A program made the translations under genes and the position numbers. A stretch of DNA of 64,000 nucleotides from Pseudoclavibacter helvolus (GTDB lineage: Bacteria > Actinomycetota > Actinomycetes > Actinomycetales > Microbacteriaceae): contig NZ_JACHWJ010000003.1 in NCBI RefSeq assembly GCF_014191305.1, forward strand, positions 372,001 to 436,000, in the 5' to 3' direction. The notes beneath the pieces are model-generated. The model ran no database searches, was not told the origin of the DNA, and worked only from the letters and a program-made list of their open reading frames with translations. Position 1 is the stretch's first letter; every line of letters begins with the position of its first letter. Of this stretch, positions 1 to 64,000 are shown in pieces.

Positions 1-283
1 GGTAGGCGGCGTCCTCAGGAACTTCGAGGAGGCTGGAGAGCCCCATCGCGGACGGGTCGATCGCGAACAGGGGGCTGAGGCCCTCGGCCGCCGGGAAGGC
101 GATCGAGTAGCCGAAGAGCACCCACAGCACTCCGATCAGGCCGATCGCGCCGAAGCTCATCATCATCATGCTGATGACGCTCTTCGCTTTCACGAGGCCG
201 CCGTAGAAGAAGGCGAGTCCTGGTGTCATCAGCAGCACGAGCGCCGCCGCGAAGAGGATGAATGCGGTATTTCCTTGATCCAT
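1..283 (-). CDS. amt: Ammonium transporter, N-terminal part (runs off left edge)
   Basis: The reverse strand from the ATG at 283 reads 94 codons with no stop and leaves the window. The peptide starts MDQGNTAFILFAAALVLLM and continues with TPGLAFFYGGLVKAKS, the hallmark first helices of Amt/MEP/Rh ammonium channels, followed by a second hydrophobic helix near residues 38-62. These proteins are trimeric inner-membrane channels for ammonium uptake, usually induced by nitrogen limitation. A purine-rich ribosome site (AGAGAGG) lies about ten bases before the ATG. Only the first quarter of a normal 400-450 residue protein is present, so nothing can be said about a glnK partner. Confidence 0.93.
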   Translation of the reverse strand, partial: MDQGNTAFILFAAALVLLMTPGLAFFYGGLVKAKSVISMMMMSFGAIGLIGVLWVLFGYSIAFPAAEGLSPLFAIDPSAMGLSSLLEVPEDAAY

Positions 284-371
284 CGTTGTAGACCTCTCTG
301 CAAGGGACGCACGTGGGGCGTCGGGGTGCACTCAGCTTGCGCTCAGCCTGTTTCGCCTGCGCGGCGGTGGT

Positions 372-387
372 GTTACGCGAACGAACG
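372..387. promoter_or_regulatory. Possible GlnR-type box upstream of amt
   Basis: GTTAC, six bases, then GAACG resembles the actinobacterial GlnR half-sites (GTnAC-n6-GAAAC) and lies about 90 bases upstream of the ammonium transporter start, where a nitrogen regulator would be expected. One position departs from the consensus and such short patterns occur by chance in GC-rich DNA, so this is only a suggestion. Confidence 0.25.
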
Positions 388-506
388 AAGTGTGTTGCGG
401 TCGTGTTTCCGCGGTGTCGCGGGAAGCGCACGCCTTGCCTTGCGGAATGTGACGCCCTGAGTAGCCCGGCGTAGTCCCCGTCTTACGGTTGCGGTCGGCG
501 TCTGCC

Positions 507-512
507 TACCAT
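507..512 (+). promoter_or_regulatory. -10 element of a leaderless promoter (TACCAT)
   Basis: TACCAT followed by exactly six bases and then ATG at 519. The transcript would start on the A of the start codon, which is common in actinobacteria and selects this start over the TTG at 489. Confidence 0.55.
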
Positions 513-518
513 CCCCGC

Positions 519-1370
519 ATGAGCACCTCGGCTTCCCTCGTCCAAGACGCATCCGTCGACCGCGCCCAGTTCAACCGGGACTGGGAGGCGTGGCATGTCG
601 AGCACGAGAAGCGGCGCACCGACGGCCACGGCTTCCTCGCAGTGACGAGCCTCAACTTCCTCTCGGAGGAGCCCCAGGCCATCGAAGGGATCCCTGGCAC
701 CTGGTCGCTCGAGGACGGTCAGGCGATCGTCGACCTCGCCGATGGCGAGACGCTCGAGGCTGACGGGCTGCTCCTCCAGGGCCCTCGCCTGCACCGCTTC
801 CCGTGCATCGCCGAGCGCGACGGCGTGAACGCGCGCGCAGGCAAGGTCCTCATCGAGATCGCTAAGCGCGGCGGCTTCACGATCGTGCGCCCGCGCGACC
901 CCGACTACGACTACCTGGCCTCCTACTCGGGGACACCTACCTACCTGCCGAACCTGCGCTGGCGCGCGGAGGGCACCTTCGAGGCGTTCGATGAGCCGCG
1001 CGACGTCACGGTCGGCGCCGCCGTCGAGGGCCTCGAGCACGTCTACTCCTCTCCTGGCAAGGTGACCTTCGAGCTGCGGGGCGAGCAGTTCTCGCTCACG
1101 GCCTTCAACGGCCACGAGCCCGGCTCGCTCTTCGTGCTGTTCACGGATGCGACAAGCGGCCTCACGACGTACGCCGCGAACCGCTCCCTCGCCATCGCGG
1201 CACCGGATGCGGATGGTCGCGTCACGGTCGACTTCAACCGCGCCGTGAACCTCCCATGCGCGTACACGGTCTTCGCGACGTGCCCACTGCCGCCCGCCGA
1301 GAACCGCCTCCCGGTCGGCATCGAGGCCGGCGAGAAGACGCCACTCACGAAGGCGGGCGAGGCCGCGTGA
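519..1370 (+). CDS. DUF1684 family protein
   Basis: 283-residue soluble protein with no signal peptide or membrane helix. The order of conserved blocks (an N-terminal WxxWHxEHExRR-like segment, then GFLAVTSLNFL, a beta-rich middle, and a C-terminal block with FNRAVNLPCAYT and ATCPLPPAENRLPVGIEAGE) is that of DUF1684 proteins, whose biochemical role is not settled. The start is the ATG at 519, chosen because a -10 box sits six bases upstream. The stop overlaps the GTG of the next gene (GTGA), so the three genes from here to the acetyltransferase are probably one transcript. Function unknown. Confidence 0.85.
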   Translation: MSTSASLVQDASVDRAQFNRDWEAWHVEHEKRRTDGHGFLAVTSLNFLSEEPQAIEGIPGTWSLEDGQAIVDLADGETLEADGLLLQGPRLHRFPCIAERDGVNARAGKVLIEIAKRGGFTIVRPRDPDYDYLASYSGTPTYLPNLRWRAEGTFEAFDEPRDVTVGAAVEGLEHVYSSPGKVTFELRGEQFSLTAFNGHEPGSLFVLFTDATSGLTTYAANRSLAIAAPDADGRVTVDFNRAVNLPCAYTVFATCPLPPAENRLPVGIEAGEKTPLTKAGEAA

Positions 1371-2434
1371 AGTTCCAAGTCCTCGACATCGTCCCGTACG
1401 TCGCCAACCCGGTCACGGGTGAGCAGCTGACGCCCTCGGAGCGCCTCCACGAGACCCTCGAGTTCGCGTTGCGGGCGGAGGAACTCGGCTTCGACGCCTT
1501 CTCCGTGGGCGAGCGCCACGCCGGCCGTTTCCTGTCGTCGTCGCCGAGCGTGCTGCTCGGGGCCATCGCCGCCCAGACCTCCACGATCCGCCTGCAGACG
1601 GGCGTGACCGTGCTGTCCATCCTCGACCCCGTGCGTGTCGCCGAGGACTTCGCGACGATCGACCAGCTCTCGCGAGGCCGCCTCGAGATCACGATCGGCA
1701 AGGGCAACGAGGTCGCCCAGTTCCCCCTCTTTGGTCTCGAGATCGACGACCAGTGGGAGCTCCTCGCCGAGAAGTACGCGCTCCTGCGGCAGCTCTGGCG
1801 CGAGACCGACCTCGACTGGCCAGGCAGCGAGTTCACGCGTCCCCTCACGAAGGTCACGACCCTGCCGCGGCCGTATGCCGGACCGCCCCGCGTGTGGCAC
1901 GGCTCGGCGACGACGCTCGCCTCAGCAGCCCTCGCGGCGAAGTGGGGCGACCCGCTCTTCTCGGCGAACGCCATCCAGCCCCTGCGCAACTACGAGGTGC
2001 TCGTGCGCCACTACCGGGACGAGTTCGAGCGCCACGGCCATGACCCCCGCACCGCGTTCGTCGGCGCGGGCGCGGGCTCGCTCTTCATCGCCGAGACCTC
2101 CCAGGAGGCGAAGGAGCAGTACGGGCCCGTCTACGAGGCCCTCGTCGCCGCCACCAACGTGCCAGGCAACAACTCCGTGTTCCGAGACATCGACCACGCC
2201 ATCGCCGAGGGGCCGGCTCTCGTCGGCAGCCCGCAGCAGGTGATCGACAAGATCGGCCGCTTCCACGGCGCCTTCGGCCACGACCTGCAGTCGATCAGCC
2301 TCCCCACCACGCTCCCGCACGAGCAGCAGCTCGACCAGCTGGAGTACTTCGCCACCGCCGTCATCCCAGCGCTCCGCGAGGAGTTCCCCACGACGCTCTG
2401 GAGCGACGAGCTGGTCGGGGCATCCGCCGCATGA
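1367..2434 (+). CDS. Luciferase-like (LLM class) flavin-dependent oxidoreductase
   Basis: 355 residues, a full-length bacterial-luciferase-fold monooxygenase/reductase. Visible family blocks: ALRAEELGFDAFSVGERH near residue 33, an IAAQTSTIRLQTGVTVLS strand around 65, the DPVRVAEDFATIDQLSRGRLEITIGKG block near 86-112, and a C-terminal GSPQQVIDKIGRF segment. Members use reduced FMN or F420; the substrate cannot be told here. GTG start overlaps the previous stop by four bases, and the stop overlaps the ATG of the following acetyltransferase, so translation is coupled. It may oxidise a substrate that the neighbouring acetyltransferase also acts on, but that is inference. Confidence 0.9.
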   Translation: MKFQVLDIVPYVANPVTGEQLTPSERLHETLEFALRAEELGFDAFSVGERHAGRFLSSSPSVLLGAIAAQTSTIRLQTGVTVLSILDPVRVAEDFATIDQLSRGRLEITIGKGNEVAQFPLFGLEIDDQWELLAEKYALLRQLWRETDLDWPGSEFTRPLTKVTTLPRPYAGPPRVWHGSATTLASAALAAKWGDPLFSANAIQPLRNYEVLVRHYRDEFERHGHDPRTAFVGAGAGSLFIAETSQEAKEQYGPVYEALVAATNVPGNNSVFRDIDHAIAEGPALVGSPQQVIDKIGRFHGAFGHDLQSISLPTTLPHEQQLDQLEYFATAVIPALREEFPTTLWSDELVGASAA

Positions 2435-3570
2435 CGCAGACCGCACCCGTGCCGACGCAGGCGGCGTCGGCCGGGCCGGGGCCCGCAAGGCCCGCTGTGC
2501 CCGCTGTGCCCGCTGTGCCCGCTGTGCTCCGCGTTCGCGAGGCAACGCCCGCCGATTGGCCCGAGGTCGTCCGTGTCAGCGAGGCGGCGTTCGCCGCTGG
2601 GCCGTACGGGCACCTGCAGGTCGGCGAAGAGCGCAGACGCTTCGTGCGCGACGTCGAAGGCCGAGCCGCAGCTGGTGCCGTGCTCGTCGCCGAACGCGAC
2701 GGTTCCGGCGGTCGCGACGGCGCCGAGATCGTGGGCACGCTCAGCATCGCGCGCGCCGGCACGGGCCCATCGCGCCTCGCCACGGGGGATGAGGCGGAGG
2801 TGCGCCTCCTCGCCGTCTCACCCACCGCGCAGCGGCTCGGCGTCGCGAAGCGCCTGATGCAGGCGGCGAGCGAGACGGCCCTCGGGTGGGGCGCATCCGC
2901 GCTCGTGCTCGACACGGGAGGCAAGAACCTCGCCGCGCAGGCGCTCTACGAGGGCCTGGGGTATCGGCGCACCAACGGGGCCGACGACGCGAGCGACACC
3001 GAGGCGGTCGCCGACGCATCCCGCATCCCGCACATCGACTACCGGCTGCCGTTGCAGCTCGACCCCGGCGTCGTGGTGCGTCTCGTGCGGCCGAACGAGA
3101 TCGACGCCGTCTCGGCCCTCTCGCTGCGCGCCTACGAACTCGAGTACACGATCTCGGGCAACTACCGCGACGACATCGTCTCCGTCGCCGAGCGCGCCGA
3201 AGCCGGTCAGGTGTGGGTCGCCGTGGATGCGCTGAGCGGGGAGCTGCTCGGATCCGTCGTGACGCCGAAGCCGGGGGAGCACCTCACGACGCTGCCCGAG
3301 AGCGACGAGGAGCTCGACTTCCGGCTGCTCGCCGTCGATCCCGGCGCTCGCGGGCGCGGGGTCGGCGCGATCCTCACCAGGCTCGTCATCGAGCTCGCGC
3401 GACGGCGCGGGCTGCGGCGCGTGGTCATGAACAGCGGACCGCAGATGGTGCGAGCGCACCGCCTCTACGAGCGGCTCGGCTTCTCCATCCTCGAGTCGCG
3501 CGTGCGCACGGTCGACCCCGGCGACGGGCGGCCGCCGTTCCAGCTCCTCGCCTTCACGATCGACGTCTGA
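2431..3570 (+). CDS. Tandem GNAT N-acetyltransferase
   Basis: 379 residues with two GNAT folds. The first (about 34-195) has VRLLAVSPTAQRLGVAKRLMQ and a downstream ALYEGLGYRR helix; the second (about 205-379) has DFRLLAVDPGARGRGVGAILTR and AHRLYERLGF. Each carries the R/Q-x-x-G-x-G/A acetyl-CoA pyrophosphate loop, best preserved in the second domain. The N-terminal leader contains a nine-base repeat (CCCGCTGTG, about 2496-2531) giving a PAVPAVPAV run, which is likely disordered. The ATG overlaps the upstream stop. Substrate unknown. Confidence 0.88.
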   Translation: MTQTAPVPTQAASAGPGPARPAVPAVPAVPAVLRVREATPADWPEVVRVSEAAFAAGPYGHLQVGEERRRFVRDVEGRAAAGAVLVAERDGSGGRDGAEIVGTLSIARAGTGPSRLATGDEAEVRLLAVSPTAQRLGVAKRLMQAASETALGWGASALVLDTGGKNLAAQALYEGLGYRRTNGADDASDTEAVADASRIPHIDYRLPLQLDPGVVVRLVRPNEIDAVSALSLRAYELEYTISGNYRDDIVSVAERAEAGQVWVAVDALSGELLGSVVTPKPGEHLTTLPESDEELDFRLLAVDPGARGRGVGAILTRLVIELARRRGLRRVVMNSGPQMVRAHRLYERLGFSILESRVRTVDPGDGRPPFQLLAFTIDV

Positions 3571-3659
3571 GCGTTGCCTCCGAGCCACCGATCCGATGCG
3601 GAGGCCGGTTCCGAATGATTCCCGATGCGTCGCAAGTCGCGGCGCGGGAAGGCATCGCA

Positions 3660-4496
3660 ATGACTGAGATCACCGCACACCACGGCCTGCTCGCGGACAC
3701 GAAGCTCCACGTCGACGACACGGGCGGAACCGGTCGCCCCGTTGTCCTCATCCACGGCTGGCCGCTCTCGGGCGAAGCCTGGAACCACCAGGTGCCGGCC
3801 TTCGAGGCCGCCGGCCACCGCGTCGTGACCTACGACCGCCGCGGCTTCGGCCGCAGCGACAAGCCCCTCACGGGGTACAGCTACGACAGCTTCGCCGACG
3901 ACCTGCAGTCGGTGCTCGAAGCCCTCGACCTGCGCGAGGTCACCCTCGTCGGCTTCTCCATGGGCGGCGGCGAAGTGGCCCGCTACCTCGCGAAGTTCGG
4001 CGACGAGCGCGTGCACAGCGTCGTCTTCGCATCCGCTGTCCCGCCGTACCTGCTGAAGACCGTCGGCAACCCGGACGGCCCCCTCGAGGCTGGAGAGGCC
4101 GCCAAGATGACGGCCGCGCTCACCGCCAACCAGGAGACGTTCTATGACGGCTTCATCACCACGTTCTACTCGGTCGACGACAAGCTCGTCGTCTCCGAGC
4201 AGGAGCGCCAGGCTGCCATCGAGCTGACCAAGCAGGCGTTCAAGCCCGCCGCCCTGCAGGCCATGGCGGCGTTCGCGAGCACCGACTTCCGTGACGACCT
4301 GCAGGCCGTGAAGGTGCCGACGCTTGTCATCCACGGCGACAGCGACGCGACCGTGCCCTTCGAGGGGTCCGGAGCTCGCACGAACGAGGCCGTCGCCGGC
4401 TCCGAGCTGTACGTCGTGGCGGATGCGCCCCACGGCGTCAACGTGAGTCACGTCGACGAGTGGAACCGGGTCGTGCCGGAGTTCCTCGGCCGCTGA
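3660..4496 (+). CDS. Alpha/beta hydrolase, non-haem chloroperoxidase-like
   Basis: 278 residues. The nucleophile elbow GFSMGG places Ser100, the oxyanion motif is LIHGWPLSG near 30-38, the acid lies in HGDSDATVP and the base in ADAPHGVN near the C-terminus, so the triad is complete. The pattern YDRRGFGRSDKP and the overall length match the esterase/cofactor-free haloperoxidase group. The ATG at 3660 has a GGAAGG ribosome site; an in-frame ATG at 3615 lacks one. Preceded by a 90-base gap, so probably its own transcript, and closed by a strong terminator at 4527. Confidence 0.9.
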   Translation: MTEITAHHGLLADTKLHVDDTGGTGRPVVLIHGWPLSGEAWNHQVPAFEAAGHRVVTYDRRGFGRSDKPLTGYSYDSFADDLQSVLEALDLREVTLVGFSMGGGEVARYLAKFGDERVHSVVFASAVPPYLLKTVGNPDGPLEAGEAAKMTAALTANQETFYDGFITTFYSVDDKLVVSEQERQAAIELTKQAFKPAALQAMAAFASTDFRDDLQAVKVPTLVIHGDSDATVPFEGSGARTNEAVAGSELYVVADAPHGVNVSHVDEWNRVVPEFLGR

Positions 4497-4526
4497 TTTC
4501 GCGAGGAGGGCGCCAACTCCGCCGAA

Positions 4527-4570
4527 CGCCGAGACCCGGCCACCGTTCATTCGGTGGCCGGGTCTCGGCG
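4527..4570 (+). terminator. Hairpin terminator after the hydrolase
   Basis: A perfect 19-bp inverted repeat (4527-4545 with 4552-4570) around a six-base loop, 30 bases after the hydrolase stop. There is no clear T-run, as is usual in high-GC actinobacteria. Confidence 0.8.
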
Positions 4571-4823
4571 TCTCGGCGATCTCACAGTGTGCGCGCGCTT
4601 GGCGGCCCTGGAGGCGACGGGATCGCCGCCATTGCAGGGTTCGCAGAGTTCGCTGGGAGTCGCTGGATCGGGCGAATCCGGGCCATCGACAGCCCTGGGC
4701 GCTTGACAGCAGGCCGAGGGGATTGATGGGCTGGCAGCAGCTCGAAACGCAGCACAGCTCGACGCGCAGGACCGGAAGCATCCCGAGACAACGAAGGCCA
4801 GCGAGGCGCTGGCCGGAGGAGGC

Positions 4824-5030
4824 GTGATGAAGACGAACACCGTGACGAAGACCAGCGAACTCGACCCGACCACCTCGTCCGGGGCAGACGGATCAGGAAC
4901 GTCGAGCACGACCAGCGGCCCTAATCCTCCGAAACGGGACGCACACGGATTGCCCACAGGCGCCACCCTGCTTGCTTGGACCAGAGAGCATCCTGATGCA
5001 ACCATCGCAGATGCCGTCGCTGCCTACTAA
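4824..5030 (+). CDS. Small hypothetical protein, disordered N-terminus
   Basis: 68-residue ORF (GTG 4824, or ATG 4827) directly after a GGAGGAGG ribosome site at 4815-4822. The first 45 residues are Ser/Thr/Gly/Pro-rich and probably unstructured; the last 25 (TGATLLAWTREHPDATIADA) look like a short helical segment. A 7-bp hairpin (4796-4802 with 4808-4814) sits just before the ribosome site. The good ribosome site argues for a gene; the lack of any recognised family and the position beside an insertion sequence argue for caution. The 250 bases upstream hold nothing else I can identify. Confidence 0.45.
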   Translation: MMKTNTVTKTSELDPTTSSGADGSGTSSTTSGPNPPKRDAHGLPTGATLLAWTREHPDATIADAVAAY

Positions 5031-5100
5031 CGCCACGTGAACGGTTTGCGTGCCGCCTTCGCCAGGCCATCCAGCCCAGAGCTCATCAGTGTGAGCACAC

Positions 5101-6225
5101 TAGTGCTGCGTGTCGTTAGTTCCTAAACGGTTTGTGTTTGGGAGAATGTGGAATGGCGAATTCTCCTGCTGCGGCTCTGCTACTCCTTGACGTGGATCGT
5201 GTTGAGTTGGTGTCGTGGGCTCGGTCGACGAGTATTCGTGCGGGCCTGTCGATGCGAGCGCGGATCGTGCTGCTCGCCTCGGAAGGTGTCGCGAACTCGC
5301 GGATCGCGGCCGAGGTTGGGACTACGACGACCTCGGTGTGGAAGTGGCGGAAACGGTATGCCGAGGCCGGAATTGCGGGGCTCTCCGATGCGCCGCGCTC
5401 TGGCCGGCCGAAGCATCTCGATCATGCCGAGATCGTGGCAGCGACCTTGACGGCCCCGCCGAAGAAGTACGGCGTGACACATTGGTCCTCGCGCCTGCTC
5501 GCGCAGCGCCTGGGGGTTGGGAACGCGACGGTGGCCAGGGCGTGGCGGGAGTACGGGGTGCAGCCATGGAAGTCGGAGACGTTCAAGTTCTCGACCGACC
5601 CGGAGCTCGTCGGGAAGGTCACCGACGTTGTCGGCTTGTATCTCGCGCCGCCCGAGAACGCGATCGTGCTCTGCGTGGACGAGAAGTCCCAGATCCAGGC
5701 CCTTGACCGGACCGCACCCATGCTGCCGATGCGGATCGGGGACACCGAGAAGCGCACGCATGATTACAAGCGCCACGGCACGACCACACTGTTCGCTGCA
5801 TTAGACGTCGCGACCGGACACGTCACCGGAGCGGTCAAACCCAAGCATCGCCGGCAAGAGTTCCTCTCGTTCCTCCGGCAACTCGACCGCGCCTACCCGG
5901 AACGGGACCTGCACCTCGTGATGGACAACTACGCCACCCACAAAACGCCAGAGGTCAAGACCTGGCTCGAGAAACGACCCCGCTTCCACGTTCATTTCAC
6001 GCCGACGTCCGGGTCGTGGTTGAACTTGGTCGAGGTGTGGTTCGGGATCATCGACCGGCAAGCGATCCGTCGCGGGATTTTCACCTCGGTGAAAGACCTC
6101 AACGCGAAGATCCGGCAGTTCATCACTGGCTGGAACGACCGAAAGCACCCATTCGTCTGGACCAAGACCAGCGACGAGATCCTCGCGAAAGCGAACCGTC
6201 AACCAACTTCAGAAACGCGACACTA
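5101..6225 (+). mobile_element. IS630-family insertion sequence, complete
   Basis: About 1.1 kb carrying one DDE transposase. The ends form imperfect inverted repeats: 5101-5120 against the complement of 6206-6225 agree at 14 of 20 positions, and the similarity extends weakly to 30 bases. Both ends carry TA, the target dinucleotide duplicated by IS630/mariner elements. The transposase stop codon lies inside the right repeat. The intact frame and clear ends suggest a fairly recent or still active copy. Confidence 0.8.
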
Positions 6226-6226
6226 G
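5153..6226 (+). CDS. IS630-family transposase
   Basis: 357 residues, full length. N-terminal helix-turn-helix region (about 20-110) with SNRIAAEVGTTTTSVWKWRKRYAEAGI-type spacing and SGRPK, then the DDE catalytic core: CVDEKSQIQALDR gives the first Asp, LHLVMDNYATHK the second, and TPTSGSWLNLVEVWFGII the final Glu. The ATG at 5153 is preceded by GGAGAA. It cuts and pastes the surrounding element at TA. No frameshift; it can be functional as it stands. Confidence 0.95.
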   Translation: MANSPAAALLLLDVDRVELVSWARSTSIRAGLSMRARIVLLASEGVANSRIAAEVGTTTTSVWKWRKRYAEAGIAGLSDAPRSGRPKHLDHAEIVAATLTAPPKKYGVTHWSSRLLAQRLGVGNATVARAWREYGVQPWKSETFKFSTDPELVGKVTDVVGLYLAPPENAIVLCVDEKSQIQALDRTAPMLPMRIGDTEKRTHDYKRHGTTTLFAALDVATGHVTGAVKPKHRRQEFLSFLRQLDRAYPERDLHLVMDNYATHKTPEVKTWLEKRPRFHVHFTPTSGSWLNLVEVWFGIIDRQAIRRGIFTSVKDLNAKIRQFITGWNDRKHPFVWTKTSDEILAKANRQPTSETRH

Positions 6227-6315
6227 CACCACGAATTGGCGCAAAAGATCAGGTCCGAACCGCGTCTGTGGTGCATGATCCAGGGCTCTTGATCCCTCGA
6301 CCTGGGTCGCTCCGA

Positions 6316-7998
6316 TCACAGGTTTCTGGGCCAGACCTTAGGTGCAGATGCTGCCATGCTCTTCTGGCGTTCCTCGATTTCAGTCGATGTCCATGCCGCT
6401 TTCTCGCCAACTGACCGGGTGAGGTTGAACGAGGATTTCTCCAGTATGGGCTTCTTGATAGAGAATGCTTTGTTCCCAATCCTGTTGTTCTTGCTTTTCT
6501 GGAGGAGTGCGTGATTGCCGAGCCTGTCTGCCCATTGCCGTGAGTCCTCTTCTGTGAACTTGGGCCACTCAGTGCGGCTGGAGTTCTTCGGCAGGACATG
6601 CTCTAGGTTCACCGCTTCTTCGTCCTTATTTGGTACAAGTTCGGGTTCATGTTGGCTGGTAGCGTGAGACTCTAGCGCCAGAAGGTAGTACCTGGAGAGG
6701 CTCGTTTTGGTGACGCGCGCAACTGAGAACGAAGCCTCGAATTCGCTGTCGGTAGCAACTATGGATTCAAGGTTTGGCAGCACCTCTCTCGCAATCTTGA
6801 CAGACCCAGACCGGATCGCGACGGCCGCGTCGCAGTAAGCTTTTTCTGTGGAACCTGCACCGCTACCCCCGGTGATAAGTCCACGAACGCCCCAGCTGAC
6901 TGCGAGTCGAAGAAGTTTCTTTGCTTCCGATTGAGAGAAGTGCTGCAGTGCAGCTAGAAGCATCGGTCGGTTCTGTTCCAGCCCAAGGCGATTCAGTGTT
7001 TCGACGTTGCTGCGTGTTTCGGTCCCCCAACTGCTCCAGTAGTCGTGGTCACCAGCGAGGAGCGCCGCGTACAGTCGAGAAGCAGTCTGAATGTCTGAGC
7101 TGAAGGCTATGGCCTGTTGTTCGGTCACGACCTCGCTCTTGATCTTCTTGTACAAGTCTCTTTCCCTAGTTGCCCCGTTGCGGCTACTCCAGAGCTGGCG
7201 TAGAAAGTTGATGAAGAGCTCTTGGTTGGTATCGACTGCTCCGAGTGCGACAAGCCAGCGCTCTCGAACCTGCTCCAAGCCATTCGTAGCACTGCTCGCC
7301 TTTCCGAAAAGATAGTTCTTTAGGAGATCGGCGAGTGTCAGGTCGGCGCCGCGGTCATTCAAGGTCTCGAAGATCATGAAAGCGTCTGATTCTGTCGGCA
7401 CAGCGACATAAATGACGCGAAGATTCATCTCGATGAATTTGCGCCACTTGACTAGTCGCGCGACCCAGGCGTTCCCAGCTAAGGATGCCTCCTCTGTGAC
7501 GAACTCCAACAGCGCTTCGTACGCGTCGGCTATAAGTTTGTGTGAATCGCGACTAGGTAGCAAGGTGGGGCTACCTCTCACAATAAATTTGCGGAAGAAC
7601 TCGTTGTCTTCAGCGTTGAGCGTTAAGCGGGGTTCGTGGGTGCCAGTCTCGTCACGGAAAGTGTTGAGGAATTCGCTATCGATGGCGTTGGCGCGATTCG
7701 AGTCACCTCGAGAATCGTAGTAGTCGCGAAGCGCGGCAAGTAGGAGAGTGGTAGTGGCCAGGCGCTGTTGTCCGTCGATCACGGTCGCTGCGGCCCCCCG
7801 AGGGCCCGACAGTACGATAGTTCCCATGAAGTGCTCGGCCATGTCGGAATTAAACGCGTTCCGAATGTCTGACCTAAAGTCCATAACTTGGTCTTTGCCC
7901 CACGAATAAGATCTTTGATATAGGGGAACTTCCATGAGGCGGTCGCCCAGCTGGTGGCCGATGCCGTCAAGATTGAAGTCAATGCTGCTTCCGGTCAT
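6316..7998 (-). CDS. GmrSD-like DUF262/DUF1524 restriction protein
   Basis: 560 residues in one chain. The DUF262 half starts with VPLYQRSYSW (23-32) and carries the diagnostic DGQQR motif (75-79), associated in this family with nucleotide hydrolysis. The C-terminal DUF1524 half has the HNH-like nuclease signature LEHVLPKN (His467) followed by LGNHALL and the Asn/Lys-rich NNRIGNKAF stretch. Related proteins (GmrSD, BrxU, SspE) are type IV-like enzymes that cut modified phage DNA. The ATG at 7998 is chosen over the GTG at 8070 because an AGGGG site precedes it. Its base composition is visibly more AT-rich than its neighbours and it lies next to an IS630 copy, so it was probably acquired horizontally. 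No partner gene is needed or seen. Confidence 0.88.
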   Translation of the reverse strand: MTGSSIDFNLDGIGHQLGDRLMEVPLYQRSYSWGKDQVMDFRSDIRNAFNSDMAEHFMGTIVLSGPRGAAATVIDGQQRLATTTLLLAALRDYYDSRGDSNRANAIDSEFLNTFRDETGTHEPRLTLNAEDNEFFRKFIVRGSPTLLPSRDSHKLIADAYEALLEFVTEEASLAGNAWVARLVKWRKFIEMNLRVIYVAVPTESDAFMIFETLNDRGADLTLADLLKNYLFGKASSATNGLEQVRERWLVALGAVDTNQELFINFLRQLWSSRNGATRERDLYKKIKSEVVTEQQAIAFSSDIQTASRLYAALLAGDHDYWSSWGTETRSNVETLNRLGLEQNRPMLLAALQHFSQSEAKKLLRLAVSWGVRGLITGGSGAGSTEKAYCDAAVAIRSGSVKIAREVLPNLESIVATDSEFEASFSVARVTKTSLSRYYLLALESHATSQHEPELVPNKDEEAVNLEHVLPKNSSRTEWPKFTEEDSRQWADRLGNHALLQKSKNNRIGNKAFSIKKPILEKSSFNLTRSVGEKAAWTSTEIEERQKSMAASAPKVWPRNL

Positions 7999-8121
7999 GG
8001 AGTGCCCCTGGTTCTCTTGGATTCCTAAGTTGAAACCTACATGGCCGAGGGGTGAAGTGGGGTTATCCACAGGTCAAACCATGTACTTGGTTCATCGGCC
8101 CGGGCGGCCGTTGCACATCTG

Positions 8122-8127
8122 TAGGCT
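8122..8127 (+). promoter_or_regulatory. -10 element of a leaderless promoter (TAGGCT) for pyrE
   Basis: TAGGCT, six bases, then the GTG of pyrE at 8134. The same TAGGCT-N6-GTG arrangement recurs before the RNA methyltransferase at 27659. Confidence 0.55.
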
Positions 8128-8133
8128 TGACCC

Positions 8134-8697
8134 GTGACGACAGACCGCGACGCCCTCATCGAACTCATCCGCGACGAAGCCGTGTTCCACGGCGACTTCA
8201 CCCTCACGAGCGGGAAGAAGGCGACGTACTACATCGACCTCCGCAAGCTGAGCCTCGACCACCGTGCCTCGCCGCTCATCGGCCGCGTGCTGCTCGAGGT
8301 CATCGAAGAGTTCGAGACCATCACGGGTGCACCGGTGGATGCAGTCGGCGGCCTCACGATGGGTGCAGACCCGCTCGCGAGCGCCGTCATGCACCAGGGG
8401 CTCGCGCAGGGCAAGATCGTCGACGCGTTCGTCGTGCGCAAGGAGCCGAAGGACCACGGCCGCGGCCGCCAGGTGGAAGGGCCGGATCTGGAAGGCAAGC
8501 GGGTCGTCGTGCTCGAGGACACGTCCACCACGGGCGGCTCGCCACTCAAGGCCATCGAAGCCCTCGAGAAGGTCGGCGCGAAGGTCGTCGGCGTCGCCGT
8601 CATCGTCGACCGCGCCACGGAAGCGCAGGGCGTCATCGAAGCCGCGGGCTACCCGTATCGCGCCGCGATCGGCCTCGAAGACCTGGGCCTCGCCTAG
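8134..8697 (+). CDS. pyrE: Orotate phosphoribosyltransferase
   Basis: 187 residues, type I phosphoribosyltransferase fold. The PRPP-binding loop is VVVLEDTSTTGGSP (about 127-140), the N-terminal substrate region has FTLTSGKKATYYIDLRKL, and VDAVGGLTMGADP forms the second conserved block. It converts orotate and PRPP to orotidine monophosphate, step five of pyrimidine synthesis. No other pyr genes are adjacent, which is common for pyrE in actinobacteria. The GTG start is supported by the leaderless promoter six bases upstream. Ten bases separate it from the next gene, so they are probably cotranscribed. Confidence 0.95.
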   Translation: MTTDRDALIELIRDEAVFHGDFTLTSGKKATYYIDLRKLSLDHRASPLIGRVLLEVIEEFETITGAPVDAVGGLTMGADPLASAVMHQGLAQGKIVDAFVVRKEPKDHGRGRQVEGPDLEGKRVVVLEDTSTTGGSPLKAIEALEKVGAKVVGVAVIVDRATEAQGVIEAAGYPYRAAIGLEDLGLA

Positions 8698-8706
8698 GCA
8701 CTCCCC

Positions 8707-9279
8707 ATGGCAGCGACCCCCACGCCTGAGGCGCGCGAGCAGCAGGTGGAGCGCGCCGCGAAGCGCCGCAACCGCGGCGTCCTCGCAGCGCTGATCGGGG
8801 TCCTCCTCCTCGGTGGGGCCGCGCTCGGAGTCTGGCTCCAGCCGTTCGGCGACGGGCAGGTCCCGCCAGAGGAGACGGCCGGGCCCGCGCTCACCGAGGT
8901 GCCACTCGCGGGCGTCGACGCGTCGCTGCTCGAGCCGGGCCAGTGCATCCGCGACTACGTCTCGCCCTGGGAGCCCAGGTTCGATGTCGTCGAGTGCGAC
9001 GCCGAGCACTCGGGGCAGCTGCTCGCCGAGGTCGAGGCAACGACGCTGTCTGCGGACGCCGAGTATCCGGGCGAGGAGGCGCTCAGGGACCGCGCCCAGA
9101 TCACGTGCCAGGCGAGCGACGTCCTCGACACCGCCGCGGCTGCGGCCGTGCCAGGGCTGGTCATCGAGGCCAGCTACCCCCTGAACCAGGCGGACTGGGA
9201 CGCGGGGCTGCGCGGCTACCGCTGCTTCGCCTCCACACCGGGGGCAACCACGACCGGCTCGCTCGCGGCTAACCGGTAG
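8707..9279 (+). CDS. Septum formation family protein, single-pass membrane protein
   Basis: 190 residues. A charged N-terminus (about 1-23) is followed by one transmembrane helix (24-44, VLAALIGVLLLGGAALGVWL) and an extracytoplasmic domain with four spaced cysteines (in GQCIRDY, VECDAEHSG, ITCQAS, YRCFAS), which probably form two disulfides. The GQCIRDY...VxxVECDAEHSGQL pattern is the actinobacterial septum formation domain. Exact role is unclear; the name comes from the family. It probably shares a transcript with pyrE. Confidence 0.8.
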   Translation: MAATPTPEAREQQVERAAKRRNRGVLAALIGVLLLGGAALGVWLQPFGDGQVPPEETAGPALTEVPLAGVDASLLEPGQCIRDYVSPWEPRFDVVECDAEHSGQLLAEVEATTLSADAEYPGEEALRDRAQITCQASDVLDTAAAAAVPGLVIEASYPLNQADWDAGLRGYRCFASTPGATTTGSLAANR

Positions 9280-9290
9280 CGTGCGACGGC

Positions 9291-9296
9291 TACGCT
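9291..9296 (+). promoter_or_regulatory. -10 element of a leaderless promoter (TACGCT)
   Basis: TACGCT, six bases, then ATG at 9303. Confidence 0.5.
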
Positions 9297-9302
9297 CATC
9301 GC

Positions 9303-9728
9303 ATGACCTCCGTGAGTGAATCCATCGACATCGATGTGCCCGTCGACGTGCTCTTCAACCTCTACGCCGAGCCGGAGTCGCTCCCGAGCGTCCTCAGCAT
9401 CGTGAAGCACGTCGAGGTGCTCGGCCCCGACCTCATCCGGTGGGACGTCGAGCTCGTCGGGCAGCGACGCTCGATCGACGCGAAGGTCGTCGTCAACGAG
9501 CCGGGCAAGCGCCTTCGCTGGGAATCGGTCGAGGGCCGTGCGTCCTTCGCCGCCGAGGTGCGCACCGAGGCGATCACCCCGGCCAGCACCCGCGTGACGG
9601 TGGATGCGGAGTTCGACGCCGGCGGCATCGCCGAGCGCCTCGGCCTCGCGAAGCCCATCGCAGCAGCCGCGATCGCCAGCGAGCTCCGCAGCGCGAAGAA
9701 GACCGCGGAGGCGCAGGCCGCCAGCTAG
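9303..9728 (+). CDS. SRPBCC (START-like) family protein
   Basis: 141 residues with the polyketide cyclase/dehydrase pattern: an opening strand SESIDIDVPVDVLFNLYAEPESLP, central LIRWDVELVGQRRSIDAKVV, and a long C-terminal helix (115-141) that closes the hydrophobic cavity. Such proteins bind lipids or hydrophobic ligands. No catalytic residues can be assigned and no pathway partner is adjacent. The start is fixed by a -10 box six bases upstream. Confidence 0.8.
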   Translation: MTSVSESIDIDVPVDVLFNLYAEPESLPSVLSIVKHVEVLGPDLIRWDVELVGQRRSIDAKVVVNEPGKRLRWESVEGRASFAAEVRTEAITPASTRVTVDAEFDAGGIAERLGLAKPIAAAAIASELRSAKKTAEAQAAS

Positions 9729-9742
9729 CCAGCCACGTTTCG

Positions 9743-9781
9743 GGATGGCTTTCGCGCTTCGGGATGCGTTGCAAGCCATCC
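9743..9781 (+). terminator. Inverted repeat after the SRPBCC gene, possible terminator
   Basis: GGATGGCTT (9743-9751) pairs with AAGCCATCC (9773-9781) around a 21-base loop, starting 14 bases after the SRPBCC stop. The word TTCGGGATG also occurs twice here (9739 and 9758) and once inverted (9796). The rest of the interval up to the riboswitch at 9911 shows nothing else clear. Confidence 0.4.
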
Positions 9782-9910
9782 GCGTGTGTGTAACCCATCC
9801 CGAGATGATCGCGGCGACGGCGGCGGCGTATTCCCTGGGTGCGTTCGCTTGTCGCGGAGCGTCACGATGTCGCGCTTCCCGGGGACCTGGCGTAATCTGA
9901 CGGCAGAGTC

Positions 9911-10037
9911 CACGTGCTCCGGGGTCGGTGTAATTCCGAGCCGGCGGTTATAGTCCGCGACCTGCTCCCGCAAGGGAGTGGCTGATCTGGTGAAATTCCG
10001 GAACCGACGGTGAAAGTCCGGAAGGGAGGCGCACGTG
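9911..10037 (+). ncRNA. FMN riboswitch (RFN element)
   Basis: The aptamer is easy to recognise: P1 is CACGTGC (9911-9917) with GCACGTG (10031-10037). Between them are the conserved blocks GGTGTAATTCCGAGCCGGCGG, TAGTCCGCGAC, a variable stem-loop (CTCCCGCAAGGGAG), CTGATCTGGTGAAATTCC, and ACCGACGGTGAAAGTCCGG. FMN binding normally shuts off riboflavin genes. Here it precedes an ABC permease and a binding lipoprotein, which points to flavin uptake. Downstream hairpins at 10037-10060 and 10111-10134 are candidates for the expression platform. Confidence 0.95.
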
Positions 10038-10060
10038 ACGGCACGCCTTGGCGTACCGTC
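10037..10060 (+). promoter_or_regulatory. Hairpin overlapping riboswitch P1, possible expression platform
   Basis: GACGG-ACGCC pairs with GGCGT-CCGTC, ten pairs with one mismatch and a four-base loop. Its 5' base is the last base of the P1 stem, so formation of this hairpin and of P1 are close competitors or stack on each other. Confidence 0.45.
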
Positions 10061-10065
10061 AGCTC

Positions 10066-10137
10066 GTGGAACCCGCTGACCCGTTCGGCGAGCCCACGCG
10101 CCTCGTCATCCCCGGAGCTTTCACGAAAGCCGGGTAG
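10066..10137 (+). other. 23-codon leader ORF in frame with ribX, separated by TAG
   Basis: GTG at 10066 opens 23 codons (VEPADPFGEPTRLVIPGAFTKAG) that end in TAG at 10135-10137, immediately followed by the ATG of the permease in the same frame. A hairpin (CCCG-GCTTT 10111-10121 with AAAGC-CGGG 10126-10134) lies just before the stop. No ribosome site is visible before either start. It may be a leader peptide with reinitiation at TAGATG, or an old N-terminal extension cut off by an amber mutation. Confidence 0.35.
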
Positions 10138-10947
10138 ATGAACACGACGTCAGCACGCATCCTCGCACCGATGTCGGTGGCGGTAGTGGTGCTCGCTGTG
10201 TGGTGGCTCGTCACGGCTGCTGGCCTCATCTCGCCGCAGTTCCTGCCGGCCCCCGGCCAGCTCGCCGAGCGCTTCTGGCTCGACGTGACGAAGGGGCCCA
10301 TGCTGGCTCACGCCTGGGTGACGCTCTCTGCTGCCCTCCTCGGTAGCCTCCTCGCGATCGTCGTCGCCGTGCCGCTCGGCTACCTCATCGCCAGGCTTCC
10401 GTGGGTCGACGTCGCCGTGACCCCGTACGTCGCCGCATCCCAGGCAGTGCCGGCCATTGCGCTCGCCCCGCTGCTCGTGCTGTGGATCGGCTACGGCCTC
10501 GCCCCGACGGTCGTGCTGTGCGCCATCATGTCGTTCTTCCCGATGCTCGTCACCACCGTCCTCGGCGTGCGGCAGCTGCCGCAGGACGTCATCGAAGCCG
10601 GCCGCATTGACGGCGCCAACTGGTACCAGCTGCTGTGGTGGGTGGAGGGGCCGCTCGCCCTGCCGAGCGTGCTCGCCGGCATCCGGGCTGGCGTGACGCT
10701 CTCGATCACGGGCGCCGTCGTCGGCGAGTTCACGATGGGCGGCAGGGGACTCGGGATGCTCCTCACGCTCAACAGGGACGCCAACGACATCCCCGGCATC
10801 TTCTCGACCCTCCTCATGCTTGTCCTCCTCGCCGTGACGCTCTACATCCTCATGCGCCTGTTCCAGAACGCCGTCACCTGGAACGACGACGAACCCAAGT
10901 CGAAGCGGCGCGCCCGCGTGCTCGCCGACGAGCCCCTCCCCGCCTGA
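10138..10947 (+). CDS. ribX: ABC transporter permease, probable riboflavin importer
   Basis: 269 residues with about six membrane helices and the BPD_transp_1 coupling loop (EAGRIDGANWYQLLWWVEGPLALPSVLAGIRAG, around 150-180), which contacts the ATPase. The class is that of the SsuC/TauC/ThiX permeases. An FMN riboswitch controls it and a lipoprotein gene follows, which matches the RibXY flavin uptake system described by comparative genomics. The ATG directly follows an in-frame TAG. No nucleotide-binding subunit lies in the operon, so an ATPase encoded elsewhere must serve it. The symbol is assigned from the riboswitch and architecture, not from a search. Confidence 0.8.
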   Translation: MNTTSARILAPMSVAVVVLAVWWLVTAAGLISPQFLPAPGQLAERFWLDVTKGPMLAHAWVTLSAALLGSLLAIVVAVPLGYLIARLPWVDVAVTPYVAASQAVPAIALAPLLVLWIGYGLAPTVVLCAIMSFFPMLVTTVLGVRQLPQDVIEAGRIDGANWYQLLWWVEGPLALPSVLAGIRAGVTLSITGAVVGEFTMGGRGLGMLLTLNRDANDIPGIFSTLLMLVLLAVTLYILMRLFQNAVTWNDDEPKSKRRARVLADEPLPA

Positions 10948-10979
10948 CCCACACCTCATCTCTCGACCAGGAGACGCTC

Positions 10980-12047
10980 ATGAACACTCGCCACACCAGC
11001 TCCGGCCGCGGCTCACGCGGCTCGCGGGCATTGCGCTCCCTCATCGCGGCCGGTGCCGTGGCGGCCGTCGCCGTGCTCGCCGGCTGCTCGACCTCCGCCG
11101 ACGGCAACAGCACGGATGCGACGGCCCAGCCCGCGGGGGCCGTGACGATCGGCCTCACCTACACCCCGAACATCCAGTTCGTGCCGTTCTACGTCGCCGA
11201 GGCGAAGGGCTTCTTCGAGGACGAGGGCGTGGACGTCGAGCTGCGCCACCACGGCGAGGGCGAGGACCTCTTCGGGGCGCTCGCGAACGGCACGGAAGAC
11301 TTCGTGTACGCCGGCGGCGACGAGATCACGCAGGCTCGCGCCGCCGACATCCCGGTCACGTCGGTCGCGACGCTCTACAACACGTACCCGGCGACGCTCA
11401 TCGTGCCGGAAGACTCCGACATCAAGACCGCCGCGGATGCGCGCGGCAAGACGATCGGAACGCCCGGCCCCTACGGACAGACGTACTTTGCGCTCCTCTC
11501 GCTGCTGCAGAGCAACGGGCTGACGGCCGACGACGTGAAGATCGAGCACATCGGCTACACGCAGCAGGCGGCCCTCACGACGGGCGCCGTCGACGGCGTC
11601 ATGGGCTACATCAACAACGACGCCGTGCAGTTCGAGAAGGCGGGCTTCCCGGTGCGCACCATCGAGATCGCGCCCGCGGATGCGCCGACCCTCGTCGGCC
11701 CGTCGCTCGGAGTTGCCGACTCGATCATCGAAGGCGACGACGCGGCGATCACGCCAGTGCTCGAGGCGCTTGCCCTCGCGACGCAGTACGTGATCGACAA
11801 CCCGGAGGAGTCGATCGACATCGCCTCCGAGTACATCCCCACCCTCTACACGGACGAGGCGAAGAGCGACGCGCTCGCGACGCTCGAGGCGACCATCCCA
11901 TTCCTCTCGGCGCAGGACGGCCAGCCGCTCTTCACGAACGACGCCGAAGTCTGGGCAACGATGGCGACCTTCATGAACGAGCAGGACCTGCTCGAGAAGC
12001 CCCTCGAAGGCGACGCCTTCACGAACGCGTACGTGCCTCAGGGCTAG
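10980..12047 (+). CDS. ribY: Substrate-binding lipoprotein (NMT1/THI5-like), probable riboflavin binding
   Basis: 355 residues. Signal peptide with twin arginines upstream and a lipobox LAGCS that puts the lipidated Cys near residue 36. The mature domain has the NMT1/THI5-like periplasmic-binding pattern: LTYTPNIQFVPFYVAEAKGFFEDEGVDVELR, then YAGGDEITQARAADIPVTSV and GYTQQAALTTGAVDGVMGYIN. Ribosome site CAGGAGAC seven bases before the ATG. With the riboswitch-controlled permease it makes a flavin importer; thiamine precursors or other aromatic ligands are the alternative for this fold. Confidence 0.82.
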   Translation: MNTRHTSSGRGSRGSRALRSLIAAGAVAAVAVLAGCSTSADGNSTDATAQPAGAVTIGLTYTPNIQFVPFYVAEAKGFFEDEGVDVELRHHGEGEDLFGALANGTEDFVYAGGDEITQARAADIPVTSVATLYNTYPATLIVPEDSDIKTAADARGKTIGTPGPYGQTYFALLSLLQSNGLTADDVKIEHIGYTQQAALTTGAVDGVMGYINNDAVQFEKAGFPVRTIEIAPADAPTLVGPSLGVADSIIEGDDAAITPVLEALALATQYVIDNPEESIDIASEYIPTLYTDEAKSDALATLEATIPFLSAQDGQPLFTNDAEVWATMATFMNEQDLLEKPLEGDAFTNAYVPQG

Positions 12048-12072
12048 GCATGGCGGCGCTCGGCGCCAGACC

Positions 12073-12837
12073 TCACCGTCCCGGCGCGAAGAGTGAGTCA
12101 GAAGCACGTTCCTGTCGAAGGGAGCGTGCTTCTGGCTCATTCTTGCGCCGGGGATGAGGGGCCTGGGGATGCGGCGTCGGGGGACGGGCGTCAGAGGCCG
12201 AGGTGTCAGGGTCGCGCGCGGCCATCCGCGTCTGGATGGCCGCAGTGACGGGGCCCGTGAGCAGAAGGAGCAGCCAGGTGTAGCGCGCCGGGTCGGGGCC
12301 GAAGAGGTAGGCGACCGGGATCGAGAGCGCGAAGACGGCGGGAACCACGAACGTGAACGCCGAACGTCGACGCGCAGCCGCCGAGTCCTCCGTTAGCCCG
12401 CGGCGCACGGCGACCACCCAGATCATGTGCTGCGCAAGCGACGCGCAGATGATGCTCACGGCGTAGACGACCACCGGCAGAGGCTGCGTGTCGAGGGTCG
12501 CCTCGCTCATCGCCGCGGTCGTGAATGGCAGCACGACGACGAAGAACATGGCGACGATATTGGCGTTCAGGAGCGCCCCGTCGAGGGCCGACACCTGGCC
12601 CATGAGTCGATGGTTGACCTTCCAGAAGTTCGCGATCACGAAGAAGCTGATCGTGAACGCCAGCAGCTGGTCGAGTACCCCGGAGCCGGCGAGCGCATCC
12701 CAGCTCGCCCAGTGCTCCGCCGTCGGCGGCTCGATGCTGACGATGAGGAGCGTGATCGCGACCGCGAAGATCGCATCGAAGAACGTCAGCCCGCGATCGA
12801 ACTCCGTGGTGCCTCGTGCGTAGCTGCGTGAAGCCAT
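12073..12837 (-). CDS. TMEM175-family (DUF1211) membrane protein
   Basis: 254 residues with about six membrane helices. The first helix begins FDRGLTFFDAIFAVAITLLIVSIEPP, matching the RxxxFSDxxFAIAITLL signature of bacterial TMEM175 potassium channels, with Asp replacing Ser in the core motif. Further helices are at about 59-77, 90-110, 121-143, 163-180 and 188-206. The last 45 residues are hydrophilic and partly encoded by a terminator hairpin. The ATG at 12837 has GGAG eight bases upstream; an in-frame start at 12888 is less likely. Convergent with ribY. Confidence 0.78.
   Translation of the reverse strand: MASRSYARGTTEFDRGLTFFDAIFAVAITLLIVSIEPPTAEHWASWDALAGSGVLDQLLAFTISFFVIANFWKVNHRLMGQVSALDGALLNANIVAMFFVVVLPFTTAAMSEATLDTQPLPVVVYAVSIICASLAQHMIWVVAVRRGLTEDSAAARRRSAFTFVVPAVFALSIPVAYLFGPDPARYTWLLLLLTGPVTAAIQTRMAARDPDTSASDARPPTPHPQAPHPRRKNEPEARSLRQERASDSLFAPGR
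12083..12150. terminator. Long hairpin between convergent genes
   Basis: A stem of about 25 bp with a few mismatches (roughly 12083-12108 with 12124-12150) lies after ribY. It falls inside the 3' end of the convergent TMEM175-like gene, so it can act in both directions and also encodes that protein's charged tail. Confidence 0.6.
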
Positions 12838-13007
12838 GGGGGATGCTCCGTACTCGTGAGGGGGCGAGGTGCGGCGGGAAGTGCCCACGATGACCAGTTT
12901 CCATGATGAGGGAGTGAAATGCGCGGATCTGGAGGCTAGTGCTCCCCAAGGCGATTGGAACGGGCCAACCTCCTGCTAGCCTCACGCTCGGCGGAATCGA
13001 GGAGAAC

Positions 13008-13610
13008 ATGACTGGTCACCAGGTGGTAAACGCGGCGGGTGCCGCCGTTGGAGAAGCGAGCATCGCCGTGGAGGGGCACCGTGTGACGTCGTCGTCGCTC
13101 GATGCAGCCCTCGCTTGGGTTCAGGCACCGGATGCGGGCATCTCGGCGGAGGAGCGCAAGCGTGCCGAACGATCGATGCGTTTCCTGCGTGCTCGGCTGC
13201 GGAACCCGTATCCGAGGCAGAGAATCGTCGATATCCGATCAGTGGTACTTGCTGTTCCGGCAATTGCTCTGAGCGTCTACCTCGTCGTTCTCCTGGCCCT
13301 CGTGATTCGTGAGGCGCCGAGCGCCATCCCACCCGGGGCTACTAGGCAGTCCGTCCTGGAGGACGCGACAGGCACGTTCGTGTGGCCCCTCACGATCGCG
13401 CTCGCCTGCAGCCTGCTGTTGACGCTCGCAGTACCGCGCGCGCTCCGCGTGATTCTCGGCATCGTGGGAGCGTTCTGCCTGCTCTACCTCCTGATCATGC
13501 AGCCTGTCGCCTACGGGGCAGTCGATGCCGACGCCGGGTCAGCAGTCTTTGCGACCCTCGCTTTCGGCGTTCTCTTCATCGTGACCTGGGCGATCGGCGG
13601 TCGTCGATGA
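13008..13610 (+). CDS. Four-helix membrane protein, first gene of FtsK-like operon
   Basis: 200 residues. The N-terminal 75 residues are hydrophilic and mostly helical, and four predicted membrane helices follow at about 79-101, 124-142, 146-164 and 178-197, ending in GGRR. ATG with GAGGAG ribosome site. The stop overlaps the ATG of the FtsK-like ATPase (ATGA), so the two are made together. No family recognised. Because the ATPase itself has no membrane segment, this protein is the natural candidate for its membrane anchor or channel; that is inference from position and topology. Confidence 0.75.
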   Translation: MTGHQVVNAAGAAVGEASIAVEGHRVTSSSLDAALAWVQAPDAGISAEERKRAERSMRFLRARLRNPYPRQRIVDIRSVVLAVPAIALSVYLVVLLALVIREAPSAIPPGATRQSVLEDATGTFVWPLTIALACSLLLTLAVPRALRVILGIVGAFCLLYLLIMQPVAYGAVDADAGSAVFATLAFGVLFIVTWAIGGRR

Positions 13611-16291
13611 GCGCCTTCCCGCCCCTCTCGACCAAGCTACGCGACGACATGAAGGCGCTGCTCGCCGACGTCGACGCCTCCGCCCGTCACAGGCAGACAG
13701 AGAACGCCGACCGCCTTGCGGCCGCTGAGCGCCGTGAGCGGGACCAGGTGGCGGATCTTCGATCGCACCACCGGGCCGCGAATGCGATGGCGGACGCGGA
13801 GCAGCATCAGCGCAGCGATCGCGCGGTCGCGGCGTTGAGGCACGAACTGGAGAGCATCCCGGGTGCGCTGGGCGTGGTCGCGCGAACGTTCGACTTCGGT
13901 CTGCTTGACGTGCCGCCGCAGGGTGTCGCCATCGGAATCGCCAAGGGCGCCCCGGTGCTGATTCCCCTCTTCGGCGCACGGGGCCTCGTGCTCCGGGGCG
14001 ACAAGGAACACGCGACCGCCTTCGCCGAGGCGCTGTTCGGGCGCATCGTCGCCTCCGTGCCGCTGTCCTCGCTCCGCCTCACCGTGTTCGACCCTCAGGT
14101 CCGCGGCATCCTCGGCGCGTTCGCGGAACTGCGCGACCACGCCCAACGTGGCTCCTTCCCGCGTGCCTTCGTGAACGAGTACGACTTCCAGAAGCGACTC
14201 GAGCAGCTCACCGATTCGATGACGGTCATGGCAGAGCAGCTGCGGGTGGCCGGTGCGGGGAGTATCGCCGACATCTGGCGGCAGGCGACACCCGCACCGG
14301 TCCTCGACGTACTGGTCGTAGACCTCGTGCCCGGCTCGCTGCGCGAGCGCGCGGCGCTCGACCGGGTCGCGCACCGCGGGGCTGCCCTCGGCTTGCTTGC
14401 CGTGCGCATCGCTCAAACCGAGGATGTGTTGGATGGTGCAGAAGGCCAGGCGACGACCATCACGTTTGACGACCGCGGCAACGCGACCCTGCACCTCGCC
14501 GACGCTGAGCTGCCGTTCACGCCGCTGCCACCGCTCGACGCGGGGAACGCACGCGAAGTTGTGGCGGCGAGTATCCGCGAAGCAACGTCAAGCGCTGGAC
14601 CCGTCGTGCCGGCGGAGCGGCTGCTCCCGGCCGCCACGAACGTGTCGAGCGCGCACGGCATCGAAGTGGTCATCGGCGAGAGGCACGACGGGAAGCCGCT
14701 CACGGTTGGGCTCAGGAGCCAGAACCCGCCTACGCCGAACGCGCTCATCGGCGGTGCCGTCGGCCAGGGTAAGTCGAACCTGCTCCTCGCGCTGATCTAC
14801 GCGATCGCGGCCAAGTATCCGCCGCAGGAGGTCGAGATGTTGCTCCTCGACTTCAAGGAAGGGCTCGAGTTCCAGCGTTTCGCCGGCGACTCTGCCGAGG
14901 GCTGGCTGCCTCATGCGAAGGTCGTCGCACTCGAAAGCGACCGTCAGTTCGGGGTGGCCACACTTCGACACATCTCACGATTGAGGAGTGAGCGTTCGTC
15001 GCTGTTTAAGTCGGTCGGTGTGGCCAACTACGACGCGTACCGCGCGGCGGGCCACGAGCTGCCGCGTGTTGTGGTCGTCGTTGACGAGTTCCAAGTGTTG
15101 TTCGACGGCGAAGACGAACTTGCGTCCTCGTCGGTGCAGCTGCTCGACCAGATCGTGAGGCAGGGGCGCGTTGCGGGCATCCACATCGTGCTCGCCACAC
15201 AGACGCTGAGTGGCATCAGGAGTCTAGCGACGAGGCTCGACGGTATCCTCGCGCAGGTGTCCACGCGCATATCGCTCTGGAATCCGGAGAGCGAATCGCA
15301 GACCATTCTGAGCCCCGGCAACAGGGCGGCCGCCAAGTTGCGGTTCCGCGGAGAGGTTGTCGTGAACAGCGGCGGCGGACAGAACCCGGACGAGAACATC
15401 GTCGGCATGTCGACGTACGCCGAAGCCGCGTTTACCGCTCGCTTGCAGCGGCGACTGTGGGAGGAGCACGCTGGGACTGCCCGGCCACACGTCTTCATCG
15501 GCACTTCGTTTGCTGAGCCGCCGATGCACGCGCGGGATGCGGGTCCGCTTCGATGCGTTCAGCTAGGCGCCGCCGTCGATGTCTTCGGCACGTCCGTCGC
15601 GCATGTCTTCGGCAGCGACCCCATGAATGCGCTCGCCGTTGTCGGGTCGGATGTCACAGTCCGGGAGCAGCTTGTGCGCTCCAGCATCGAGAGCGCATTC
15701 CTGGGAGGCGCCTATCGGCGCGTCGTCGTTGTTGGCGGTCGCGAACTACTCGACTGGAGCCGCGGCGCGCTCGCGACCCTCACGACGCAGCATGCGCAGC
15801 TCGCGCAGCCCGAACTGACCACGGTCGACGTCGCAGACGCCGCGCGTTGGCTGTTCGAGTTCGAGTCGACCCTGCGTGGGAGCGGCACGCTTGTCGTCTT
15901 CTCCGACCTCCAGCGCGCTCCGGGACTGAGCGAGGCAGTGCTGGCGAACCCGGACGACCCGTTTTCGGAGCAGATCTCGGCGCAGCTGATTCTCCAACGG
16001 CTCGCCACGGGCCACTCGGCCGATTGCGACCTGGTGGTCAGCGCGCAGTCGTTCGCGTCTCTCGATCAGGTATTCGGTTACGCGCGAGATGGCAGCGGCG
16101 GGGTCGGTGGCTACGCGCTCGCGGAGGTGCCCCTCGCGGAGCTGAGGCAGCTGCTCGGCTACAACGCCGAAGCGCCCCAGGGGGAGCCTCGGTTCGTGTA
16201 CGTGCGCGCGGGGGCGACTGAAGCAGCTGTGGCCGTGCCCTACCGCCTTTTCGTGGAACGTCCCCTCGTTGAGCCTGGAGTGCGCACATGA
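13607..16291 (+). CDS. FtsK/SpoIIIE (EccC-like) ATPase
   Basis: 894 residues. N-terminal 80 residues are charged and likely coiled coil (RRERDQVADLRSHHRAANA). The FtsK/SpoIIIE motor follows: Walker A GGAVGQGKSN (382-391, Lys389), LLLDFKEGLEFQRFA, then Walker B RVVVVVDEFQVL with Asp493/Glu494, and RQGRVAGIHIVLATQTL. A second, degenerate P-loop-like domain occupies about 640-880 without a clear Walker A. There are no transmembrane helices and no gamma DNA-orienting domain, so it is neither a standard cell-division FtsK nor a full EccC. It could move proteins, as in type VII secretion, or DNA. It sits centrally in an operon of small helical proteins. Confidence 0.85.
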   Translation: MSAFPPLSTKLRDDMKALLADVDASARHRQTENADRLAAAERRERDQVADLRSHHRAANAMADAEQHQRSDRAVAALRHELESIPGALGVVARTFDFGLLDVPPQGVAIGIAKGAPVLIPLFGARGLVLRGDKEHATAFAEALFGRIVASVPLSSLRLTVFDPQVRGILGAFAELRDHAQRGSFPRAFVNEYDFQKRLEQLTDSMTVMAEQLRVAGAGSIADIWRQATPAPVLDVLVVDLVPGSLRERAALDRVAHRGAALGLLAVRIAQTEDVLDGAEGQATTITFDDRGNATLHLADAELPFTPLPPLDAGNAREVVAASIREATSSAGPVVPAERLLPAATNVSSAHGIEVVIGERHDGKPLTVGLRSQNPPTPNALIGGAVGQGKSNLLLALIYAIAAKYPPQEVEMLLLDFKEGLEFQRFAGDSAEGWLPHAKVVALESDRQFGVATLRHISRLRSERSSLFKSVGVANYDAYRAAGHELPRVVVVVDEFQVLFDGEDELASSSVQLLDQIVRQGRVAGIHIVLATQTLSGIRSLATRLDGILAQVSTRISLWNPESESQTILSPGNRAAAKLRFRGEVVVNSGGGQNPDENIVGMSTYAEAAFTARLQRRLWEEHAGTARPHVFIGTSFAEPPMHARDAGPLRCVQLGAAVDVFGTSVAHVFGSDPMNALAVVGSDVTVREQLVRSSIESAFLGGAYRRVVVVGGRELLDWSRGALATLTTQHAQLAQPELTTVDVADAARWLFEFESTLRGSGTLVVFSDLQRAPGLSEAVLANPDDPFSEQISAQLILQRLATGHSADCDLVVSAQSFASLDQVFGYARDGSGGVGGYALAEVPLAELRQLLGYNAEAPQGEPRFVYVRAGATEAAVAVPYRLFVERPLVEPGVRT

Positions 16292-16734
16292 ATTCGACGC
16301 GAGTGAACGAGGCACTGCGCGAGCTTGCGCACGCGGACGCGCAGCTGGCGCGCGCCCAGCGCCGACTCGAAGAGGAGCAGCGGCGCGCTCAGGCGGAAGC
16401 CGCTAGGGAACTGGCCACGGCACGCGCTGAGCATGACGCGGAGGCGTCAAGCGTTGCGAACATGCGCGACAGCGTCGGCTCGCTGGGAGCGACGCTGGGG
16501 GTCGAATCGTGGGATGCGCCCGGACGTGTGCGCGCCGCGCAGGACATTCACGCGCAGGAGCAAGCAATCCGTCAGCGGTGGGGCCACGCGTCTCTACTGG
16601 AGGCGGGTGAGCGAGCGGAAGCGGAAGAGCGCCGCTTGGCTGCGCCGAGGAAGGTCCTCACGTGGACCTGGCTCGGCCTGGCAGTGGTGGGCATGATCAC
16701 GCTGCACGTCCTCCCATCCCTCGTTCTCGCGTGA
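16288..16734 (+). CDS. Coiled-coil protein with C-terminal membrane anchor
   Basis: 148 residues. Residues about 5-60 are a charged heptad-like helix (Ala/Glu/Arg-rich), 80-120 a second helix, and 123-147 a single transmembrane helix, so the bulk faces the cytoplasm. The ATG overlaps the ATPase stop (ATGA). No family recognised. The tail-anchored coiled coil could tether the ATPase or organise the assembly at the membrane. Confidence 0.7.
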   Translation: MNSTRVNEALRELAHADAQLARAQRRLEEEQRRAQAEAARELATARAEHDAEASSVANMRDSVGSLGATLGVESWDAPGRVRAAQDIHAQEQAIRQRWGHASLLEAGERAEAEERRLAAPRKVLTWTWLGLAVVGMITLHVLPSLVLA

Positions 16735-16777
16735 CCTACGCACACCCATTTGTATGACCGAACCTCGGAGATAGGCC

Positions 16778-17041
16778 ATGGCCTCACAGCTCACTCAGCT
16801 CAAGTCGCAGATCGACGCGCTCTCGCAGGAGACCCGCAGGACCGGGGCGAGCCTGACAGGTTTCCAGAACACGTTCCGATCGCAGGTCACCGCGGTCGAG
16901 CAGGCGATCGGAGGCTCGACGCAGCGCAAAGACAAGGAGGTCGTCAACAGCCTGCAGGATGCGGCGCGCAAAGTGCAGGAAGCAACGGCGGCGCTGGAGC
17001 GTGCCGCGCAGATCAGCCGCGAGTACGCGGCGAGCCTATAG
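16778..17041 (+). CDS. Small helical-hairpin protein, WXG100-sized
   Basis: 87 residues, nearly all helical, with a break at about residues 45-48 (IGGST) separating two amphipathic helices. Size and hairpin form match ESAT-6/WXG100 secretion substrates, but the central W-x-G is missing (GG instead), so membership is not shown. GGAG seven bases before the ATG. The 43-base gap upstream is the only sizeable gap in the operon. Confidence 0.65.
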   Translation: MASQLTQLKSQIDALSQETRRTGASLTGFQNTFRSQVTAVEQAIGGSTQRKDKEVVNSLQDAARKVQEATAALERAAQISREYAASL

Positions 17042-17048
17042 GTCGAGC

Positions 17049-17432
17049 ATGTCGACCGAACATGCTCTGATGGCGCGCATCGCAGAGATTGACGATTCTC
17101 TGGCGGGGATGCGCAGGGCACAAGGCGCAGCAAACTCGTGCCTTGCGGACGGACGCTCGCTCGGCTCGGGCGCCCGCGGCGTCGCCGCATCCGCGCGCGC
17201 ACTCGTGGCGGGCTCGGCGACGGGCGTTGACACCAGACTGGCGCGCTCGCTCGGTGCGACGGAGGCCAACGCGAGGGCCTTTGTTGCCGTCCTTGAGCGC
17301 GCGCTCGCTGACCTGCACGGCGCGGCGCGGCGCCTCGAAGCCGAGCAGGCGGATTGCCGTCGCGAGCTCGAACGGCTGCGGGAGTTGGAACGACAGCGCG
17401 CGATCGCAGCGCAGGCGATGAGGAAGTTCTGA
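17049..17432 (+). CDS. Helical protein of unknown function
   Basis: 127 residues, Ala/Arg/Leu-rich and predicted helical throughout, with a coiled-coil-like C-terminal third (ARRLEAEQADCRRELERLREL). No signal peptide, membrane helix or recognised motif. Starts eight bases after the previous stop and its own stop shares one base with the next ATG (TGATG), so the order is fixed and translation is coupled. Confidence 0.62.
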   Translation: MSTEHALMARIAEIDDSLAGMRRAQGAANSCLADGRSLGSGARGVAASARALVAGSATGVDTRLARSLGATEANARAFVAVLERALADLHGAARRLEAEQADCRRELERLRELERQRAIAAQAMRKF

Positions 17433-17680
17433 TGAGCGAACTCAAGCGCCTGAGCCTAGCCGTGCAGCTGCTCAGCGGATCCTGCGGGCGCCTCGCAAAC
17501 GACCGAACCGGAGTAACTTCTGCGCTCTCGAGCGCGGCAACCGCCATCGACGCGACGCCAGAAGCGGCTTCGGCGCAGGCGGCACTTGTTGACGCGGTTC
17601 GTCTTTGGCAGACCATGTCGGCGGATGCGCTGGCGTCGTCGCAAGAGGCAGCGAGGTTCGCGGCCGGATTGGCGGGGTGA
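17432..17680 (+). CDS. Small helical protein, WXG100-sized
   Basis: 82 residues of helical character with a short break near DATPEAAS (41-48). It has the dimensions of a WXG100 protein but no W-x-G. One-base overlap with the preceding gene. Unrecognised family; probably a partner or substrate of the ATPase, by position. Confidence 0.6.
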   Translation: MSELKRLSLAVQLLSGSCGRLANDRTGVTSALSSAATAIDATPEAASAQAALVDAVRLWQTMSADALASSQEAARFAAGLAG

Positions 17681-17684
17681 CCTG

Positions 17685-18317
17685 GTGAACGACAACAACA
17701 CGTGGAGGCTCCCGGAACCTGCTGGCGCAGCGATTGGCTTGCCCACCGCTGAGGAGATCGTGGTGAGCGTCGGTGAGTACCTGGGCACGCTCCCGTACTC
17801 GGCGCCCGAAGAGGCGTTCGAAACCGTTGCGACCTTCATGCGTGCAGGCTCGCTCATCCGGCTCGGGCCCGGAACCGCCGAGATCCTCGCCCACTGCCGT
17901 GTGGTGCGGACAGGGGCGGAGATCGTTGCGCTCCTCGAGAGCGAGCGCAGCGTCGCGACCCATGCCGACTGGATGCAGCTGGTGGAGGCTGGGTTGGTGC
18001 GATCGGGGTCGCCCGAAACCGTCGCCGATTGGCTCGACGACTGTGTGGTGCGCCCTTCGGGGCGCAGCAGGGGTCTCAAGGGTGAAGGGCTTGGCATCGA
18101 GCGCGGGGATGGCCAGGTGTTTGCTGTGAGCGGGGTCTACTACTGGTTCTGGCTGTACGCGCGGACCGGGCAGAGCATCCGCGAGGTGCGTCGATTTCTG
18201 ACCCAGCAGGCCCACGTGGACGCGGCAAGTGACGCCGATGTCGCGGGCACGGTGCTGCACATGCTGCTGCACGGGCTCGGCCGGCTCGACCTGAGTGCGG
18301 ACGCACCGGCGACGTGA
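17685..18317 (+). CDS. Hypothetical protein of FtsK-like operon
   Basis: 210 residues, soluble, mixed alpha/beta. Starts GTG (VNDNNTWRLPEPAG) four bases after the upstream stop; its own stop overlaps the next GTG (GTGA). A segment around 140-165 (GQVFAVSGVYYWFWLYARTG) is aromatic-rich and the C-terminus is helical. I do not recognise it. The conserved-looking core and tight packing argue it is a genuine component of the operon. Confidence 0.68.
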   Translation: MNDNNTWRLPEPAGAAIGLPTAEEIVVSVGEYLGTLPYSAPEEAFETVATFMRAGSLIRLGPGTAEILAHCRVVRTGAEIVALLESERSVATHADWMQLVEAGLVRSGSPETVADWLDDCVVRPSGRSRGLKGEGLGIERGDGQVFAVSGVYYWFWLYARTGQSIREVRRFLTQQAHVDAASDADVAGTVLHMLLHGLGRLDLSADAPAT

Positions 18318-19144
18318 CCGGTGCGCAGGCGTCGGGATCCGTGTCCTCGGGCGGTGAAGGCCGGGCTGCACGCGACCTGATCAAGAAGCTTGCGGGAGTA
18401 GGCGCGCGCATCGACGGCTTCCTTGTCGTGCCCTTGGAAGCTTCGAAGTCCCTCAAGGAAACCCTCGGTGACGGCACGCCGGCATTTGGGCTTAGTGAGG
18501 CGCTCATCACGGCGGCGATCGCGGTGCCGAAGGGCGTCGTGGGGGCCTTGAACGCCGCCGAGGACACGATGAAGGTCGTCGACGCGTGGAACAGCGCGCC
18601 AGCAGGCACTTCCAGGGGTAGGGCGGCTCTGGCGGCCAGCTCATCGCTCCTGAACGACCTGAGCGCCGTGGCTTCAGGCGTCGCGTCCGTGACGCCCCTG
18701 TTCGCGCCGACAGTGACCGTTCCGCTGATGGTTGCGGCGACGACGATGACACTCGCGGGCGGACTCATCAAGGGGTTCACGGCAGCTCCGCCGCGCTCCG
18801 CAAGCACGGAAGGGCGTCAATCGGCGACGAGGTCGATTTCGAACGCGGGGGGCCCGGCTGCGGCTCCTCCATCGGGGCCGATCCGCAGCGTTCGAGATCT
18901 CGACAAGCGCCTCGGGGAACTCGTGGCCGCGCTCAAGGTCGGGCGCGCCCAGCTTGTGGAGCTCATGACCGGACGGATCAAGCCGCTTGGAGCGTCCGTC
19001 GACGCGTATCTGCAGGGCTCGTCACGCTCGTCGTATCGCCAGGCGACTCGGTCGGTTGAGGAGGCGACGGAGGCCGTCATTGCGAGCGCAAGGGCACTCG
19101 ACCAAGCGCGTGTCGACGTGGAGAAGTATCGAAGCGCCCTCTGA
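18314..19144 (+). CDS. Large helical protein with hydrophobic centre, end of FtsK-like operon
   Basis: 276 residues. Middle part (about 60-155) is weakly hydrophobic and Ala/Val/Thr-rich (ASGVASVTPLFAPTVTVPLM), then a disordered linker (158-195), and a helical C-terminal domain (195-276). This is the general shape of large helical type VII substrates or of membrane-active proteins, but no LXG, PPE or toxin motif is visible. GTG overlaps the upstream stop. It is the last gene of the operon; no immunity gene follows. Confidence 0.62.
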   Translation: MTGAQASGSVSSGGEGRAARDLIKKLAGVGARIDGFLVVPLEASKSLKETLGDGTPAFGLSEALITAAIAVPKGVVGALNAAEDTMKVVDAWNSAPAGTSRGRAALAASSSLLNDLSAVASGVASVTPLFAPTVTVPLMVAATTMTLAGGLIKGFTAAPPRSASTEGRQSATRSISNAGGPAAAPPSGPIRSVRDLDKRLGELVAALKVGRAQLVELMTGRIKPLGASVDAYLQGSSRSSYRQATRSVEEATEAVIASARALDQARVDVEKYRSAL

Positions 19145-19187
19145 GCTCATCTACCGTCGGAGCTCATCTAACGGGTGAGCTCATCGA
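19143..19187. repeat. Three copies of GAGCTCATC
   Basis: The nine-base word GAGCTCATC occurs three times within 45 bases (about 19143, 19160 and 19177), just after the operon's last stop and before the convergent acetyltransferase. The word contains a SacI palindrome. It could be slippage debris or a protein-binding array. Confidence 0.5.
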
Positions 19188-19213
19188 CGGTGCGCACAGT
19201 CTTGTCTCCTCAG

Positions 19214-19792
19214 CTAGCCGAGAGTCCGGATGACCTTCGCAGGGTTGCCAACCGCGACGACGTTCGCGGGGAGGTCCTTCGTGACGACGGCGCCCGCACC
19301 GACGACCGTGTTCTCGCCGATCGTGACGCCAGGGCAGACGATGACGCCGCCGCCGAGCCACACGTTGTCGCCGAGCGTGATCGGCTCGCCCGCCTCGTAG
19401 CCCGCGCGTCGCGGCTCGGGGTCGAGCGGATGCGTCGGCGTCAGCAGCTGCACGTTCGGCCCGATCTGGCAGTGCGCCCCGATCGTGATGGGCGTGACGT
19501 CGAGGGCCACGAGCCCGACGTTCACAAACGTGCCGTCGCCGATCGTGATGTTCGAGCCGTAATCAACGTAGAGCGGCGCCTTCACGGCGACGTCCTTGCC
19601 GAGGTCGCCGATGAGGTCGGCGAGGATCTCGGATGCACGCTCCCCGTCGACCGGGTACGTCGCGTTGAACTCAGCCTGCAGCCGGATCGCGCGCTGCGAC
19701 CCCTCCGAAAGCTCGGCATCGTCCGCGTGATAGAGGTCACCCGCGAGCATCCGCTGCTTCATCGTGCGGCCATCGTCGAGGTTCAGCGTCAT
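19214..19792 (-). CDS. Sugar O-acetyltransferase (maltose/galactoside type)
   Basis: 192 residues, full length for the Maa/LacA/NodL group. N-terminal Mac domain (KQRMLAGDLYHADDAEL...), then left-handed beta-helix hexapeptide repeats with the catalytic His in LLTPTHPLDPEPR and the ITLGDNVWLGGGVIVCPGVTIGENTVVGAGAVVTKD run. It transfers acetyl from acetyl-CoA to a sugar hydroxyl; the true substrate is often unknown. Divergent from the DNA methyltransferase. Confidence 0.92.
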   Translation of the reverse strand: MTLNLDDGRTMKQRMLAGDLYHADDAELSEGSQRAIRLQAEFNATYPVDGERASEILADLIGDLGKDVAVKAPLYVDYGSNITIGDGTFVNVGLVALDVTPITIGAHCQIGPNVQLLTPTHPLDPEPRRAGYEAGEPITLGDNVWLGGGVIVCPGVTIGENTVVGAGAVVTKDLPANVVAVGNPAKVIRTLG

Positions 19793-19834
19793 GGCACAAA
19801 ACCCTAGCTTGCACCTCAGATGGCCGAGTCACGT

Positions 19835-19840
19835 TAACCT
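19835..19840 (+). promoter_or_regulatory. -10 element of a leaderless promoter (TAACCT)
   Basis: TAACCT, six bases, then the GTG of the methyltransferase at 19847; a TTGCAC about 20 bases further upstream may be the -35. Confidence 0.5.
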
Positions 19841-19846
19841 CGACAC

Positions 19847-20851
19847 GTGACCTCGCTGTGGAACGCCGCCAGCCCCGACCTCGTGGTGCACGGCGACAAC
19901 CTCGACGCCATGCGTCGCCTCCCCGACGGTGCCTTCCAGGTCATCTACCTCGACCCGCCCTTCAACACCGGCAAGCAACAGACGCGACAGTCGGTGAAGG
20001 TGAAGCGGCAGTCGCCCGTCGAAGAATCGGTCGAGGCCGCCGAGCTGGGTGAGGCGCTCGCGCACGACGTGCCGCCGGCGGACACTGACGCTCCAGCATC
20101 CACACCTCTCACCCGCACCGGCTTCCAGGGGCGCAGCTACGAACACACCCTGGGCGAGCTGTCGGCGTTCAACGACGAGTTCGCCGACTACTGGGGGTTC
20201 CTCGAGCCTCGGCTCGTGGAGGCGTGGCGCCTCCTCGACCAGACCGGCACCCTCTACCTGCACCTCGACTACCGGGAATCGCACTACGCGAAGGTCGTGC
20301 TCGACGCGCTCGTGGGGCGGGACAAGTTCCTCAACGAGATCATCTGGGCGTACGACTACGGGGCGCGCACCTCGAAGCGGTGGCCGGCGAAGCACGACAC
20401 GATCCTCGTCTACGTGAAAGACCCGAAGCGGTACCACTTCGACGCCGCCGAGGTCGACCGGGAACCGTACATGGCGCCCGGCCTCGTGACCGAGGAGAAG
20501 CGCGAACGCGGGAAGCTGCCGACCGACGTCTGGTGGCACACCATCGTGTCGCCGACCGGCAAGGAGCGCACCGGCTACGCGACGCAGAAGCCGGCGGGCC
20601 TGCTGCGGCGCATGATCCGGGCCTCGAGCCGCGAGGGGGACTGGGTGGCCGACTTCTTCGGCGGCTCCGGCACGACGGCGGCCGTCGCGCGCGAGACCGG
20701 GCGCCGATTCGTGACCGTGGACGCGTCCGTGGATGCGCTGCGCACCATGCGGGGGCGCCTCGGCCCCGAGGGCGTCGAGTACCGCAAGCTCACGAAGGAC
20801 GGCACGCGGCTGCTGTCGGCGGCACCAAAACGGGCCAGGCCGAGCCGCTGA
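19847..20851 (+). CDS. Site-specific DNA methyltransferase, beta class
   Basis: 334 residues. DPPF (36-39) is the catalytic motif IV and comes before the AdoMet-binding DFFGGSGTTAA block (about 270), the order of beta-class N6-adenine or N4-cytosine enzymes. TLYLHLDYRESHYAKVVLD and WAYDYGARTSKRWPAKHDTIL fill the positions usual in this family, and YATQKPAGLLRRMI precedes motif I. No restriction endonuclease or specificity gene is adjacent, so it is a solitary methylase, perhaps regulatory or housekeeping. The gene's 3' end forms half of a terminator. Leaderless GTG start. Confidence 0.9.
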   Translation: MTSLWNAASPDLVVHGDNLDAMRRLPDGAFQVIYLDPPFNTGKQQTRQSVKVKRQSPVEESVEAAELGEALAHDVPPADTDAPASTPLTRTGFQGRSYEHTLGELSAFNDEFADYWGFLEPRLVEAWRLLDQTGTLYLHLDYRESHYAKVVLDALVGRDKFLNEIIWAYDYGARTSKRWPAKHDTILVYVKDPKRYHFDAAEVDREPYMAPGLVTEEKRERGKLPTDVWWHTIVSPTGKERTGYATQKPAGLLRRMIRASSREGDWVADFFGGSGTTAAVARETGRRFVTVDASVDALRTMRGRLGPEGVEYRKLTKDGTRLLSAAPKRARPSR

Positions 20852-20875
20852 GTCGCGGCGCTGCCTGGCCCGTTT
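20828..20875 (+). terminator. Hairpin terminator overlapping the methyltransferase stop
   Basis: AAACGGGCCAGGC (20828-20840) pairs perfectly with GCCTGGCCCGTTT (20863-20875); an inner GCCGC/GCGGC stem extends it. The methyltransferase stop codon is in the inner part. The A-run before and T-run after make it work in either direction. Confidence 0.75.
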
Positions 20876-20920
20876 CGGGAGACCCGTGAGGGCTCCGGGT
20901 TGGCTCGTGACGGCTTCGGG

Positions 20921-21712
20921 CTAGCGGGGCTGCCCGTAGTTCGTCGAAGAAGGGGCGTCGCTCTCATCAGGAGTGGAGTACGGGTCCGACTGGGCCGACT
21001 CCGTCTGCTGCGAAGGGGCCGAGGGCTGCGCCGAATACTGGTTCGGTGCGCTGTACTGGCCCGGAGCCTGGTACTGCCCAGGGGTCTGGTATTGGCCCGG
21101 AGTCTGGGGCTGTGCGGGTGCCTGGGGCTGCGCGGGCGCCTGGTAGGGAGCGGCGCTCGGCTGCTGTCCGTAGGGCTGGGCTGGCGGCTGCTGGTCGTGG
21201 GGCTGCTGGCCGTAGCCCTGCTGCTGGCCGTAGCCCTGCTGCTGGCCGTAGGCCTGAGCCGGTGCGACGTACTGTCCTGTCCCGTCGAAGCGAGCTCCCT
21301 GCTGCACGGACGGCAGGCACGCGAACACGATGAGGGCGATCGGTCCGAGGAACGGCACGAGGCCGAGGAACGCGAAGAAGCCGGAGAAGTTCGCGTCGTG
21401 GAGGCGGCGCACCGTGAGCGAGATCGATGGCAGGAGCAGCGCGAGGTTGACGAGCAGGCTGAGGAGGCCGAACAGGACGCCGCCGATCGCGAGGCCCCTG
21501 CTGTCGGACGCGTCGAAGCCCATCGAGATCGCGTTGAAGACGATCGTGACTCCTGCGAGGGCCAAGGCGACCCACCAGTACTCGCTGCGGCTCGCCCGCC
21601 CGCGGTAGACAAACGCCTTCTTTACGAAGCGCGTGATGGCCACGGGGAAGGGCGCCCCGTAGTACGGCTGGTCGAGTGCTGGCTGGCTAGCTGGAAGCTG
21701 TCCGTAGCTCAT
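20921..21712 (-). CDS. DUF805 membrane protein with Gln/Pro/Tyr-rich tail
   Basis: 263 residues. DUF805 core (about 20-140): AFVYRGRASRSEYWWVALA, three or four membrane helices, and LTVRRLHDANFSGFFAFL, the RRLHD motif being diagnostic. The tail (145-263) is low-complexity, with YGQQQG repeats followed by APAQPQ and PGQYQ repeats, probably cytoplasmic and disordered. Such tails in this family can mediate clustering. Role unknown. Confidence 0.85.
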   Translation of the reverse strand: MSYGQLPASQPALDQPYYGAPFPVAITRFVKKAFVYRGRASRSEYWWVALALAGVTIVFNAISMGFDASDSRGLAIGGVLFGLLSLLVNLALLLPSISLTVRRLHDANFSGFFAFLGLVPFLGPIALIVFACLPSVQQGARFDGTGQYVAPAQAYGQQQGYGQQQGYGQQPHDQQPPAQPYGQQPSAAPYQAPAQPQAPAQPQTPGQYQTPGQYQAPGQYSAPNQYSAQPSAPSQQTESAQSDPYSTPDESDAPSSTNYGQPR

Positions 21713-21752
21713 GTGTTCCTCTGTGCTCGATCGAATGGTGCAACGGCAAACC

Positions 21753-22931
21753 CTATTGCAGAGCAGGTGGGCGTGTAAGGGAGGAGACTTTCGAGGTGAC
21801 GTCGGCGAGCGCCTCGGCGACCCCTTCGAGGTCCACCGAAGTGGTGGATGCTCCCCACGTGAACCGCAACGCAGTTCGCGCGTCGTCCTCCGCGATGCCG
21901 AGCGCGAGGAGCACGTGGGACGGCTCGTCGTGCCCGGCCGCGCACGCCGCTCCGGCAGACGCGAGCACGCCGCGCTGCTCGAGCTCGAGGAGCACCGTTT
22001 CGCCGTTCACACCTGGCAGCACAAACGAGGCATGCCGGGGCAGGCGAGCCGATGGGTGGCCCGTGAGGCGTGCATCCGGGATGCGCGCGAGCACGTCCGC
22101 GATGAAGGCGTCGCGGGCGCTCCCCGGCAGCGGCTGCTCCCGGGCCGGCTGCTCTTGTTGCGCCAGCCGTTCCGCCTCGGCGAGCCGCAGGGCCACTGCG
22201 CACGCCACCGCGAACGCGACGTTCTCCGTGCCGGAGCGGCGCCCTCGTTCTTGCCCGCCGCCGTGGATGAGCGGCTCGAGCGGGAGCCGCGCGCGCACCG
22301 CAAGAACCCCGACGCCCTTCGGCGCGCCGAGCTTGTGGCCAGACACGCTGAGCGCATCCACGCCGGTTGCCGCCATCGACAGGTCGAGCGAGCCGGCTGC
22401 CTGGATCGCGTCAGCGTGAAAGGGGACCCCGCGGGCGTGGGCGACGGCTGCGAGCGCCGGCGCATCCTGCACCGTGCCGACCTCGTTGTTCGCCGTCGAC
22501 AGCGAGACGAGCGTCGTGTCGTCGCGGAGAGCCGCCGCGAGCGCTTCCTCCGTGACCAGGCCACGCGCATCCACCTCGACGAACGTCACCTCGAAGCCGT
22601 GGAGTCGCGCCAGGTAGTCGACGGATGCGAGCACCGACTCGTGCTCGATTCGGCTCGTCACGAGGTGCCGCCCGCGCGGGTTGCCGAGGGCGATGCCCTT
22701 GATCGCGAGGTTGTTCGCCTCGGTGCCTCCCGAGGTGAAGATCACCTCGGAGGCGCGGCAGCCGAGCGCCGCCGCCACGCTCTTGCGGGCATCGGCGAGC
22801 GCGGCCGCCGCCTGCTCGCCGAGGCCGTGCGTGCTCGACGGGTTGCCGAAGGATGCGGTCAGGTACGGCCAGGCCGCGGCGAGCGCCTCCTCCCTCACGG
22901 GCGAGGTCGCGGCGTTGTCGAGGTGGAGCAT
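21753..22931 (-). CDS. Cysteine desulfurase (NifS/IscS type), last gene of nad operon
   Basis: 392 residues. PLP lysine in SVSGHKLGAPKGVG, cofactor His in IEHESV, SGGTEANNLAIKG near the N-terminus, and the catalytic Cys in ASAGAACAAG. It removes sulfur from cysteine for Fe-S assembly. The position directly behind nadC, one base after its stop, suggests it supplies the 4Fe-4S cluster of NadA, as seen for nifS genes in other nad operons. Confidence 0.92.
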   Translation of the reverse strand: MLHLDNAATSPVREEALAAAWPYLTASFGNPSSTHGLGEQAAAALADARKSVAAALGCRASEVIFTSGGTEANNLAIKGIALGNPRGRHLVTSRIEHESVLASVDYLARLHGFEVTFVEVDARGLVTEEALAAALRDDTTLVSLSTANNEVGTVQDAPALAAVAHARGVPFHADAIQAAGSLDLSMAATGVDALSVSGHKLGAPKGVGVLAVRARLPLEPLIHGGGQERGRRSGTENVAFAVACAVALRLAEAERLAQQEQPAREQPLPGSARDAFIADVLARIPDARLTGHPSARLPRHASFVLPGVNGETVLLELEQRGVLASAGAACAAGHDEPSHVLLALGIAEDDARTALRFTWGASTTSVDLEGVAEALADVTSKVSSLTRPPALQ

Positions 22932-22932
22932 G

Positions 22933-23838
22933 TCAGGCGCCGGCCCCCGTGGCGGGCGCGGTCTCGAAGGCGGACTCGGTGGCGACCTCGAGCGTCATGT
23001 CGAGCCCAAGGTCGATGGCGCGCGCGCTGTGCGTGAGGGCGCCAACCGAGATGACGTCGACGCCAGTCTCGGCGATCGCCGCCACCGTGTCGAGGCTCAC
23101 CCCGCCGCTCGCTTCCACCGTCGCGCGGCCCGCGATGAGCTCCACGCCTTCTCGCAGCTCGGCGATCGAGAAGTTGTCGAGCATGATCGTGTCGACGCCC
23201 GCCGCGAGCACCGGGGCGACCTGGTCGAGCCGGTCGACCTCCACCTCGAAGTGTGTCGTGTGGCCGAGCTTCGCGCGCGCGGCGAGCAGCGCCTCCGTGA
23301 GGCTCAGGCCGGACTGCTGCACGAGCACGGCCAGGTGGTTGTCCTTCGCCATGACGGCGTCGGAGAGCGAGAAGCGGTGGTTGCGGCCGCCACCGCTCGC
23401 CACGGCGTGCCGCTCGAAGGCGCGGAGGCCCGGCGTCGTCTTGCGGGTGTCGGTGATGCGGGCAGAGGTGTGCGCCACGGCGTCGACGTAGCTCCGCGTG
23501 AGGCTCGCGATGCCGCTCATGCGTTGCGCGAAGTTCAGCGCGACCCGCTCGGCCGTGAGCACCGACCTCGCCGGCCCGGTGACGGTCGCGAGGGTCTGCC
23601 CAGGAGCGAACACGTCGCCGTCGGCCGCGTGCCGCTCGACGTGGATGCGCGCATCGGTCAGCCGGAACGCGGCAGCGAACACCTCGATGCCGGAGAGCAC
23701 GCCGGGCTCCCGCGCCACGAGGGTTGCGCACGCGGTCGCGTCGCCCGGGATGAGCGTCTCGACCGTGATGTCGCCCCAAGGGGCGTCCTCGAGCAGGGCG
23801 GCGCTCACGGCCGTCGCGATGTGGGCGGAAGTCAGCAT
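22933..23838 (-). CDS. nadC: Nicotinate-nucleotide pyrophosphorylase (carboxylating)
   Basis: 301 residues. Converts quinolinate and PRPP to nicotinate mononucleotide with loss of CO2. Family blocks: EDAPWGDITVETL at 17-29, RITDTRKTTPGLR, GGGRNHRFSLSDAVMAKDNHL, and VEVEVDRLDQ-type strands with DTIMLDNFS. The arginines and lysines that hold the quinolinate carboxylates are all present. The start overlaps the nadB stop; the nifS-like gene follows immediately. Confidence 0.95.
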   Translation of the reverse strand: MLTSAHIATAVSAALLEDAPWGDITVETLIPGDATACATLVAREPGVLSGIEVFAAAFRLTDARIHVERHAADGDVFAPGQTLATVTGPARSVLTAERVALNFAQRMSGIASLTRSYVDAVAHTSARITDTRKTTPGLRAFERHAVASGGGRNHRFSLSDAVMAKDNHLAVLVQQSGLSLTEALLAARAKLGHTTHFEVEVDRLDQVAPVLAAGVDTIMLDNFSIAELREGVELIAGRATVEASGGVSLDTVAAIAETGVDVISVGALTHSARAIDLGLDMTLEVATESAFETAPATGAGA

Positions 23839-25610
23839 CAGTGGGCCATTGCCTTCTGTGGGAGGTGGAGTCGGGCTGCGGACAGGTCGGTGTTGCTCGG
23901 CAGGTCGGTACGGCTGGGCTGATCGGTACGGCTGGGCCGATCGGTACGGAAGTGCGCGCCGACCGACTCTTCTCTGACCAAGGCTGCGGCGACCGTGAGC
24001 CGCGCGAGGAGCAGCAGGTTCGCGTCTTCGCGCTCGGCGACCGTCGCGACCGTCGCGACCGGCGCGACCGGCGCGACCGGCGTCGCCACCGGGCGGGAGC
24101 TAGACCACGTGTCGAGTGTTCGCATCGCTTCTTCAAGCGCCGGACCGCTGCGGTGCAGGCCCGCGTTCGCCCACATGAGCTGCTGCAGGGCCCATCTGGA
24201 GAAGGCCGGACCTTCGTCGCGCGACGTTGCCTGTCCAACTTGAGTGCGATTCCGGCCAGAAAACGGCCGAACAGGGTCTGCGGGGGCAGATCTGCACGGA
24301 TGTTGGCCAGCGAGCGGGGAGCGTTCTAGCCTCGCGTCGGGGTCGAGCGCTTGCTCGAGCAGAGCCTCCGCGACGCGGCGCCCGAAGACGGCACCCTCGA
24401 GCAGCGAGTTCGAGGCGAGCCGGTTCGCGCCGTGCACGCCGGTGCGGGCCGTCTCGCCGGCCGCGTAGAGCCCAGGGATGCTCGTGCGACCGAACAGGTC
24501 GGTCACGACCCCGCCCATCAGGTAGTGCGCCGCCGGCGTGACGGGCACCGTCTCGCTCGACCAGTCGAGCCCGCTCTCGTCGATGCGGGCCGTGATGCTC
24601 GGGAAGCGGCGCTCCAGGAACTCGCGGCCCAGGTGTCGCGCGTCGAGGCGCACGGGGCGCCCGCCTTGCTTCGCCATCTCGTCGGCGATGGCGCGCGCCA
24701 CGACGTCGCGCGGGGCGAGCTCGGCGTCGGCGTGCACGCCGACGAGGAACCGCTCGCCGGCCTCGTTGAGCAGCACGGCGCCCTCGCCGCGCACGGCCTC
24801 CGAGATGAGCGCGCCGCCAGACCCGGCAAGCACGGTCGGGTGGAACTGCACGAACTCCAGGTTGGCGATCGTCGCGCCGGCTCGCGCCGCGGCGGCGATG
24901 CCGTCGCCCGTCGACACCTCGGGGTTGCTCGTGTGCGCGAACAGCCGCCCGGCCCCACCCGTCGCCAGCAGCACCGCGTCGGCCGCGAAGAAGCTCGGCG
25001 AGGTCTCGCCGCGGCCGAGCAGCCACGCGCCGACAACCCGGGCGCCGTCGCGCCCACCGTCGTGCGCCACGTCCTGCGCGAGGTCCGCGAGGAATGTCTG
25101 CTCAAGCAGCCGCAGCTCTCCGCGCTCGGCCGCCCCGCGGACGGCTCCGCTCAGCGCCCGCTGGATCTCGCGGCCGGTCGAGTCTCCGAACGCGTGCAGG
25201 ATGCGCGGATGCGAGTGCGCGGCTTCGAGCCCGCGCGCGAGTTGACCACTCGACGCACCATCGAAGCGCGTGCCGAGCGCGATTAGCTCGCGGATGCGCG
25301 CATCCGCCGAGCCGCACAGCACCTCGATCGCACGCCGATCGCCGAGCCCAGCGCCCGCGGTGAGGGTGTCGCGCACGTGTGCCGCGACGCTGTCACCAGC
25401 ACCAGCACCAGCACCGGCATCGATCACGGCCGCGATACCGCCTTGTGCGTGGGCCGTTGCCGTGTCGTCGAGCGTCGACTTCGTGGCGACGGTCACCTCG
25501 TGCCCGTCGGCGGAGGCGGCGAGCGCCGCCGTCAGCCCCGCGATGCCGCTGCCGACCACAAGGACTCGCAGGCGCCCGCCTTCCCTGGGCAGGCCAACCG
25601 CCGCGGCCAT
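23838..25610 (-). CDS. nadB: L-aspartate oxidase with repeat-rich insertions
   Basis: 590 residues, somewhat longer than the usual 530-550. FAD-binding GSGIAG (22-27), THAQGGIAAV-type substrate loop, EFVQFHPTVL, ISEAVRGEGAVLLN, PAAHYLMGGVVTD and GLYAAGETARTGVHGANRLASNSLLEG are intact, so the enzyme should oxidise aspartate to iminoaspartate for NadA. Extra length comes from short repeats: GAGAGAGD near 70, PVAPVAPVATVATV near 530 and an R-T-D-x-P-S repeat at the C-terminus. These nine- and 18-base repeats look like recent slippage and lie outside the catalytic core. Confidence 0.93.
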   Translation of the reverse strand: MAAAVGLPREGGRLRVLVVGSGIAGLTAALAASADGHEVTVATKSTLDDTATAHAQGGIAAVIDAGAGAGAGDSVAAHVRDTLTAGAGLGDRRAIEVLCGSADARIRELIALGTRFDGASSGQLARGLEAAHSHPRILHAFGDSTGREIQRALSGAVRGAAERGELRLLEQTFLADLAQDVAHDGGRDGARVVGAWLLGRGETSPSFFAADAVLLATGGAGRLFAHTSNPEVSTGDGIAAAARAGATIANLEFVQFHPTVLAGSGGALISEAVRGEGAVLLNEAGERFLVGVHADAELAPRDVVARAIADEMAKQGGRPVRLDARHLGREFLERRFPSITARIDESGLDWSSETVPVTPAAHYLMGGVVTDLFGRTSIPGLYAAGETARTGVHGANRLASNSLLEGAVFGRRVAEALLEQALDPDARLERSPLAGQHPCRSAPADPVRPFSGRNRTQVGQATSRDEGPAFSRWALQQLMWANAGLHRSGPALEEAMRTLDTWSSSRPVATPVAPVAPVATVATVAEREDANLLLLARLTVAAALVREESVGAHFRTDRPSRTDQPSRTDLPSNTDLSAARLHLPQKAMAH

Positions 25611-25611
25611 G

Positions 25612-26910
25612 TCAGGACGCCATCGTGGTGTCTGGCCTGGCCGCGAGCATCCGCTCGACCGCGACCCTCGCGGGCTCGGCGACGTGGGCGGGGACGCTGA
25701 TCTGGTTGCGCACCTCGCCTGCCACGAGCCCCTCGAGTACCCAGGCGATGTAGCTGGGGTGGATGCGGTACATGGTCGAGCAGGGGCACACGACGGGGTC
25801 GAGGCAGAAGATCGTGTGCTGCGGGTACTCGGCCGCGAGGCGCTGCACGAGGTTGATCTCGGTGCCGATCGCGAACACGGACCCGGCGGGGGCGGCCGCG
25901 ATGGCCTTCGTGATGTAGTCCGTGGAGCCGTACTCGTCGGCCGCGTCGACGATGGCCATGGGGCATTCGGGGTGCACGATGACGCGCACCTCCGGGTACT
26001 CGGCGCGAGCCTTCTCGATCTGCGCGACGGTGAAGCGCTTGTGGACGGAGCAGAAGCCGTTCCAGAGGATCACCTTGGCGGCGTCGAGCGTCTCTGGCGT
26101 CTGTCCGCCGAGGGGGCGGCGCGAGTTCCAGAGGGGCATCTCCTCCGTTGGCACGCCCATGGCCTTCGCCGTGTTGCGGCCGAGGTGCTGATCGGGGAAG
26201 AACAGCACCCGCTGCCCGCGCTCGAAGGCCCACTTGAGCACCGTCTCCGCATTGGACGACGTGCAGACGATGCCCCCGTTGCGCCCGCAGAACGCCTTCA
26301 GGTCGGCGGAGGAGTTCATGTAGGTGACGGGGATGACGGGCACGCGGCCGTCGGCGTCCGGCTCCGTGCCGTAGAGCTCGGTGAGCTGCTCCCAGCATTC
26401 CTCGACCGAGTCACTGTCTGCCATATCGGCCATCGAGCACCCGGCCGCGAGGTTCGGGAGGATGACAACCTGGTCAGGCGAGGACACGATGTCGGCCGTC
26501 TCGGCCATGAAATGCACGCCGCAGAACACGATGGCCTCGGCCTCCGGCTTGGCCTTCGCCGCGTTCGCGAGCTGGAAGGAGTCGCCGATGAAGTCGGCGT
26601 ACTGCACCACCTCGTTGCGCTGGTAGAAGTGGCCGAGGGTCACGACCCGGTCGCCGAGCGTCGCCTTCGCGGCGAGGATGCGCGCGTGGATCTCCTCGTC
26701 ACTCGCCGTCCGGTACTCCTCCGGCAGCAGCTCCTGCCGGGGCGCCGCTGTTGGCAGCCGGTCGGCCATTGACGCCCCAGGCCCGTAGGACGGAGCTTGC
26801 AGGTCGAACACCCACGGCGACTTCACGAGTTCCGGAGAGCAGCTCTCGCCGGCCTGCTTCCCGGTCTGGATGCGCGTGATGGTCGTGTGCACTGAAGCGG
26901 TTGTTGTCAT
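25612..26910 (-). CDS. nadA: Quinolinate synthase
   Basis: 432 residues, the long actinobacterial form. Condenses iminoaspartate with dihydroxyacetone phosphate. Visible motifs: LGHFYQRNEVVQYADFIGDS, FCGVHFMAETA (Cys130), CSMADMA, NGFCSVHKRF (Cys287), HPECPMA and DPVVCPCSTMYRIHP (Cys375/377); Cys130, Cys287 and one of the last pair should hold the 4Fe-4S cluster. The start at 26910 keeps an N-terminal PWVFDL-xxx-YGPGASMAD stretch I know from related actinobacterial proteins, although it overlaps the reading frame of the upstream NrtR gene by about 210 bases. Confidence 0.94.
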   Translation of the reverse strand: MTTTASVHTTITRIQTGKQAGESCSPELVKSPWVFDLQAPSYGPGASMADRLPTAAPRQELLPEEYRTASDEEIHARILAAKATLGDRVVTLGHFYQRNEVVQYADFIGDSFQLANAAKAKPEAEAIVFCGVHFMAETADIVSSPDQVVILPNLAAGCSMADMADSDSVEECWEQLTELYGTEPDADGRVPVIPVTYMNSSADLKAFCGRNGGIVCTSSNAETVLKWAFERGQRVLFFPDQHLGRNTAKAMGVPTEEMPLWNSRRPLGGQTPETLDAAKVILWNGFCSVHKRFTVAQIEKARAEYPEVRVIVHPECPMAIVDAADEYGSTDYITKAIAAAPAGSVFAIGTEINLVQRLAAEYPQHTIFCLDPVVCPCSTMYRIHPSYIAWVLEGLVAGEVRNQISVPAHVAEPARVAVERMLAARPDTTMAS

Positions 26911-27583
26911 GGCTCTGGTCTTTCTGGGGGAGGTAGCGGTAGAGCTTCGGGGGTCGGTGCCTCGTACCCGCGAGGGTCTCGCCGGTCTCGGCGAGGGACT
27001 GCGAGGCGAGCATGTCGCGGCGGAAGTTGGCGGCGTCGAGCGGTCTGTCGAGCACGGCCTCGTAGACCTCGCGCAGCTGGGCGAGGGTGAAGGACTCGCC
27101 CAGGAAGCTGTGCGCGATCGAGCTGTACTCGACCTTGTTGCGGAGACGCCAGAGCGCGTAGTCGATGATGCGGCGGTGGTCGAAGGCGAGGGGCGGGAGG
27201 CTGTCGACGGGGTGCCACCGCACGTTGTCGCCGAGGCGGGCCGAGCTTGCCTCCTCGTTCCCGACCAGCGCCCAGTAAACGACGGACACGACGCGCGGGT
27301 CGCTGCCGAAGACGCGGTCGGCGTCGCCGAAGGCGTAGAGCTGCTCGAGGTACTTGGGGGCGAGGCGCATGGTCTCGAAGAGAGTGCGGGAGGCGGCGGC
27401 GGCGAGGTCTTCGTCGCCGAGCGGCCCGCCAGGCAGGGCGAGCAGATCGATGAACGGCTGCCGCTGTCGCCGCACGAGGGGCACCCAGATCGTCGGTGCG
27501 GGGGCGCGGTGCGACGAGGGGGGCGACGGGCGCAGCGCGAAGATCACCGTGGAGACGGCGAGGGTCGCGTTGGTGCCTGGCAT
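26699..27583 (-). CDS. nrtR: NrtR-type NUDIX regulator of NAD synthesis
   Basis: 294 residues as read. The first 145 form a NUDIX domain whose catalytic box is degraded (GGPLGDEDL...RTLFETMRL, missing REUxEE), and about 150-220 is the winged-helix DNA-binding part (YALWRLRNKVEYSSIAHSFL, FTLAQLREVYEAVL, ANFRRDML, RPPKLYRYLP). This is the NrtR layout: a repressor of NAD genes that senses ADP-ribose-type ligands. The normal protein should end near residue 222; the last 72 residues run out of frame through nadA and look unnatural, so a frameshift may have removed the stop. ATG with AGGAGGAGC ribosome site. Confidence 0.82.
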   Translation of the reverse strand: MPGTNATLAVSTVIFALRPSPPSSHRAPAPTIWVPLVRRQRQPFIDLLALPGGPLGDEDLAAAASRTLFETMRLAPKYLEQLYAFGDADRVFGSDPRVVSVVYWALVGNEEASSARLGDNVRWHPVDSLPPLAFDHRRIIDYALWRLRNKVEYSSIAHSFLGESFTLAQLREVYEAVLDRPLDAANFRRDMLASQSLAETGETLAGTRHRPPKLYRYLPQKDQSHDNNRFSAHDHHAHPDREAGRRELLSGTREVAVGVRPASSVLRAWGVNGRPAANSGAPAGAAAGGVPDGE

Positions 27584-27599
27584 GCTTTGCTCCTCCTGT

Positions 27600-27626
27600 C
27601 ACTTATGGTCAGTTCGACTCTAAGTG
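27600..27626. promoter_or_regulatory. Candidate NrtR operator
   Basis: CACTTA (27600-27605) and its complement TAAGTG (27621-27626) are spaced 21 bases centre to centre, about two helical turns, in the divergent region just upstream of nrtR-nadABC. Location fits autoregulation; the binding specificity is not proven. Confidence 0.35.
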
Positions 27627-27646
27627 CAGTGTACGCCACGCCCGCC

Positions 27647-27652
27647 TAGGCT
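27647..27652 (+). promoter_or_regulatory. -10 element of a leaderless promoter (TAGGCT)
   Basis: TAGGCT, six bases, then GTG at 27659. It decides between two in-frame GTG codons (27653 and 27659). Confidence 0.55.
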
Positions 27653-27658
27653 GTGGCG

Positions 27659-28306
27659 GTGAGTGAACAGCAGCAGTTCGGCAGTGAAGACGACGCCCCG
27701 CACGGGGTTGGCCCCTGGCCGGGTGGTCGCGAGGAGTGGCCCGAGGGTCCGTGGTTCGACGCGGAGCTGCTTGAGCACGGCGATCGCCGCAACGTCATCG
27801 ACCGCTACCGCTACTGGTCGATGGATGCGATCGTCGCCGACCTCGACACGAAGCGCCACGCGTTTCACGTCGCCATCGAGAACTGGCAGCACGACATGAA
27901 CATCGGCTCGATCGTGCGCAGTGCCAACGCGTTCGCGGCCGACACGGTGCACATCGTCGGCAAGCGCCGCTGGAACAAGCGCGGCGCCATGGTCACCGAC
28001 CGCTACCAGCACGTCGTGCACCACGAGAGCGTCGCGGCGTTCATCCAGTGGGCGAGGGGCGAGGAGATGCCGGTGCTCGCCATCGACAATGTGCCGGGCT
28101 GCGTGCCCATGGAGACCTACGAGCTCCCGGAGCGGTGCGTGCTGCTGTTCGGGCAGGAGGGGCCCGGTGTCTCGGAGGAGGCGATCGAGGTCTCGGATGC
28201 GGTGCTCGAGATCTCGCAGTTCGGCTCGACCCGCTCGATCAACGCGTCAGCGGCGGCCGCCGTCGCCATGCACACCTGGGTGCTCCAGCACGTCGACTTC
28301 GCCTAG
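27659..28306 (+). CDS. TrmH/SpoU-family RNA methyltransferase
   Basis: 215 residues. The SPOUT knot motifs are in order: NIGSIVRSANAFAADTVHIVG (motif 1), VLLFGQEGPGVS (motif 2) and QFGSTRSINASAAAAVAMHTW (motif 3), so it binds AdoMet and should 2'-O-methylate a tRNA or rRNA ribose. The N-terminal 50 residues are acidic and Pro/Gly-rich. Target not identifiable from sequence. Start from the -10 spacing. Confidence 0.92.
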   Translation: MSEQQQFGSEDDAPHGVGPWPGGREEWPEGPWFDAELLEHGDRRNVIDRYRYWSMDAIVADLDTKRHAFHVAIENWQHDMNIGSIVRSANAFAADTVHIVGKRRWNKRGAMVTDRYQHVVHHESVAAFIQWARGEEMPVLAIDNVPGCVPMETYELPERCVLLFGQEGPGVSEEAIEVSDAVLEISQFGSTRSINASAAAAVAMHTWVLQHVDFA

Positions 28307-28328
28307 GTGCTTCACCTAACTCCTTCGC

Positions 28329-29015
28329 CTAGCTCTGTGTGTCCGGGGTGTCCGTCTGGCTTGCGAGGGCTGCCGCTCCGGCGAGGATGAGGTCGAGGCC
28401 GGCGGTGAAGCGTTCGGTGGGGTCCTGAAGGATGTACGGGCTGATGCTCCGCGGTTGAAGTGCGCCGACTGTTGCAGCGTGGGCCTGCTGCTGCTCGTGG
28501 AAGGCCTGCCCGATCGTGTAGTGGACGATCGCTTCCGCACAAGTCCGACTCTGAGGTGTGCCCAGACCAAAGTCGCTATGGGCGGCACCGGAGATCATCG
28601 TTGCGAGGTCGACGGTAAGGAGGTCGAGGGCGAAGGAGCTCGAGACGAGTTCGGCACCGTCCCGGCGCGAGAGCAGCGCCCCGCGCAATTGAATTGCGAG
28701 GGTGCGGGTCTGTTGCGTGCCCTGTTGTGTCCCTTGGTCCGGGAAAAGCCAGGTCTCAGCGGTGAGTGGCTGCAGGATGCGATCGCTCACGCCAGCGAGC
28801 AGCGACTGCTTGTTCGAGAAATGCCAGTAGAGGGCGCTCGGCTGCACCTCCAGATAGTCGCTGATACGTCGCATCGAGAGGTTCGGGAGGCCGTGTTCGT
28901 CGAGGACTTCGAGTGCGGTCGTCACGATTTCGCTGCGGCTGAGCTTGTCGAGGCTGTTCGCGGCTGCGCGTGGGGCGTCACGCGGAGCTCCTCCGGTTGG
29001 ACCACGGGGTGTCAT
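28329..29015 (-). CDS. bioQ: TetR-family regulator, probable BioQ
   Basis: 228 residues. HTH in about 25-70 (SRSEIVTTALEVLDEHGLPNLSMRRISDYLEVQPSALYWHFSNKQSLL), followed by a helical ligand domain of the TetR_C type. It diverges from bioY, and the gap holds two TGAAC-N3-GTTCA palindromes, nearly the TGAAC-N3-GTTAC box of the biotin regulator BioQ of Corynebacterium. Both lines point to a biotin-gene repressor. The symbol rests on this context. Confidence 0.8.
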   Translation of the reverse strand: MTPRGPTGGAPRDAPRAAANSLDKLSRSEIVTTALEVLDEHGLPNLSMRRISDYLEVQPSALYWHFSNKQSLLAGVSDRILQPLTAETWLFPDQGTQQGTQQTRTLAIQLRGALLSRRDGAELVSSSFALDLLTVDLATMISGAAHSDFGLGTPQSRTCAEAIVHYTIGQAFHEQQQAHAATVGALQPRSISPYILQDPTERFTAGLDLILAGAAALASQTDTPDTQS

Positions 29016-29028
29016 GACGCTAATCTAC

Positions 29029-29055
29029 TGAACACTGTTCACTGAACACCGTTCA
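29029..29055. promoter_or_regulatory. Twin BioQ-like operators
   Basis: TGAACACTGTTCA (29029-29041) and TGAACACCGTTCA (29043-29055), two near-identical 13-bp palindromes 14 bases apart in the divergent tetR-bioY region. The first starts only 13 bases before the regulator's start codon, so binding would block its own promoter as well as that of bioY. Confidence 0.75.
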
Positions 29056-29084
29056 GGAGTTTCCGGAGAAAGGTCATCACCCCC

Positions 29085-29714
29085 ATGAGCACCGAATCGA
29101 TCGGCGCCTCCGGGCGTCCCGCCAGCGGCCCGGCGCCGCGTGTCCTCGCCGACCTCGTTGCTGGAGTCGGGTCCGCATCCGGGGCTTTCTCCGGTGCTGT
29201 GCTCCGCAATGTCGCGCTCGTGCTCGGCGGCACCCTCTTCCTCATCGCGGCGGGCTTCATCGTCATCCCTCTGCCGTTCACGCCCGTGCCCGTCTCGCTC
29301 GCGACCTTCGCCGTGCTGCTGACGGGTGCGTCCCTCGGGCCCGCCCGCGCGGCGGCGAGCGCCGGCCTGTACCTCGCGCTCGGTGCTCTCGGAGCGCCGA
29401 TCTTCGCCGACGGCGCCTCCGGCGTCCTCTTCCCGTCCTTCGGCTACATCGTCGGCTACGTGCTCGCCGCGGTCGCCGTCGGGGCGCTCGCCCGTCGCCG
29501 GGCTGACCGTCACGTCGCATCCACGGTCGGCGCCTCCGTGCTGGGTACGCTCCTCGTGTACGCGGCCGGCGTGCCGTGGCTTGCGGTCTCGCTCGGCGTC
29601 GACTTCGGCACCGCGCTCGCACTTGGCGTCGTCCCGTTCCTCATCGGCGATGCCATCAAGATCGCGGCCGTGAGCGCGCTGCTGCCGTCGGCCTGGAAGC
29701 TCCTCAGGCGCTGA
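29085..29714 (+). CDS. bioY: Biotin transporter substrate-binding subunit BioY
   Basis: 209 residues with six predicted membrane helices. The BioY core shows PFTPVPVSLATFAVLLTGASLGPARAAASAGLYLALGALGAPIFA and GGSGxLF-like ASGVLFPSFGYIVGY. It is the S component of an ECF transporter (or can work alone) for biotin uptake. No bioM/bioN follows. Ribosome site GGAGAAAGG. Probably repressed by the divergent TetR protein. Confidence 0.93.
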   Translation: MSTESIGASGRPASGPAPRVLADLVAGVGSASGAFSGAVLRNVALVLGGTLFLIAAGFIVIPLPFTPVPVSLATFAVLLTGASLGPARAAASAGLYLALGALGAPIFADGASGVLFPSFGYIVGYVLAAVAVGALARRRADRHVASTVGASVLGTLLVYAAGVPWLAVSLGVDFGTALALGVVPFLIGDAIKIAAVSALLPSAWKLLRR

Positions 29715-29740
29715 TCGCGACCTGATTTCCTGCGATGCCA

Positions 29741-29787
29741 AACTCGCGGCGCGACCCCGATCCCCCGATCCAGTCGCGCCGCGAGTT
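29741..29787 (+). terminator. Hairpin terminator after bioY
   Basis: AACTCGCGGCGCGAC (29741-29755) pairs perfectly with its complement at 29773-29787, 15 bp around a 17-base loop. Nothing else is apparent in the 145 bases before the next gene. Confidence 0.75.
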
Positions 29788-29932
29788 GCATGCACAGCGT
29801 CGAGGCCCCGTGGGGCCGAGCGTGCGTGCAGCCACTTGGCGTCAGCGACGTTAGTCTCCGGCGCATGTGAGGCGGCCCAGATTCGCCAGAACGTGATCAA
29901 CTCTGTCGAGAAACCACAGGTTTCCCAGCTGG

Positions 29933-30604
29933 TCACCGGTCCAGTTTGGTGCCCTTCGCGTGGTCGCGGATGAGGGCGGCCGCGATGCGGCGAGCGGAGG
30001 CCGTCGTGTGTCTCGAGTCCCGAAGGCGCATGGCTAGGTCGCCGGAGACGATCAGTAGGAGTGCTTCTGCCAGCTCGCCGCCCTCCGGCGACGGGGTCGC
30101 GTCGCCCGCGATGCTGGCTGTGAGTCGCCCGCGCAGTGATTCGGTGTCGGTGTCGATGGCGTCCCGAACCTCGGTCGGAGCGTCTGCGTACTCGGCCGCA
30201 GCGCCCAGAAAGGCGCACCACTGGGCCCGCACTCGATGCCCGCGGAATGTGTCGAGTGCATCAAAGACGGCGAGGATGCGCCCCTCCCGAGTCTCCTGGC
30301 GGGCGATCGCTGCATCCCAGGTCTCGAGCCACTCGTCCTGGCGGCGGGCGAGGGTTGCCGCGAGCAGCGCCTCCTTGCTCGCGTAGCCGCGGTACATCGT
30401 CGCTGCCGAGACGCCGGCACGCTCGATTACGGCGTCGACTGGGGTCGCATGGATGCCATGGCTGAAGAACAGCTCCTCGGCGGCGTCGAGGAGCTTCGTC
30501 GCGCTCGTCGTGCGGATGCTACTGGTACCGAGCAATATTCGTGGAGCATTACTCGCGCTCTTGAGGACCGATTCCTTGGATTCTGCACCAGCTGCCCGTC
30601 GCAC
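29933..30604 (-). CDS. TetR-family regulator at the end of the ars operon
   Basis: 223 residues from the GTG at 30604 (the exact start is unsure; the recognisable domain begins near residue 34). HTH: ATKLLDAAEELFFSHGIHATPVDAVIERAGVSAATMYRGYASKEALLAATL. C-terminal domain typical of YcdC/AcrR-like sensors. It begins 11 bases after the arsO stop, so it is the last gene of the acr3 operon, an unusual place for a TetR protein in an ArsR-controlled locus. Ligand unknown. Confidence 0.85.
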   Translation of the reverse strand: MRRAAGAESKESVLKSASNAPRILLGTSSIRTTSATKLLDAAEELFFSHGIHATPVDAVIERAGVSAATMYRGYASKEALLAATLARRQDEWLETWDAAIARQETREGRILAVFDALDTFRGHRVRAQWCAFLGAAAEYADAPTEVRDAIDTDTESLRGRLTASIAGDATPSPEGGELAEALLLIVSGDLAMRLRDSRHTTASARRIAAALIRDHAKGTKLDR

Positions 30605-30615
30605 CAGGTGCCCGT

Positions 30616-31998
30616 CTAGGCGCAGCAGCCAGACGCTGGCGCTGTTACTTCCTGCCCGCCAGCGCTGACTGGCGTTGGTGCTTCACAGCTCGCGCCGTCG
30701 CTCTCCTCGTGTGTGCTGGTGGAGCACACGCCGGTTTCCGGGAGCACGAGCGTGACGAGGCGCGCTTGCTCGTGGTGTCCGGCGAGCTCGTCCGCGATGG
30801 ACCGCACTTGCTCGTACCCGGTGAGGAGCAGGAAGGTGGGGGCGCGGCCGTAGCTCTTCATGCCGGCGATGTAGAAGCCGGGTTCTGGGTGGGTGAGCTC
30901 GTCCACGCCGTGCGGGTAGACCGTGCCACAGGAGTGCGCGTTCGGATCGATCAGCGGCGCGAGTGCTCGGGGCGCTTCCACGACGGTGTCGAGGTCGAGT
31001 CGGAGTTCGCGCAGCAGGTCAAGATTGGGGCGGAACCCGGTCGCGTTCACGATCACGGCGACGTCGACGGAGGCGGCGACTCCCGCGCGGAGTCCGGTGA
31101 CGCGGACGCCGCCATCCTCCGCGGGGGCGAGAGCGTCGATCTCGAACTGGTCGAGGAGCTGCACCTGCCCTGAGGTCACGAGCGCCCGGATGGCCCCGCC
31201 GAGCTCACCTCGCGCTGCGAGCTCGTCGTTGGCGGACCCGTACACGCGGGTGGGCTGCGTGCCTCGAATGGCCCAGAAGATCTGCGTGGCAGGTTCCCGC
31301 TTCGCAAGGGAGGCGAGCTTCAGCAGGGTGTTCGCGGCGGAGTGGCCGGCACCGACGACGAGGACGCGTTTCCCCGCGAATTGAGCACGGTCCTTGCCGA
31401 GCACGTCGGGCAGGGCGTGACTGAGGTGCTCGCGCACCTGGTCTGCGCCGATGGGCTCGAGGCCGCTGGAGCCGATGGCGTTGCTCGTCTCGTACGTGCC
31501 GGACGCGTCGATCACTGCACGCGCGAGCGTTTCCGTGACCCCAGCTGCTGATTCGGTGCGGAGCACGAAGGGGGCGCGTTCGCGTCCGAGCGTGCGAGTG
31601 CGGTCCAGGCCACGGCGCGTGACCGCGAGCACCCGGTGCCCGTAGCGGATGCGGTCCGCAAGAGCTGGCACCGCGGCGAGCGGCAAGAGATAGTCGTCGA
31701 CGAGCTGCTGCCCGGTGGGGAGAGTCTTGGCAGGCGGCGCTTCCCAATCGGCCTCATCCAGGAGACGCGCAGCAGCTTCGTCGACGAGGTACTCCCACGG
31801 CGAGAACAAGCGCGTGTGCCCCCACGCCGCGACAGAGGCTCCAGCCTGGTCTCCCGCTTCGAACACGACCACCTCCTGCCCTCGCTCCAGCAGCTGCGCG
31901 GCGGCGGCGAGGCCAACTGGCCCCGCGCCGATGATCGCGACCGGCAACGCGTCGAGCGCGGTGGTCGCCGCGGGGGTGAGGGCAGGGGAGGCGGTCAT
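30616..31998 (-). CDS. arsO: FAD/NAD(P)-dependent monooxygenase, ArsO-like
   Basis: 460 residues. N-terminal FAD motif GAGPVGLAAA (24-33), second nucleotide motif VLVVGAGHSAANTLL in the middle, and ATGFRPNLDLL plus AGMKSYGRAPTFLLLTGYEQVRS towards the end: the layout of flavin-containing monooxygenases of the ArsO group found in ars operons. The C-terminus holds paired cysteines (GCCA-end, and Cys in EAP and GVC segments) that could bind arsenic. It follows trxB by 16 bases. Its substrate in arsenic metabolism is not settled. Confidence 0.8.
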   Translation of the reverse strand: MTASPALTPAATTALDALPVAIIGAGPVGLAAAAQLLERGQEVVVFEAGDQAGASVAAWGHTRLFSPWEYLVDEAAARLLDEADWEAPPAKTLPTGQQLVDDYLLPLAAVPALADRIRYGHRVLAVTRRGLDRTRTLGRERAPFVLRTESAAGVTETLARAVIDASGTYETSNAIGSSGLEPIGADQVREHLSHALPDVLGKDRAQFAGKRVLVVGAGHSAANTLLKLASLAKREPATQIFWAIRGTQPTRVYGSANDELAARGELGGAIRALVTSGQVQLLDQFEIDALAPAEDGGVRVTGLRAGVAASVDVAVIVNATGFRPNLDLLRELRLDLDTVVEAPRALAPLIDPNAHSCGTVYPHGVDELTHPEPGFYIAGMKSYGRAPTFLLLTGYEQVRSIADELAGHHEQARLVTLVLPETGVCSTSTHEESDGASCEAPTPVSAGGQEVTAPASGCCA

Positions 31999-32014
31999 GG
32001 GTGACTCCTTGGGA

Positions 32015-33019
32015 TCAGCGGACGGTGGTTGCGGCGGTGTCGAGCTCTACCGTGTCGAGTTGTGCGGTGGCGGCCTGCGGGTAGGTGGCGAGGCCCGCGG
32101 AAGCGAGGTAGTGCTCCGCGTCTTGGGCTGCGGCGCAGCCGGTGCCCGCAGCGGTGATCGCCTGCCGATACCGGAAGTCGACCAGGTCGCCTGCCGCGAA
32201 CACCCCGGGAAGGGAGGTGTGGGTGGTGGGTGCGCTCACGCGCACGTACCGGTTGTCGTCGACGTCGACCTGCCCGTCGACGAGCTCGCTGCGGGGGTCG
32301 TGCCCGACGGCGATGAACAGGCCCGTCGCGGACAGCTCGCCGAGCTCACCCGTGACCGTGTCGCGCAGGCGCAGCGATTCGAGGTGATCGGTGCCGACGG
32401 CCTCGAGCACCTCCGAGTCCCAGCGCACGGTGATGCGCGGGTTCGCGAACGCGCGATCCTGCATGATCTTCGACGCACGCAGCGAATCGCGGCGGTGGAT
32501 GAGCGTGACGCTGTTCGCGAAGCGAGTCAGGAACATCGCCTCCTCCAGGGCGGAGTCCCCACCGCCCACGACCGCGATGTCCTGGCCCTTGAAGAAGAAC
32601 CCGTCGCACGTCGCGCACCAGGACACCCCGTGCCCGGTCAATCGCTCCTCACCCGGAACACCGAGCTTCCGGTACGCGGACCCCATGGCCAGGACGATGG
32701 CGTGCGCCTCGAAGGTGCCCGAGTATCCGGTTTCGACGGTCTTGACCGGACCCTCGAGCTGCAACTCCGTGGCGTCGTCGATGACGATGCGCGTCCCGAA
32801 CCGCTCGGCCTGCTGCCGCATGTTCTCCATCAGGTCGGGGCCGAGGATGCCGGACGGGAAACCGGGGAAGTTCTCGACCTCCGTGGTGTTCACGAGGGCT
32901 CCGCCCGCTTCGACCGCGCTGGTGAGCAGCACCGGAGAGAGCCCTGCGCGGGCGAGGTAGATCGCAGCTGTGTACCCGGCGGGCCCGGAGCCGACGACGA
33001 TGACGTTCTCGACGCTCAC
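32015..33019 (-). CDS. trxB: Thioredoxin reductase of the ars operon
   Basis: 334 residues, low-molecular-weight type. FAD motif GSGPAG (11-16), redox-active pair CATC (Cys135, Cys138), NADPH motif [12 protein letters not shown], and [10 protein letters not shown] near the end. It reduces thioredoxin with NADPH and here most likely recycles the thioredoxin-coupled arsenate reductases encoded just upstream. GTG start overlaps the arsC stop (GTGA). Confidence 0.93.
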
Positions 33020-33696
33020 GCGCGGGAGCCTTCCAGCGCGATGGGGGTGACGCCGAGGCTGGCGAGCAGCTCGGTGACGTGCGTGTGGAGCTGGTCGCGG
33101 ATCACCCGCACCTCGTCGGCCCCGAGGCCGGAGGGGTCGGTGAGGTTCCAGTCCTGGTACTGCTTGCCGGGGTAGATCGGGCATGCGTCGCCGCAGCCCA
33201 TCGTGACGACAACATCCGCGGCCTGCACGACGTCGTCGGTGAGGGGCTTGGGGAATTCCTGGCCGAGGTCGAGGCCGAGCTCCGCCATCGCATCGACCGC
33301 TTCCGGGTGGAGGGTCTTCGCCGGTGCGGAGCCGGCGGAGCGCACGTGCACCTGGTCGCCCGCCAGCGCCTGCGTGAGGACGGCCGCCATCTGGGAGCGG
33401 CCTGCATTCTGCTCGCACAGGAACAGGATCTCCGGCACGGGCCGGGCGATGGCGCCCTTGGCTTGCGCGAGAGCAGTGAGACGCTCCTTCACGAACCTGG
33501 TGGTGTTGGTGATCAGGTGGGCTTTCACGGCGGAGGTGCGCAGGAGTGCCGCGTACGACTCGAGCACGTACCGCTCGACGGTCTCCCTGTTCAGGATGCC
33601 CGTGAACTGCTCGGCGAGCTGGTCGGCGAGGCGGTGCAGCGCCGCCTCGGGGTAGCTGAGGCCGGGCAGGCCCCTGCGCTGGCTGAGATCGGTCAT
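33016..33696 (-). CDS. arsC: Arsenate reductase with N-terminal three-helix extension
   Basis: 226 residues. About 1-85 is an added helical domain ([31 protein letters not shown]), then a low-molecular-weight phosphatase-type ArsC: P-loop CEQNAGRS (Cys94, Arg100), SAGSAPA, and the second redox region [19 protein letters not shown] with two cysteines. Similar extended ArsC proteins occur in Corynebacterium. Reduces arsenate to arsenite. Six bases after the preceding arsC. Confidence 0.9.
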
Positions 33697-33702
33697 GGTC
33701 GG

Positions 33703-34113
33703 CTACGCCTTCACGGAAAGCAGGTCAGCGATGAGCGCTTCGACGCGCTGCTTGATGTCGTCGCGGATGGGACGCACGGCCTCAATGCCCTGACCTGCGG
33801 GGTCGTCGAGCTTCCAGTCCTCGTAGCGCTTGCCAGGGAAGAAGGGGCAGGCGTCGCCGCAGCCCATGGTGATGACGACATCTGAGGCCTGCACGGCTTC
33901 CGTGGTCAGCACCTTGGGGGTGTTGCCCGCGATATCGATGCCCTCTTCGGCCATGGCCTCGACGGCGACGGGGTTGATCTGGTCTTTCGGCTCGCTCCCG
34001 GCCGAGAGCACCTCGATGCGCCCGCCGGCGAGGGCGGTGAGATAGCCGGCGGCCATCTGGGAGCGGCCAGCGTTGTGGACGCAGACAAACAGCACGGAAG
34101 GTTTCTTGGACAT
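33703..34113 (-). CDS. arsC: Arsenate reductase, thioredoxin-coupled
   Basis: 136 residues, a standard ArsC of the low-molecular-weight phosphatase fold. P-loop CVHNAGRS (Cys11, Arg17), SAGSEP, and [26 protein letters not shown], where the two cysteines of GCGDAC carry out the disulfide cascade resolved by thioredoxin. Thirty-three bases after acr3. Confidence 0.95.
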
Positions 34114-34146
34114 CAGGGGCCTTTCAAAGGGCTGGGTGGAGCGGGG

Positions 34147-35241
34147 TCAGACGAGGGTGGTCGACGATGCAGCGGGTGCCGGGGTGGCTGCTGCGGCGGG
34201 GAAGAGTCGCGGGCGCAGCCAGAGCGCGACGTAGACGAGGGCGACGAGTACGGGCACCTCGATCAGCGGGCCGACGATGCCCGCGAGGGCCTGCCCGCTG
34301 GTCGCGCCGAACGTGCCGATGGCGACCGCGATGGCGAGCTCGAAGTTGTTGCCAGCCGCGGTGAACGCGAGCGTCGTGGTGCGCTCGTAACCGAGACCCA
34401 CGAGTTTCCCGAGCCCGAAGCCGAGGAGGAAAGTAACGGCGAAGTAGATGAGCAGCGGCAGAGCGATGCGTGCGACGTCCCAGGGGCGGTCGATGACCTG
34501 CTGCCCCTGGAGGGCGAAGAGCATGACGATGGTGAACAGCAGCCCGTAGAGCGCGAACGGGCCGACCCTGGGCAGGAACCGGGACTCGTACCAGTCGCGG
34601 CCTTTTGTGGATTCCCCGATGCGCCGAGACAGGTAGCCGGCGAGCAGCGGGATGCCGAGGAACACGAGCACGCTCAGGGTGATCGCCCAGAACGAGAAGT
34701 CCGCGCTGGTCGTGGGCAGGCCCAGCCAGGACGGGAGCAGTTGCAGGTAGAACCAGCCGAGCGCCCCGAACATGATGACCTGGAATACGGAGTTCAGCGC
34801 CACGAGGAACGCGGCCGCTTCCCGGTCCCCGCAGGCGAGGTCGTTCCAGATGAGCACCATCGCGATGCAGCGAGCAAGTCCCACGATGATGAGCCCGGTG
34901 CGGTACTCGGGCAGGTCCGGCAGCAGCAGCCATGCAAGGGCGAACATGAGGGCGGGTCCTACGAGCCAGTTCATGACGAGCGAGGAGATCAGGAGCTTCC
35001 GGTCACCGGCGACGGCTCGGGCATCCGAGTAGCGGACCTTCGCGAGCACCGGATACATCATCACCAGCAGCCCGATGGCGATCGGGACGCTCACCGAGCC
35101 GATCTCGAACGCGTGCAGCGCTTCCCCGACGACGGGGACGAATACCGCGAGAGCGAGGCCGAGGGCCATGGCCGCGATGATCCAGACCGGCAGGAACCGG
35201 TCCGTGGTGCCGAGCTTGACGGGCGGGGTGACAGCAGTCAT
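34147..35241 (-). CDS. acr3: Arsenite efflux pump, ACR3 family
   Basis: 364 residues with ten predicted membrane helices. Signature segments: VLAKVRYSD, GLARCIAMVLIWNDLACGDRE (Cys125 and Cys137), and LAFTAAGNNFELAIAVAIGTFG. Exports arsenite produced by the reductases downstream. First gene of the leftward ars operon, divergent from arsR. Confidence 0.96.
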   Translation of the reverse strand: MTAVTPPVKLGTTDRFLPVWIIAAMALGLALAVFVPVVGEALHAFEIGSVSVPIAIGLLVMMYPVLAKVRYSDARAVAGDRKLLISSLVMNWLVGPALMFALAWLLLPDLPEYRTGLIIVGLARCIAMVLIWNDLACGDREAAAFLVALNSVFQVIMFGALGWFYLQLLPSWLGLPTTSADFSFWAITLSVLVFLGIPLLAGYLSRRIGESTKGRDWYESRFLPRVGPFALYGLLFTIVMLFALQGQQVIDRPWDVARIALPLLIYFAVTFLLGFGLGKLVGLGYERTTTLAFTAAGNNFELAIAVAIGTFGATSGQALAGIVGPLIEVPVLVALVYVALWLRPRLFPAAAATPAPAASSTTLV

Positions 35242-35253
35242 GAAGCTCCAGAG

Positions 35254-35311
35254 AGATATTGATCTCGGTCGATATTGATGCGGATCGATACGAGTATGGC
35301 TAGGGTATCGA
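35254..35311. promoter_or_regulatory. ArsR operator region between acr3 and arsR
   Basis: Two direct copies of ATATTGAT (35256-35263 and 35272-35279) and an inverted pair TCGATAC/GTATCGA (35285-35291 and 35305-35311) fill the short divergent gap. AT-rich ATA-containing dyads are typical ArsR sites; both operons are probably controlled here. Confidence 0.5.
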
Positions 35312-35341
35312 TGACTGTCAATTTCCTTGGAGGACGTTCAG

Positions 35342-35713
35342 ATGTCGTTCACACAACTCCTGCCGCTCACCGACGTGACCGCCTGCTGCGAGCCCCTCAC
35401 CGACGAGGCGATCTCCGCGGAGAACGCCGAGAAGCTCGCCCGCACCCTCAAAGTCATCGCCGACCCGGCCCGACTGCGGCTCATCTCGATGATCGCGGCG
35501 CAGGAGAAGGCGGAGGCGTGCGCCTGCGACCTCACGGAGCCGCTCGGACTCGGGCAGCCCACCGTCTCCCACCACCTGAAGATCCTGGTCGAGGCGGGCA
35601 TCCTCGCCCGCGAGAAGCGCGGCTCGTGGGCCTACTTCAGTCTCGTCCCTGGCGCGCTCGACTCGCTCGCCGCCCTCCTCACCAGCAACGAACTCACCGG
35701 AGCGACCCGATGA
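35342..35713 (+). CDS. arsR: ArsR-family arsenic repressor
   Basis: 123 residues. Winged helix with LKVIADPARLRLISMI, GLGQPTVSHHLKILVEAGIL and REKRGSWAYFSL. Candidate arsenic ligands are a Cys pair near the N-terminus (TACCEP, 15-16) and the ACACDL cysteines in the alpha-3 region, as in the corynebacterial type rather than the E. coli CxCxxC type. Ribosome site GGAGG before the ATG at 35342. Overlaps the next gene by four bases. Confidence 0.93.
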   Translation: MSFTQLLPLTDVTACCEPLTDEAISAENAEKLARTLKVIADPARLRLISMIAAQEKAEACACDLTEPLGLGQPTVSHHLKILVEAGILAREKRGSWAYFSLVPGALDSLAALLTSNELTGATR

Positions 35714-36117
35714 CCACCAGTCCTCGCAACATCGTCTTCGTCTGCCAGAAGAACGGCGGCAAGTCGCAGATGGCCGCAGCGCTCATGCGCTCCGTCGCCG
35801 GCCCCGAGGTGCACATCACGTCTGCGGGCACCAAGCCCGGCGCTGCTCTCAATCAGCAGTCCGTGGACTCGCTCGCCGAGATCGGCGTGAGCGTCGGAGA
35901 CGAGCATCCGAAGCAGCTCACGCCGGAGATGATCGACGCGGCCGACCTCATCGTCGTGCTCGGCGCAGAAGCGCGCGTCCCCGAGACGCCTGGTGTGGAG
36001 ATCGAGACGTGGATCACGGACGAGCCCTCCGAGCGCGGCATCGAAGGCCTGGAGCGCATGCGCCTCGTGCGGGACGACATCAGAGCGCGCGTCAGCGATC
36101 TGCTGACGCGCCTCTGA
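35710..36117 (+). CDS. Arsenate-mycothiol transferase type ArsC
   Basis: 135 residues. The P-loop is CQKNGGKS (Cys12) with Lys in place of the usual Arg, followed by QMAAALMRS and SAGTKPG. The CGDAC redox pair of thioredoxin-type ArsC is absent. Both features match the mycothiol/mycoredoxin-dependent ArsC1/2 of Corynebacterium glutamicum, so this enzyme probably forms an arseno-mycothiol adduct. Cotranscribed with arsR (ATGA). It gives the locus a second, mycothiol-based reduction route. Confidence 0.85.
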   Translation: MTTSPRNIVFVCQKNGGKSQMAAALMRSVAGPEVHITSAGTKPGAALNQQSVDSLAEIGVSVGDEHPKQLTPEMIDAADLIVVLGAEARVPETPGVEIETWITDEPSERGIEGLERMRLVRDDIRARVSDLLTRL

Positions 36118-36164
36118 CGCCTGCACGCGAGCTCGTGCCAATGTTCGCGGCCTGCATCCGTCGT

Positions 36165-36503
36165 TCAGGCGAGGCTCAAGAAGAGCTTCTCCAACTCATC
36201 GACAGTGAGCTTCTTGGAGGCTGACTTCTCGACCGGGAGTGCCGCTCCAGCGGGATCCTCGGGTGCTTCGTGCTCATCGACAAGGCACTCGCGAAGCGCG
36301 GTGGAAATGATGAGGAATCCCGCCCTGTCGATTGCGCTCGACACCGCCGAGAGCTGAGTGACCACTTCTCTGCAGTCGCCGCCCCGGTCGATGGCGGCGA
36401 TCACCGCTGCGAGCTGGCCGTGCGCGCGGGAGAGGCGGCTTCTGACCTTCCGCATCGCCTGGGCGTCGTGGAGGGTGCCAGCTTCGGCTGTCTGCTCGGT
36501 CAC
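36165..36503 (-). CDS. CsoR/CstR-like repressor
   Basis: 112 residues, DUF156 helical bundle: RLSRAHGQLAAVIAAIDRGGDCREVVTQLSAV. Cys44 and Cys73 are kept, but the position four before the second Cys, His in copper-sensing CsoR, is Ala69 (ALREC). Two cysteines without the His are what persulfide-sensing CstR proteins have. The C-terminal 35 residues are an extra helical tail. It is the third gene of an operon with rhodaneses and a CoA-disulfide-reductase-like enzyme, supporting a sulfur role. GTG start overlaps the rhodanese stop. Confidence 0.82.
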   Translation of the reverse strand: MTEQTAEAGTLHDAQAMRKVRSRLSRAHGQLAAVIAAIDRGGDCREVVTQLSAVSSAIDRAGFLIISTALRECLVDEHEAPEDPAGAALPVEKSASKKLTVDELEKLFLSLA

Positions 36504-36799
36504 GGGCGCTCGAGGGGAAGTTGCTCGTCGATCCAGGCCTGCGTGCCTCCCGTGACATTGGTGGCGTCGATGCCGAGGCCAGTGAAGAGCTGAGTCGCCT
36601 TCGCGCTGCGACCGCCGGCCTGGCAGATCACGTGCACTGGAGTGTCGCGGGGCACGCTCTGCAGGTTCTCCTGGAGTGTCGACAGGGGCAGGCTCACGGC
36701 GCCGGGAACGTGCCCCGTCGCATACTCGTCCGCCTCGCGAACGTCGATGACGACGGCGTCGTCAAGGTGTGCGAGCCGGTCTACGGTGATGGTGTTCAT
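36500..36799 (-). CDS. Single-domain rhodanese
   Basis: 99 residues. VIDVREADEYATGHVPGAVSLPL and the active loop CQAGGRS (Cys59) followed by LFTGLGIDATNVTGGTQAW. Transfers or carries sulfane sulfur. Overlaps both neighbours by four bases. Confidence 0.93.
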   Translation of the reverse strand: MNTITVDRLAHLDDAVVIDVREADEYATGHVPGAVSLPLSTLQENLQSVPRDTPVHVICQAGGRSAKATQLFTGLGIDATNVTGGTQAWIDEQLPLERP

Positions 36800-38469
36800 G
36801 ATGCCCTCCGGGGTGTTGTGTCGGCTTCTGGTGCGGATTCGGTGCCGTGACTCCAGGTGAGCCAGCCGCCATCGAGGTTACGGACCTCGTACCCGAGCTG
36901 GCTGAGGAGGCGTGCGGCCGTGTGTCCTCGTTGCCCCACCTGGCAGTGCACGATGATCGGACGATCCGGCAGCTCTGTGTGACGCGCGCGCAGCTCATCG
37001 AGAGGGATGTTGACGGCGCCTGGAATCGCCCCAGCCGCGTACTCGTCGTGGCTTCGCACATCGACGAGGTGGGCACCTGCTGCGAGGGCCTCCGAGAGCT
37101 CGTGCCACTGCACGGAAACGGCCGTCCCGGTGGCATGGTTCTCGGCGATGTAGCCGAGCAGGTTGATCGGATCCTTCGCGGAGCCGTACTGCGGTGCGTA
37201 GGAGAGCTCGAGACGGGACAACCCGCTGGCCGTGATGCCCGCGCTCATGGCGACGGAGATGACGTCCATGCGCTTGTCGACGCCGTCCCTGCCGACGATC
37301 TGCGCGCCGAGGATCTTGTCGGATGTTGGATCGACGAGCAGCTTCATCGACATCTGCTGGGCCCCCGGGTAGTAGCCAGCGTGTGACATCGGGTGGGAGT
37401 GAATGACTCGGTGCGCTCTGCCGGACGCTCGCAGTCGACGCTCGTTCCATCCGATGCTGGCGGCAGTTGCGCCGAACATGCCGATGATCGCGGTGCCAAG
37501 TGCTGGAGCCGCGGGGTGCGCTCGGTGGGCCGCGATGTCGTCTGCGGCCGCTCGACCGTGCCGATTGGCGAGGCCCGCCATCGTCACAAGCGTCGCCTCC
37601 CCGCTGACGTGGTCGATCTTCTCGACGCCGTCACCCACGGCCCAGACGGAGGGGTCGCTCGTTCGCTGGTGTGCATCCACTTCGATTCCGCCTGTCGGGC
37701 CGAGTCGGAGGCCTGCTCCGCGAGCTAGGGAGGTGGCCGGACGGACGCCACCGGCCGTGACGACAAGGTCAGCTCGGATCATGCTCCCGTCACTCAACTC
37801 CACGTGGCCTCTCGCCCCCTTGGCCACGGTCGTCCTGGTGCGCACGCCGATGCCTGCGTCACGGAGCTCACGCAGGATCGGGGCGGTCATCTCACTATCG
37901 AGCGGTGCGAAGATCTGCGCACTCCGCTGGATCAGCGTGACGTGCGCGCCGCGCCTGCGCAGGTTCTCGGCGGCCTCGAGGCCGATGAACCCGGCCCCGA
38001 TGACGACGGCGTGCAGGTCCGAAGGTGTCTCCAACTGCCCGAGGGTCGCCATGATGGCGTCGACATCTGGAATCGTGCGCAGGTCTCGAGTGGGGACGTC
38101 GCCCAGATCGAGGCCAGGGGAGCTCTCGGCGCCAGCGGCCAGGACAAGCTCGTCGTAGTGCTCCACGTACACGTCGCCCGTTCGGAGCGATGTGACGGTC
38201 ACGGTGTGCGCGATGGGGTCGATTGAGGTGACCTCGTGGAGCACGCGCACGTCGAGGTCGAAGCGAGCGCGCAGGGTCCCTGGCGTCTGCAGAAGCAGCG
38301 CCGAGCGCTCCGGGACGACGCCGCCGATGTAGTACGGCAGGCCGCAGTTCGCGAACGACACGTACTCGCCTCGCTCGAAGACGATGATCTCTCGCTGCTC
38401 GTCGAGTCGACGCAAGCGAGTCGCCGCGGACATGCCTGCGGCGACTCCGCCGATGATGATTGTTCGCAT
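36796..38469 (-). CDS. CoA-disulfide reductase/rhodanese fusion (CoADR-Rhd)
   Basis: 557 residues. N-terminal pyridine nucleotide-disulfide oxidoreductase: GGVAAGMSAATRLRR, active Cys42 in SFANCGLPYYIGG (the single-Cys CoADR type), NAD-binding VVIGAGFIGLEAAENLRRRGAHVTL, and WAVGDGVE. C-terminal rhodanese domain (about 465-545) with HCQVGQRG. Such fusions reduce CoA persulfide or polysulfide. The ATG at 38469 touches the edge of a large palindrome whose -10 (TATATT) lies six bases away, so the mRNA is leaderless and repressible. Confidence 0.92.
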   Translation of the reverse strand: MRTIIIGGVAAGMSAATRLRRLDEQREIIVFERGEYVSFANCGLPYYIGGVVPERSALLLQTPGTLRARFDLDVRVLHEVTSIDPIAHTVTVTSLRTGDVYVEHYDELVLAAGAESSPGLDLGDVPTRDLRTIPDVDAIMATLGQLETPSDLHAVVIGAGFIGLEAAENLRRRGAHVTLIQRSAQIFAPLDSEMTAPILRELRDAGIGVRTRTTVAKGARGHVELSDGSMIRADLVVTAGGVRPATSLARGAGLRLGPTGGIEVDAHQRTSDPSVWAVGDGVEKIDHVSGEATLVTMAGLANRHGRAAADDIAAHRAHPAAPALGTAIIGMFGATAASIGWNERRLRASGRAHRVIHSHPMSHAGYYPGAQQMSMKLLVDPTSDKILGAQIVGRDGVDKRMDVISVAMSAGITASGLSRLELSYAPQYGSAKDPINLLGYIAENHATGTAVSVQWHELSEALAAGAHLVDVRSHDEYAAGAIPGAVNIPLDELRARHTELPDRPIIVHCQVGQRGHTAARLLSQLGYEVRNLDGGWLTWSHGTESAPEADTTPRRAS

Positions 38470-38503
38470 GTGAGCAATATACCCCATGGGGTATATTGCT
38501 CAC
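38470..38503. promoter_or_regulatory. 34-bp perfect palindrome: operator and paired promoters
   Basis: A perfect 34-bp dyad centred on CCATGG. Its core ATACCCCATGGGGTAT is the class of G/C-tract site bound by CsoR/CstR repressors. Each arm contains TATATT, oriented so that one reads left as the -10 of the leaderless CoADR gene and the other reads right towards the Cys-rich small gene. One repressor tetramer could shut off both directions. Confidence 0.85.
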
Positions 38504-38546
38504 TCAGGTGGGCCACTGGAGCCACCACGAGCAGAGGAGAGTCAGG

Positions 38547-38720
38547 ATGTGTCGACGAACGACATGCCGCACCTGCGGCAAGGCGAGCTGGGCGGGGTGC
38601 GGTGCGCACGTCGACGAAGTGCTCCGGGGTGTTCCGCGGTCAGAGCGGTGCGCGGGGCACGAGAAACCCGAACGCGGTGGCGGCTTCTTTGCTCGACTTC
38701 TCGGGCGCTCCGGACGCTGA
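38547..38720 (+). CDS. Small Cys-rich protein divergent from the CoADR operon
   Basis: 57 residues, too short for most gene finders. It starts MCRRTTCRTCGKASWAGCGAH, with four cysteines in a C-x4-C-x2-C-x7-C layout and a fifth at SERCAGH, a likely zinc ribbon or sulfur/metal binding site; I recognise the TCRTCGKxxWAGCGxHVDxVxRGVP pattern as a small family widespread in actinobacteria. The C-terminus ends in GGGFFARLLGRSGR. It is preceded by an AGGAGAG site and reads away from the palindromic operator, so it is probably co-regulated with the rhodaneses. Confidence 0.75.
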   Translation: MCRRTTCRTCGKASWAGCGAHVDEVLRGVPRSERCAGHEKPERGGGFFARLLGRSGR

Positions 38721-38990
38721 GGGGATGGAGGGCGTCGCCGACGACGTTGCGGCGTCAACCGCAGTGCCGACGTCGAGCGCCTCCTGTTCGGTCTTGTCCT
38801 CCAAGGGCTGCATGTATCGGTCTCCGCGAAAGCGCCGATCAGGGTGGGGTCGTGCCGACTCCGTACTCATGCTTGCGGGGCGCGTCGGGCTAGTAGGTCT
38901 CGCGACTGCCCTCGCTGTCTGATGGCGCAACGTCTTTTCGCGCTCCTCGAGGAGTACCTGGTAGTCGAGTGATTCGTGCATGACAGGCAT
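38640..38990 (-). CDS. Hypothetical small protein, uncertain
   Basis: 116-residue ORF overlapping the end of the Cys-rich gene on the opposite strand. The first 55 residues (ESLDYQVLLEEREKTLRHQTARA) look like a genuine helical start, the rest is Ser/Ala/Pro-rich. No family recognised and no clear promoter. It may be real with a shorter 3' end. The interval to the MerR gene holds nothing else I can identify. Confidence 0.35.
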   Translation of the reverse strand: MPVMHESLDYQVLLEEREKTLRHQTARAVARPTSPTRPASMSTESARPHPDRRFRGDRYMQPLEDKTEQEALDVGTAVDAATSSATPSIPSASGAPEKSSKEAATAFGFLVPRAPL

Positions 38991-39021
38991 GCGATGATCA
39001 GGACACGTCTAGCCGGTGGTC

Positions 39022-39393
39022 CTACTCCAGGGCAGCGAGGCGTTCCACGAACTCGTCGGCGGCGGCTACCTGTTTGCGGAGCTTCGCCTGGCGTTCAAGC
39101 GCTTCAGCGCGAATCTCATCCAGTCGGGCCCGGTTTTCGGTGTCCTCCGGGTGCGCCTCGAGCTCGTCGACGACGTCCAGCAGCTCTCGCATCTGCTCCA
39201 GGCTGTAGCCCAGCGGCTTCATGCGGCGGATGAGCAGCAACCGCTCTTCGTCCTCAGCGGTGTAGAGGCGGAACCCGCCCTCGGTGCGGGCCGAGGGCAC
39301 AAGCAACCCGATCTCGTCGTAGTGGCGCAAAGACCGAATCGACATGCCGGTGCGGTCGGCGAGCTTGCCGATCTGCATCGTTTCCTCGGTCAT
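39022..39393 (-). CDS. MerR-family regulator
   Basis: 123 residues. MQIGKLADRTGMSIRSLRHYDEIGLLVPSARTEGGFRLYTAEDEERLLLIRRMKPLGYSL is a typical MerR HTH and wing; a dimerisation helix follows (about 75-115). No metal-binding cysteines, so it senses something else. It diverges from the SulP gene with about 150 bases between. The ATG at 39393 has AGAGGGG upstream. Confidence 0.92.
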   Translation of the reverse strand: MTEETMQIGKLADRTGMSIRSLRHYDEIGLLVPSARTEGGFRLYTAEDEERLLLIRRMKPLGYSLEQMRELLDVVDELEAHPEDTENRARLDEIRAEALERQAKLRKQVAAADEFVERLAALE

Positions 39394-39405
39394 CTCGTGC
39401 CCCTC

Positions 39406-39434
39406 TTGGCTTAACTCTCACGTTACGGTAGGTT
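39406..39434 (+). promoter_or_regulatory. Likely promoter of the SulP gene
   Basis: TTGGCT (39406-39411) and TAGGTT (39429-39434), 17 bases apart, with an imperfect dyad in the spacer, just upstream of merR on the other strand. A MerR protein would normally bind such a spacer. Confidence 0.4.
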
Positions 39435-39550
39435 TGTGCGAGCTCGCGGTTCTCCGCGATCCTCTCACTCTTTCCGAGATGCTCAGGCTCTCGCGGTGCG
39501 CAACGGAGCGTGCTCCCTCGTCCTATTCCCGCACCCACCGAGGAGCTCCC

Positions 39551-41062
39551 GTGACAACAGTCGCCCCTACTTCCGATCTCTCTTCCCGCTACCGCATCGA
39601 ACCGACCGTCATGCAGGCGCTACGGAGCCCCCGCATCCTGACCCGCGAAGTGCTCGCTGGTCTTGTCGTGGCGATCGCCCTCATCCCCGAAGCGATCGCG
39701 TTCTCGATCATCGCCGGTGTCGACCCTCGACTTGGATTGTTCTCGTCGTTCGTGATGGCTGTCGCCATCGCGTTCCTCGGTGGCCGACCCGCGATGATCA
39801 CCGCCGCGACCGGCGCCATCGCGCTTGTCATCGCACCCGTCGCGCGCGACTACGGCATGGACTACTTCATCGCCACCGTCATCCTCGGAGGGCTCATCCA
39901 GATCGTCCTCGCCCTGCTCGGAGTCGCGAAGCTCATGCGCTTCATCCCACGCAGCGTCATGGTCGGATTCGTGAACGCCCTCGCCATCCTCATCTTCATC
40001 TCGCAGGTGCCGCAGCTGCTCGGCGTGCCCTGGCTCGTCTACCCGCTCGTCGTCGCAGGGCTCCTCATCATGTACCTGCTGCCGAGGCTCACGAAAGTCG
40101 TACCCGCGCCGCTCGTGGCGATCGTGCTGCTGACCGGTGCCGCCGTGGTCTTCGGCCTGAACGTGCCCACCGTTGGCGATCAGGGAGAGCTGCCGCGCAG
40201 TCTGCCCGAGCTGTTCATCCCGAACGTGCCACTCAACCTGGAGACGCTGCAGATCATCGCCCCGTTCGCCATCGCGATGGCGGTCGTCGGCATCCTCGAA
40301 TCCCTCATGACCGCGAAGCTCGTCGACGAGATCACCGACACTCACTCCCGCAAGACCCGCGAGACCTGGGCGCAGGGCGTCGCGAACATGCTCTCCGGCG
40401 TCTTCGGCGGGATGGGCGGATGCGCGATGATCGGCCAGACCATGATCAACGTGAAGGCGTCCGGCGCTCGCACCCGAATTTCGACGTTCCTCGCCGGCGT
40501 CTTCCTGCTGGTTCTCGTCCTCGCCCTCGGTGACGTGGTCGCGGTCATTCCCATGGCGGCCCTCGTTGCCGTGATGATCGTGGTCTCCATCGCGACCTTC
40601 GATTGGCACAGCATCACCCCGGCCACGCTGAAGCGAATGCCCAAGAGTGAGCTCGCGGTCATGCTCATCACCGTCGTCGCGACCGTCTGGACCCACAACC
40701 TCGCCATCGGCGTCGTGCTCGGCGTGCTCGTCGCAATGGTCCTCTTCGCCCGCCGCGTCGCGCACTTCACCAACGTCACCCGCCGCATCGACGGCGACAC
40801 CGCCCACTACGACGTGGAAGGCGAGCTATTCTTCGCCTCCAGCAACGACCTCACCACGCAGTTCGAGTACACAGCCGACCCGGACCGCATCGTCATCGAC
40901 ATGTCCCGATCCCACATCTGGGACGCCTCGACCGTCGCCGCGCTCGACGCGATCGTCACCAAGTACGAAGCCAACGACAAGACCGTGCATATCGAGGGCA
41001 TGAACGACGCGACCACGGTCTTCCACCAACGACTCAGCGGCGGAATGGCCTCCAGCCACTAG
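39551..41062 (+). CDS. SulP-family anion transporter
   Basis: 503 residues. Transmembrane part (about 30-400, ten to twelve helices) with IALIPEAIAFSIIAGVDPRLGLFSSF, GRPAMITAATGAIALVIAP and GVANMLSGVFGGMGGCAMIGQTMINVKASGARTR, then a STAS domain (about 415-500) with IVIDMSRSHIWDASTVAALD. The family moves sulfate, bicarbonate or related anions; BicA-like bicarbonate uptake is one possibility, sulfate another given the sulfur genes nearby. GTG with GAGGAGC site. Confidence 0.92.
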   Translation: MTTVAPTSDLSSRYRIEPTVMQALRSPRILTREVLAGLVVAIALIPEAIAFSIIAGVDPRLGLFSSFVMAVAIAFLGGRPAMITAATGAIALVIAPVARDYGMDYFIATVILGGLIQIVLALLGVAKLMRFIPRSVMVGFVNALAILIFISQVPQLLGVPWLVYPLVVAGLLIMYLLPRLTKVVPAPLVAIVLLTGAAVVFGLNVPTVGDQGELPRSLPELFIPNVPLNLETLQIIAPFAIAMAVVGILESLMTAKLVDEITDTHSRKTRETWAQGVANMLSGVFGGMGGCAMIGQTMINVKASGARTRISTFLAGVFLLVLVLALGDVVAVIPMAALVAVMIVVSIATFDWHSITPATLKRMPKSELAVMLITVVATVWTHNLAIGVVLGVLVAMVLFARRVAHFTNVTRRIDGDTAHYDVEGELFFASSNDLTTQFEYTADPDRIVIDMSRSHIWDASTVAALDAIVTKYEANDKTVHIEGMNDATTVFHQRLSGGMASSH

Positions 41063-41104
41063 GCCAATGCCGCTGGCGCTCAAGAACTAGAGATCCCCGC
41101 TCGA

Positions 41105-42012
41105 TCATGTGACTCGAAGGTGTGGATAGTCCTGCCAGGTACCACCGGAAGCAACGCTCCGGGCATGCGCGGTCTGTGTGCTGATCCCGATGACATCAGC
41201 GAGCACCCTGGCCGGTACGGTCTGCGAAAGCAGGGCGAGCCTGGACGTGCGAAGTGCTCGCGCGCTAAGGCCCGCGCGCGTGAGTAGCCCAATGCCCGTG
41301 CCCGCCGCGAGATGTCGTCCTGGCACGATGCCGGGAAAGAGCCACTCATTCGCGATCGGGTGGTAGCTTCCGCGTGCTTCAAGCTGCTCGAGATGCTCCT
41401 GGAGAAGTTCGGCGATAGTGGCCGGCAAGAGGACTCGGGTCGCAGCGAACCTGATCGACACTCGCCCCTCACGCCGTTCCACCGCCTCGAGGCGGAGCTC
41501 GACGCTTGATCGGACGGGTTGCGCGTAGACGATCGCGAACAACGCGAGAAGGCGCCCGACTGGAGACAACGCCACGTCCGCCAAGACTCGCTCGGCGAGT
41601 TCCGCCAGCGCTTCGTCTGACATGGCCGCTTGGTGCGGCCCGCTGCGCACCCGCGGAACCTCGACTCTCGTGCACAGCCCAGACTCCGCTGCCCAGGTGA
41701 GGAACCGCCTCAGCACATCACGGCTGGACGCCGCGACGAAGTAGCGATCAATGACTGCCTGATCCATCGTCGAGAGCTGCAAATGCTGCTCTTGCATCCG
41801 AACCGATCGACCCGCCCCACGCATGCGGCACAGACGCGCGCACCGACACTGTCGAGATATGCCAGCACGCGAATCTCTGCACAACCGGGGCATCGGTCAG
41901 GATTCCTGCGCAACCCGCTGTAGCAGGCGTTGCAGATCCGGCCTCCGAGCAGCTGGTATCGACTGATCACGTCTCGGTGGCAGTTGTCGCAACAATCCGC
42001 CCACGTCGCCAC
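41105..42012 (-). pseudogene. Zinc-ribbon recombinase-like partner, frameshifted and internally deleted
   Basis: Two frames read one ancestral protein. From GTG 42012 the first 75 codons encode a zinc-ribbon module (CCDNCHRDVISRYQLLGGRI, CNAC, CPGC, CAAC). Near 41800 the frame is lost and homology continues in another frame down to 41105 (in that frame a start at 41797 is possible) with a tyrosine-recombinase-like C-terminal half (LFAIVYAQPV, NEWLFPGIVPGRHL, LADVIGISTQTAHARSV) that lacks the catalytic R-H-R-Y residues. Intact relatives are about 500 residues or more, so a middle section is missing too. Confidence 0.6.
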
Positions 42013-42016
42013 GGTT

Positions 42017-42355
42017 CTATGCCTTGGGTGGACGCTGAATCCGAGCCGGCACCGGCTTCAGCTCACGTTGGACCACAGGCGAGGACGTTGACCCGTTAAC
42101 TACGCTTCGCTCTCGCGCCGCCGCGACGTCCGGGATCTCTACGAGATCGTTTGGCCCACAGCCGAAGATGTGGCACAGCGCGACGAGGACAGCCATGTTG
42201 AGCCGCTCCGGAACTTTTGTCACCAGCCGGTACACCTGCTCCCGCGACAGGTTGACGCCGTGCTTTCGCAACGGCTCGATGAGGTCCGTGGTCTGGAACA
42301 TGCCGTTGGCCGCCATGAGCTTTCGCAAATTCCACTGGATGGTGGGAGTGGTCAT
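42017..42355 (-). CDS. XRE-like HTH protein of the recombinase trio
   Basis: 112 residues. LRKLMAANGMFQTTDLIEPLRKHGVNLSREQVYRLVTKVPERLNMAVLVALCHIFGCGPNDLVEI is a Cro/CI-type helix-turn-helix; the C-terminal 40 residues are disordered and basic. ATGA overlap with the integrase. Probably regulates or assists recombination. Confidence 0.85.
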   Translation of the reverse strand: MTTPTIQWNLRKLMAANGMFQTTDLIEPLRKHGVNLSREQVYRLVTKVPERLNMAVLVALCHIFGCGPNDLVEIPDVAAARERSVVNGSTSSPVVQRELKPVPARIQRPPKA

Positions 42356-43380
42356 GAATCGTCTCCATAGATTCGTCGAAGGGCAGCAGCGAGGACGCGG
42401 TTCTTGAAGTCATCACCGTCCGAGGTGTAGATCGCCGTCGTCGACGCGTAGGCATGCCCAACCTGGTCCTGCACGAAGCGCTCGGCATACCCCCACTCGA
42501 TCAGATTCGTCACATACGAGTGTCGCAACGCGTGCACAGTCAACTCCGGAGGCAGTCCCAGATGGTCTCGAAGCTCGGCGAAACGGAAATCGAGATACCG
42601 CAATGACACTCGTGTTCCTCGCTCGGTCAGCCAGAGAGCATCAGAGCGTGAAGCTCCATAGAGCGCTCGATCCTCCTCTATCCACTGCCGAGGCCCCTCG
42701 ACTGCCCAGTCGAACTCCGGGACCGCCAGTACCGTTCGTCGCTTCGGCCCGGAGCCTCGAGATGCCTTGCCCCACCTCACATATACGCCACCGCACTCTC
42801 CGAATCTCGGAGCTCCTGGGCTAGATCTCACGTCCGCCAGATCCAGACCGGCTGCTTCGCGTCGGCGGAGCCCGAAGGCGTAGACGGTCTTGAAGAGGAC
42901 GGCGTCACGCAACGCAGAGAGCGCTCCCTTGCGCCCAGCGCGCTGGATCGCCGCCACTCGCTCATCTGCGGCCGCGAAGAACAGTTCGAGCTCGTCGTAG
43001 GTCAATGCTCGCCGCTGCGGTCGCCCCTCGTACTCGACGATGTGCGCGAGCGTGTTCCACTCGTGGCAAATCTGGACAGGAGGCTCCCCAAATTTCTCCA
43101 CACACTCGGCAACCCACGGATAGCGGGCATCGATGATGAAGTCGCAAAACGCGCGCACAACGACCTGATATCCGCGCAGTGTCGATTTCGTCACCGGCCG
43201 CGCGCCCGACGCCAACTCCACACTGAACGCTTCGAGATCCTCGGGCGTCCACGCCCACGGGTACGCATCCGCGAACTCACGCAGACGACGGATCATCGCG
43301 ATGCATGCGGTGATCGTTGATCGAGCGAGCCCACGACTCACTTGCTGGTCAGCCCACCCCGCCAGCATGCCGTCAAACAA
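42352..43380 (-). CDS. Tyrosine recombinase/integrase
   Basis: 342 residues. N-terminal SAM-like core-binding domain (1-100), catalytic domain with Arg172/173 in GLRRREAAGLDL, Lys205, HALRHSY (His283, Arg286), VGHA (His309) and the nucleophile Tyr318 in TTAIYTS. All residues needed for strand exchange are present. Start is TTG 43380 or ATG 43368. First gene of the trio. Confidence 0.92.
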   Translation of the reverse strand: MFDGMLAGWADQQVSRGLARSTITACIAMIRRLREFADAYPWAWTPEDLEAFSVELASGARPVTKSTLRGYQVVVRAFCDFIIDARYPWVAECVEKFGEPPVQICHEWNTLAHIVEYEGRPQRRALTYDELELFFAAADERVAAIQRAGRKGALSALRDAVLFKTVYAFGLRRREAAGLDLADVRSSPGAPRFGECGGVYVRWGKASRGSGPKRRTVLAVPEFDWAVEGPRQWIEEDRALYGASRSDALWLTERGTRVSLRYLDFRFAELRDHLGLPPELTVHALRHSYVTNLIEWGYAERFVQDQVGHAYASTTAIYTSDGDDFKNRVLAAALRRIYGDDS

Positions 43381-43681
43381 GAATCATTCCTGGTTCAGGG
43401 GCACGACATTGGCATCCAGTCTGCCTGGGAAGCCACGAGAACTGCGCTGCTCGCTCACCCGCCAAGTGTTGCATCAGATTCAACAATGATGCACGAGTGA
43501 GAGCTAACCGCACCTCTGGCACCCAGGTCAGATCGACCCGTTTCGCACCAGTACGTCCACGACCGGCCGCCATTTCAGCGCAAGCGGCTCGATTCGAAAC
43601 TCGACCCTTCGAAACCCTCGCTCGAGTTGTGGCGCGCCCGGCTCGAAAGCCTGCGGTTCCGCGGCACGCACGAGACGAATA
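43381..43681. other. Gene-free interval between the recombinase element and kdpB remnant
   Basis: No convincing gene. It holds a dyad TGCATCA/TGATGCA (43470-43476 with 43487-43493) nested with TGTTG/CAACA, about 90 bases before the integrase start, which may be its operator or a recombination site. KdpB homology begins abruptly near 43685, so the junction of the foreign DNA and the kdp locus lies just before that point. Confidence 0.5.
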
Positions 43682-44982
43682 ATGCTCAGTCTCTCGGCAA
43701 TCGGCATCGCGGGCATGGACAGGCTCGTGCAGCGCAACGTGCTCGCCATGTCTGGTCGAGCGGTCGAGGCCGCCGGCGACGTGACGACCCTCTTGCTCGA
43801 CAAGACCGGCACCATCACGTACGGCAACCGCCGGGCATCCGAGTTCGTGCGGATGGTCGGGGTGCGAGAGCAGGACCTGGTCAGGGCCGCGGCCCTCTCG
43901 TCGCTCGCCGACCCGACCCCTGAGGGCGTCTCGATCGTCGAACTCGCCAGCCAGGAGGGCGTCGACGTCGGCGCCCCCGCGGGCGGGGCGGACGGCGACG
44001 CGCGTGGCGTGATCGTTCCGTTCACGGCGCAGACCCGAATGTCGGGGCTCGACCTACCGGACGGCTCGCGCATCCGCAAGGGCGCCGGGTCTGCCGTGAC
44101 CGCCTGGCTGGCCGACGAGGGCTCGTCGGTGGAAGCCGCGCAGCTCGGGGAGCTCGAGGAGGCGACGCGTCGCATCTCGCAGAGCGGCGGTACCCCGCTG
44201 GTCGTCGCGATGATGGATACACCGGTCGCGGGGGCGGTCTCTGGCCGCGTGCTCGGGGTCGTGCACCTGAAGACGTCGTGAAGGAGGGGCTGAGCGAGCG
44301 GTTCGCGGAGCTGCGCTCCATGGGCATCCGCACGGTCATGGTGACGGGGGACAACCCGCTCACGGCCGCAGCGATCGCGAAGGAAGCCGGAGTCGACGAC
44401 TTCCTCGCTGAGGCGACGCCGGAGCAGAAGCTCGCCTACATCCGCCGAGAGCAGGAGGGCGGCAACCTCGTCGCGATGACGGGCGACGGCACGAACGACG
44501 CCCCTGCGCTTGCGCAGGCCGACGTCGGCGTGGCCATGAATACGGGTACGTCTGCGGCGAAGGAGGCGGGCAACATGGTCGACCTCGACTCCGATCCGAC
44601 GAAGCTCATCGACGTGGTGCGTATCGGCAAGCAGCTCCTCATCACGCGGGGCGCGCTCACGACGTTCTCCATCTCGAACGACATCGCCAAGTACTTCGCG
44701 ATCATCCCCGCCATGTTCATGGGCGTGTTACCGGGGCTCGGGGTGCTCAACATCATGGGTCTCCACTCGCCGGCCTCGGCCGTGCTGTCGGCGATCATCT
44801 TCAACGCCGTTGTCATTGTGCTGCTCGTTCCGCTAGCCCTGCGGGGCGTGAAGTACCGCCCCGCGAACGCCTCGAGCACCCTCGGGCGCAACCTCCTCGT
44901 GTACGGGCTCGGCGGCATCATCGCCCCCTTCGTCGGCATCTGGCTCATCGACCTCGTCGTGCGCCTCATCCCCGGCTTCTGA
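43682..44982 (+). pseudogene. kdpB: kdpB remnant: 5'-truncated and frameshifted
   Basis: Potassium-transporting P-type ATPase subunit. Homology starts at LSAIGIAGMDRLVQRNVLAMSG, so roughly the first 270 residues (and kdpF/kdpA) are gone. The phosphorylation site DKTGTIT is present, then the frame stops at 44281 (LGVVHLKTS). One missing base just before restores [11 protein letters not shown] and the remainder ([32 protein letters not shown], final membrane helices) to 44982. It cannot make a working KdpB. Confidence 0.88.
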
Positions 44983-45031
44983 GCCCGGCCGCCCAACCGG
45001 TTTCTCCAAGACAGAACTGACAGGACTCCTC

Positions 45032-45706
45032 ATGAACTCGTCAACTCGCGCCACGGCGCGCACCACCTGGGTCGCCGTTCGGGCGATGCTCCTCTTCACT
45101 GCCGTGCTCGGCATCGGCTGCACGCTTGTCATCACTGGGCTCGGGCAGCTCGCGTTCGCGGCGCAGGCAAACGGCTCGCTGCTGCGCGGCCCTGGCGGGG
45201 AGGCGGGCGAGCCCGGCGAGGTCGTCGGCTCGAGCCTCATCGGGCAGGCGTACCTGGACGCCGAAGGCAGCCCGCTGCCCGAGTTCTTCCAGTCGCGCCC
45301 GTCGGCGGCGGGCGACGGCTACGACTCCGGCGCCTCCTCCGGTTCGAACCTCGGGCCAGAGAACGCCGACCTGGTCGCGGCCATCGAGGAGCGCCGCGCC
45401 CAGATCGCCGAGTTCAACGGGGTTGCGCTCGACGAGGTGCCAGTGGATGCGGTGACGGCCTCGGCGTCCGGCCTCGACCCGCACATCAGCCCCGAGTATG
45501 CGGCGCTGCAGGTCGAGCGGGTCGCGGCGGCGCGTGGGCTCGACCCCGCTGAGGTCCGTACTCTTGTCGCAGCGCATACGGCTGGCCCCGTCCTCGGGTT
45601 CCTGGGGGATGCCACCGTCAACGTGCTCGAGCTCAACCAGGCGCTTGGCGAGCTGCAGGCCTCGACCCCCGGAAGCGCCTCGACCCAAGGAAGCCAGGAG
45701 AACTGA
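45032..45706 (+). CDS. kdpC: Potassium-transporting ATPase subunit C
   Basis: 224 residues. One N-terminal membrane helix (about 14-42), then the periplasmic KdpC domain: GSSLIGQAYLDAEGSPLPEFFQSRPSAA, SGSNLGPENADLVAAIEERR, VDAVTASASGLDPHISPEYAALQVERVAAARGL. Frame intact, but with kdpA and most of kdpB missing it has no complex to join. Confidence 0.92.
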   Translation: MNSSTRATARTTWVAVRAMLLFTAVLGIGCTLVITGLGQLAFAAQANGSLLRGPGGEAGEPGEVVGSSLIGQAYLDAEGSPLPEFFQSRPSAAGDGYDSGASSGSNLGPENADLVAAIEERRAQIAEFNGVALDEVPVDAVTASASGLDPHISPEYAALQVERVAAARGLDPAEVRTLVAAHTAGPVLGFLGDATVNVLELNQALGELQASTPGSASTQGSQEN

Positions 45707-45709
45707 GCC

Positions 45710-48111
45710 ATGGCGAAGCGGGGACGGCTGCGGGTGCTGCTCGGCGCTGCCCCCGGCGTCGGCAAGACGTTCGCGATGCTCCACGAGGGCAAGCGGATGC
45801 GCGAGGCCGGCCGAGACGTCGTCGTCGCGGTTGTCGAGACCCACGGCAGAGCCGCGACGCGCTGTCGACGGTGAACATCCAGCACATCGAGTCGCTGAAC
45901 GACGTTGTCGAGCAGATCACGGGGGCGCCGCAGCGCGAGACCATCCCGGACGACGTGCTGCGCCGGGCCGACCAGGTCGAGGTCGTCGACCTGTCGCCGC
46001 AGACCCTGCGGGACCGGCTCGCCGGCGGGCTCGTGTACCCGGCCGAGCGGGTCGACGCGGCGCTCTCCAACTACTTCCGCCTCGGCAACCTGACGGCGCT
46101 GCGCGAGCTGGCGCTGCTGTGGCTCGCTGACGAGGTCGACCAGTCGCTGAAGAGCTACCGCGACGAGCACGGCATCAACTCCACGTGGGAGGCGCGCGAG
46201 CGGGTCGTCGTGACGCTCACGGGCGGGGCGGAGGGGGAGACGCTGCTGCGCCGCGGGGCGCGCATCGCGGCCAGGTCGGGGAGCGGCGAGCTGCTCGCCC
46301 TGCACGTCACGAGCCAGGACGGGCTGCGCGCGGGCGACCCCTCGCACCTCGCGCGGCAGCGAGCACTCGTCGAGCAGCTCGGCGGCAGCTACCACCAGGT
46401 GGTCGGGGAGGACATCCCCGCGGCCCTCATCGAGTTCGCGAGATCGGTCAACGCGACGCAGCTGGTCATCGGGGGTGAGCCGCCGGAGCAGGCTCTCGGC
46501 GCTGCTCACGGGGCCCAGCGTCGGCAGCATGGTCACGCGCGAGGCGGGCAGCATCGACGTCCACATCGTGAACCACGCGAAGGCAGGCGGCGGACTCAGG
46601 CTGCCCAGGTTCGGCGGGGCGCTCACGATGCGTCGCAGAATCGCCGGGTTCGTGCTCGCCCTCGTCGCCGGTCCTCTGCTCACGTGGCTGCTCGCGTCGC
46701 TCGGCAGCGTCGACTCGTTCACGACGCACGCGCTCAGCTACCAGCTGCTGGTCGTCGCGGTCGCCCTCGTCTGCGGGCTCTGGCCGGCGCTCTTCGCGGC
46801 TGTGCTGTCGGGTGTCACCCTCGATTTCTTCTTCGTTGCCCCGTTCGGCACGGTCCTCATCACGGAGCCGAGCCACCTCCTCGCGATCGTGCTCTACGTC
46901 GTCATCGCGGCGCTCGTGAGCCTCGTCGTCGACCGCGCTGCCCGCAAGACGCGCGAGGCGCGGCGGGCGGCCGCCGAGTCGCAGCTCCTGCAGACCGTCG
47001 CGGGCAGCGTGCTGCGGGGGCAGAACGCCATGCAGGCGCTTGTCGAGCGCACTCGCGAGGCGTTCGGGCTCGCCGGGGTGCGGCTCGTTGATGCGCGGGA
47101 TGCGCGGGGCCGGGATGCTCAGGATGCTCGTGGCCGGGATACTCGTGTTGCGAGCGAAGCCGAGTCTCGCGTGCTCGCGAGCTGCGGGGAGCCGGTGCGC
47201 GGAATCAGCACACGGCCGTCCCCGTGGCGGCGGCGTCCGCGAACGGCACCGGGGCAGTGCTCGAGCTGCACGGGCGCGAGCTCGACGCGTCGGAGCGGCG
47301 CCTCCTCACGGTCATCGTGGCGCAGCTCGGCGCGGCCCTCGAACACAGCGACCTGCGGGACGCGGCCGACGAGGTCGCCCCGCTCGCTGCGTCCGACAAA
47401 GTGCGACGTGCGCTCCTCTCGGCGCTCAGCCACGACCTGCGGCGGCCACTCGCTGCGGCGACGGCGGCGGTCAGCGGGCTCCGCTCGGCCGGTCAGGAGC
47501 TCAGCGTCGGCGATCGCGAGGAACTCCTGGAGGCCGCAGACGAGAGCCTCGGCACCCTCGCCTCCCTCGTCACGGACCTGCTCGACGTGAGCCGTCTCCA
47601 GTCGGGGGCGCTCGCCGTCTCGATCATGCAGACGGACCCCGCCGACGTGATCGTGCCAGCGCTCGACGAGCTCCAGCTCGGCCCCGACAGCGTGGAGCTG
47701 GCGCTCGACCCGAGCGCCGCATCCGTCGCCGCCGACCCGGCCCTGCTGCAGCGCGTGCTCGTGAACCTCCTCGCCAACGCGGTGCGCCATTCACCAACGG
47801 GCAGGCGGGTGCGGCTCGCGACGAGCGAGTTCGGGGGACGCGTGCAGATCAGGGTCGTCGACCACGGGCCAGGCATACCGGCCGAGCGCCGCGAGGACGA
47901 GTTCGTGCCGTTCCAGCGCCTCGGCGACACGGACAACACGACCGGCCTCGGGTTGGGACTCGCGATCTCGAAGGGGTTTGTCAAGGGGATGCACGGCACA
48001 CTGGTGCCGGAAGACACCCCGGGCGGCGGGCTCACGATGGTCGTGACGCTACCGGTCACGGGCGACGTGCACGGAGAGAGCCACGGAGAAAGCCAGGGAG
48101 GCCGCGCGTGA
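45710..48111 (+). pseudogene. kdpD: kdpD remnant: internal deletion and frame changes
   Basis: Sensor kinase of the Kdp system in pieces. ATG 45710 reads MAKRGRLRVLLGAAPGVGKTFAMLHEG (Walker A) to VETHGRAAT, then the frame ends; homology resumes in another frame at LSTVNIQHIESLNDVVEQI (about 45865), so some 80 residues including the DELAHTN motif are deleted. A further shift occurs in a five-G run at 46471-46475 and another near 47205. The last piece (to 48111) holds the HisKA/HATPase domains (ALSHDLRRPL, NLLANAVRHSP, GLGLGLAISKGFV). Four membrane helices lie at about 46640-46940. Confidence 0.85.
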
Positions 48112-48800
48112 AGATCCTGATCGCGGACGACGACCCGCAGCTGCTGCGCGCCCTACGCATCACCCTCACTGCCAAGGGGTACCAGGTCCTGGTCGCCCGA
48201 GACGGCGCGGACGCCATCTCGGTGGCCATCGACAGCCACCCCGACCTGTACCTCCTCGACCTCGGCATGCCCGAGCTCGACGGGCTCGAGGTCATCCAGG
48301 TCATCCGCGGCTGGTCGGAGGCGCCCATCCTCGTCGTCTCCGGGCGCAGCGGTGCGGGCGACAAGGTGGACGCGCTCGACGCGGGGGCCGACGACTACGT
48401 GACGAAGCCGTTCTCCGTGGACGAGCTGCTCGCGCGCATCCGTGCCCTGTCGCGTCGCGTTCCGCAGGGCGACGCCGCACCTGTTGTCGTATTCGGTGAG
48501 GTGTCGGTCGACCTTGCGGCGAAGAGCGTCGTGCGCACCGTGGACGGCGAGGCGACGCACGTGAGACTCACGCCCACCGAGTGGCAGGTGCTCGAGCTGC
48601 TCGTCCGCAACGCGGGGAAGCTCGTGACGCGGCAGATGCTGCTCACGAGCATCTGGGGTTCTGAGCACGTCACCGACACCGGCTACCTCAGGCTGTACCT
48701 GTCTCAGCTGCGAAAGAAGCTCGAACCGGTGCCCTCGGAGCCTCGCCACCTGCTCACGGAGGCCGGTATGGGGTACCGGCTCGTGGTCGAGCCCGCCTAA
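48108..48800 (+). CDS. kdpE: KdpE response regulator
   Basis: 230 residues. Receiver domain with acidic pocket DDD (7-9), phospho-acceptor Asp51 and the Lys of YVTKPFS near 100; winged-helix OmpR-type output domain with LTPTEWQVLELLVRNAGKLVTRQMLLTSIWG and a closing YLRLYLSQLRKKLEP...GMGYRL. Intact GTG start overlapping the kdpD stop. With kdpD broken it would need phosphate from elsewhere or is on its way to loss. Confidence 0.93.
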   Translation: MKILIADDDPQLLRALRITLTAKGYQVLVARDGADAISVAIDSHPDLYLLDLGMPELDGLEVIQVIRGWSEAPILVVSGRSGAGDKVDALDAGADDYVTKPFSVDELLARIRALSRRVPQGDAAPVVVFGEVSVDLAAKSVVRTVDGEATHVRLTPTEWQVLELLVRNAGKLVTRQMLLTSIWGSEHVTDTGYLRLYLSQLRKKLEPVPSEPRHLLTEAGMGYRLVVEPA

Positions 48801-48812
48801 CTGTCGACGGCT

Positions 48813-48844
48813 GTGGCCCGCGAAGCAGATGCGTCGCGGGCCAC
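48813..48844 (+). terminator. Hairpin terminator after kdpE
   Basis: GTGGCCCGCGA (48813-48823) pairs with TCGCGGGCCAC (48834-48844), 11 bp with a ten-base loop, in the gap between convergent kdpE and a small acidic gene. Confidence 0.7.
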
Positions 48845-48868
48845 GTTCCACCTTTCGGGCAGGCCGGG

Positions 48869-49015
48869 TCAGTCCTCTTCTGGCTCAAACGTGGAGGCGT
48901 CCGGGTCATAGCCGACCGCGACGCCGTCGTCGGAGTTGGGGATCGTGCCGTCCTCGCCGAGACCGTTCGGCTTCTCTTCGCCTTCGCTGTCGTGGGAGAT
49001 CTTCTGGTCGCTCAT
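48869..49015 (-). CDS. Small acidic protein (48 residues)
   Basis: ATG at 49015 with a GGAAGG site eight bases upstream; 48 codons to the TGA at 48869. The peptide (MSDQKISHDSEGEEKPNGLG..., ending FEPEED) is strongly acidic, without cysteines or hydrophobic stretches, and likely disordered. Coding signal is clean on this strand. Unrecognised; too short for standard ORF calling. Confidence 0.55.
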   Translation of the reverse strand: MSDQKISHDSEGEEKPNGLGEDGTIPNSDDGVAVGYDPDASTFEPEED

Positions 49016-49110
49016 CGTTGGCCTTCCGGTCGGGGGTCTTTCTTGACTGGGGCGACGATAGCGCTCCCGGCTGGGGAGTCAGCGGGGCTTCCCTCGGGCT
49101 CCGCTGTGGG

Positions 49111-49458
49111 CTAGGGCTGCTCGTGCTCGGCGTCCCAGATCGCCTGGAGAGCGTTGAGGACCTCGGCCTTGGACGTGCCCGCCGCCTTGGCATCCTCGAC
49201 GGCTGCACGGAGCTTCGCGATGACGCCGCCGGGCAGCGCTGACGGCTGGTCTGCCACCCGCGTGCCGGCGGCGCCCCGCGTGACGATCGTGCCCTCGGCC
49301 TCAAGCATGCGGTACGCCCTGGCGGCAGTGCCGAGCGCGACCCCGAAGTCCCGAGCCGTCTGGCGCACGGTCGGGAGCCGTTCGCCCGCTCCGATCCGCC
49401 CCGCGAGGACCAGCCCACGGAAGTGGGCGGCGACCTGCTCTGCCGTGCCCTCGCTCAT
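49111..49458 (-). CDS. GntR-family regulator, YtrA-like
   Basis: 115 residues. Winged helix GLVLAGRIGAGERLPTVRQTARDFGVALGTAARAYRMLEAEGTIVTRGAAGTRV followed by only a short helical tail (75-115), the form of the small YtrA group. Such regulators usually control a membrane protein or ABC exporter beside them; here a tiny membrane ORF precedes and overlaps it. Confidence 0.9.
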   Translation of the reverse strand: MSEGTAEQVAAHFRGLVLAGRIGAGERLPTVRQTARDFGVALGTAARAYRMLEAEGTIVTRGAAGTRVADQPSALPGGVIAKLRAAVEDAKAAGTSKAEVLNALQAIWDAEHEQP

Positions 49459-49586
49459 GGCCGTGCCCGTCCGCTCCGGCGCGCCCGTCCGCTCCGGTGC
49501 GTGAGACCGACGAGGAAGAGCAGGGCGATGCCGAGCCCGCGAACGACGCGGCCTCCCCAGGTGAGCAGCGGCTCGAGCGCGGCCAT
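49455..49586 (-). CDS. Tiny membrane protein upstream of gntR
   Basis: 43 residues from ATG 49586: a single hydrophobic helix (LLTWGGRVVRGLGIALLFLVGLT) and a very basic tail made of an SGRARR repeat. The stop overlaps the GntR start (ATGA), which supports translation. No family recognised. Confidence 0.4.
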   Translation of the reverse strand: MAALEPLLTWGGRVVRGLGIALLFLVGLTHRSGRARRSGRARP

Positions 49587-49676
49587 GCTGGTGCCCCAGG
49601 TGTAGCCGGGGCGCTCAGCTGCGCTCCGGCTGCCCCTCCGACTCCTGCACCTTGAGCTCAGCATCCGCTAGCGACG

Positions 49677-50291
49677 TCAGAGCCCGATGAGCAGCGACGC
49701 CGCGATGCTCGCCATCACAAGCGCGATGATCGCGTCGAGGACCCGCCAGGCGGATGGTCGCGCGAAGATCGGCTGTAAGAGGCGCGCGCCGTAGCCGAGC
49801 GCCGTGAACCAGACGATGCTCGCGACGGCCGCGCCGGCTCCGAACAGCCAGCGCGCTTCGCCGTGGGTGTTCGCGACTGAGCCGAGCAAGACCACTGTGT
49901 CCAGGTAGACGTGCGGGTTGAGCCAGGTCAGTGCAAGCACCGTGAGCACTGTCGGGAGCAGTGTGGGCGAAGCCTGCGGGTCGGCCGCATCCATCGCCTT
50001 CGGTTTGATCGCCCGGCGAGCGGCGAGAACGGCGTAGGTCAGGAGGAAGGCGGCGCCCGCGATCCGGACAACGGTCGTCAGCCAGGGGAGCGCCGTGAAG
50101 ACGATGCCGGCGCCGCCGATGCCGAGCAGGATGAGGAGCGCGTCTGAGAGGGCGCACACGGCGACAACCGCGAGGACGTGCTTGCGGAGCAGGCCTTGGC
50201 GCAGCACAAACGCGTTCTGCGCGCCGATCGCGACGATGAGGGAAAGGCCGAAGCCGAATCCGGCGAGTGGCGTGAGCAGATCCAAGGTCAT
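49677..50291 (-). CDS. lysE: LysE-family basic amino acid exporter
   Basis: 204 residues with six predicted membrane helices. Opening block GFGFGLSLIVAIGAQNAFVLRQGLLRKHVLAVVAVCALSDALLI is diagnostic, and LTWLNPHVYLDTVVLLGS carries the conserved Asn-Pro-His. Exports lysine and arginine when intracellular levels are high. The ATG at 50291 is preferred to an in-frame start at 50333. Diverges from a LysG-type activator, the usual arrangement. Confidence 0.93.
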   Translation of the reverse strand: MTLDLLTPLAGFGFGLSLIVAIGAQNAFVLRQGLLRKHVLAVVAVCALSDALLILLGIGGAGIVFTALPWLTTVVRIAGAAFLLTYAVLAARRAIKPKAMDAADPQASPTLLPTVLTVLALTWLNPHVYLDTVVLLGSVANTHGEARWLFGAGAAVASIVWFTALGYGARLLQPIFARPSAWRVLDAIIALVMASIAASLLIGL

Positions 50292-50349
50292 GCCGCGACG
50301 ATATTGCCGCGCTGGCAGTTGATGCCAGCTCATGTTTCTTGTGAATCAT

Positions 50350-50355
50350 TAGCAT
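50350..50355 (+). promoter_or_regulatory. -10 element of a leaderless promoter (TAGCAT) for lysG
   Basis: TAGCAT, six bases, then ATG at 50362. Confidence 0.55.
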
Positions 50356-50361
50356 TGCTTC

Positions 50362-51390
50362 ATGCCAATTTCTCCTGTGCACGACTTCGACCCTCAGCGC
50401 CTCGCCGCCCTTCGGGCTGCAGTCGAGACAGGGACGTTCGAGGCCGCCGCTCGCGAGCTGCGGGTGACGCCCTCGGCCATCAGTCAACGCATCAAGTCGC
50501 TCGAGAGCCAGACGGGTCGCGTGCTGCTGCAGCGCAGCAAGCCGGTCGCGCCCACCGAGTCCGGCGAGGTGCTGCTGCGCCTCGCACGGCAGGTGGATGC
50601 GCTCGGCAGGGAAGCGTCGAGTGTCCTCGGCCGGGTGGGCGGTGCATCCGGTGTGGGCGCGGATGGGGGCGACGAGGAGCCGGTCCTCGAACGGCTCGCG
50701 GTCGCCGTCAACGCGGATTCGCTCGCGACCTGGCTCCTGCCAGCGCTTGCGTCCCTGGCCGGGGAGATCGCCTTCGACCTGCGCCGGGCCGACGAGACCC
50801 AGACCACCGAACTGCTGCGGCGGGGCACCGTGACAGCCGCCATCACGGCGGACCCCGTGCCGGTGCAGGGCTGCAGCTCGGTGCTGTTGGGGGCGATGCG
50901 ATACATCCCGATGGCGTCACCCGAGTTCGCGGATCGCTGGTTCGGTGATCGGGATCGGGATCGGGTTCGGGATCGGGATCGGGTTCGGGATCGGGATCGG
51001 GATGGGGATGGGGATGGGGATTGGGATGGTCGTGGCCGCGCCGGTGTCGGTGTGCGGACGCTCGCTGCCTCGCTCGGTCGCGCCCCGGTTGTCGTGTTCG
51101 ACCGCGCCGATACGCTCCAGGATCGGTACCTGCGCGGCCTCGGCGTAGACCCGGCGAGCCCGCCGTGCCACTTCGTGCCCTCGTCCGCCGACTTCGTGCG
51201 CGCCATCCGCCTCGGGTTCGGCTGGGGGCTTGTCCCCGAACTGCAGCTGGGCGACGACGCCTCGCTCGTTGAGATCGACCCAGGGGCGTCGATCGACGTG
51301 CCCCTGTTCTGGCAGCAGTGGCAGCTGCACACGGCAGCGCTCCAGAGGACTGCGCTGGTCGTGGCGGAGGTGGCAGGCAAGCATCTCTGA
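50362..51390 (+). CDS. lysG: LysR-family activator of lysE (LysG/ArgP type) with repeat insertion
   Basis: 342 residues against about 290-300 for the family. N-terminal HTH FDPQRLAALRAAVETGTFEAAARELRVTPSAISQRIKSLESQTGRVLLQRS; the effector domain starts LERLAVAVNADSLATWLLPAL, typical of LysG/ArgP, and ends with FGWGLVPELQ. Between residues about 195 and 224 an insertion of alternating Asp-Arg, Asp-Gly and Val-Arg pairs comes from a six-base repeat at 50945-51029. It would sit in a surface loop of the effector domain. Divergent from lysE. Confidence 0.9.
   Translation: MPISPVHDFDPQRLAALRAAVETGTFEAAARELRVTPSAISQRIKSLESQTGRVLLQRSKPVAPTESGEVLLRLARQVDALGREASSVLGRVGGASGVGADGGDEEPVLERLAVAVNADSLATWLLPALASLAGEIAFDLRRADETQTTELLRRGTVTAAITADPVPVQGCSSVLLGAMRYIPMASPEFADRWFGDRDRDRVRDRDRVRDRDRDGDGDGDWDGRGRAGVGVRTLAASLGRAPVVVFDRADTLQDRYLRGLGVDPASPPCHFVPSSADFVRAIRLGFGWGLVPELQLGDDASLVEIDPGASIDVPLFWQQWQLHTAALQRTALVVAEVAGKHL
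50945..51029. repeat. Hexanucleotide repeat inside lysG
   Basis: About fourteen imperfect copies of a GGGATC/GGGTTC/GGGGAT six-base unit, in frame, encoding a charged dipeptide run. The unit length keeps the frame, so copy number can vary without killing the gene. Confidence 0.85.
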
Positions 51391-51564
51391 CGCGGGGCCA
51401 ATCCGCGCGGCGCGGCAAGGCCGGGCTCATTGCGGCGGACGAGGCGACCAACTCTGTGGTCGGGGCGGTCGATGCGCAAGCCCCAAAAGTCTCGTCGCGA
51501 GTCAAATACTCTCCGCATACCGTCGCGGCTCTCGTGCGTCCCCCAGCGCCTGTAGGAGGCTCCC

Positions 51565-52923
<1,359 letters not shown>

Positions 52924-52933
52924 GGGCTCGGCT

Positions 52934-53437
52934 TCAGGTGAGCGGTGAGGCAGCGACCGCCGCGAGCACAACCGGGTCTTCGCATCCACGAACGAAGCCC
53001 GCGATGCGGCGGTCGATGTCGCGCTGCAGAAGGCACCCGCCGATTCGCTCGGCGAGGGGCGCGAGCCACCTGGGCTTGCATGCGAAGTTGTACCGCCAGA
53101 CGGCAAGAGTCGCGGGCTGGCCGGTGCCTTCGTCGTCCGGCGCCTGGCTGAACCGCCAACCCCCGCCGAGCCTCTCGAAGAACCAGGAGCCTTCCGTCAC
53201 CTTCATCCCCACGTTCGACGGCGGGTTGTAGGAGACGTCCTCGCTGATCATGCGGAAGCCGAGGCGCTGCACCGTGAAGGTGCGCACACCCTTCGCGGGC
53301 AGCGCGGCCCCGTCGAGGAAGTGCTGGCGGCGGATGAACGGATCCCACCGCATCCGCACCTCGCCAGTGGTCTGGGACACGGCGAACGCGACCGCCGGGG
53401 CGACGTGAACAACGCAGCGAGACTCGACGACGGGCAT
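52934..53437 (-). CDS. SRPBCC family protein
   Basis: 167 residues. HVAPAVAFAVSQTTGEVRMRWDPFIRRQHFLDGAALPAKGVRTF is the opening of a START-like fold of the polyketide cyclase/Coq10 kind, and SWFFERLGGGWRFSQ a later strand pair; closes with a C-terminal helix containing two cysteines. Convergent with the ice-binding gene and divergent from a methyltransferase gene. Confidence 0.82.
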   Translation of the reverse strand: MPVVESRCVVHVAPAVAFAVSQTTGEVRMRWDPFIRRQHFLDGAALPAKGVRTFTVQRLGFRMISEDVSYNPPSNVGMKVTEGSWFFERLGGGWRFSQAPDDEGTGQPATLAVWRYNFACKPRWLAPLAERIGGCLLQRDIDRRIAGFVRGCEDPVVLAAVAASPLT

Positions 53438-53483
53438 GCTCCATCGTCACACGCGCCCGCCAGCCATCAGGGAGGATGGGGCC

Positions 53484-54242
53484 ATGAGCGCAACATTCGA
53501 GGACCTCATCGCGGAGGCCGAGGCCGCCGACGTCGACGGCTGGGACTTCTCCTGGCTGGAGGGGCGGGCCACGGAGGAGCGACCCAGCTGGGGCTACTCG
53601 CGCCTCCTCGGCGAACGGATGGCGCACGCCAGCGCATCACTCGACATCCAGACCGGTGGGGGCGAGGCGCTCGCGATGTCACCAATCGTGCCGCCGCTCG
53701 CCGTGGCGACGGAGTCGTTCCCACCGAACGTCGCGAAGGCGACTCAGCTCCTGCACCCACGGGGAGTGGCCGTCGTCGACGACCCTGACGAGCCGCCGCT
53801 GCCCTTCGCGAGCGGAGCCTTCGACCTTGTGACGAGCCGGCATCCCGCTACGATCTGGTGGTCTGAGATCGCGCGCGTCTTGCGGCCAGGCGGCGCCTAC
53901 TTCGCCCAGCACGTCGGGCCCGCCAGCGCCTTCGAGCTCATCGAGTTCTTCCTCGGCCCCCAACCCGAGGCGAGGCTGGAGCGGCGGGCCGAGGTCGAGG
54001 CCGACGCCGCGAGGGCTGCCGGCCTCGAGATCGTCGACCTCCGTGAGGAGCGGCTCCGCGTCGAGATCAGCGACGTCGGGGCGGTCGTGTACCTGCTGCG
54101 GAAGGTGATCTGGTGGGTGCCGGGCTTCACCGTCGGCGCGTATCTGGGACGCCTGCGCGAGCTCCACGACCTCATCCAGAGCGAGGGGCCCTTCGTCGCG
54201 CACTCGACGCGCCACCTCATCGAGGCGCGCCTGCCCGCCTGA
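53484..54242 (+). CDS. SAM-dependent methyltransferase
   Basis: 252 residues. Class I fold: an AdoMet-binding strand and loop LDIQTGGGEAL (D-x-x-x-G-x-G form), an acidic VVDDPDEPPLPFASGAFDLVTSRHPATIWWSEIARVLRPGGAYFAQHVG segment typical of Methyltransf_11/UbiE-like enzymes, and a basic C-terminus. GGAGG before the ATG. Substrate unknown. Confidence 0.88.
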   Translation: MSATFEDLIAEAEAADVDGWDFSWLEGRATEERPSWGYSRLLGERMAHASASLDIQTGGGEALAMSPIVPPLAVATESFPPNVAKATQLLHPRGVAVVDDPDEPPLPFASGAFDLVTSRHPATIWWSEIARVLRPGGAYFAQHVGPASAFELIEFFLGPQPEARLERRAEVEADAARAAGLEIVDLREERLRVEISDVGAVVYLLRKVIWWVPGFTVGAYLGRLRELHDLIQSEGPFVAHSTRHLIEARLPA

Positions 54243-54379
54243 GCGATTTTCAGCTGACTCTCTGCCAGTCCTTCGCCGTCTTCGCTCACGAGACGCGGAG
54301 GAACGCGTGCTTGCCTTGGCCGACGACCTCCGCGGAGAGCATCCGCGAGCACCACCGCAACCAAACGGCGGGAGCCACC

Positions 54380-54661
54380 ATGAAAGACAACCAGCACAGC
54401 GACGAGCGCCTCGGAGAGTCGGTCGCAGGAGACCCGGTTGGGGACCCGTCCGACCTCACCGCGAGCGAGGAGAAGTCAGGAGCCGAGCCAGCCGCCGAGA
54501 AGGGTGACCTGCTGGGGGCTGTCGGAAAGCTCGCAAACGTGTTCGCGTTCGGGAGCTCCTCTGACGCGTCGGCTGCCGCGGCGACGGCCAACGGAAGGCT
54601 CCCCAGCGACCCAGACGATGACGGGACCGGCGGGACGGGCGGGGCTCGACGCGCGCCCTAG
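54380..54661 (+). CDS. Small acidic hypothetical protein
   Basis: 93 residues from ATG 54380 after a GGGAG site. Composition is Asp/Glu/Ser/Gly-rich with one more hydrophobic patch (LLGAVGKLANVFAFG, about 44-58). Probably disordered. No family recognised. The 135 bases upstream are otherwise empty. Confidence 0.5.
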   Translation: MKDNQHSDERLGESVAGDPVGDPSDLTASEEKSGAEPAAEKGDLLGAVGKLANVFAFGSSSDASAAAATANGRLPSDPDDDGTGGTGGARRAP

Positions 54662-54687
54662 GTTTTCGTGACGGCCAGGAGCGCTGG

Positions 54688-55017
54688 CTAGTCGACGACG
54701 AAGAGTTTCGCGCCGGTGGTCGTGATTGAGCGGTGCGCTTCCATGTCGGTGCCAACCTGGTAGCTCTGACCGGCCTTGAGGGTGACGCGGCGCCCGTCGT
54801 CGAGTTCGGTGTCGAGCGTGCCCTCGAGGACAAACGGCACGTGGCCACGCGAGCACCAGTGGTCGGCAAGGTAGCCGGGCGAATAGTCGACCATGCGGAT
54901 GCGCGTCTCGCCGATCTGCTCGGTGCGCCAGGTCGCCTCGCCTGTGGTCCCCGAGTGCACGGTTGGCCTCAGGGCCGCCCAGTCGGTTGTGGTGAACGCG
55001 TGCCCGAGGAGATCCAT
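54688..55017 (-). CDS. Cupin-fold protein of the DHCW type
   Basis: 109 residues, a single small beta-barrel. The run RIRMVDYSPGYLADHWCSRGHVPFVLEGTLDTELDDGRRVTLKAGQSYQVG has the cupin turn pattern with the DHWCxRGH metal-site segment and a later AHRS. Probably a metal-binding enzyme or sugar/ligand binder; role unknown. Confidence 0.85.
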   Translation of the reverse strand: MDLLGHAFTTTDWAALRPTVHSGTTGEATWRTEQIGETRIRMVDYSPGYLADHWCSRGHVPFVLEGTLDTELDDGRRVTLKAGQSYQVGTDMEAHRSITTTGAKLFVVD

Positions 55018-55056
55018 GCGTCGACGCTACCCCGCCCGAGCCGGCGGGCTCGCCGT

Positions 55057-56106
55057 CTAGGCGGGTTCGGCGTTCTCGAGCGGCCGCGCTGCGGTCTCTG
55101 CGTCGCGCATCGCGTCGGCGGTGATCTCGAGGGAGCGGATGCGGTCGGAGCTCTGGAGGGCGCCGTGCCCGATGATGAGCTCGTCTGCACCCGTCGCCTC
55201 GGCGAACTCGGTGAGGTAGTCGCGCACCTCCTGGCCCGTCCCGACGGCCGTGTAGCGCATCATGTTCGCGATCTGCTGCCCCTGGGGGCTCGCGATGATC
55301 TGGTCCATCTGCTCGTCGGTGAAGTCGGAGTTGGGTCCGCGGAGGAGGATGCTGCGGAGGCGCGACCGGCGGGATTGCGTGAATTGCTCCTGCGCATCCG
55401 CCGAGTCGAGGGCCGCGACGACGTTGACGCCGACGATGAGGTGCGGCGCGGCGAGCTGCTCGGACGGCTGGAACTGCTCGCGGTAGAGCGCGATGGCCTG
55501 GAACAGCTGGTCGGGTGCGAAGTGGGACGCGAAGGCGTACGGAAGGCCGAGTTGCGCGGCGAGCTGTGCACCGAAGAGGCTCGAGCCGAGGATGTAGAGG
55601 GGCACGTTGGTGCCTCCGCCTGGCACGGCCTGCACGCCCGGGATGGTCGATTCGCCGCGGAGGAACGCCTGCAACTCGAGGACGTCCTGCGGGAACTCGT
55701 TTGCTGACGCGGGGGAGCGCCGCAGCGCGCGGAAGGTCGCCTGGTCGCTGCCAGGGGCACGCCCGAGGCCGAGGTCGATGCGATCCGGGTACAGGGTGGC
55801 GAGGGTCCCGAACTGCTCGGCAATGACAAGTGGCGAGTGGTTCGGGAGCATGACGCCGCCGGCGCCGAGGCGGATCGTGGAGGTCTGCGATGCGATGTGC
55901 CCGATGAGGACGCTGGTTGCGCTCGAGGCGATCGTTGGCATGTTGTGGTGCTCGGCGTACCAGACGCGGCGGTATCCGGACCGTTCCGCGGCCTGGGCGA
56001 GTTCAACGCTTGCTTGGAAGCTCTCCCTGACGGTCTGGCCGGGGGCGATGGGGGCGAGGTCAAGGATTGAGAGAGGAACAGTCACCTTGAGTGCAACCGT
56101 CCGCAC
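55057..56106 (-). CDS. LLM class flavin-dependent oxidoreductase (LuxA-like)
   Basis: 349 residues. [112 protein letters not shown] is the classic MsnO8-type luciferase-like start, and ADELIIGH near the end. Start either GTG 56106 or GTG 56085 (VTVPLSIL). FMN-dependent; substrate unknown. Stands alone. Confidence 0.93.
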
Positions 56107-56190
56107 GCTACTGCTGTTCCCGGCGATTCGCGTCGCGTGTCGTGTGGCCCCACTGGTGGCCCAGGGAGACCAGCTCGGGCCAGGCTGGAG

Positions 56191-56844
56191 CTACTCGTCA
56201 CCGAGGTAGAAGGAGGCGGTGCGGGCGGCCGAGTCGTGCGCATCGTCGGGATCCTCGCCAGCGCTGAGGTGCGCGATGCACCAGCGGTCGGCAGCTGACT
56301 CGACGAACTGCTTGCCCTCGTCGGCGTCGTTGAAGGCGGACATGGCGCCTTGCACGTCGAGGCCCTCGTCGGCGAGGGCCAGGGAGAGGGCGAGGAGGGC
56401 GCCGTCCCAGCCGATGCCGGTGGCTGCCGGGCCGTACTGCGCCCAGTGCTCGTTGTCCGGGACGGTGTGGTGCAGCGCGAGGTGGGTGCCGCCGGTGCCG
56501 CCTGTGTCGGCGGGCTCGAGGGTCAGGCGGACACGGCTGACGTCGCCGTCGTACTCCCACGTCACCTGGAGTGCTGAGTTCGGCTCGCAGCGTTCGATGG
56601 TGCCGGATGTGCCGCTCGCGGTCAGCCTGTACCTTCCGCCGCGTGTGAGCTCGCCTTCGAGTGGCTCGAACCAGCGGGAGAGTCCATATGGTGTTGTGCA
56701 CGCCGCCCACACGGTTTCCGGTGAGTTCGGGAAGGTGCGCTCGAGCGTGACCACGTAGCTCGTGCCGTCTCGCGCGACGCTGCGCGTGACGTTCTCGAGG
56801 CTCTCGGTTGACGCTCCGGCGGAGGATACCGGTTTCGTTTCCAT
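56191..56844 (-). CDS. SRPBCC/AHSA1-type protein
   Basis: 217 residues from ATG 56844. Residues about 20-145 match the activator-of-Hsp90 ATPase-1-like fold: LERTFPNSPETVWAACTTPYGLSRWFEPLEGELTRGGRYRLTASG and ERCEPNSALQVTWEYDGDVSRVRLTLEPAD. The C-terminal 70 residues (helical, Asp-rich) are extra. Not recognised further. Confidence 0.87.
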   Translation of the reverse strand: METKPVSSAGASTESLENVTRSVARDGTSYVVTLERTFPNSPETVWAACTTPYGLSRWFEPLEGELTRGGRYRLTASGTSGTIERCEPNSALQVTWEYDGDVSRVRLTLEPADTGGTGGTHLALHHTVPDNEHWAQYGPAATGIGWDGALLALSLALADEGLDVQGAMSAFNDADEGKQFVESAADRWCIAHLSAGEDPDDAHDSAARTASFYLGDE

Positions 56845-56992
56845 GTGGCCAGAGTGCCCGGCGTTGTTGTGGAATCCCACAGACCCGGGGAATTCGCGGA
56901 GCCCCGACCGGGATCGGCGCTGAGGATCATCAGGCCGGGCTCGGCTTGTCGGTGCGGCTCGGCTTGTCCGTGGTCTGGCGCACAATGAACGG

Positions 56993-58645
56993 ATGCACAT
57001 CCTGGTCACGTCGCTCGAGCGCGGTTTCGCGCTCGAAGACCGCCGCGACGCCGGTCCTGTCTCTGCCGCGGCGGCGAGGGCTACCGCGGCGGTCGTGGTG
57101 GCTCCTGACGCGATCGCCCTCGCGCAGCTGGTGTCCGAGCGCGAGCGGTCGGCGCCGGCGAGTGATCCCATCCGCTGGGTGTGGAACAGCCAGGACATCG
57201 TGCCGCGGCTTCTCGCCCACGGCGTGCGGGTCGGCAGATGCCACGACCTTCGCCTTGCGGGTCGCATCCTCATCACGGCCGGCTACCTCGATGCGAGCCT
57301 CGACGTCGCGGACGCACGAGGGGGCGCGCACCCCGGCGATGGCCTTTTCGACCTTGACGCCGAGAACCCGGGCACGCCCGACGCAACTCGTGAGCTCTTC
57401 GAGGCGCAGCTCGGGGCCCTCGAAGCCGCCGACCAGGAGGGCCCCCGGAAGGGTGCCCTCGCGTTCCTCGTCGGGGCGGAGAGCGCGGGTGCACTGGTCG
57501 CCGCTGAGCTGCGCGCAGCGGGCATGCCGTTCAGTGTTGAGCGCCACGAGCGTGTGCTTGTCGACGTGCTCGGGCCGCGGGGCGCCGGCGGGCGGCCCGC
57601 GAAGCTCGAAGCCGCAGCGTCGGCGGTCCGGGCCGCGCTCGGCGAGCCGACGCTCAACGTCGATTCCCCGAAAGATCTGCTCGCGGCCCTGCGGCGGGCG
57701 GGGCTCGACGTCGCGAGCACCAGTAAGTGGGAGCTCTGGGGGAAGGAGCACCCCGTCGTTGAGGCGCTGCTGCATTACAAGCGCCTGCACCGCCTCTTCA
57801 CGGCGAACGGGTGGACGTGGCGAGACGAGTGGATCCACGGGGGACGCTTTCGGCCCGACTATGTCCCCGGTGGCGTCGTGACTGGCCGCTGGGCGACAAG
57901 CGGCGGCGGGGCCATGCAGCTCCCGAAGGAGATCCGTAACGCCGTGGTCGCCGACCCTGGCTGGAAACTCATCGTGGCCGACGCGGCCCAGCTCGAGCCG
58001 CGCATCCTCGCCGCGATGTCGGGCGACGAGGCAATGGCCAGGGCCGGCGCGCAGCGCGACATGTACACAGCGTTCGTCGACCGCGGCGTCGTGCCCGATC
58101 GCGACAGCGCGAAGGTCGCGATGCTCGGCGCCATGTACGGAGCGACGACCGGCCAGAGTGCTGTCCTGCTTCCAGGGCTGGAGCGGGCCTACCCGCGGGC
58201 CATGGGGCTCGTGGCCTCGGCCGCGCGGTCGGGCGAGCGCGGCCAGCAGGTGCACACCTGGCTTGGGCGCACCTCGCCATGGCCACCCGCGGAGTTCTCG
58301 CCGCGTGACTTCGGCCGCTTCACCCGCAACTTCATCGTGCAGGGCACCGCCGCCGAGTGGGCGCTCACCTGGATGGCGGGCATCAGGCAGCGCCTCGCCA
58401 AGCTCGGCACGGTGGCAGGCGGAGCGAGCGGGGCCGTCGTGGATGCGCCACTCGAGCAGACCGCGCACCTCGCCTATTTCCTGCACGACGAAGTCGTGGT
58501 GCACGCGCCCGCTGAAGTCGCCGAGCGGGCGGCAGCGGAGGTCGTGGCGGCCGCGGCCGAGGCCGGACGGCTTCTGTTTTCGGGCAGCCAGGTCACCTTC
58601 CCCGTTGTCGCGCACGTCGTCGACAGTTACGGCGAGGCAAAGTAG
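56993..58645 (+). CDS. Family A DNA polymerase-like protein (bifunctional 3'-5' exonuclease/polymerase type)
   Basis: 550 residues. N-terminal part is a reduced exonuclease-like domain; the C-terminal 300 residues carry the PolA palm and fingers: motif A LIVADAAQLEPRILAAM (normally DYSQIELR), motif B RDSAKVAMLGAMYGATTGQSA and motif C HDEVVVHAP. The catalytic Asp of motif A and the Asp-Glu of motif C are kept, so polymerase activity is possible. It lacks the 5' nuclease of PolA. Conserved as an extra gene in many actinobacteria; role unclear. ATG 56993 with a weak -10 (CACAAT) six bases upstream. Confidence 0.9.
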   Translation: MHILVTSLERGFALEDRRDAGPVSAAAARATAAVVVAPDAIALAQLVSERERSAPASDPIRWVWNSQDIVPRLLAHGVRVGRCHDLRLAGRILITAGYLDASLDVADARGGAHPGDGLFDLDAENPGTPDATRELFEAQLGALEAADQEGPRKGALAFLVGAESAGALVAAELRAAGMPFSVERHERVLVDVLGPRGAGGRPAKLEAAASAVRAALGEPTLNVDSPKDLLAALRRAGLDVASTSKWELWGKEHPVVEALLHYKRLHRLFTANGWTWRDEWIHGGRFRPDYVPGGVVTGRWATSGGGAMQLPKEIRNAVVADPGWKLIVADAAQLEPRILAAMSGDEAMARAGAQRDMYTAFVDRGVVPDRDSAKVAMLGAMYGATTGQSAVLLPGLERAYPRAMGLVASAARSGERGQQVHTWLGRTSPWPPAEFSPRDFGRFTRNFIVQGTAAEWALTWMAGIRQRLAKLGTVAGGASGAVVDAPLEQTAHLAYFLHDEVVVHAPAEVAERAAAEVVAAAAEAGRLLFSGSQVTFPVVAHVVDSYGEAK

Positions 58646-58669
58646 CGCCTCTCGACGCCGCTCCCAGGC

Positions 58670-59830
58670 TCAGCGCTTCGGCCACACCCACTGCGGCCCT
58701 TCGAACTGGAGCTGGCCGCGGATGCTCGTGGAGCCCCCTTCCTTCTCGAGTTCGATGACGTTCGCGTCGTCGCGCAGCCCGTCCACGAGGGGCTGAGAGT
58801 GCGTGACGACGATGACCTGCGTCTGCTCGGACGCGCGTCGGATCAGGCCGGCGAGCGTCGGGAGCAGGCTGGGGTGGAGACTCGCCTCCGGCTCGTTGAG
58901 GACCAGCAGCTCCGGCATCCGCGGTGACAGGAGGGCGGTGGCGAGCAGGATCATCCGAAGCGTGCCGTCCGACAGCTCCCGCGCATCCAGTGGTCGAGCG
59001 AGGCCAGGCTGCGACATGACGAGCCTCGCCATGCCCGACTCGTCCTCCTCGATGCCGACCCGCGACCCCGGGAAGGCCGCGTCGATGGCGGCGTGGAAGG
59101 CCTTCGCGTGACCGACACGCTGCACGGTCGCGAGCGCCGCCGGCAGCCGTGAGCCGTCGTCCGGGAGCACGGGCGTGAAGGTCGCGGGGCTCGGAAGCCT
59201 CGATGGTGCCGCGGCGTCGGTGCGCAGGTAGTCGAGGAAGCGCCAGCCGCGCGCCGACTCCCGGAGTGCGGAGAGCTCTGGCGCCGTGGATGGGTCGGCG
59301 AGGGTCGCGAGCATCGACTCGGCTTCGCGGACGCTCCACTCGGCATGCACCAGTTTGAAGTTGGCGTCGCGCACCTTGACCAGGTTCCCTCGCCGCTCGA
59401 CGAGCGTCGTCGATGGCCGCAGCAGCTCGCTCGACCAGACGAGTTCGCTCTTGACGACCGGGTCGAACGGGAAGTCTGAGATGACCGGGATTCCGAGGTC
59501 GATCGCGAAGTTCTGCAGGGGCCGCGGATGCTTCACCGGTGGCATGCCGAGGTCGGTCGCGTACGAGGCGGTCGAGGTGCGAAGCCCGAGCTTGAGGGAG
59601 ACTGGGGTTCCGCGCGATCGCTCGCCCGCGTGCAGTGCCGCGCGCAAGCCGCCCTCCATGGCCAGCGACGACAGGGCGCCCTCGCGGATGATGTCGTGCA
59701 GTAGCCGAAGGGCGCGGTACAGGTTCGACTTGCCGCTGCCGTTTGCGCCCGTGACGACGTTCAGGCGTTCGAGCCCCACCGTGACGCTCTTGATGGACCG
59801 GTAGTTCTCGATGGCGAGGAGTTCAAGCAT
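58670..59830 (-). CDS. AAA ATPase of the RecF/OLD-like type
   Basis: 386 residues. Walker A GANGSGKSN (28-36) after MLELLAIENYRSIKSVTVGL; ABC-type signature LSDGTLRMILLATAL; Walker B LLVLNEPEASLHP with D-loop HSQPLVDGL. The layout without a coiled coil or TOPRIM domain is that of AAA_21 ATPases, seen alone and as partners in defence modules. No second toxin or nuclease gene is adjacent, so a housekeeping or stress role is as likely. The start at 59830 follows an in-frame GTG at 59836. Confidence 0.9.
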   Translation of the reverse strand: MLELLAIENYRSIKSVTVGLERLNVVTGANGSGKSNLYRALRLLHDIIREGALSSLAMEGGLRAALHAGERSRGTPVSLKLGLRTSTASYATDLGMPPVKHPRPLQNFAIDLGIPVISDFPFDPVVKSELVWSSELLRPSTTLVERRGNLVKVRDANFKLVHAEWSVREAESMLATLADPSTAPELSALRESARGWRFLDYLRTDAAAPSRLPSPATFTPVLPDDGSRLPAALATVQRVGHAKAFHAAIDAAFPGSRVGIEEDESGMARLVMSQPGLARPLDARELSDGTLRMILLATALLSPRMPELLVLNEPEASLHPSLLPTLAGLIRRASEQTQVIVVTHSQPLVDGLRDDANVIELEKEGGSTSIRGQLQFEGPQWVWPKR

Positions 59831-59878
59831 GCTCACACGCTAGGAGGTGCCGCCGACAAACATCACTGAGGGCGCGAA

Positions 59879-59919
59879 GAAGCCCCTCGGCGGAGCTGAA
59901 CTCCGACGCGAGGGGCTTC
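59879..59919 (-). terminator. Hairpin terminator of gabD
   Basis: GAAGCCCCTCG pairs with CGAGGGGCTTC (59879-59889 with 59909-59919) and an inner CGGAG/CTCCG stem continues it. It lies 14 bases after the gabD stop on the leftward strand. Confidence 0.8.
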
Positions 59920-59932
59920 CGGTCGACGAGGC

Positions 59933-61318
59933 CTACTTGACCTGGCGGATGAGCTTCTTGTTGACGAACTCCTCGATGCCGAGCGAGCCGAGCTCGCGGC
60001 CGAAGCCCGAGCGCTTCACGCCGCCGAACGGCAGCTCCGGGCTGTCGAGGCCGACTCCGTTGATGTAGACCATGCCTGCTTCGATGGCGTCGGCGACGCG
60101 CTGCGCCTGCTCCTGGTCGGTCGTGAACAGGTACGAGCCGAGACCGAAGGGGGTCGCGTTGGCGAGCTCGACGGCCTCCTCTTCGCTGCTGACCTTGTAG
60201 AGCGCTGCAACCGGCCCGAAGAACTCCTCGGTGTACGCGTCGTTATCCGGCGTGACTCCGGCGAGCACCGTCGACTGGAAGAAGTTCCCGTCGTGGCCGC
60301 CGCCTGCGAGCAGCTGCGCGCCCTGCGCGACGGCGCGCTCGACCTGTTCGGCGAGGTTCTTGGTCGCCGGTGCCGACGAGAGCGGCCCGAGCTCGGCGTC
60401 GTCCTTCGTCGGGTCGACGGGGGAGACCGCGGACATCGCGGCCGTGAACTTCTCGGCGAACTCGTCGTAGAGCGAGTCGATGACGATCATGCGCTTCGCG
60501 CCGTTGCAAGCCTGACCCGAGTTGTCGAGGCGGGCTGCGACCGCGGCCTCGACGGCCTCGTCGACGCTGTCGGTGCTGAGCAGGATGAACGGGTCAGACC
60601 CGCCGAGCTCGAGCACAACCTTCTTGAGGTTGCGCCCGGCGATCTCGGCGACGGCCGCGCCTGCGCGCTCCGAACCGGTCAGCGAGACACCGTGGATGCG
60701 GTCGTCAGCGATGATGTCGGCGATCTGCTCGTTGGTGGCGAAGATGTTGACGTACGCGCCTTCCGGGAAGCCCGCATCCGCGAAGATCCTCTCGAGAGCG
60801 GACGCAGACTCAGGGCACTGGCCCGCGTGCTTCAGCAGGATCGGGTTGCCGAGCACCAGGTTCGGACCGGCGAAGCGGGCGACCTGGTAGTACGGGAAGT
60901 TCCACGGCATGATGCCGAGGAGCGGCCCGATGGCGGTGCGGCGGATGAGAGCCGTGCCCTCGCCGCCGAGCAGCTCGATCGGTGCATCCTTCAGGAAGTT
61001 CTCCGCGTTGTCGGCGTAGTACTGCAGGATGTCGGCGCTGAAGTCGACCTCGCCGTACGACTGCTCCATGGGCTTGCCCATCTCGCGCGTGATGATCTCG
61101 GCGAGTTCCTCGCGGCGCTCGCGGTGCAGCTCGGCGGCGCGGCTCATGAGGGCGGCGCGCTCCGCGACGGTGCTGGGCTTCGACCAGGTGCGGTACGCAC
61201 CATCGAGGCTCTGCAGGGCAGTCTCGATGCCGTCCTCGGTGACGAGCGGGAATTCCTCTCCCTGCTCGCCAGTCGCTGGGTTCACAACTACGTAGGTGCT
61301 CAAACTCACTCCAGACAT
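59933..61318 (-). CDS. gabD: NAD(P)-dependent succinate-semialdehyde dehydrogenase
   Basis: 461 residues, complete aldehyde dehydrogenase fold. PWNFPYYQVARFAGPNLVLGN, catalytic Glu in VVLELGGSDPF, catalytic Cys in DNSGQACNGAKR, and EEFFGPVAALYKV. Residue pattern fits succinate semialdehyde dehydrogenases of the GabD2/Sad type. Oxidises succinate semialdehyde to succinate, feeding GABA breakdown or the alternative TCA route. Start ATG 61318, or TTG 61306 behind a GGAG. Confidence 0.93.
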   Translation of the reverse strand: MSGVSLSTYVVVNPATGEQGEEFPLVTEDGIETALQSLDGAYRTWSKPSTVAERAALMSRAAELHRERREELAEIITREMGKPMEQSYGEVDFSADILQYYADNAENFLKDAPIELLGGEGTALIRRTAIGPLLGIMPWNFPYYQVARFAGPNLVLGNPILLKHAGQCPESASALERIFADAGFPEGAYVNIFATNEQIADIIADDRIHGVSLTGSERAGAAVAEIAGRNLKKVVLELGGSDPFILLSTDSVDEAVEAAVAARLDNSGQACNGAKRMIVIDSLYDEFAEKFTAAMSAVSPVDPTKDDAELGPLSSAPATKNLAEQVERAVAQGAQLLAGGGHDGNFFQSTVLAGVTPDNDAYTEEFFGPVAALYKVSSEEEAVELANATPFGLGSYLFTTDQEQAQRVADAIEAGMVYINGVGLDSPELPFGGVKRSGFGRELGSLGIEEFVNKKLIRQVK

Positions 61319-61513
61319 TGGATGCGTGCGCGCAACATCGCGCGATTGGGTGAAGCCTAGGAGATGCGGCCTATGAAACCCAGGGTTCGGGACCGGATTT
61401 ACTAAATGTCGTTCATTTTTCTCAGGCGCCCCGTGTCCTGGACTTCGCGCGCTCCCAGCCGCGCAGCCCTATGCTCTCGACCGGCGGGAGACGCCCGCCG
61501 CTGAGAGGCGGGC

Positions 61514-63148
61514 ATGTTCGAGATGCAGAGACCGGATGCACGCGGCGGGCGCACCAGCGACCAGCCTGGCACGCTGCCAGGCGGGGAACCCAGCGCGGGC
61601 GCGACGGAAGACAACGACTTCCTGCGCGCCTTCAAGCGCTTCCTCGACCGAGTCAACGAGTCCCCGGCCGAGCAGGCAGCCCAGCGCACACCGTTCGGGG
61701 ACGAGCTGAGCGAGTTCCTCGGGGCCGACGCCGCGGCCTTGCCGGTCGTCGTGGAGGACTTCGCGAGCTACCGCATCGTCGATGCAGATCTCGCGCTCGA
61801 AGAACTCGCAGGCCGCGGTGACGCGCAGCTCATCGGCGTGGCCGGGGGATCGGCCCACGCCCACGCCGGACTCGCGGAACTGATCACGAGTGCGCACATG
61901 CGCTTCAGGAGCGGCCCGGCCGAATACGCAGAGAAAGCGACCGGCCCATCGACCACCCGACAGGTCGTGAGCTTCGGCGCTCGCCTCTTCACCTACCTGG
62001 GTGAGCCGGTTGTCGTGATGCAGCGAGCCGCTCGCGGCGACATGGGGCGTCCGCAAGGGCAGCTCGAGGTGCTCGCCGCATCCGCCCCGCTCGTCTCCCA
62101 GCTGCTCAGCGAAGTCCGCTCGCTCATGGTCGAGCGCTCCGTGCTGCGCGGCAAGGTGCTCACCTTCGAGAACAGCGACTACCGGATGGACGCTGGTGCG
62201 TCGTTCCTGGAGCGGCCGAACGTGGCCGACACCGACGTGATCCTCCCCAGTGGAGTGCTCGACTCGGTGATCGCCCACGTCGTCGAGATCGGGAAGCAGC
62301 GCGAGGCGCTGCTCGCCGCCGGCCAGCACCTCAAGCGCGGCGTGCTCCTCTACGGCCCTCCCGGCACCGGGAAGACGCTCACCGTCAGGCACCTCCTGAG
62401 CCGCACCGAGGGAGTGACAGCCGTGCTGCTGACCGGGTCAAGCATCCAATACATCGGTGCGGCGGCCGAGCTCGCGCGCACGCTGCAGCCGTCGATCGTC
62501 GTGATGGAAGACATCGACCTCGTTGCAATGGAGCGGCACGCGTCGCCGCAACCGCTGCTCTTCGAGGTGCTCGATGCGCTCGACGGGCTCGACGGCGACG
62601 CTGACGTCGCCTTCATCATGACCACGAACCGAGTGCAGGTGCTCGAGCGCGCCCTGGTGTCCAGGCCAGGTCGAGTCGATCTTGCCGTCGAGATCGCGCT
62701 CCCGGGTGGGCCGGAACGCTTCCGGCTCCTCGAGAAGTACTCAGCAGGTCTGCCCTTCAACGAGGCGGCGCTCAGGGAGGCGGCCGAGCGCGCCGAGCAG
62801 ACCACGGGTTCGTTCGCGAAGGAGCTTGTCCGCCGTGCGGTGCTCGCCGCGGCAAGGGCAGGCGTCGAACCTGACGACAGCATTCTGCTGCACGAGCTCG
62901 ACGAGCTGATGTCGGCGCAGTCCGCGCTCACACGGCGGCTACTCGGCGACGGCACGGAACCGAGCGGCGATGAGCTGGGCGAAGGTGGGATGGAGATCAT
63001 CTCCACGGCGGAGGGCGACCGCACCGGCGCCGTCACCTACATCCCGCTGGGCGCCCAGGTCGACCCAGGCTGGACCGCATACGTGCCCGATTCGGGCGAC
63101 GTCTACCGTCCGGAGCTCGACGAGCAGACGCCCGAATCTGAGCGCTGA
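61514..63148 (+). CDS. AAA+ ATPase (single C-terminal motor domain)
   Basis: 544 residues. N-terminal 245 residues form an unrecognised region with two likely subdomains. AAA+ module: Walker A GPPGTGKT (281-288), Walker B VVMEDIDLV (Glu332, Asp333), sensor 1 FIMTTNR, arginine finger SRPGRVD, then a helical lid (420-480) and an acidic tail. Closest in style to the FtsH/Cdc48-like class without protease. A -10-like TATGCT lies about 45 bases before the ATG. Partner unknown. Confidence 0.88.
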   Translation: MFEMQRPDARGGRTSDQPGTLPGGEPSAGATEDNDFLRAFKRFLDRVNESPAEQAAQRTPFGDELSEFLGADAAALPVVVEDFASYRIVDADLALEELAGRGDAQLIGVAGGSAHAHAGLAELITSAHMRFRSGPAEYAEKATGPSTTRQVVSFGARLFTYLGEPVVVMQRAARGDMGRPQGQLEVLAASAPLVSQLLSEVRSLMVERSVLRGKVLTFENSDYRMDAGASFLERPNVADTDVILPSGVLDSVIAHVVEIGKQREALLAAGQHLKRGVLLYGPPGTGKTLTVRHLLSRTEGVTAVLLTGSSIQYIGAAAELARTLQPSIVVMEDIDLVAMERHASPQPLLFEVLDALDGLDGDADVAFIMTTNRVQVLERALVSRPGRVDLAVEIALPGGPERFRLLEKYSAGLPFNEAALREAAERAEQTTGSFAKELVRRAVLAAARAGVEPDDSILLHELDELMSAQSALTRRLLGDGTEPSGDELGEGGMEIISTAEGDRTGAVTYIPLGAQVDPGWTAYVPDSGDVYRPELDEQTPESER

Positions 63149-63202
63149 GCCGGGACAGTCAAGCACGGGCCGGGACGCCCGGACGCCACCGGTGCTCGTT
63201 CC

Positions 63203-63706
63203 TCAGCTGGAGGGAGCCCGCCAGTACGTTGACGTGAAGGTGCGCGTGGATGCGCCGCCAGGGTCGCTCGGTGGGCGCGTCCCTCGGCTGAAGTCGCGCA
63301 CCTTGATGCGCCAGCCATCCGCCGTGCGCACGAACGTGTCGATGTAGTCGCCGCTTGCCGTCGTGCCGTCCGTGCGGACGAGGAGGAACTTCGACCAGGA
63401 CTTGATCGTGCTGGCATCGACGCGATGCAGTGCCGTGTCGGTCGTGTAGTGCGGGTGATACGGCTTCACGGTGTTGATGACGCGGGCGAGCGCTTCGTCG
63501 CCGCGCACCGCGTTCGGGCCGGTTCCGAACGAGAAGTTGGTCGTGAAGACCTTCCGCAGGTGGGCCCAGTCGCGGTTGTCGATGAGCTGCCCGTAGCGTG
63601 CGAGCACGTCAAGGACTTCCGCGGCGTCGTTTGCCGAGACCCGCGCATCAGAGACGTTTCCAGTCGAGTCCCGCGCATCCGCGGTGCCTGCCGCTGCCGT
63701 CGTCAT
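63203..63706 (-). CDS. SnoaL-like (NTF2-fold) protein
   Basis: 167 residues. VLARYGQLIDNRDWAHLRKVFTTNFSF and TALHRVDASTIKSWSKFLLVRTDGTTASGDYIDTFVRTADGWRIKVRDFSRG is the nuclear transport factor 2/SnoaL pattern with the Asp/His dyad positions partly kept. Often part of small-molecule catabolic clusters. Overlaps the stop of the upstream related gene by four bases. Confidence 0.88.
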   Translation of the reverse strand: MTTAAAGTADARDSTGNVSDARVSANDAAEVLDVLARYGQLIDNRDWAHLRKVFTTNFSFGTGPNAVRGDEALARVINTVKPYHPHYTTDTALHRVDASTIKSWSKFLLVRTDGTTASGDYIDTFVRTADGWRIKVRDFSRGTRPPSDPGGASTRTFTSTYWRAPSS

Positions 63707-64000
63707 CGCCCCGCCTCGAACGCCTCGAACGAGTCGAACGTCTCAGCGCCAGCGGCTGAGTACTCGCCGTCCGGTCGCTGGCGGTTGCGCTCGGTGACCC
63801 GACGGCTCGTGATGACCCAGGTGCCGTCGCGCTCTTCCAGGGTATCGAGGTAGTCGCCGCCCGCGGCCGACGCTTCGTAGGTGACGAGCACGTAGCGGCT
63901 CCAGGCCACGGCGGTGCCCGGCGCGTCACCGGCGCGGATGACGGTGTTGAGCGTGTGGTGAGACGGGAGGTGCCCGCCCGAAGCCGTGGCGAGCTGCAGC
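63703..64000 (-). CDS. SnoaL-like protein, C-terminal part (runs off right edge)
   Basis: 99 codons in frame from the window edge to 63703 (LQLATASGGHLPSHHTLNTVIRAGDAPGTAVAWSRYVLVTY...GDYLDTLEERDGTWVITSRRVTERN). A second NTF2-fold protein, paralogue of the next gene. The pair probably form a heteromer or act in the same pathway. Start lies outside the window. Confidence 0.85.
   Translation of the reverse strand, partial: LQLATASGGHLPSHHTLNTVIRAGDAPGTAVAWSRYVLVTYEASAAGGDYLDTLEERDGTWVITSRRVTERNRQRPDGEYSAAGAETFDSFEAFEAGR

What the first reader, a model, noticed from the sequence alone, without database searches (positions are those of the whole stretch)
13008..19144. Eight-gene operon around a soluble FtsK/EccC-type ATPase: possible undescribed translocation system
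Seen: eight consecutive genes, nearly all with ATGA/GTGA or one-base overlaps, comprising a four-helix membrane protein, an 894-residue FtsK/SpoIIIE ATPase with one complete (K389, D493/E494) and one degenerate motor domain, a coiled coil with a C-terminal membrane anchor, three small all-helical proteins (87, 127 and 82 residues), a 210-residue unknown and a 276-residue large helical protein. Known: in type VII secretion an FtsK-family ATPase (EccC/EssC) exports WXG100 helical hairpins. Inference: the set looks like a stripped-down relative, lacking EccB, EccD, EccE, mycosin, FHA domains and canonical W-x-G, with the membrane parts on separate proteins. It could move proteins, or DNA.
Basis: partly seen in the sequence, partly recalled or inferred. 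Interest (0 to 1): 0.78.

Follow-up and report, generated by a model that had tools for sequence, protein, structure and literature searches.

The report
Mobile minimal type-VII-like export operon
A small mobile gene cluster encodes a soluble motor related to the type VII secretion ATPase plus hairpin-shaped small proteins and membrane anchors; such 'mobile type VII systems' were predicted in 2012, and this one belongs to an actinobacterial branch whose hairpins lack the hallmark tryptophan turn.

Summary
The eight genes are real and lie in a 6.35-kb insert that four congeners lack, so they travel as a block. The 894-residue ATPase has an N-terminal coiled coil and three FtsK/EccC-like domains, only the middle one with Walker motifs; its nearest solved relative is EccC, ahead of FtsK. 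This is the ATPase type that Zhang et al. (2012) called mobile versions of T7SS, also seen in CoCoNuT defence loci (Bell 2024). So the kind is not undescribed. What looks new is the branch: 43 actinobacterial ATPases, 29 with a detected hairpin without the W-x-G/W-x-D turn, none with the W-x-D hairpin of the other branches. 32 of 39 untruncated members encode a membrane protein right after the ATPase. In the window D is a clear hairpin; E, F and the end of H are probable divergent copies. In two relatives an F-like region is fused to a nuclease and a probable ADP-ribosyltransferase, which points to toxin export. Best reading: a minimal type-VII-like protein (toxin) exporter. Kinship is well supported; secretion is inferred, and an intracellular conflict role is not excluded. 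A and G remain unidentified.

The parts
12867..19212 (.). Inserted stretch of about 6.35 kb absent from four congeners (boundaries within about 15 nt)
   Evidence: homology to L109-L112 ends at window 12854-12866 and resumes at 19213-19227; in the congeners the two aligned flanks lie -16 (overlap) to 34 nt apart
13008..13610 (+). A: 200-aa membrane protein, N-terminal ~75 residues without hydrophobic helix, then four hydrophobic helices; no family
13607..16291 (+). B: 894-aa soluble FtsK/EccC-like ATPase; coiled coil 9-82, degenerate ATPase domain ~95-340, active domain ~351-600 (Walker A 383-390, Walker B D493/E494), degenerate domain ~650-880
16288..16734 (+). C: coiled-coil-like protein with one C-terminal membrane helix; positional counterpart of the membrane protein that follows the ATPase in relatives
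   Evidence: sequence similarity to the 10 relatives compared is marginal (10.2 bits, 12 of 2000 shuffles as high)
16778..17041 (+). D: 87-aa helical hairpin (helices 2-43 and 50-86, turn IGGSTQ), core partner of the ATPase
   Evidence: (95 bits to a profile of six relatives, E=1e-30 for a set of eight proteins)
17049..17432 (+). E: 127-aa, probable second hairpin of the D type (G-S-A-T-G-V-D at the turn)
   Evidence: 10.8 bits to the D profile, 1 of 2000 shuffles as high; 0.7 bits to the F-type profile, 370 of 2000 as high
17432..17680 (+). F: 82-aa, best matched by the N-terminal region of relatives' larger, partly toxin-bearing proteins
   Evidence: 12.0 bits end to end, 1 of 2000 shuffles as high; 4.0 bits to the D profile, 118 of 2000 as high
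17685..18317 (+). G: 210-aa protein without detected relatives
18314..19144 (+). H: 276-aa protein, hydrophobic middle (about 110-155) and a C-terminal D-type hairpin (about 192-273); candidate cargo
   Evidence: (C-terminal 91 residues 14.4 bits to the D profile, 0 of 2000 shuffles as high; 8.7 bits to the F-type profile, 7 of 2000 as high)

Best explanation
A mobile, minimal type-VII-like protein export module. B forms a cytoplasmic ring whose single active domain drives translocation; in place of the transmembrane domains of EccC/EssC it is held at the membrane by C (a tail anchor whose coiled coil could pair with that of B) and perhaps by A. The hairpins D, E and F act as co-secreted partners or recognition adaptors, as WXG100 proteins do in type VII secretion, and H, which carries a hydrophobic middle and its own C-terminal hairpin, is the most likely cargo; G may be its partner (chaperone or immunity protein). 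Shown: the genes, the ATPase architecture (as a model and by motifs), kinship with EccC, the hairpin prediction for D, the recurring gene set and the insertion. Probable: the hairpin kinship of E, F and the H C-terminus. Inferred: ring, membrane docking, export, and the roles of A, C, F, G and H.
For: EccC is the top relative by profile and Foldseek. The 41 ATPases of A1 and A2 (12+30, the window counted once) each have exactly one GxxxxGK[ST], in the middle domain. D belongs to a small-protein family found beside the ATPase. 54 of 66 loci with 2.5 kb on both sides have a 66-102-aa gene in the ATPase operon; 53 of 65 ATPases against 46 of 128 other genes have one within three genes on the same strand. 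In the other branches the partner is a WXG100: 26 of 29 scanned match Pfam WXG100 at E<=1e-3 (the 29 were picked by a W-x-D motif, see Tried and rejected), nearest solved H. pylori HP0062 and then EsxB. A membrane gene directly follows the ATPase in 32 of 39 untruncated members of the window's branch. In relatives an N-terminal F-like region is fused to Endonuclea_NS_2 (L029, 3.3e-16, above cut-off) and to an ADP-ribosyltransferase-like region (L031, XopAI 7e-8, below curated cut-offs); a Helicobacter plasmid has annotated HNH endonuclease and SMI1/KNR4 genes two to three genes upstream of the ATPase. The operon is an insert.
Against: No experiment. No EccB, EccD, EccE or mycosin family in the eight proteins; the pore is unidentified. 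D lacks W-x-G and the (recalled) YxxxD/E signal; its Pfam WXG100 score is 14.3 bits against a cut-off of 27.3. Of the 22 small proteins of A3, 8 match WXG100 at E<=0.1 (best 0.0042) but 9 match Apolipoprotein (best 0.0013), as coiled coils do. The D-type and W-x-D-type profiles do not align significantly (probability 3.3%), and the A3 profile's best PDB match is a designed coiled coil (0.0006) ahead of ESAT-6 (0.003). Of the 12 flanked loci without a 66-102-aa operon gene, eight (L043, L044, L052, L053, L073, L092, L095, L099) have no D-profile match either, so the ATPase may stand without a hairpin. E and F matches are weak, and each was tried against two profiles. G and H have no match in the other 296 genomes of the order searched or in plasmids, so cargo roles are guesses.
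Confidence: 0.6

Rival explanations
1. Intracellular conflict system: the ATPase and hairpins regulate or deliver effectors inside the cell (abortive infection or phage defence) and nothing is exported.
For: ATPase relatives sit inside CoCoNuT type III-A defence operons (Bell 2024 passages; Caballeronia L012/L108 has two VWA genes, PP2C, kinase and CARF genes around it), and near Hsp70, DnaJ-TPR and GrpE or TerD genes; B has no transmembrane helix at the usual cut-off; it came in as a block, as islands do.
Against: PADLOC gives only FtsK-core matches for B and weak coiled-coil-like ones for C and D, none for A, E, F, G, H; F-like regions fused to a nuclease and a probable ADP-ribosyltransferase, and a recurring membrane gene, are more like export systems.
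Confidence: 0.22
2. Adaptor of the host's own ESX: the soluble ATPase and hairpins feed cargo into the canonical type VII system that the same genome seems to carry.
For: The genome has an ESX-like locus: a 1329-aa FtsK-type protein with two N-terminal membrane helices, a 458-aa many-helix membrane protein and two small genes of 115 and 102 aa (identified by eye and by the FtsK match).
Against: The family also lives in Planctomycetota, Chloroflexota and Pseudomonadota, most of which are not known for ESX systems (recalled, not tested here), so it should be able to work alone.
Confidence: 0.1
3. DNA translocation or conjugation: B moves DNA.
For: The active domain also resembles FtsK and the conjugation protein TcpA; by VIA-align the FtsK motor (Z 30.8) is tied with EccC (Z 31.1).
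Against: EccC is clearly closer by profile and Foldseek and aligns over more residues (484 against 272); no relaxase, FtsK gamma or transmembrane domain found.
Confidence: 0.04
4. Degraded or incomplete copy of such a system without function.
For: Shorter gene set than some close relatives (no AAA ATPase, no 580-590-aa membrane protein, no chaperones); F stops about where relatives' proteins continue into a second domain; G and H without known relatives.
Against: All eight frames are open and tightly packed, and the active site of B is intact.
Confidence: 0.08

Closest known systems
'Mobile versions of T7SS' with solo WXG and a YueA-like ATPase of three HerA/FtsK domains, only the middle active (Zhang et al. 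2012, PMC3482391, footnote to Table 1 seen as a passage; Anantharaman et al. 2012 is not held, and is known to me here only through its citation)
   Same: Three FtsK-like domains with one active in the middle, small hairpin partner, mobile
   Different: That footnote does not list actinobacteria; the window branch has hairpins without the W turn, in several copies, a separate membrane anchor, and A, G, H
EssC-like ATPase with two WXG100 proteins in type III-A CoCoNuTs (Bell et al. 2024, PMC11090510, passages)
   Same: No transmembrane domains, N-terminal coiled coil, three ATPase domains with only D2 active; the Caballeronia ATPase in such a locus is homologous to B (tblastn 2e-37)
   Different: No VWA, kinase, phosphatase, McrB/McrC-like or CARF family in the eight window proteins
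H. pylori HP0062/HP0066, called a 'WXG100 secretion system' (PMC4978471, passages); HP0062 crystal structure reviewed in PMC3397514 (passages)
   Same: FtsK-type ATPase plus small hairpin; HP0062 is the nearest solved structure of the family's W-x-D partner and has WRD at the bend
   Different: Partner of the window has no W; different accessory genes. The review suggests a chaperone or adaptor role for HP0062 and leaves its function open
Canonical T7SSa/EccC and T7SSb/EssC; T7SSc-j (Garrett et al. 2024, PMC11217815, abstract, part 1 of 3 of the results and passages)
   Same: EccC/EssC-type ATPase with small helical hairpins
   Different: ATPase without transmembrane or FHA domains; no EccB/D/E, mycosin or YukD family in the operon; in the parts seen no subtype with a soluble ATPase is described

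Membership tests
Mobile T7SS version (Zhang 2012) | ATPase with three FtsK/HerA domains, only the middle one active | tested here: met
   Three domains in the model; single Walker A, in the middle domain, in each of the 41 sequences
Mobile T7SS version (Zhang 2012) | Linked small WXG domain protein | tested here: inconclusive
   D is a hairpin in the right place but has no W, scores below the WXG100 cut-off, and its profile does not align with the W-x-D profile
Mobile T7SS version (Zhang 2012) | Mobile | tested here: met
   Insert absent from four congeners with both flanks kept; at E<=1e-40 only the own genome and one other of 299 family genomes match, and that other ATPase (L022) belongs to the W-x-D side of the tree
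Canonical type VII secretion (T7SSa/b) | Membrane-bound EccC/EssC | tested here: not met
   No transmembrane helix in B at the usual hydropathy cut-off; one borderline stretch at 106 at a lower cut-off, a strand region in the model
Canonical type VII secretion (T7SSa/b) | EccB/EccD/EccE/mycosin or EssA/EssB/EsaA partners in the cluster | tested here: not met
   No such family among the eight proteins
Canonical type VII secretion (T7SSa/b) | WXG100 substrate with W-x-G turn and YxxxD/E signal (motifs recalled) | tested here: not met
   D turn IGGSTQ and C-terminus REYAASL; H ends EKYRSAL, F ends ARFAAGLAG
CoCoNuT type III-A | VWA/PP2C/kinase triad and McrB/McrC-like genes around the ATPase | tested here: not met
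   No such family among the eight proteins
FtsK DNA translocase / conjugation coupling ATPase | Transmembrane N-terminus and gamma domain, or a relaxase alongside | tested here: not met
   None found; EccC closer than FtsK or TcpA
Protein secretion system | ATPase-dependent appearance of a substrate outside the cytoplasm | not testable with these tools
   Needs the bench

The most novel reading that the evidence does not exclude
The actinobacterial branch is a separate subtype of type-VII-like export in which the motor is fully soluble and docked on the membrane by a separate anchor protein, and in which an expanded set of hairpins without the W turn (stand-alone, and fused to cargo at either end) has replaced WXG100 as the export tag: a type VII machine without EccB/D/E and without WXG.
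Probability: 0.35. Interest if true: 0.75.

Novelty: new variant of a known kind. Interest (0 to 1): 0.52.

Why it matters
This ATPase family occurs in at least four phyla and turns up in defence islands, on plasmids and beside nuclease and probable ADP-ribosyltransferase proteins, yet what I found about its function is prediction (searches; the one experimental result met is the crystal structure of HP0062). If it exports proteins it would be among the smallest type-VII-like machines and would ask how hairpin cargo crosses the membrane without the EccB/D/E complex. The window offers a compact eight-gene insert with an empty site in congeners, a natural plus/minus pair for testing.

Tried and rejected
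DNA translocase or conjugation: set aside on profile and Foldseek ranking, although by VIA-align Z the FtsK motor (30.8) is tied with EccC (31.1). The Foldseek match to EccC has a low whole-chain TM-score (0.37) and a large rmsd (15.6), as expected if the domains are turned against each other. Known defence family: the PADLOC hits to B (mad8, SspH, HerA, DndH) cover the FtsK core only; C and D have weak JetC/ZorA/LmuB hits that look like coiled-coil noise. G as a relative of the 203-aa gene in the same place in L038: looked alike by eye, hhalign probability 0.9%, dropped. H as a full-length relative of the 437-aa L038 protein: BLASTP E=4.1, dropped; they share layout and a C-terminal hairpin match only. 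Foldseek with the D model gives nothing below E=0.1 and mixes EsxE, CFP-10 and EsxB with unrelated coiled coils, so it is not counted. D profile against W-x-D profile: no significant match. Promoters, terminators: not above chance; one RNA family in 8000-24000, outside the operon. Phage records: matches lie within residues 341-617 of B in the 18 records listed. Repeats at the ends of the insert: no long direct repeat; a short three-copy 17-nt tandem at 19142-19191.

Rows picked or dropped: the W-x-D set A4 came from 32 small proteins chosen by the motif W[RKNQGS]D and 80-95 aa; I left out four of them (second hits in L067, L074, L093 and the one in L021) and added L012, giving 29, so 26 of 29 is not a blind count. 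The ten membrane-protein relatives were chosen from the close loci. An earlier thought that the turn I-G-G-S marks the whole branch fails: a GG[ST] anywhere in a D-type frame is found in 15 of 29 D-labelled loci.

Limits: gene calls in relatives come from my own simple caller; one locus (L041) was miscalled in the first version. The D label in the tree uses an iterated profile at E<1e-3 anywhere in a locus, with the window and six loci as seeds; the W-x-D label is a motif on operon genes, with L012 and L018 set by hand. The 43-row branch has support 94/92, just under the star, and is a clade only if the root lies outside it.

Full report
The observation. The eight genes are present with intact frames at the stated coordinates. 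Four of the seven junctions overlap by 1 or 4 nt and the others are gaps of 4, 7 and 43 nt. Pfam and NCBIfam give one family above its cut-off for the whole set, FtsK_SpoIIIE in B (80.2 bits, cut-off 24); NCBIfam's best for B is EccCa at 95.7 bits, far below its equivalog cut-off of 509. A, C, E, F, G and H have no family above cut-off; D has sub-threshold hits, among them WXG100 (14.3 of 27.3 bits in Pfam, 15.8 of 44.85 in NCBIfam).

It is one unit. Ten genomes of the genus were searched, the own among them. In four of the nine others the two flanking genes, a TMEM175-like membrane gene (name recalled) and a sugar O-acetyltransferase-like gene (by eye), are neighbours, the aligned flanks lying -16 (overlap) to 34 nt apart; in the other five the first gene gave no match at E<=1e-20. 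In the window the same flanks enclose about 6.35 kb, 12867 to 19212, which holds A to H. No recombinase family among the eight proteins and no long repeats at the ends were seen. At E<=1e-40 ATPase B matches in 2 of 299 family genomes, the own and one whose ATPase lies elsewhere in the tree (L022); at E<=1e-30 in 8 of 396 phylum genomes, own included. The patchy distribution favours gain over loss by the others; this is inference.

The motor. An AlphaFold2 model of B from 30 homologues (pLDDT 81.9, pTM 0.79) shows a long coiled coil (9-82) and three RecA-like domains. Only the middle one has Walker A (GAVGQGKS, 383-390) and Walker B (D493 E494); each of the 41 sequences in the alignments A1 and A2 has exactly one GxxxxGK[ST], in that place.

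The small proteins. A profile from six relatives' small proteins, window left out, finds D at 95 bits and, weakly, H (C-terminus) and E. Against 2000 shuffles each, with that profile: D 95.0 bits (0 as high), H C-terminal 91 residues 14.4 (0), E 10.8 (1), F 4.0 (118). With a second profile made from the N-terminal regions of eight relatives' proteins: D 29.9 (0), F 12.0 (1), H C-terminus 8.7 (7), E 0.7 (370). E and F are thus probable, not certain. D is predicted as a two-helix hairpin with the turn at 44-49, I-G-G-S-T-Q, where WXG100 proteins have W-x-G (pLDDT 89.6). The family profile's PDB matches include ESAT-6 in register (0.003) but a designed coiled coil is better (0.0006); 8 of 22 members match Pfam WXG100 at E<=0.1 and 9 match Apolipoprotein; Foldseek is unspecific.

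Relatives. The ATPase operon has a 66-102-aa gene in 54 of 66 loci with enough flank; four of the other 12 (L026, L027, L058, L102) have a D-type match in the locus, eight do not. In a tree of the active domain with three outgroup rows all 29 D-labelled loci fall in one group of 43 rows (the other 14 unlabelled, support 94/92); every row of the group with a named organism is from Actinomycetota (the Rhodococcus plasmid included) and the rest are from the window's phylum. All 39 W-x-D loci fall outside it, six of these also from Actinomycetota; none has both labels. Label changes number 17 against a shuffled mean of 45.8, as low in 0 of 200 shuffles, though near-copies help that. The W-x-D partners are WXG100: 26 of 29 scanned match Pfam at E<=1e-3 (set picked by motif) and their profile finds H. 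pylori HP0062 (2.6e-17 and 5.5e-17) and EsxB/EsxA. The D-type and W-x-D-type profiles do not align significantly, so I call D WXG100-like, not WXG100. GG[ST] occurs in a D-type frame in 15 of the 29 D loci, so the window's turn motif is not general in the branch.

The membrane. B has no transmembrane helix at the usual hydropathy cut-off. In 32 of 39 untruncated members of the 43-row group the next gene encodes a membrane protein; in the ten close relatives looked at, a protein of 172-212 aa with one C-terminal helix. C has that layout and place; its sequence similarity to the ten is marginal (12 of 2000 shuffles as high).

Cargo. In some relatives the operon ends with larger proteins whose N-terminal region went into the F-type profile. 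L029 (Gardnerella) has Endonuclea_NS_2 behind it (60.1 bits, cut-off 27), followed by a 139-aa gene without family. L031 (Microlunatus) has an ADP-ribosyltransferase-like region (XopAI 7e-8 but 32 of 300 bits; Pfam 21.5 of 23.4 bits, so below cut-offs). L034 and L011 share, by eye, an unidentified C-terminal region, each followed by a 131- or 134-aa gene. A Helicobacter plasmid carries an annotated HNH endonuclease and an SMI1/KNR4 gene (an immunity family, recalled) between a hairpin gene and the ATPase. This is the strongest hint at toxin export. In the window no toxin domain was recognised; H, with a hydrophobic middle and a C-terminal hairpin, is the likeliest cargo. G and H match only themselves in 297 genomes of the order, own included, and nothing in plasmids.

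What is known. Zhang et al. [quoted passage not shown] Bell et al. 2024 describe the CoCoNuT-associated version, with N-terminal coiled coil and no transmembrane domains, suggest defensive protein secretion by a different mechanism, and cite Anantharaman 2012 for stand-alone versions (passages). The H. pylori pan-genome paper names a 'WXG100 secretion system' (passages), and a review describes the crystal structure of its hairpin HP0062, a dimer with WRD at the bend, encoded near an FtsK/SpoIIIE-domain protein, function open (passages). Garrett et al. 2024 list T7SSc-j; in the parts I saw none has a soluble ATPase. My searches brought up no test of transport and, in the listings and passages seen, no description of the actinobacterial branch without the W turn; the library holds only open-licence papers, so this is a weak negative.

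Verdict. New variant of a known, predicted kind. Family placement of the ATPase is about 0.85 likely; export as the function about 0.6; the roles of A and G are open.

Noticed in passing
window 9911-10037 (+): FMN riboswitch (Rfam RF00050, 94.7 bits) just upstream of a transporter-permease-like gene at 10138.
   Followed up: no
G000:C5:288000-307000 (L023): The same genome carries an ESX-like locus: 1329-aa FtsK-type protein with two N-terminal membrane helices, a 458-aa many-helix membrane protein and two divergent small genes of 115 and 102 aa.
   Followed up: partly
window 17678-17690: F stops about where relatives' proteins run on into a second domain, and G starts 4 nt later in another frame.
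   Followed up: no
L029:19774-21006: Gardnerella: F-like N-terminus fused to a DNA/RNA non-specific endonuclease, followed by a 139-aa gene in the immunity position.
   Followed up: partly
L034:13607-14840 and L011:11689-12960: Two actinobacterial proteins share an F-type N-terminus and an unidentified C-terminal region, each with a small gene behind it: a candidate toxin and immunity pair.
   Followed up: partly
L044, L055, L073, L092, L095: Glycomyces ATPases of this family sit beside a 211-230-aa protein with three hydrophobic helices and 163-183-aa and 55-aa genes, with no hairpin gene found: the ATPase may have another job there.
   Followed up: no
L019, L020: Operons with W-N-D hairpins also hold genes (154, 326-327 and 385 aa) that look by eye like ubiquitin-pathway proteins (E2-like, JAB-like); not tested.
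   Followed up: no
window 19142-19191: Three 17-nt tandem copies around GAGCTCATC at the right end of the insert, starting in the stop codon of H.
   Followed up: no
window 19847-20851: DNA methyltransferase-like gene (by eye) just downstream of the insert, inside the flank shared with the congeners up to about 20334-20418.
   Followed up: no
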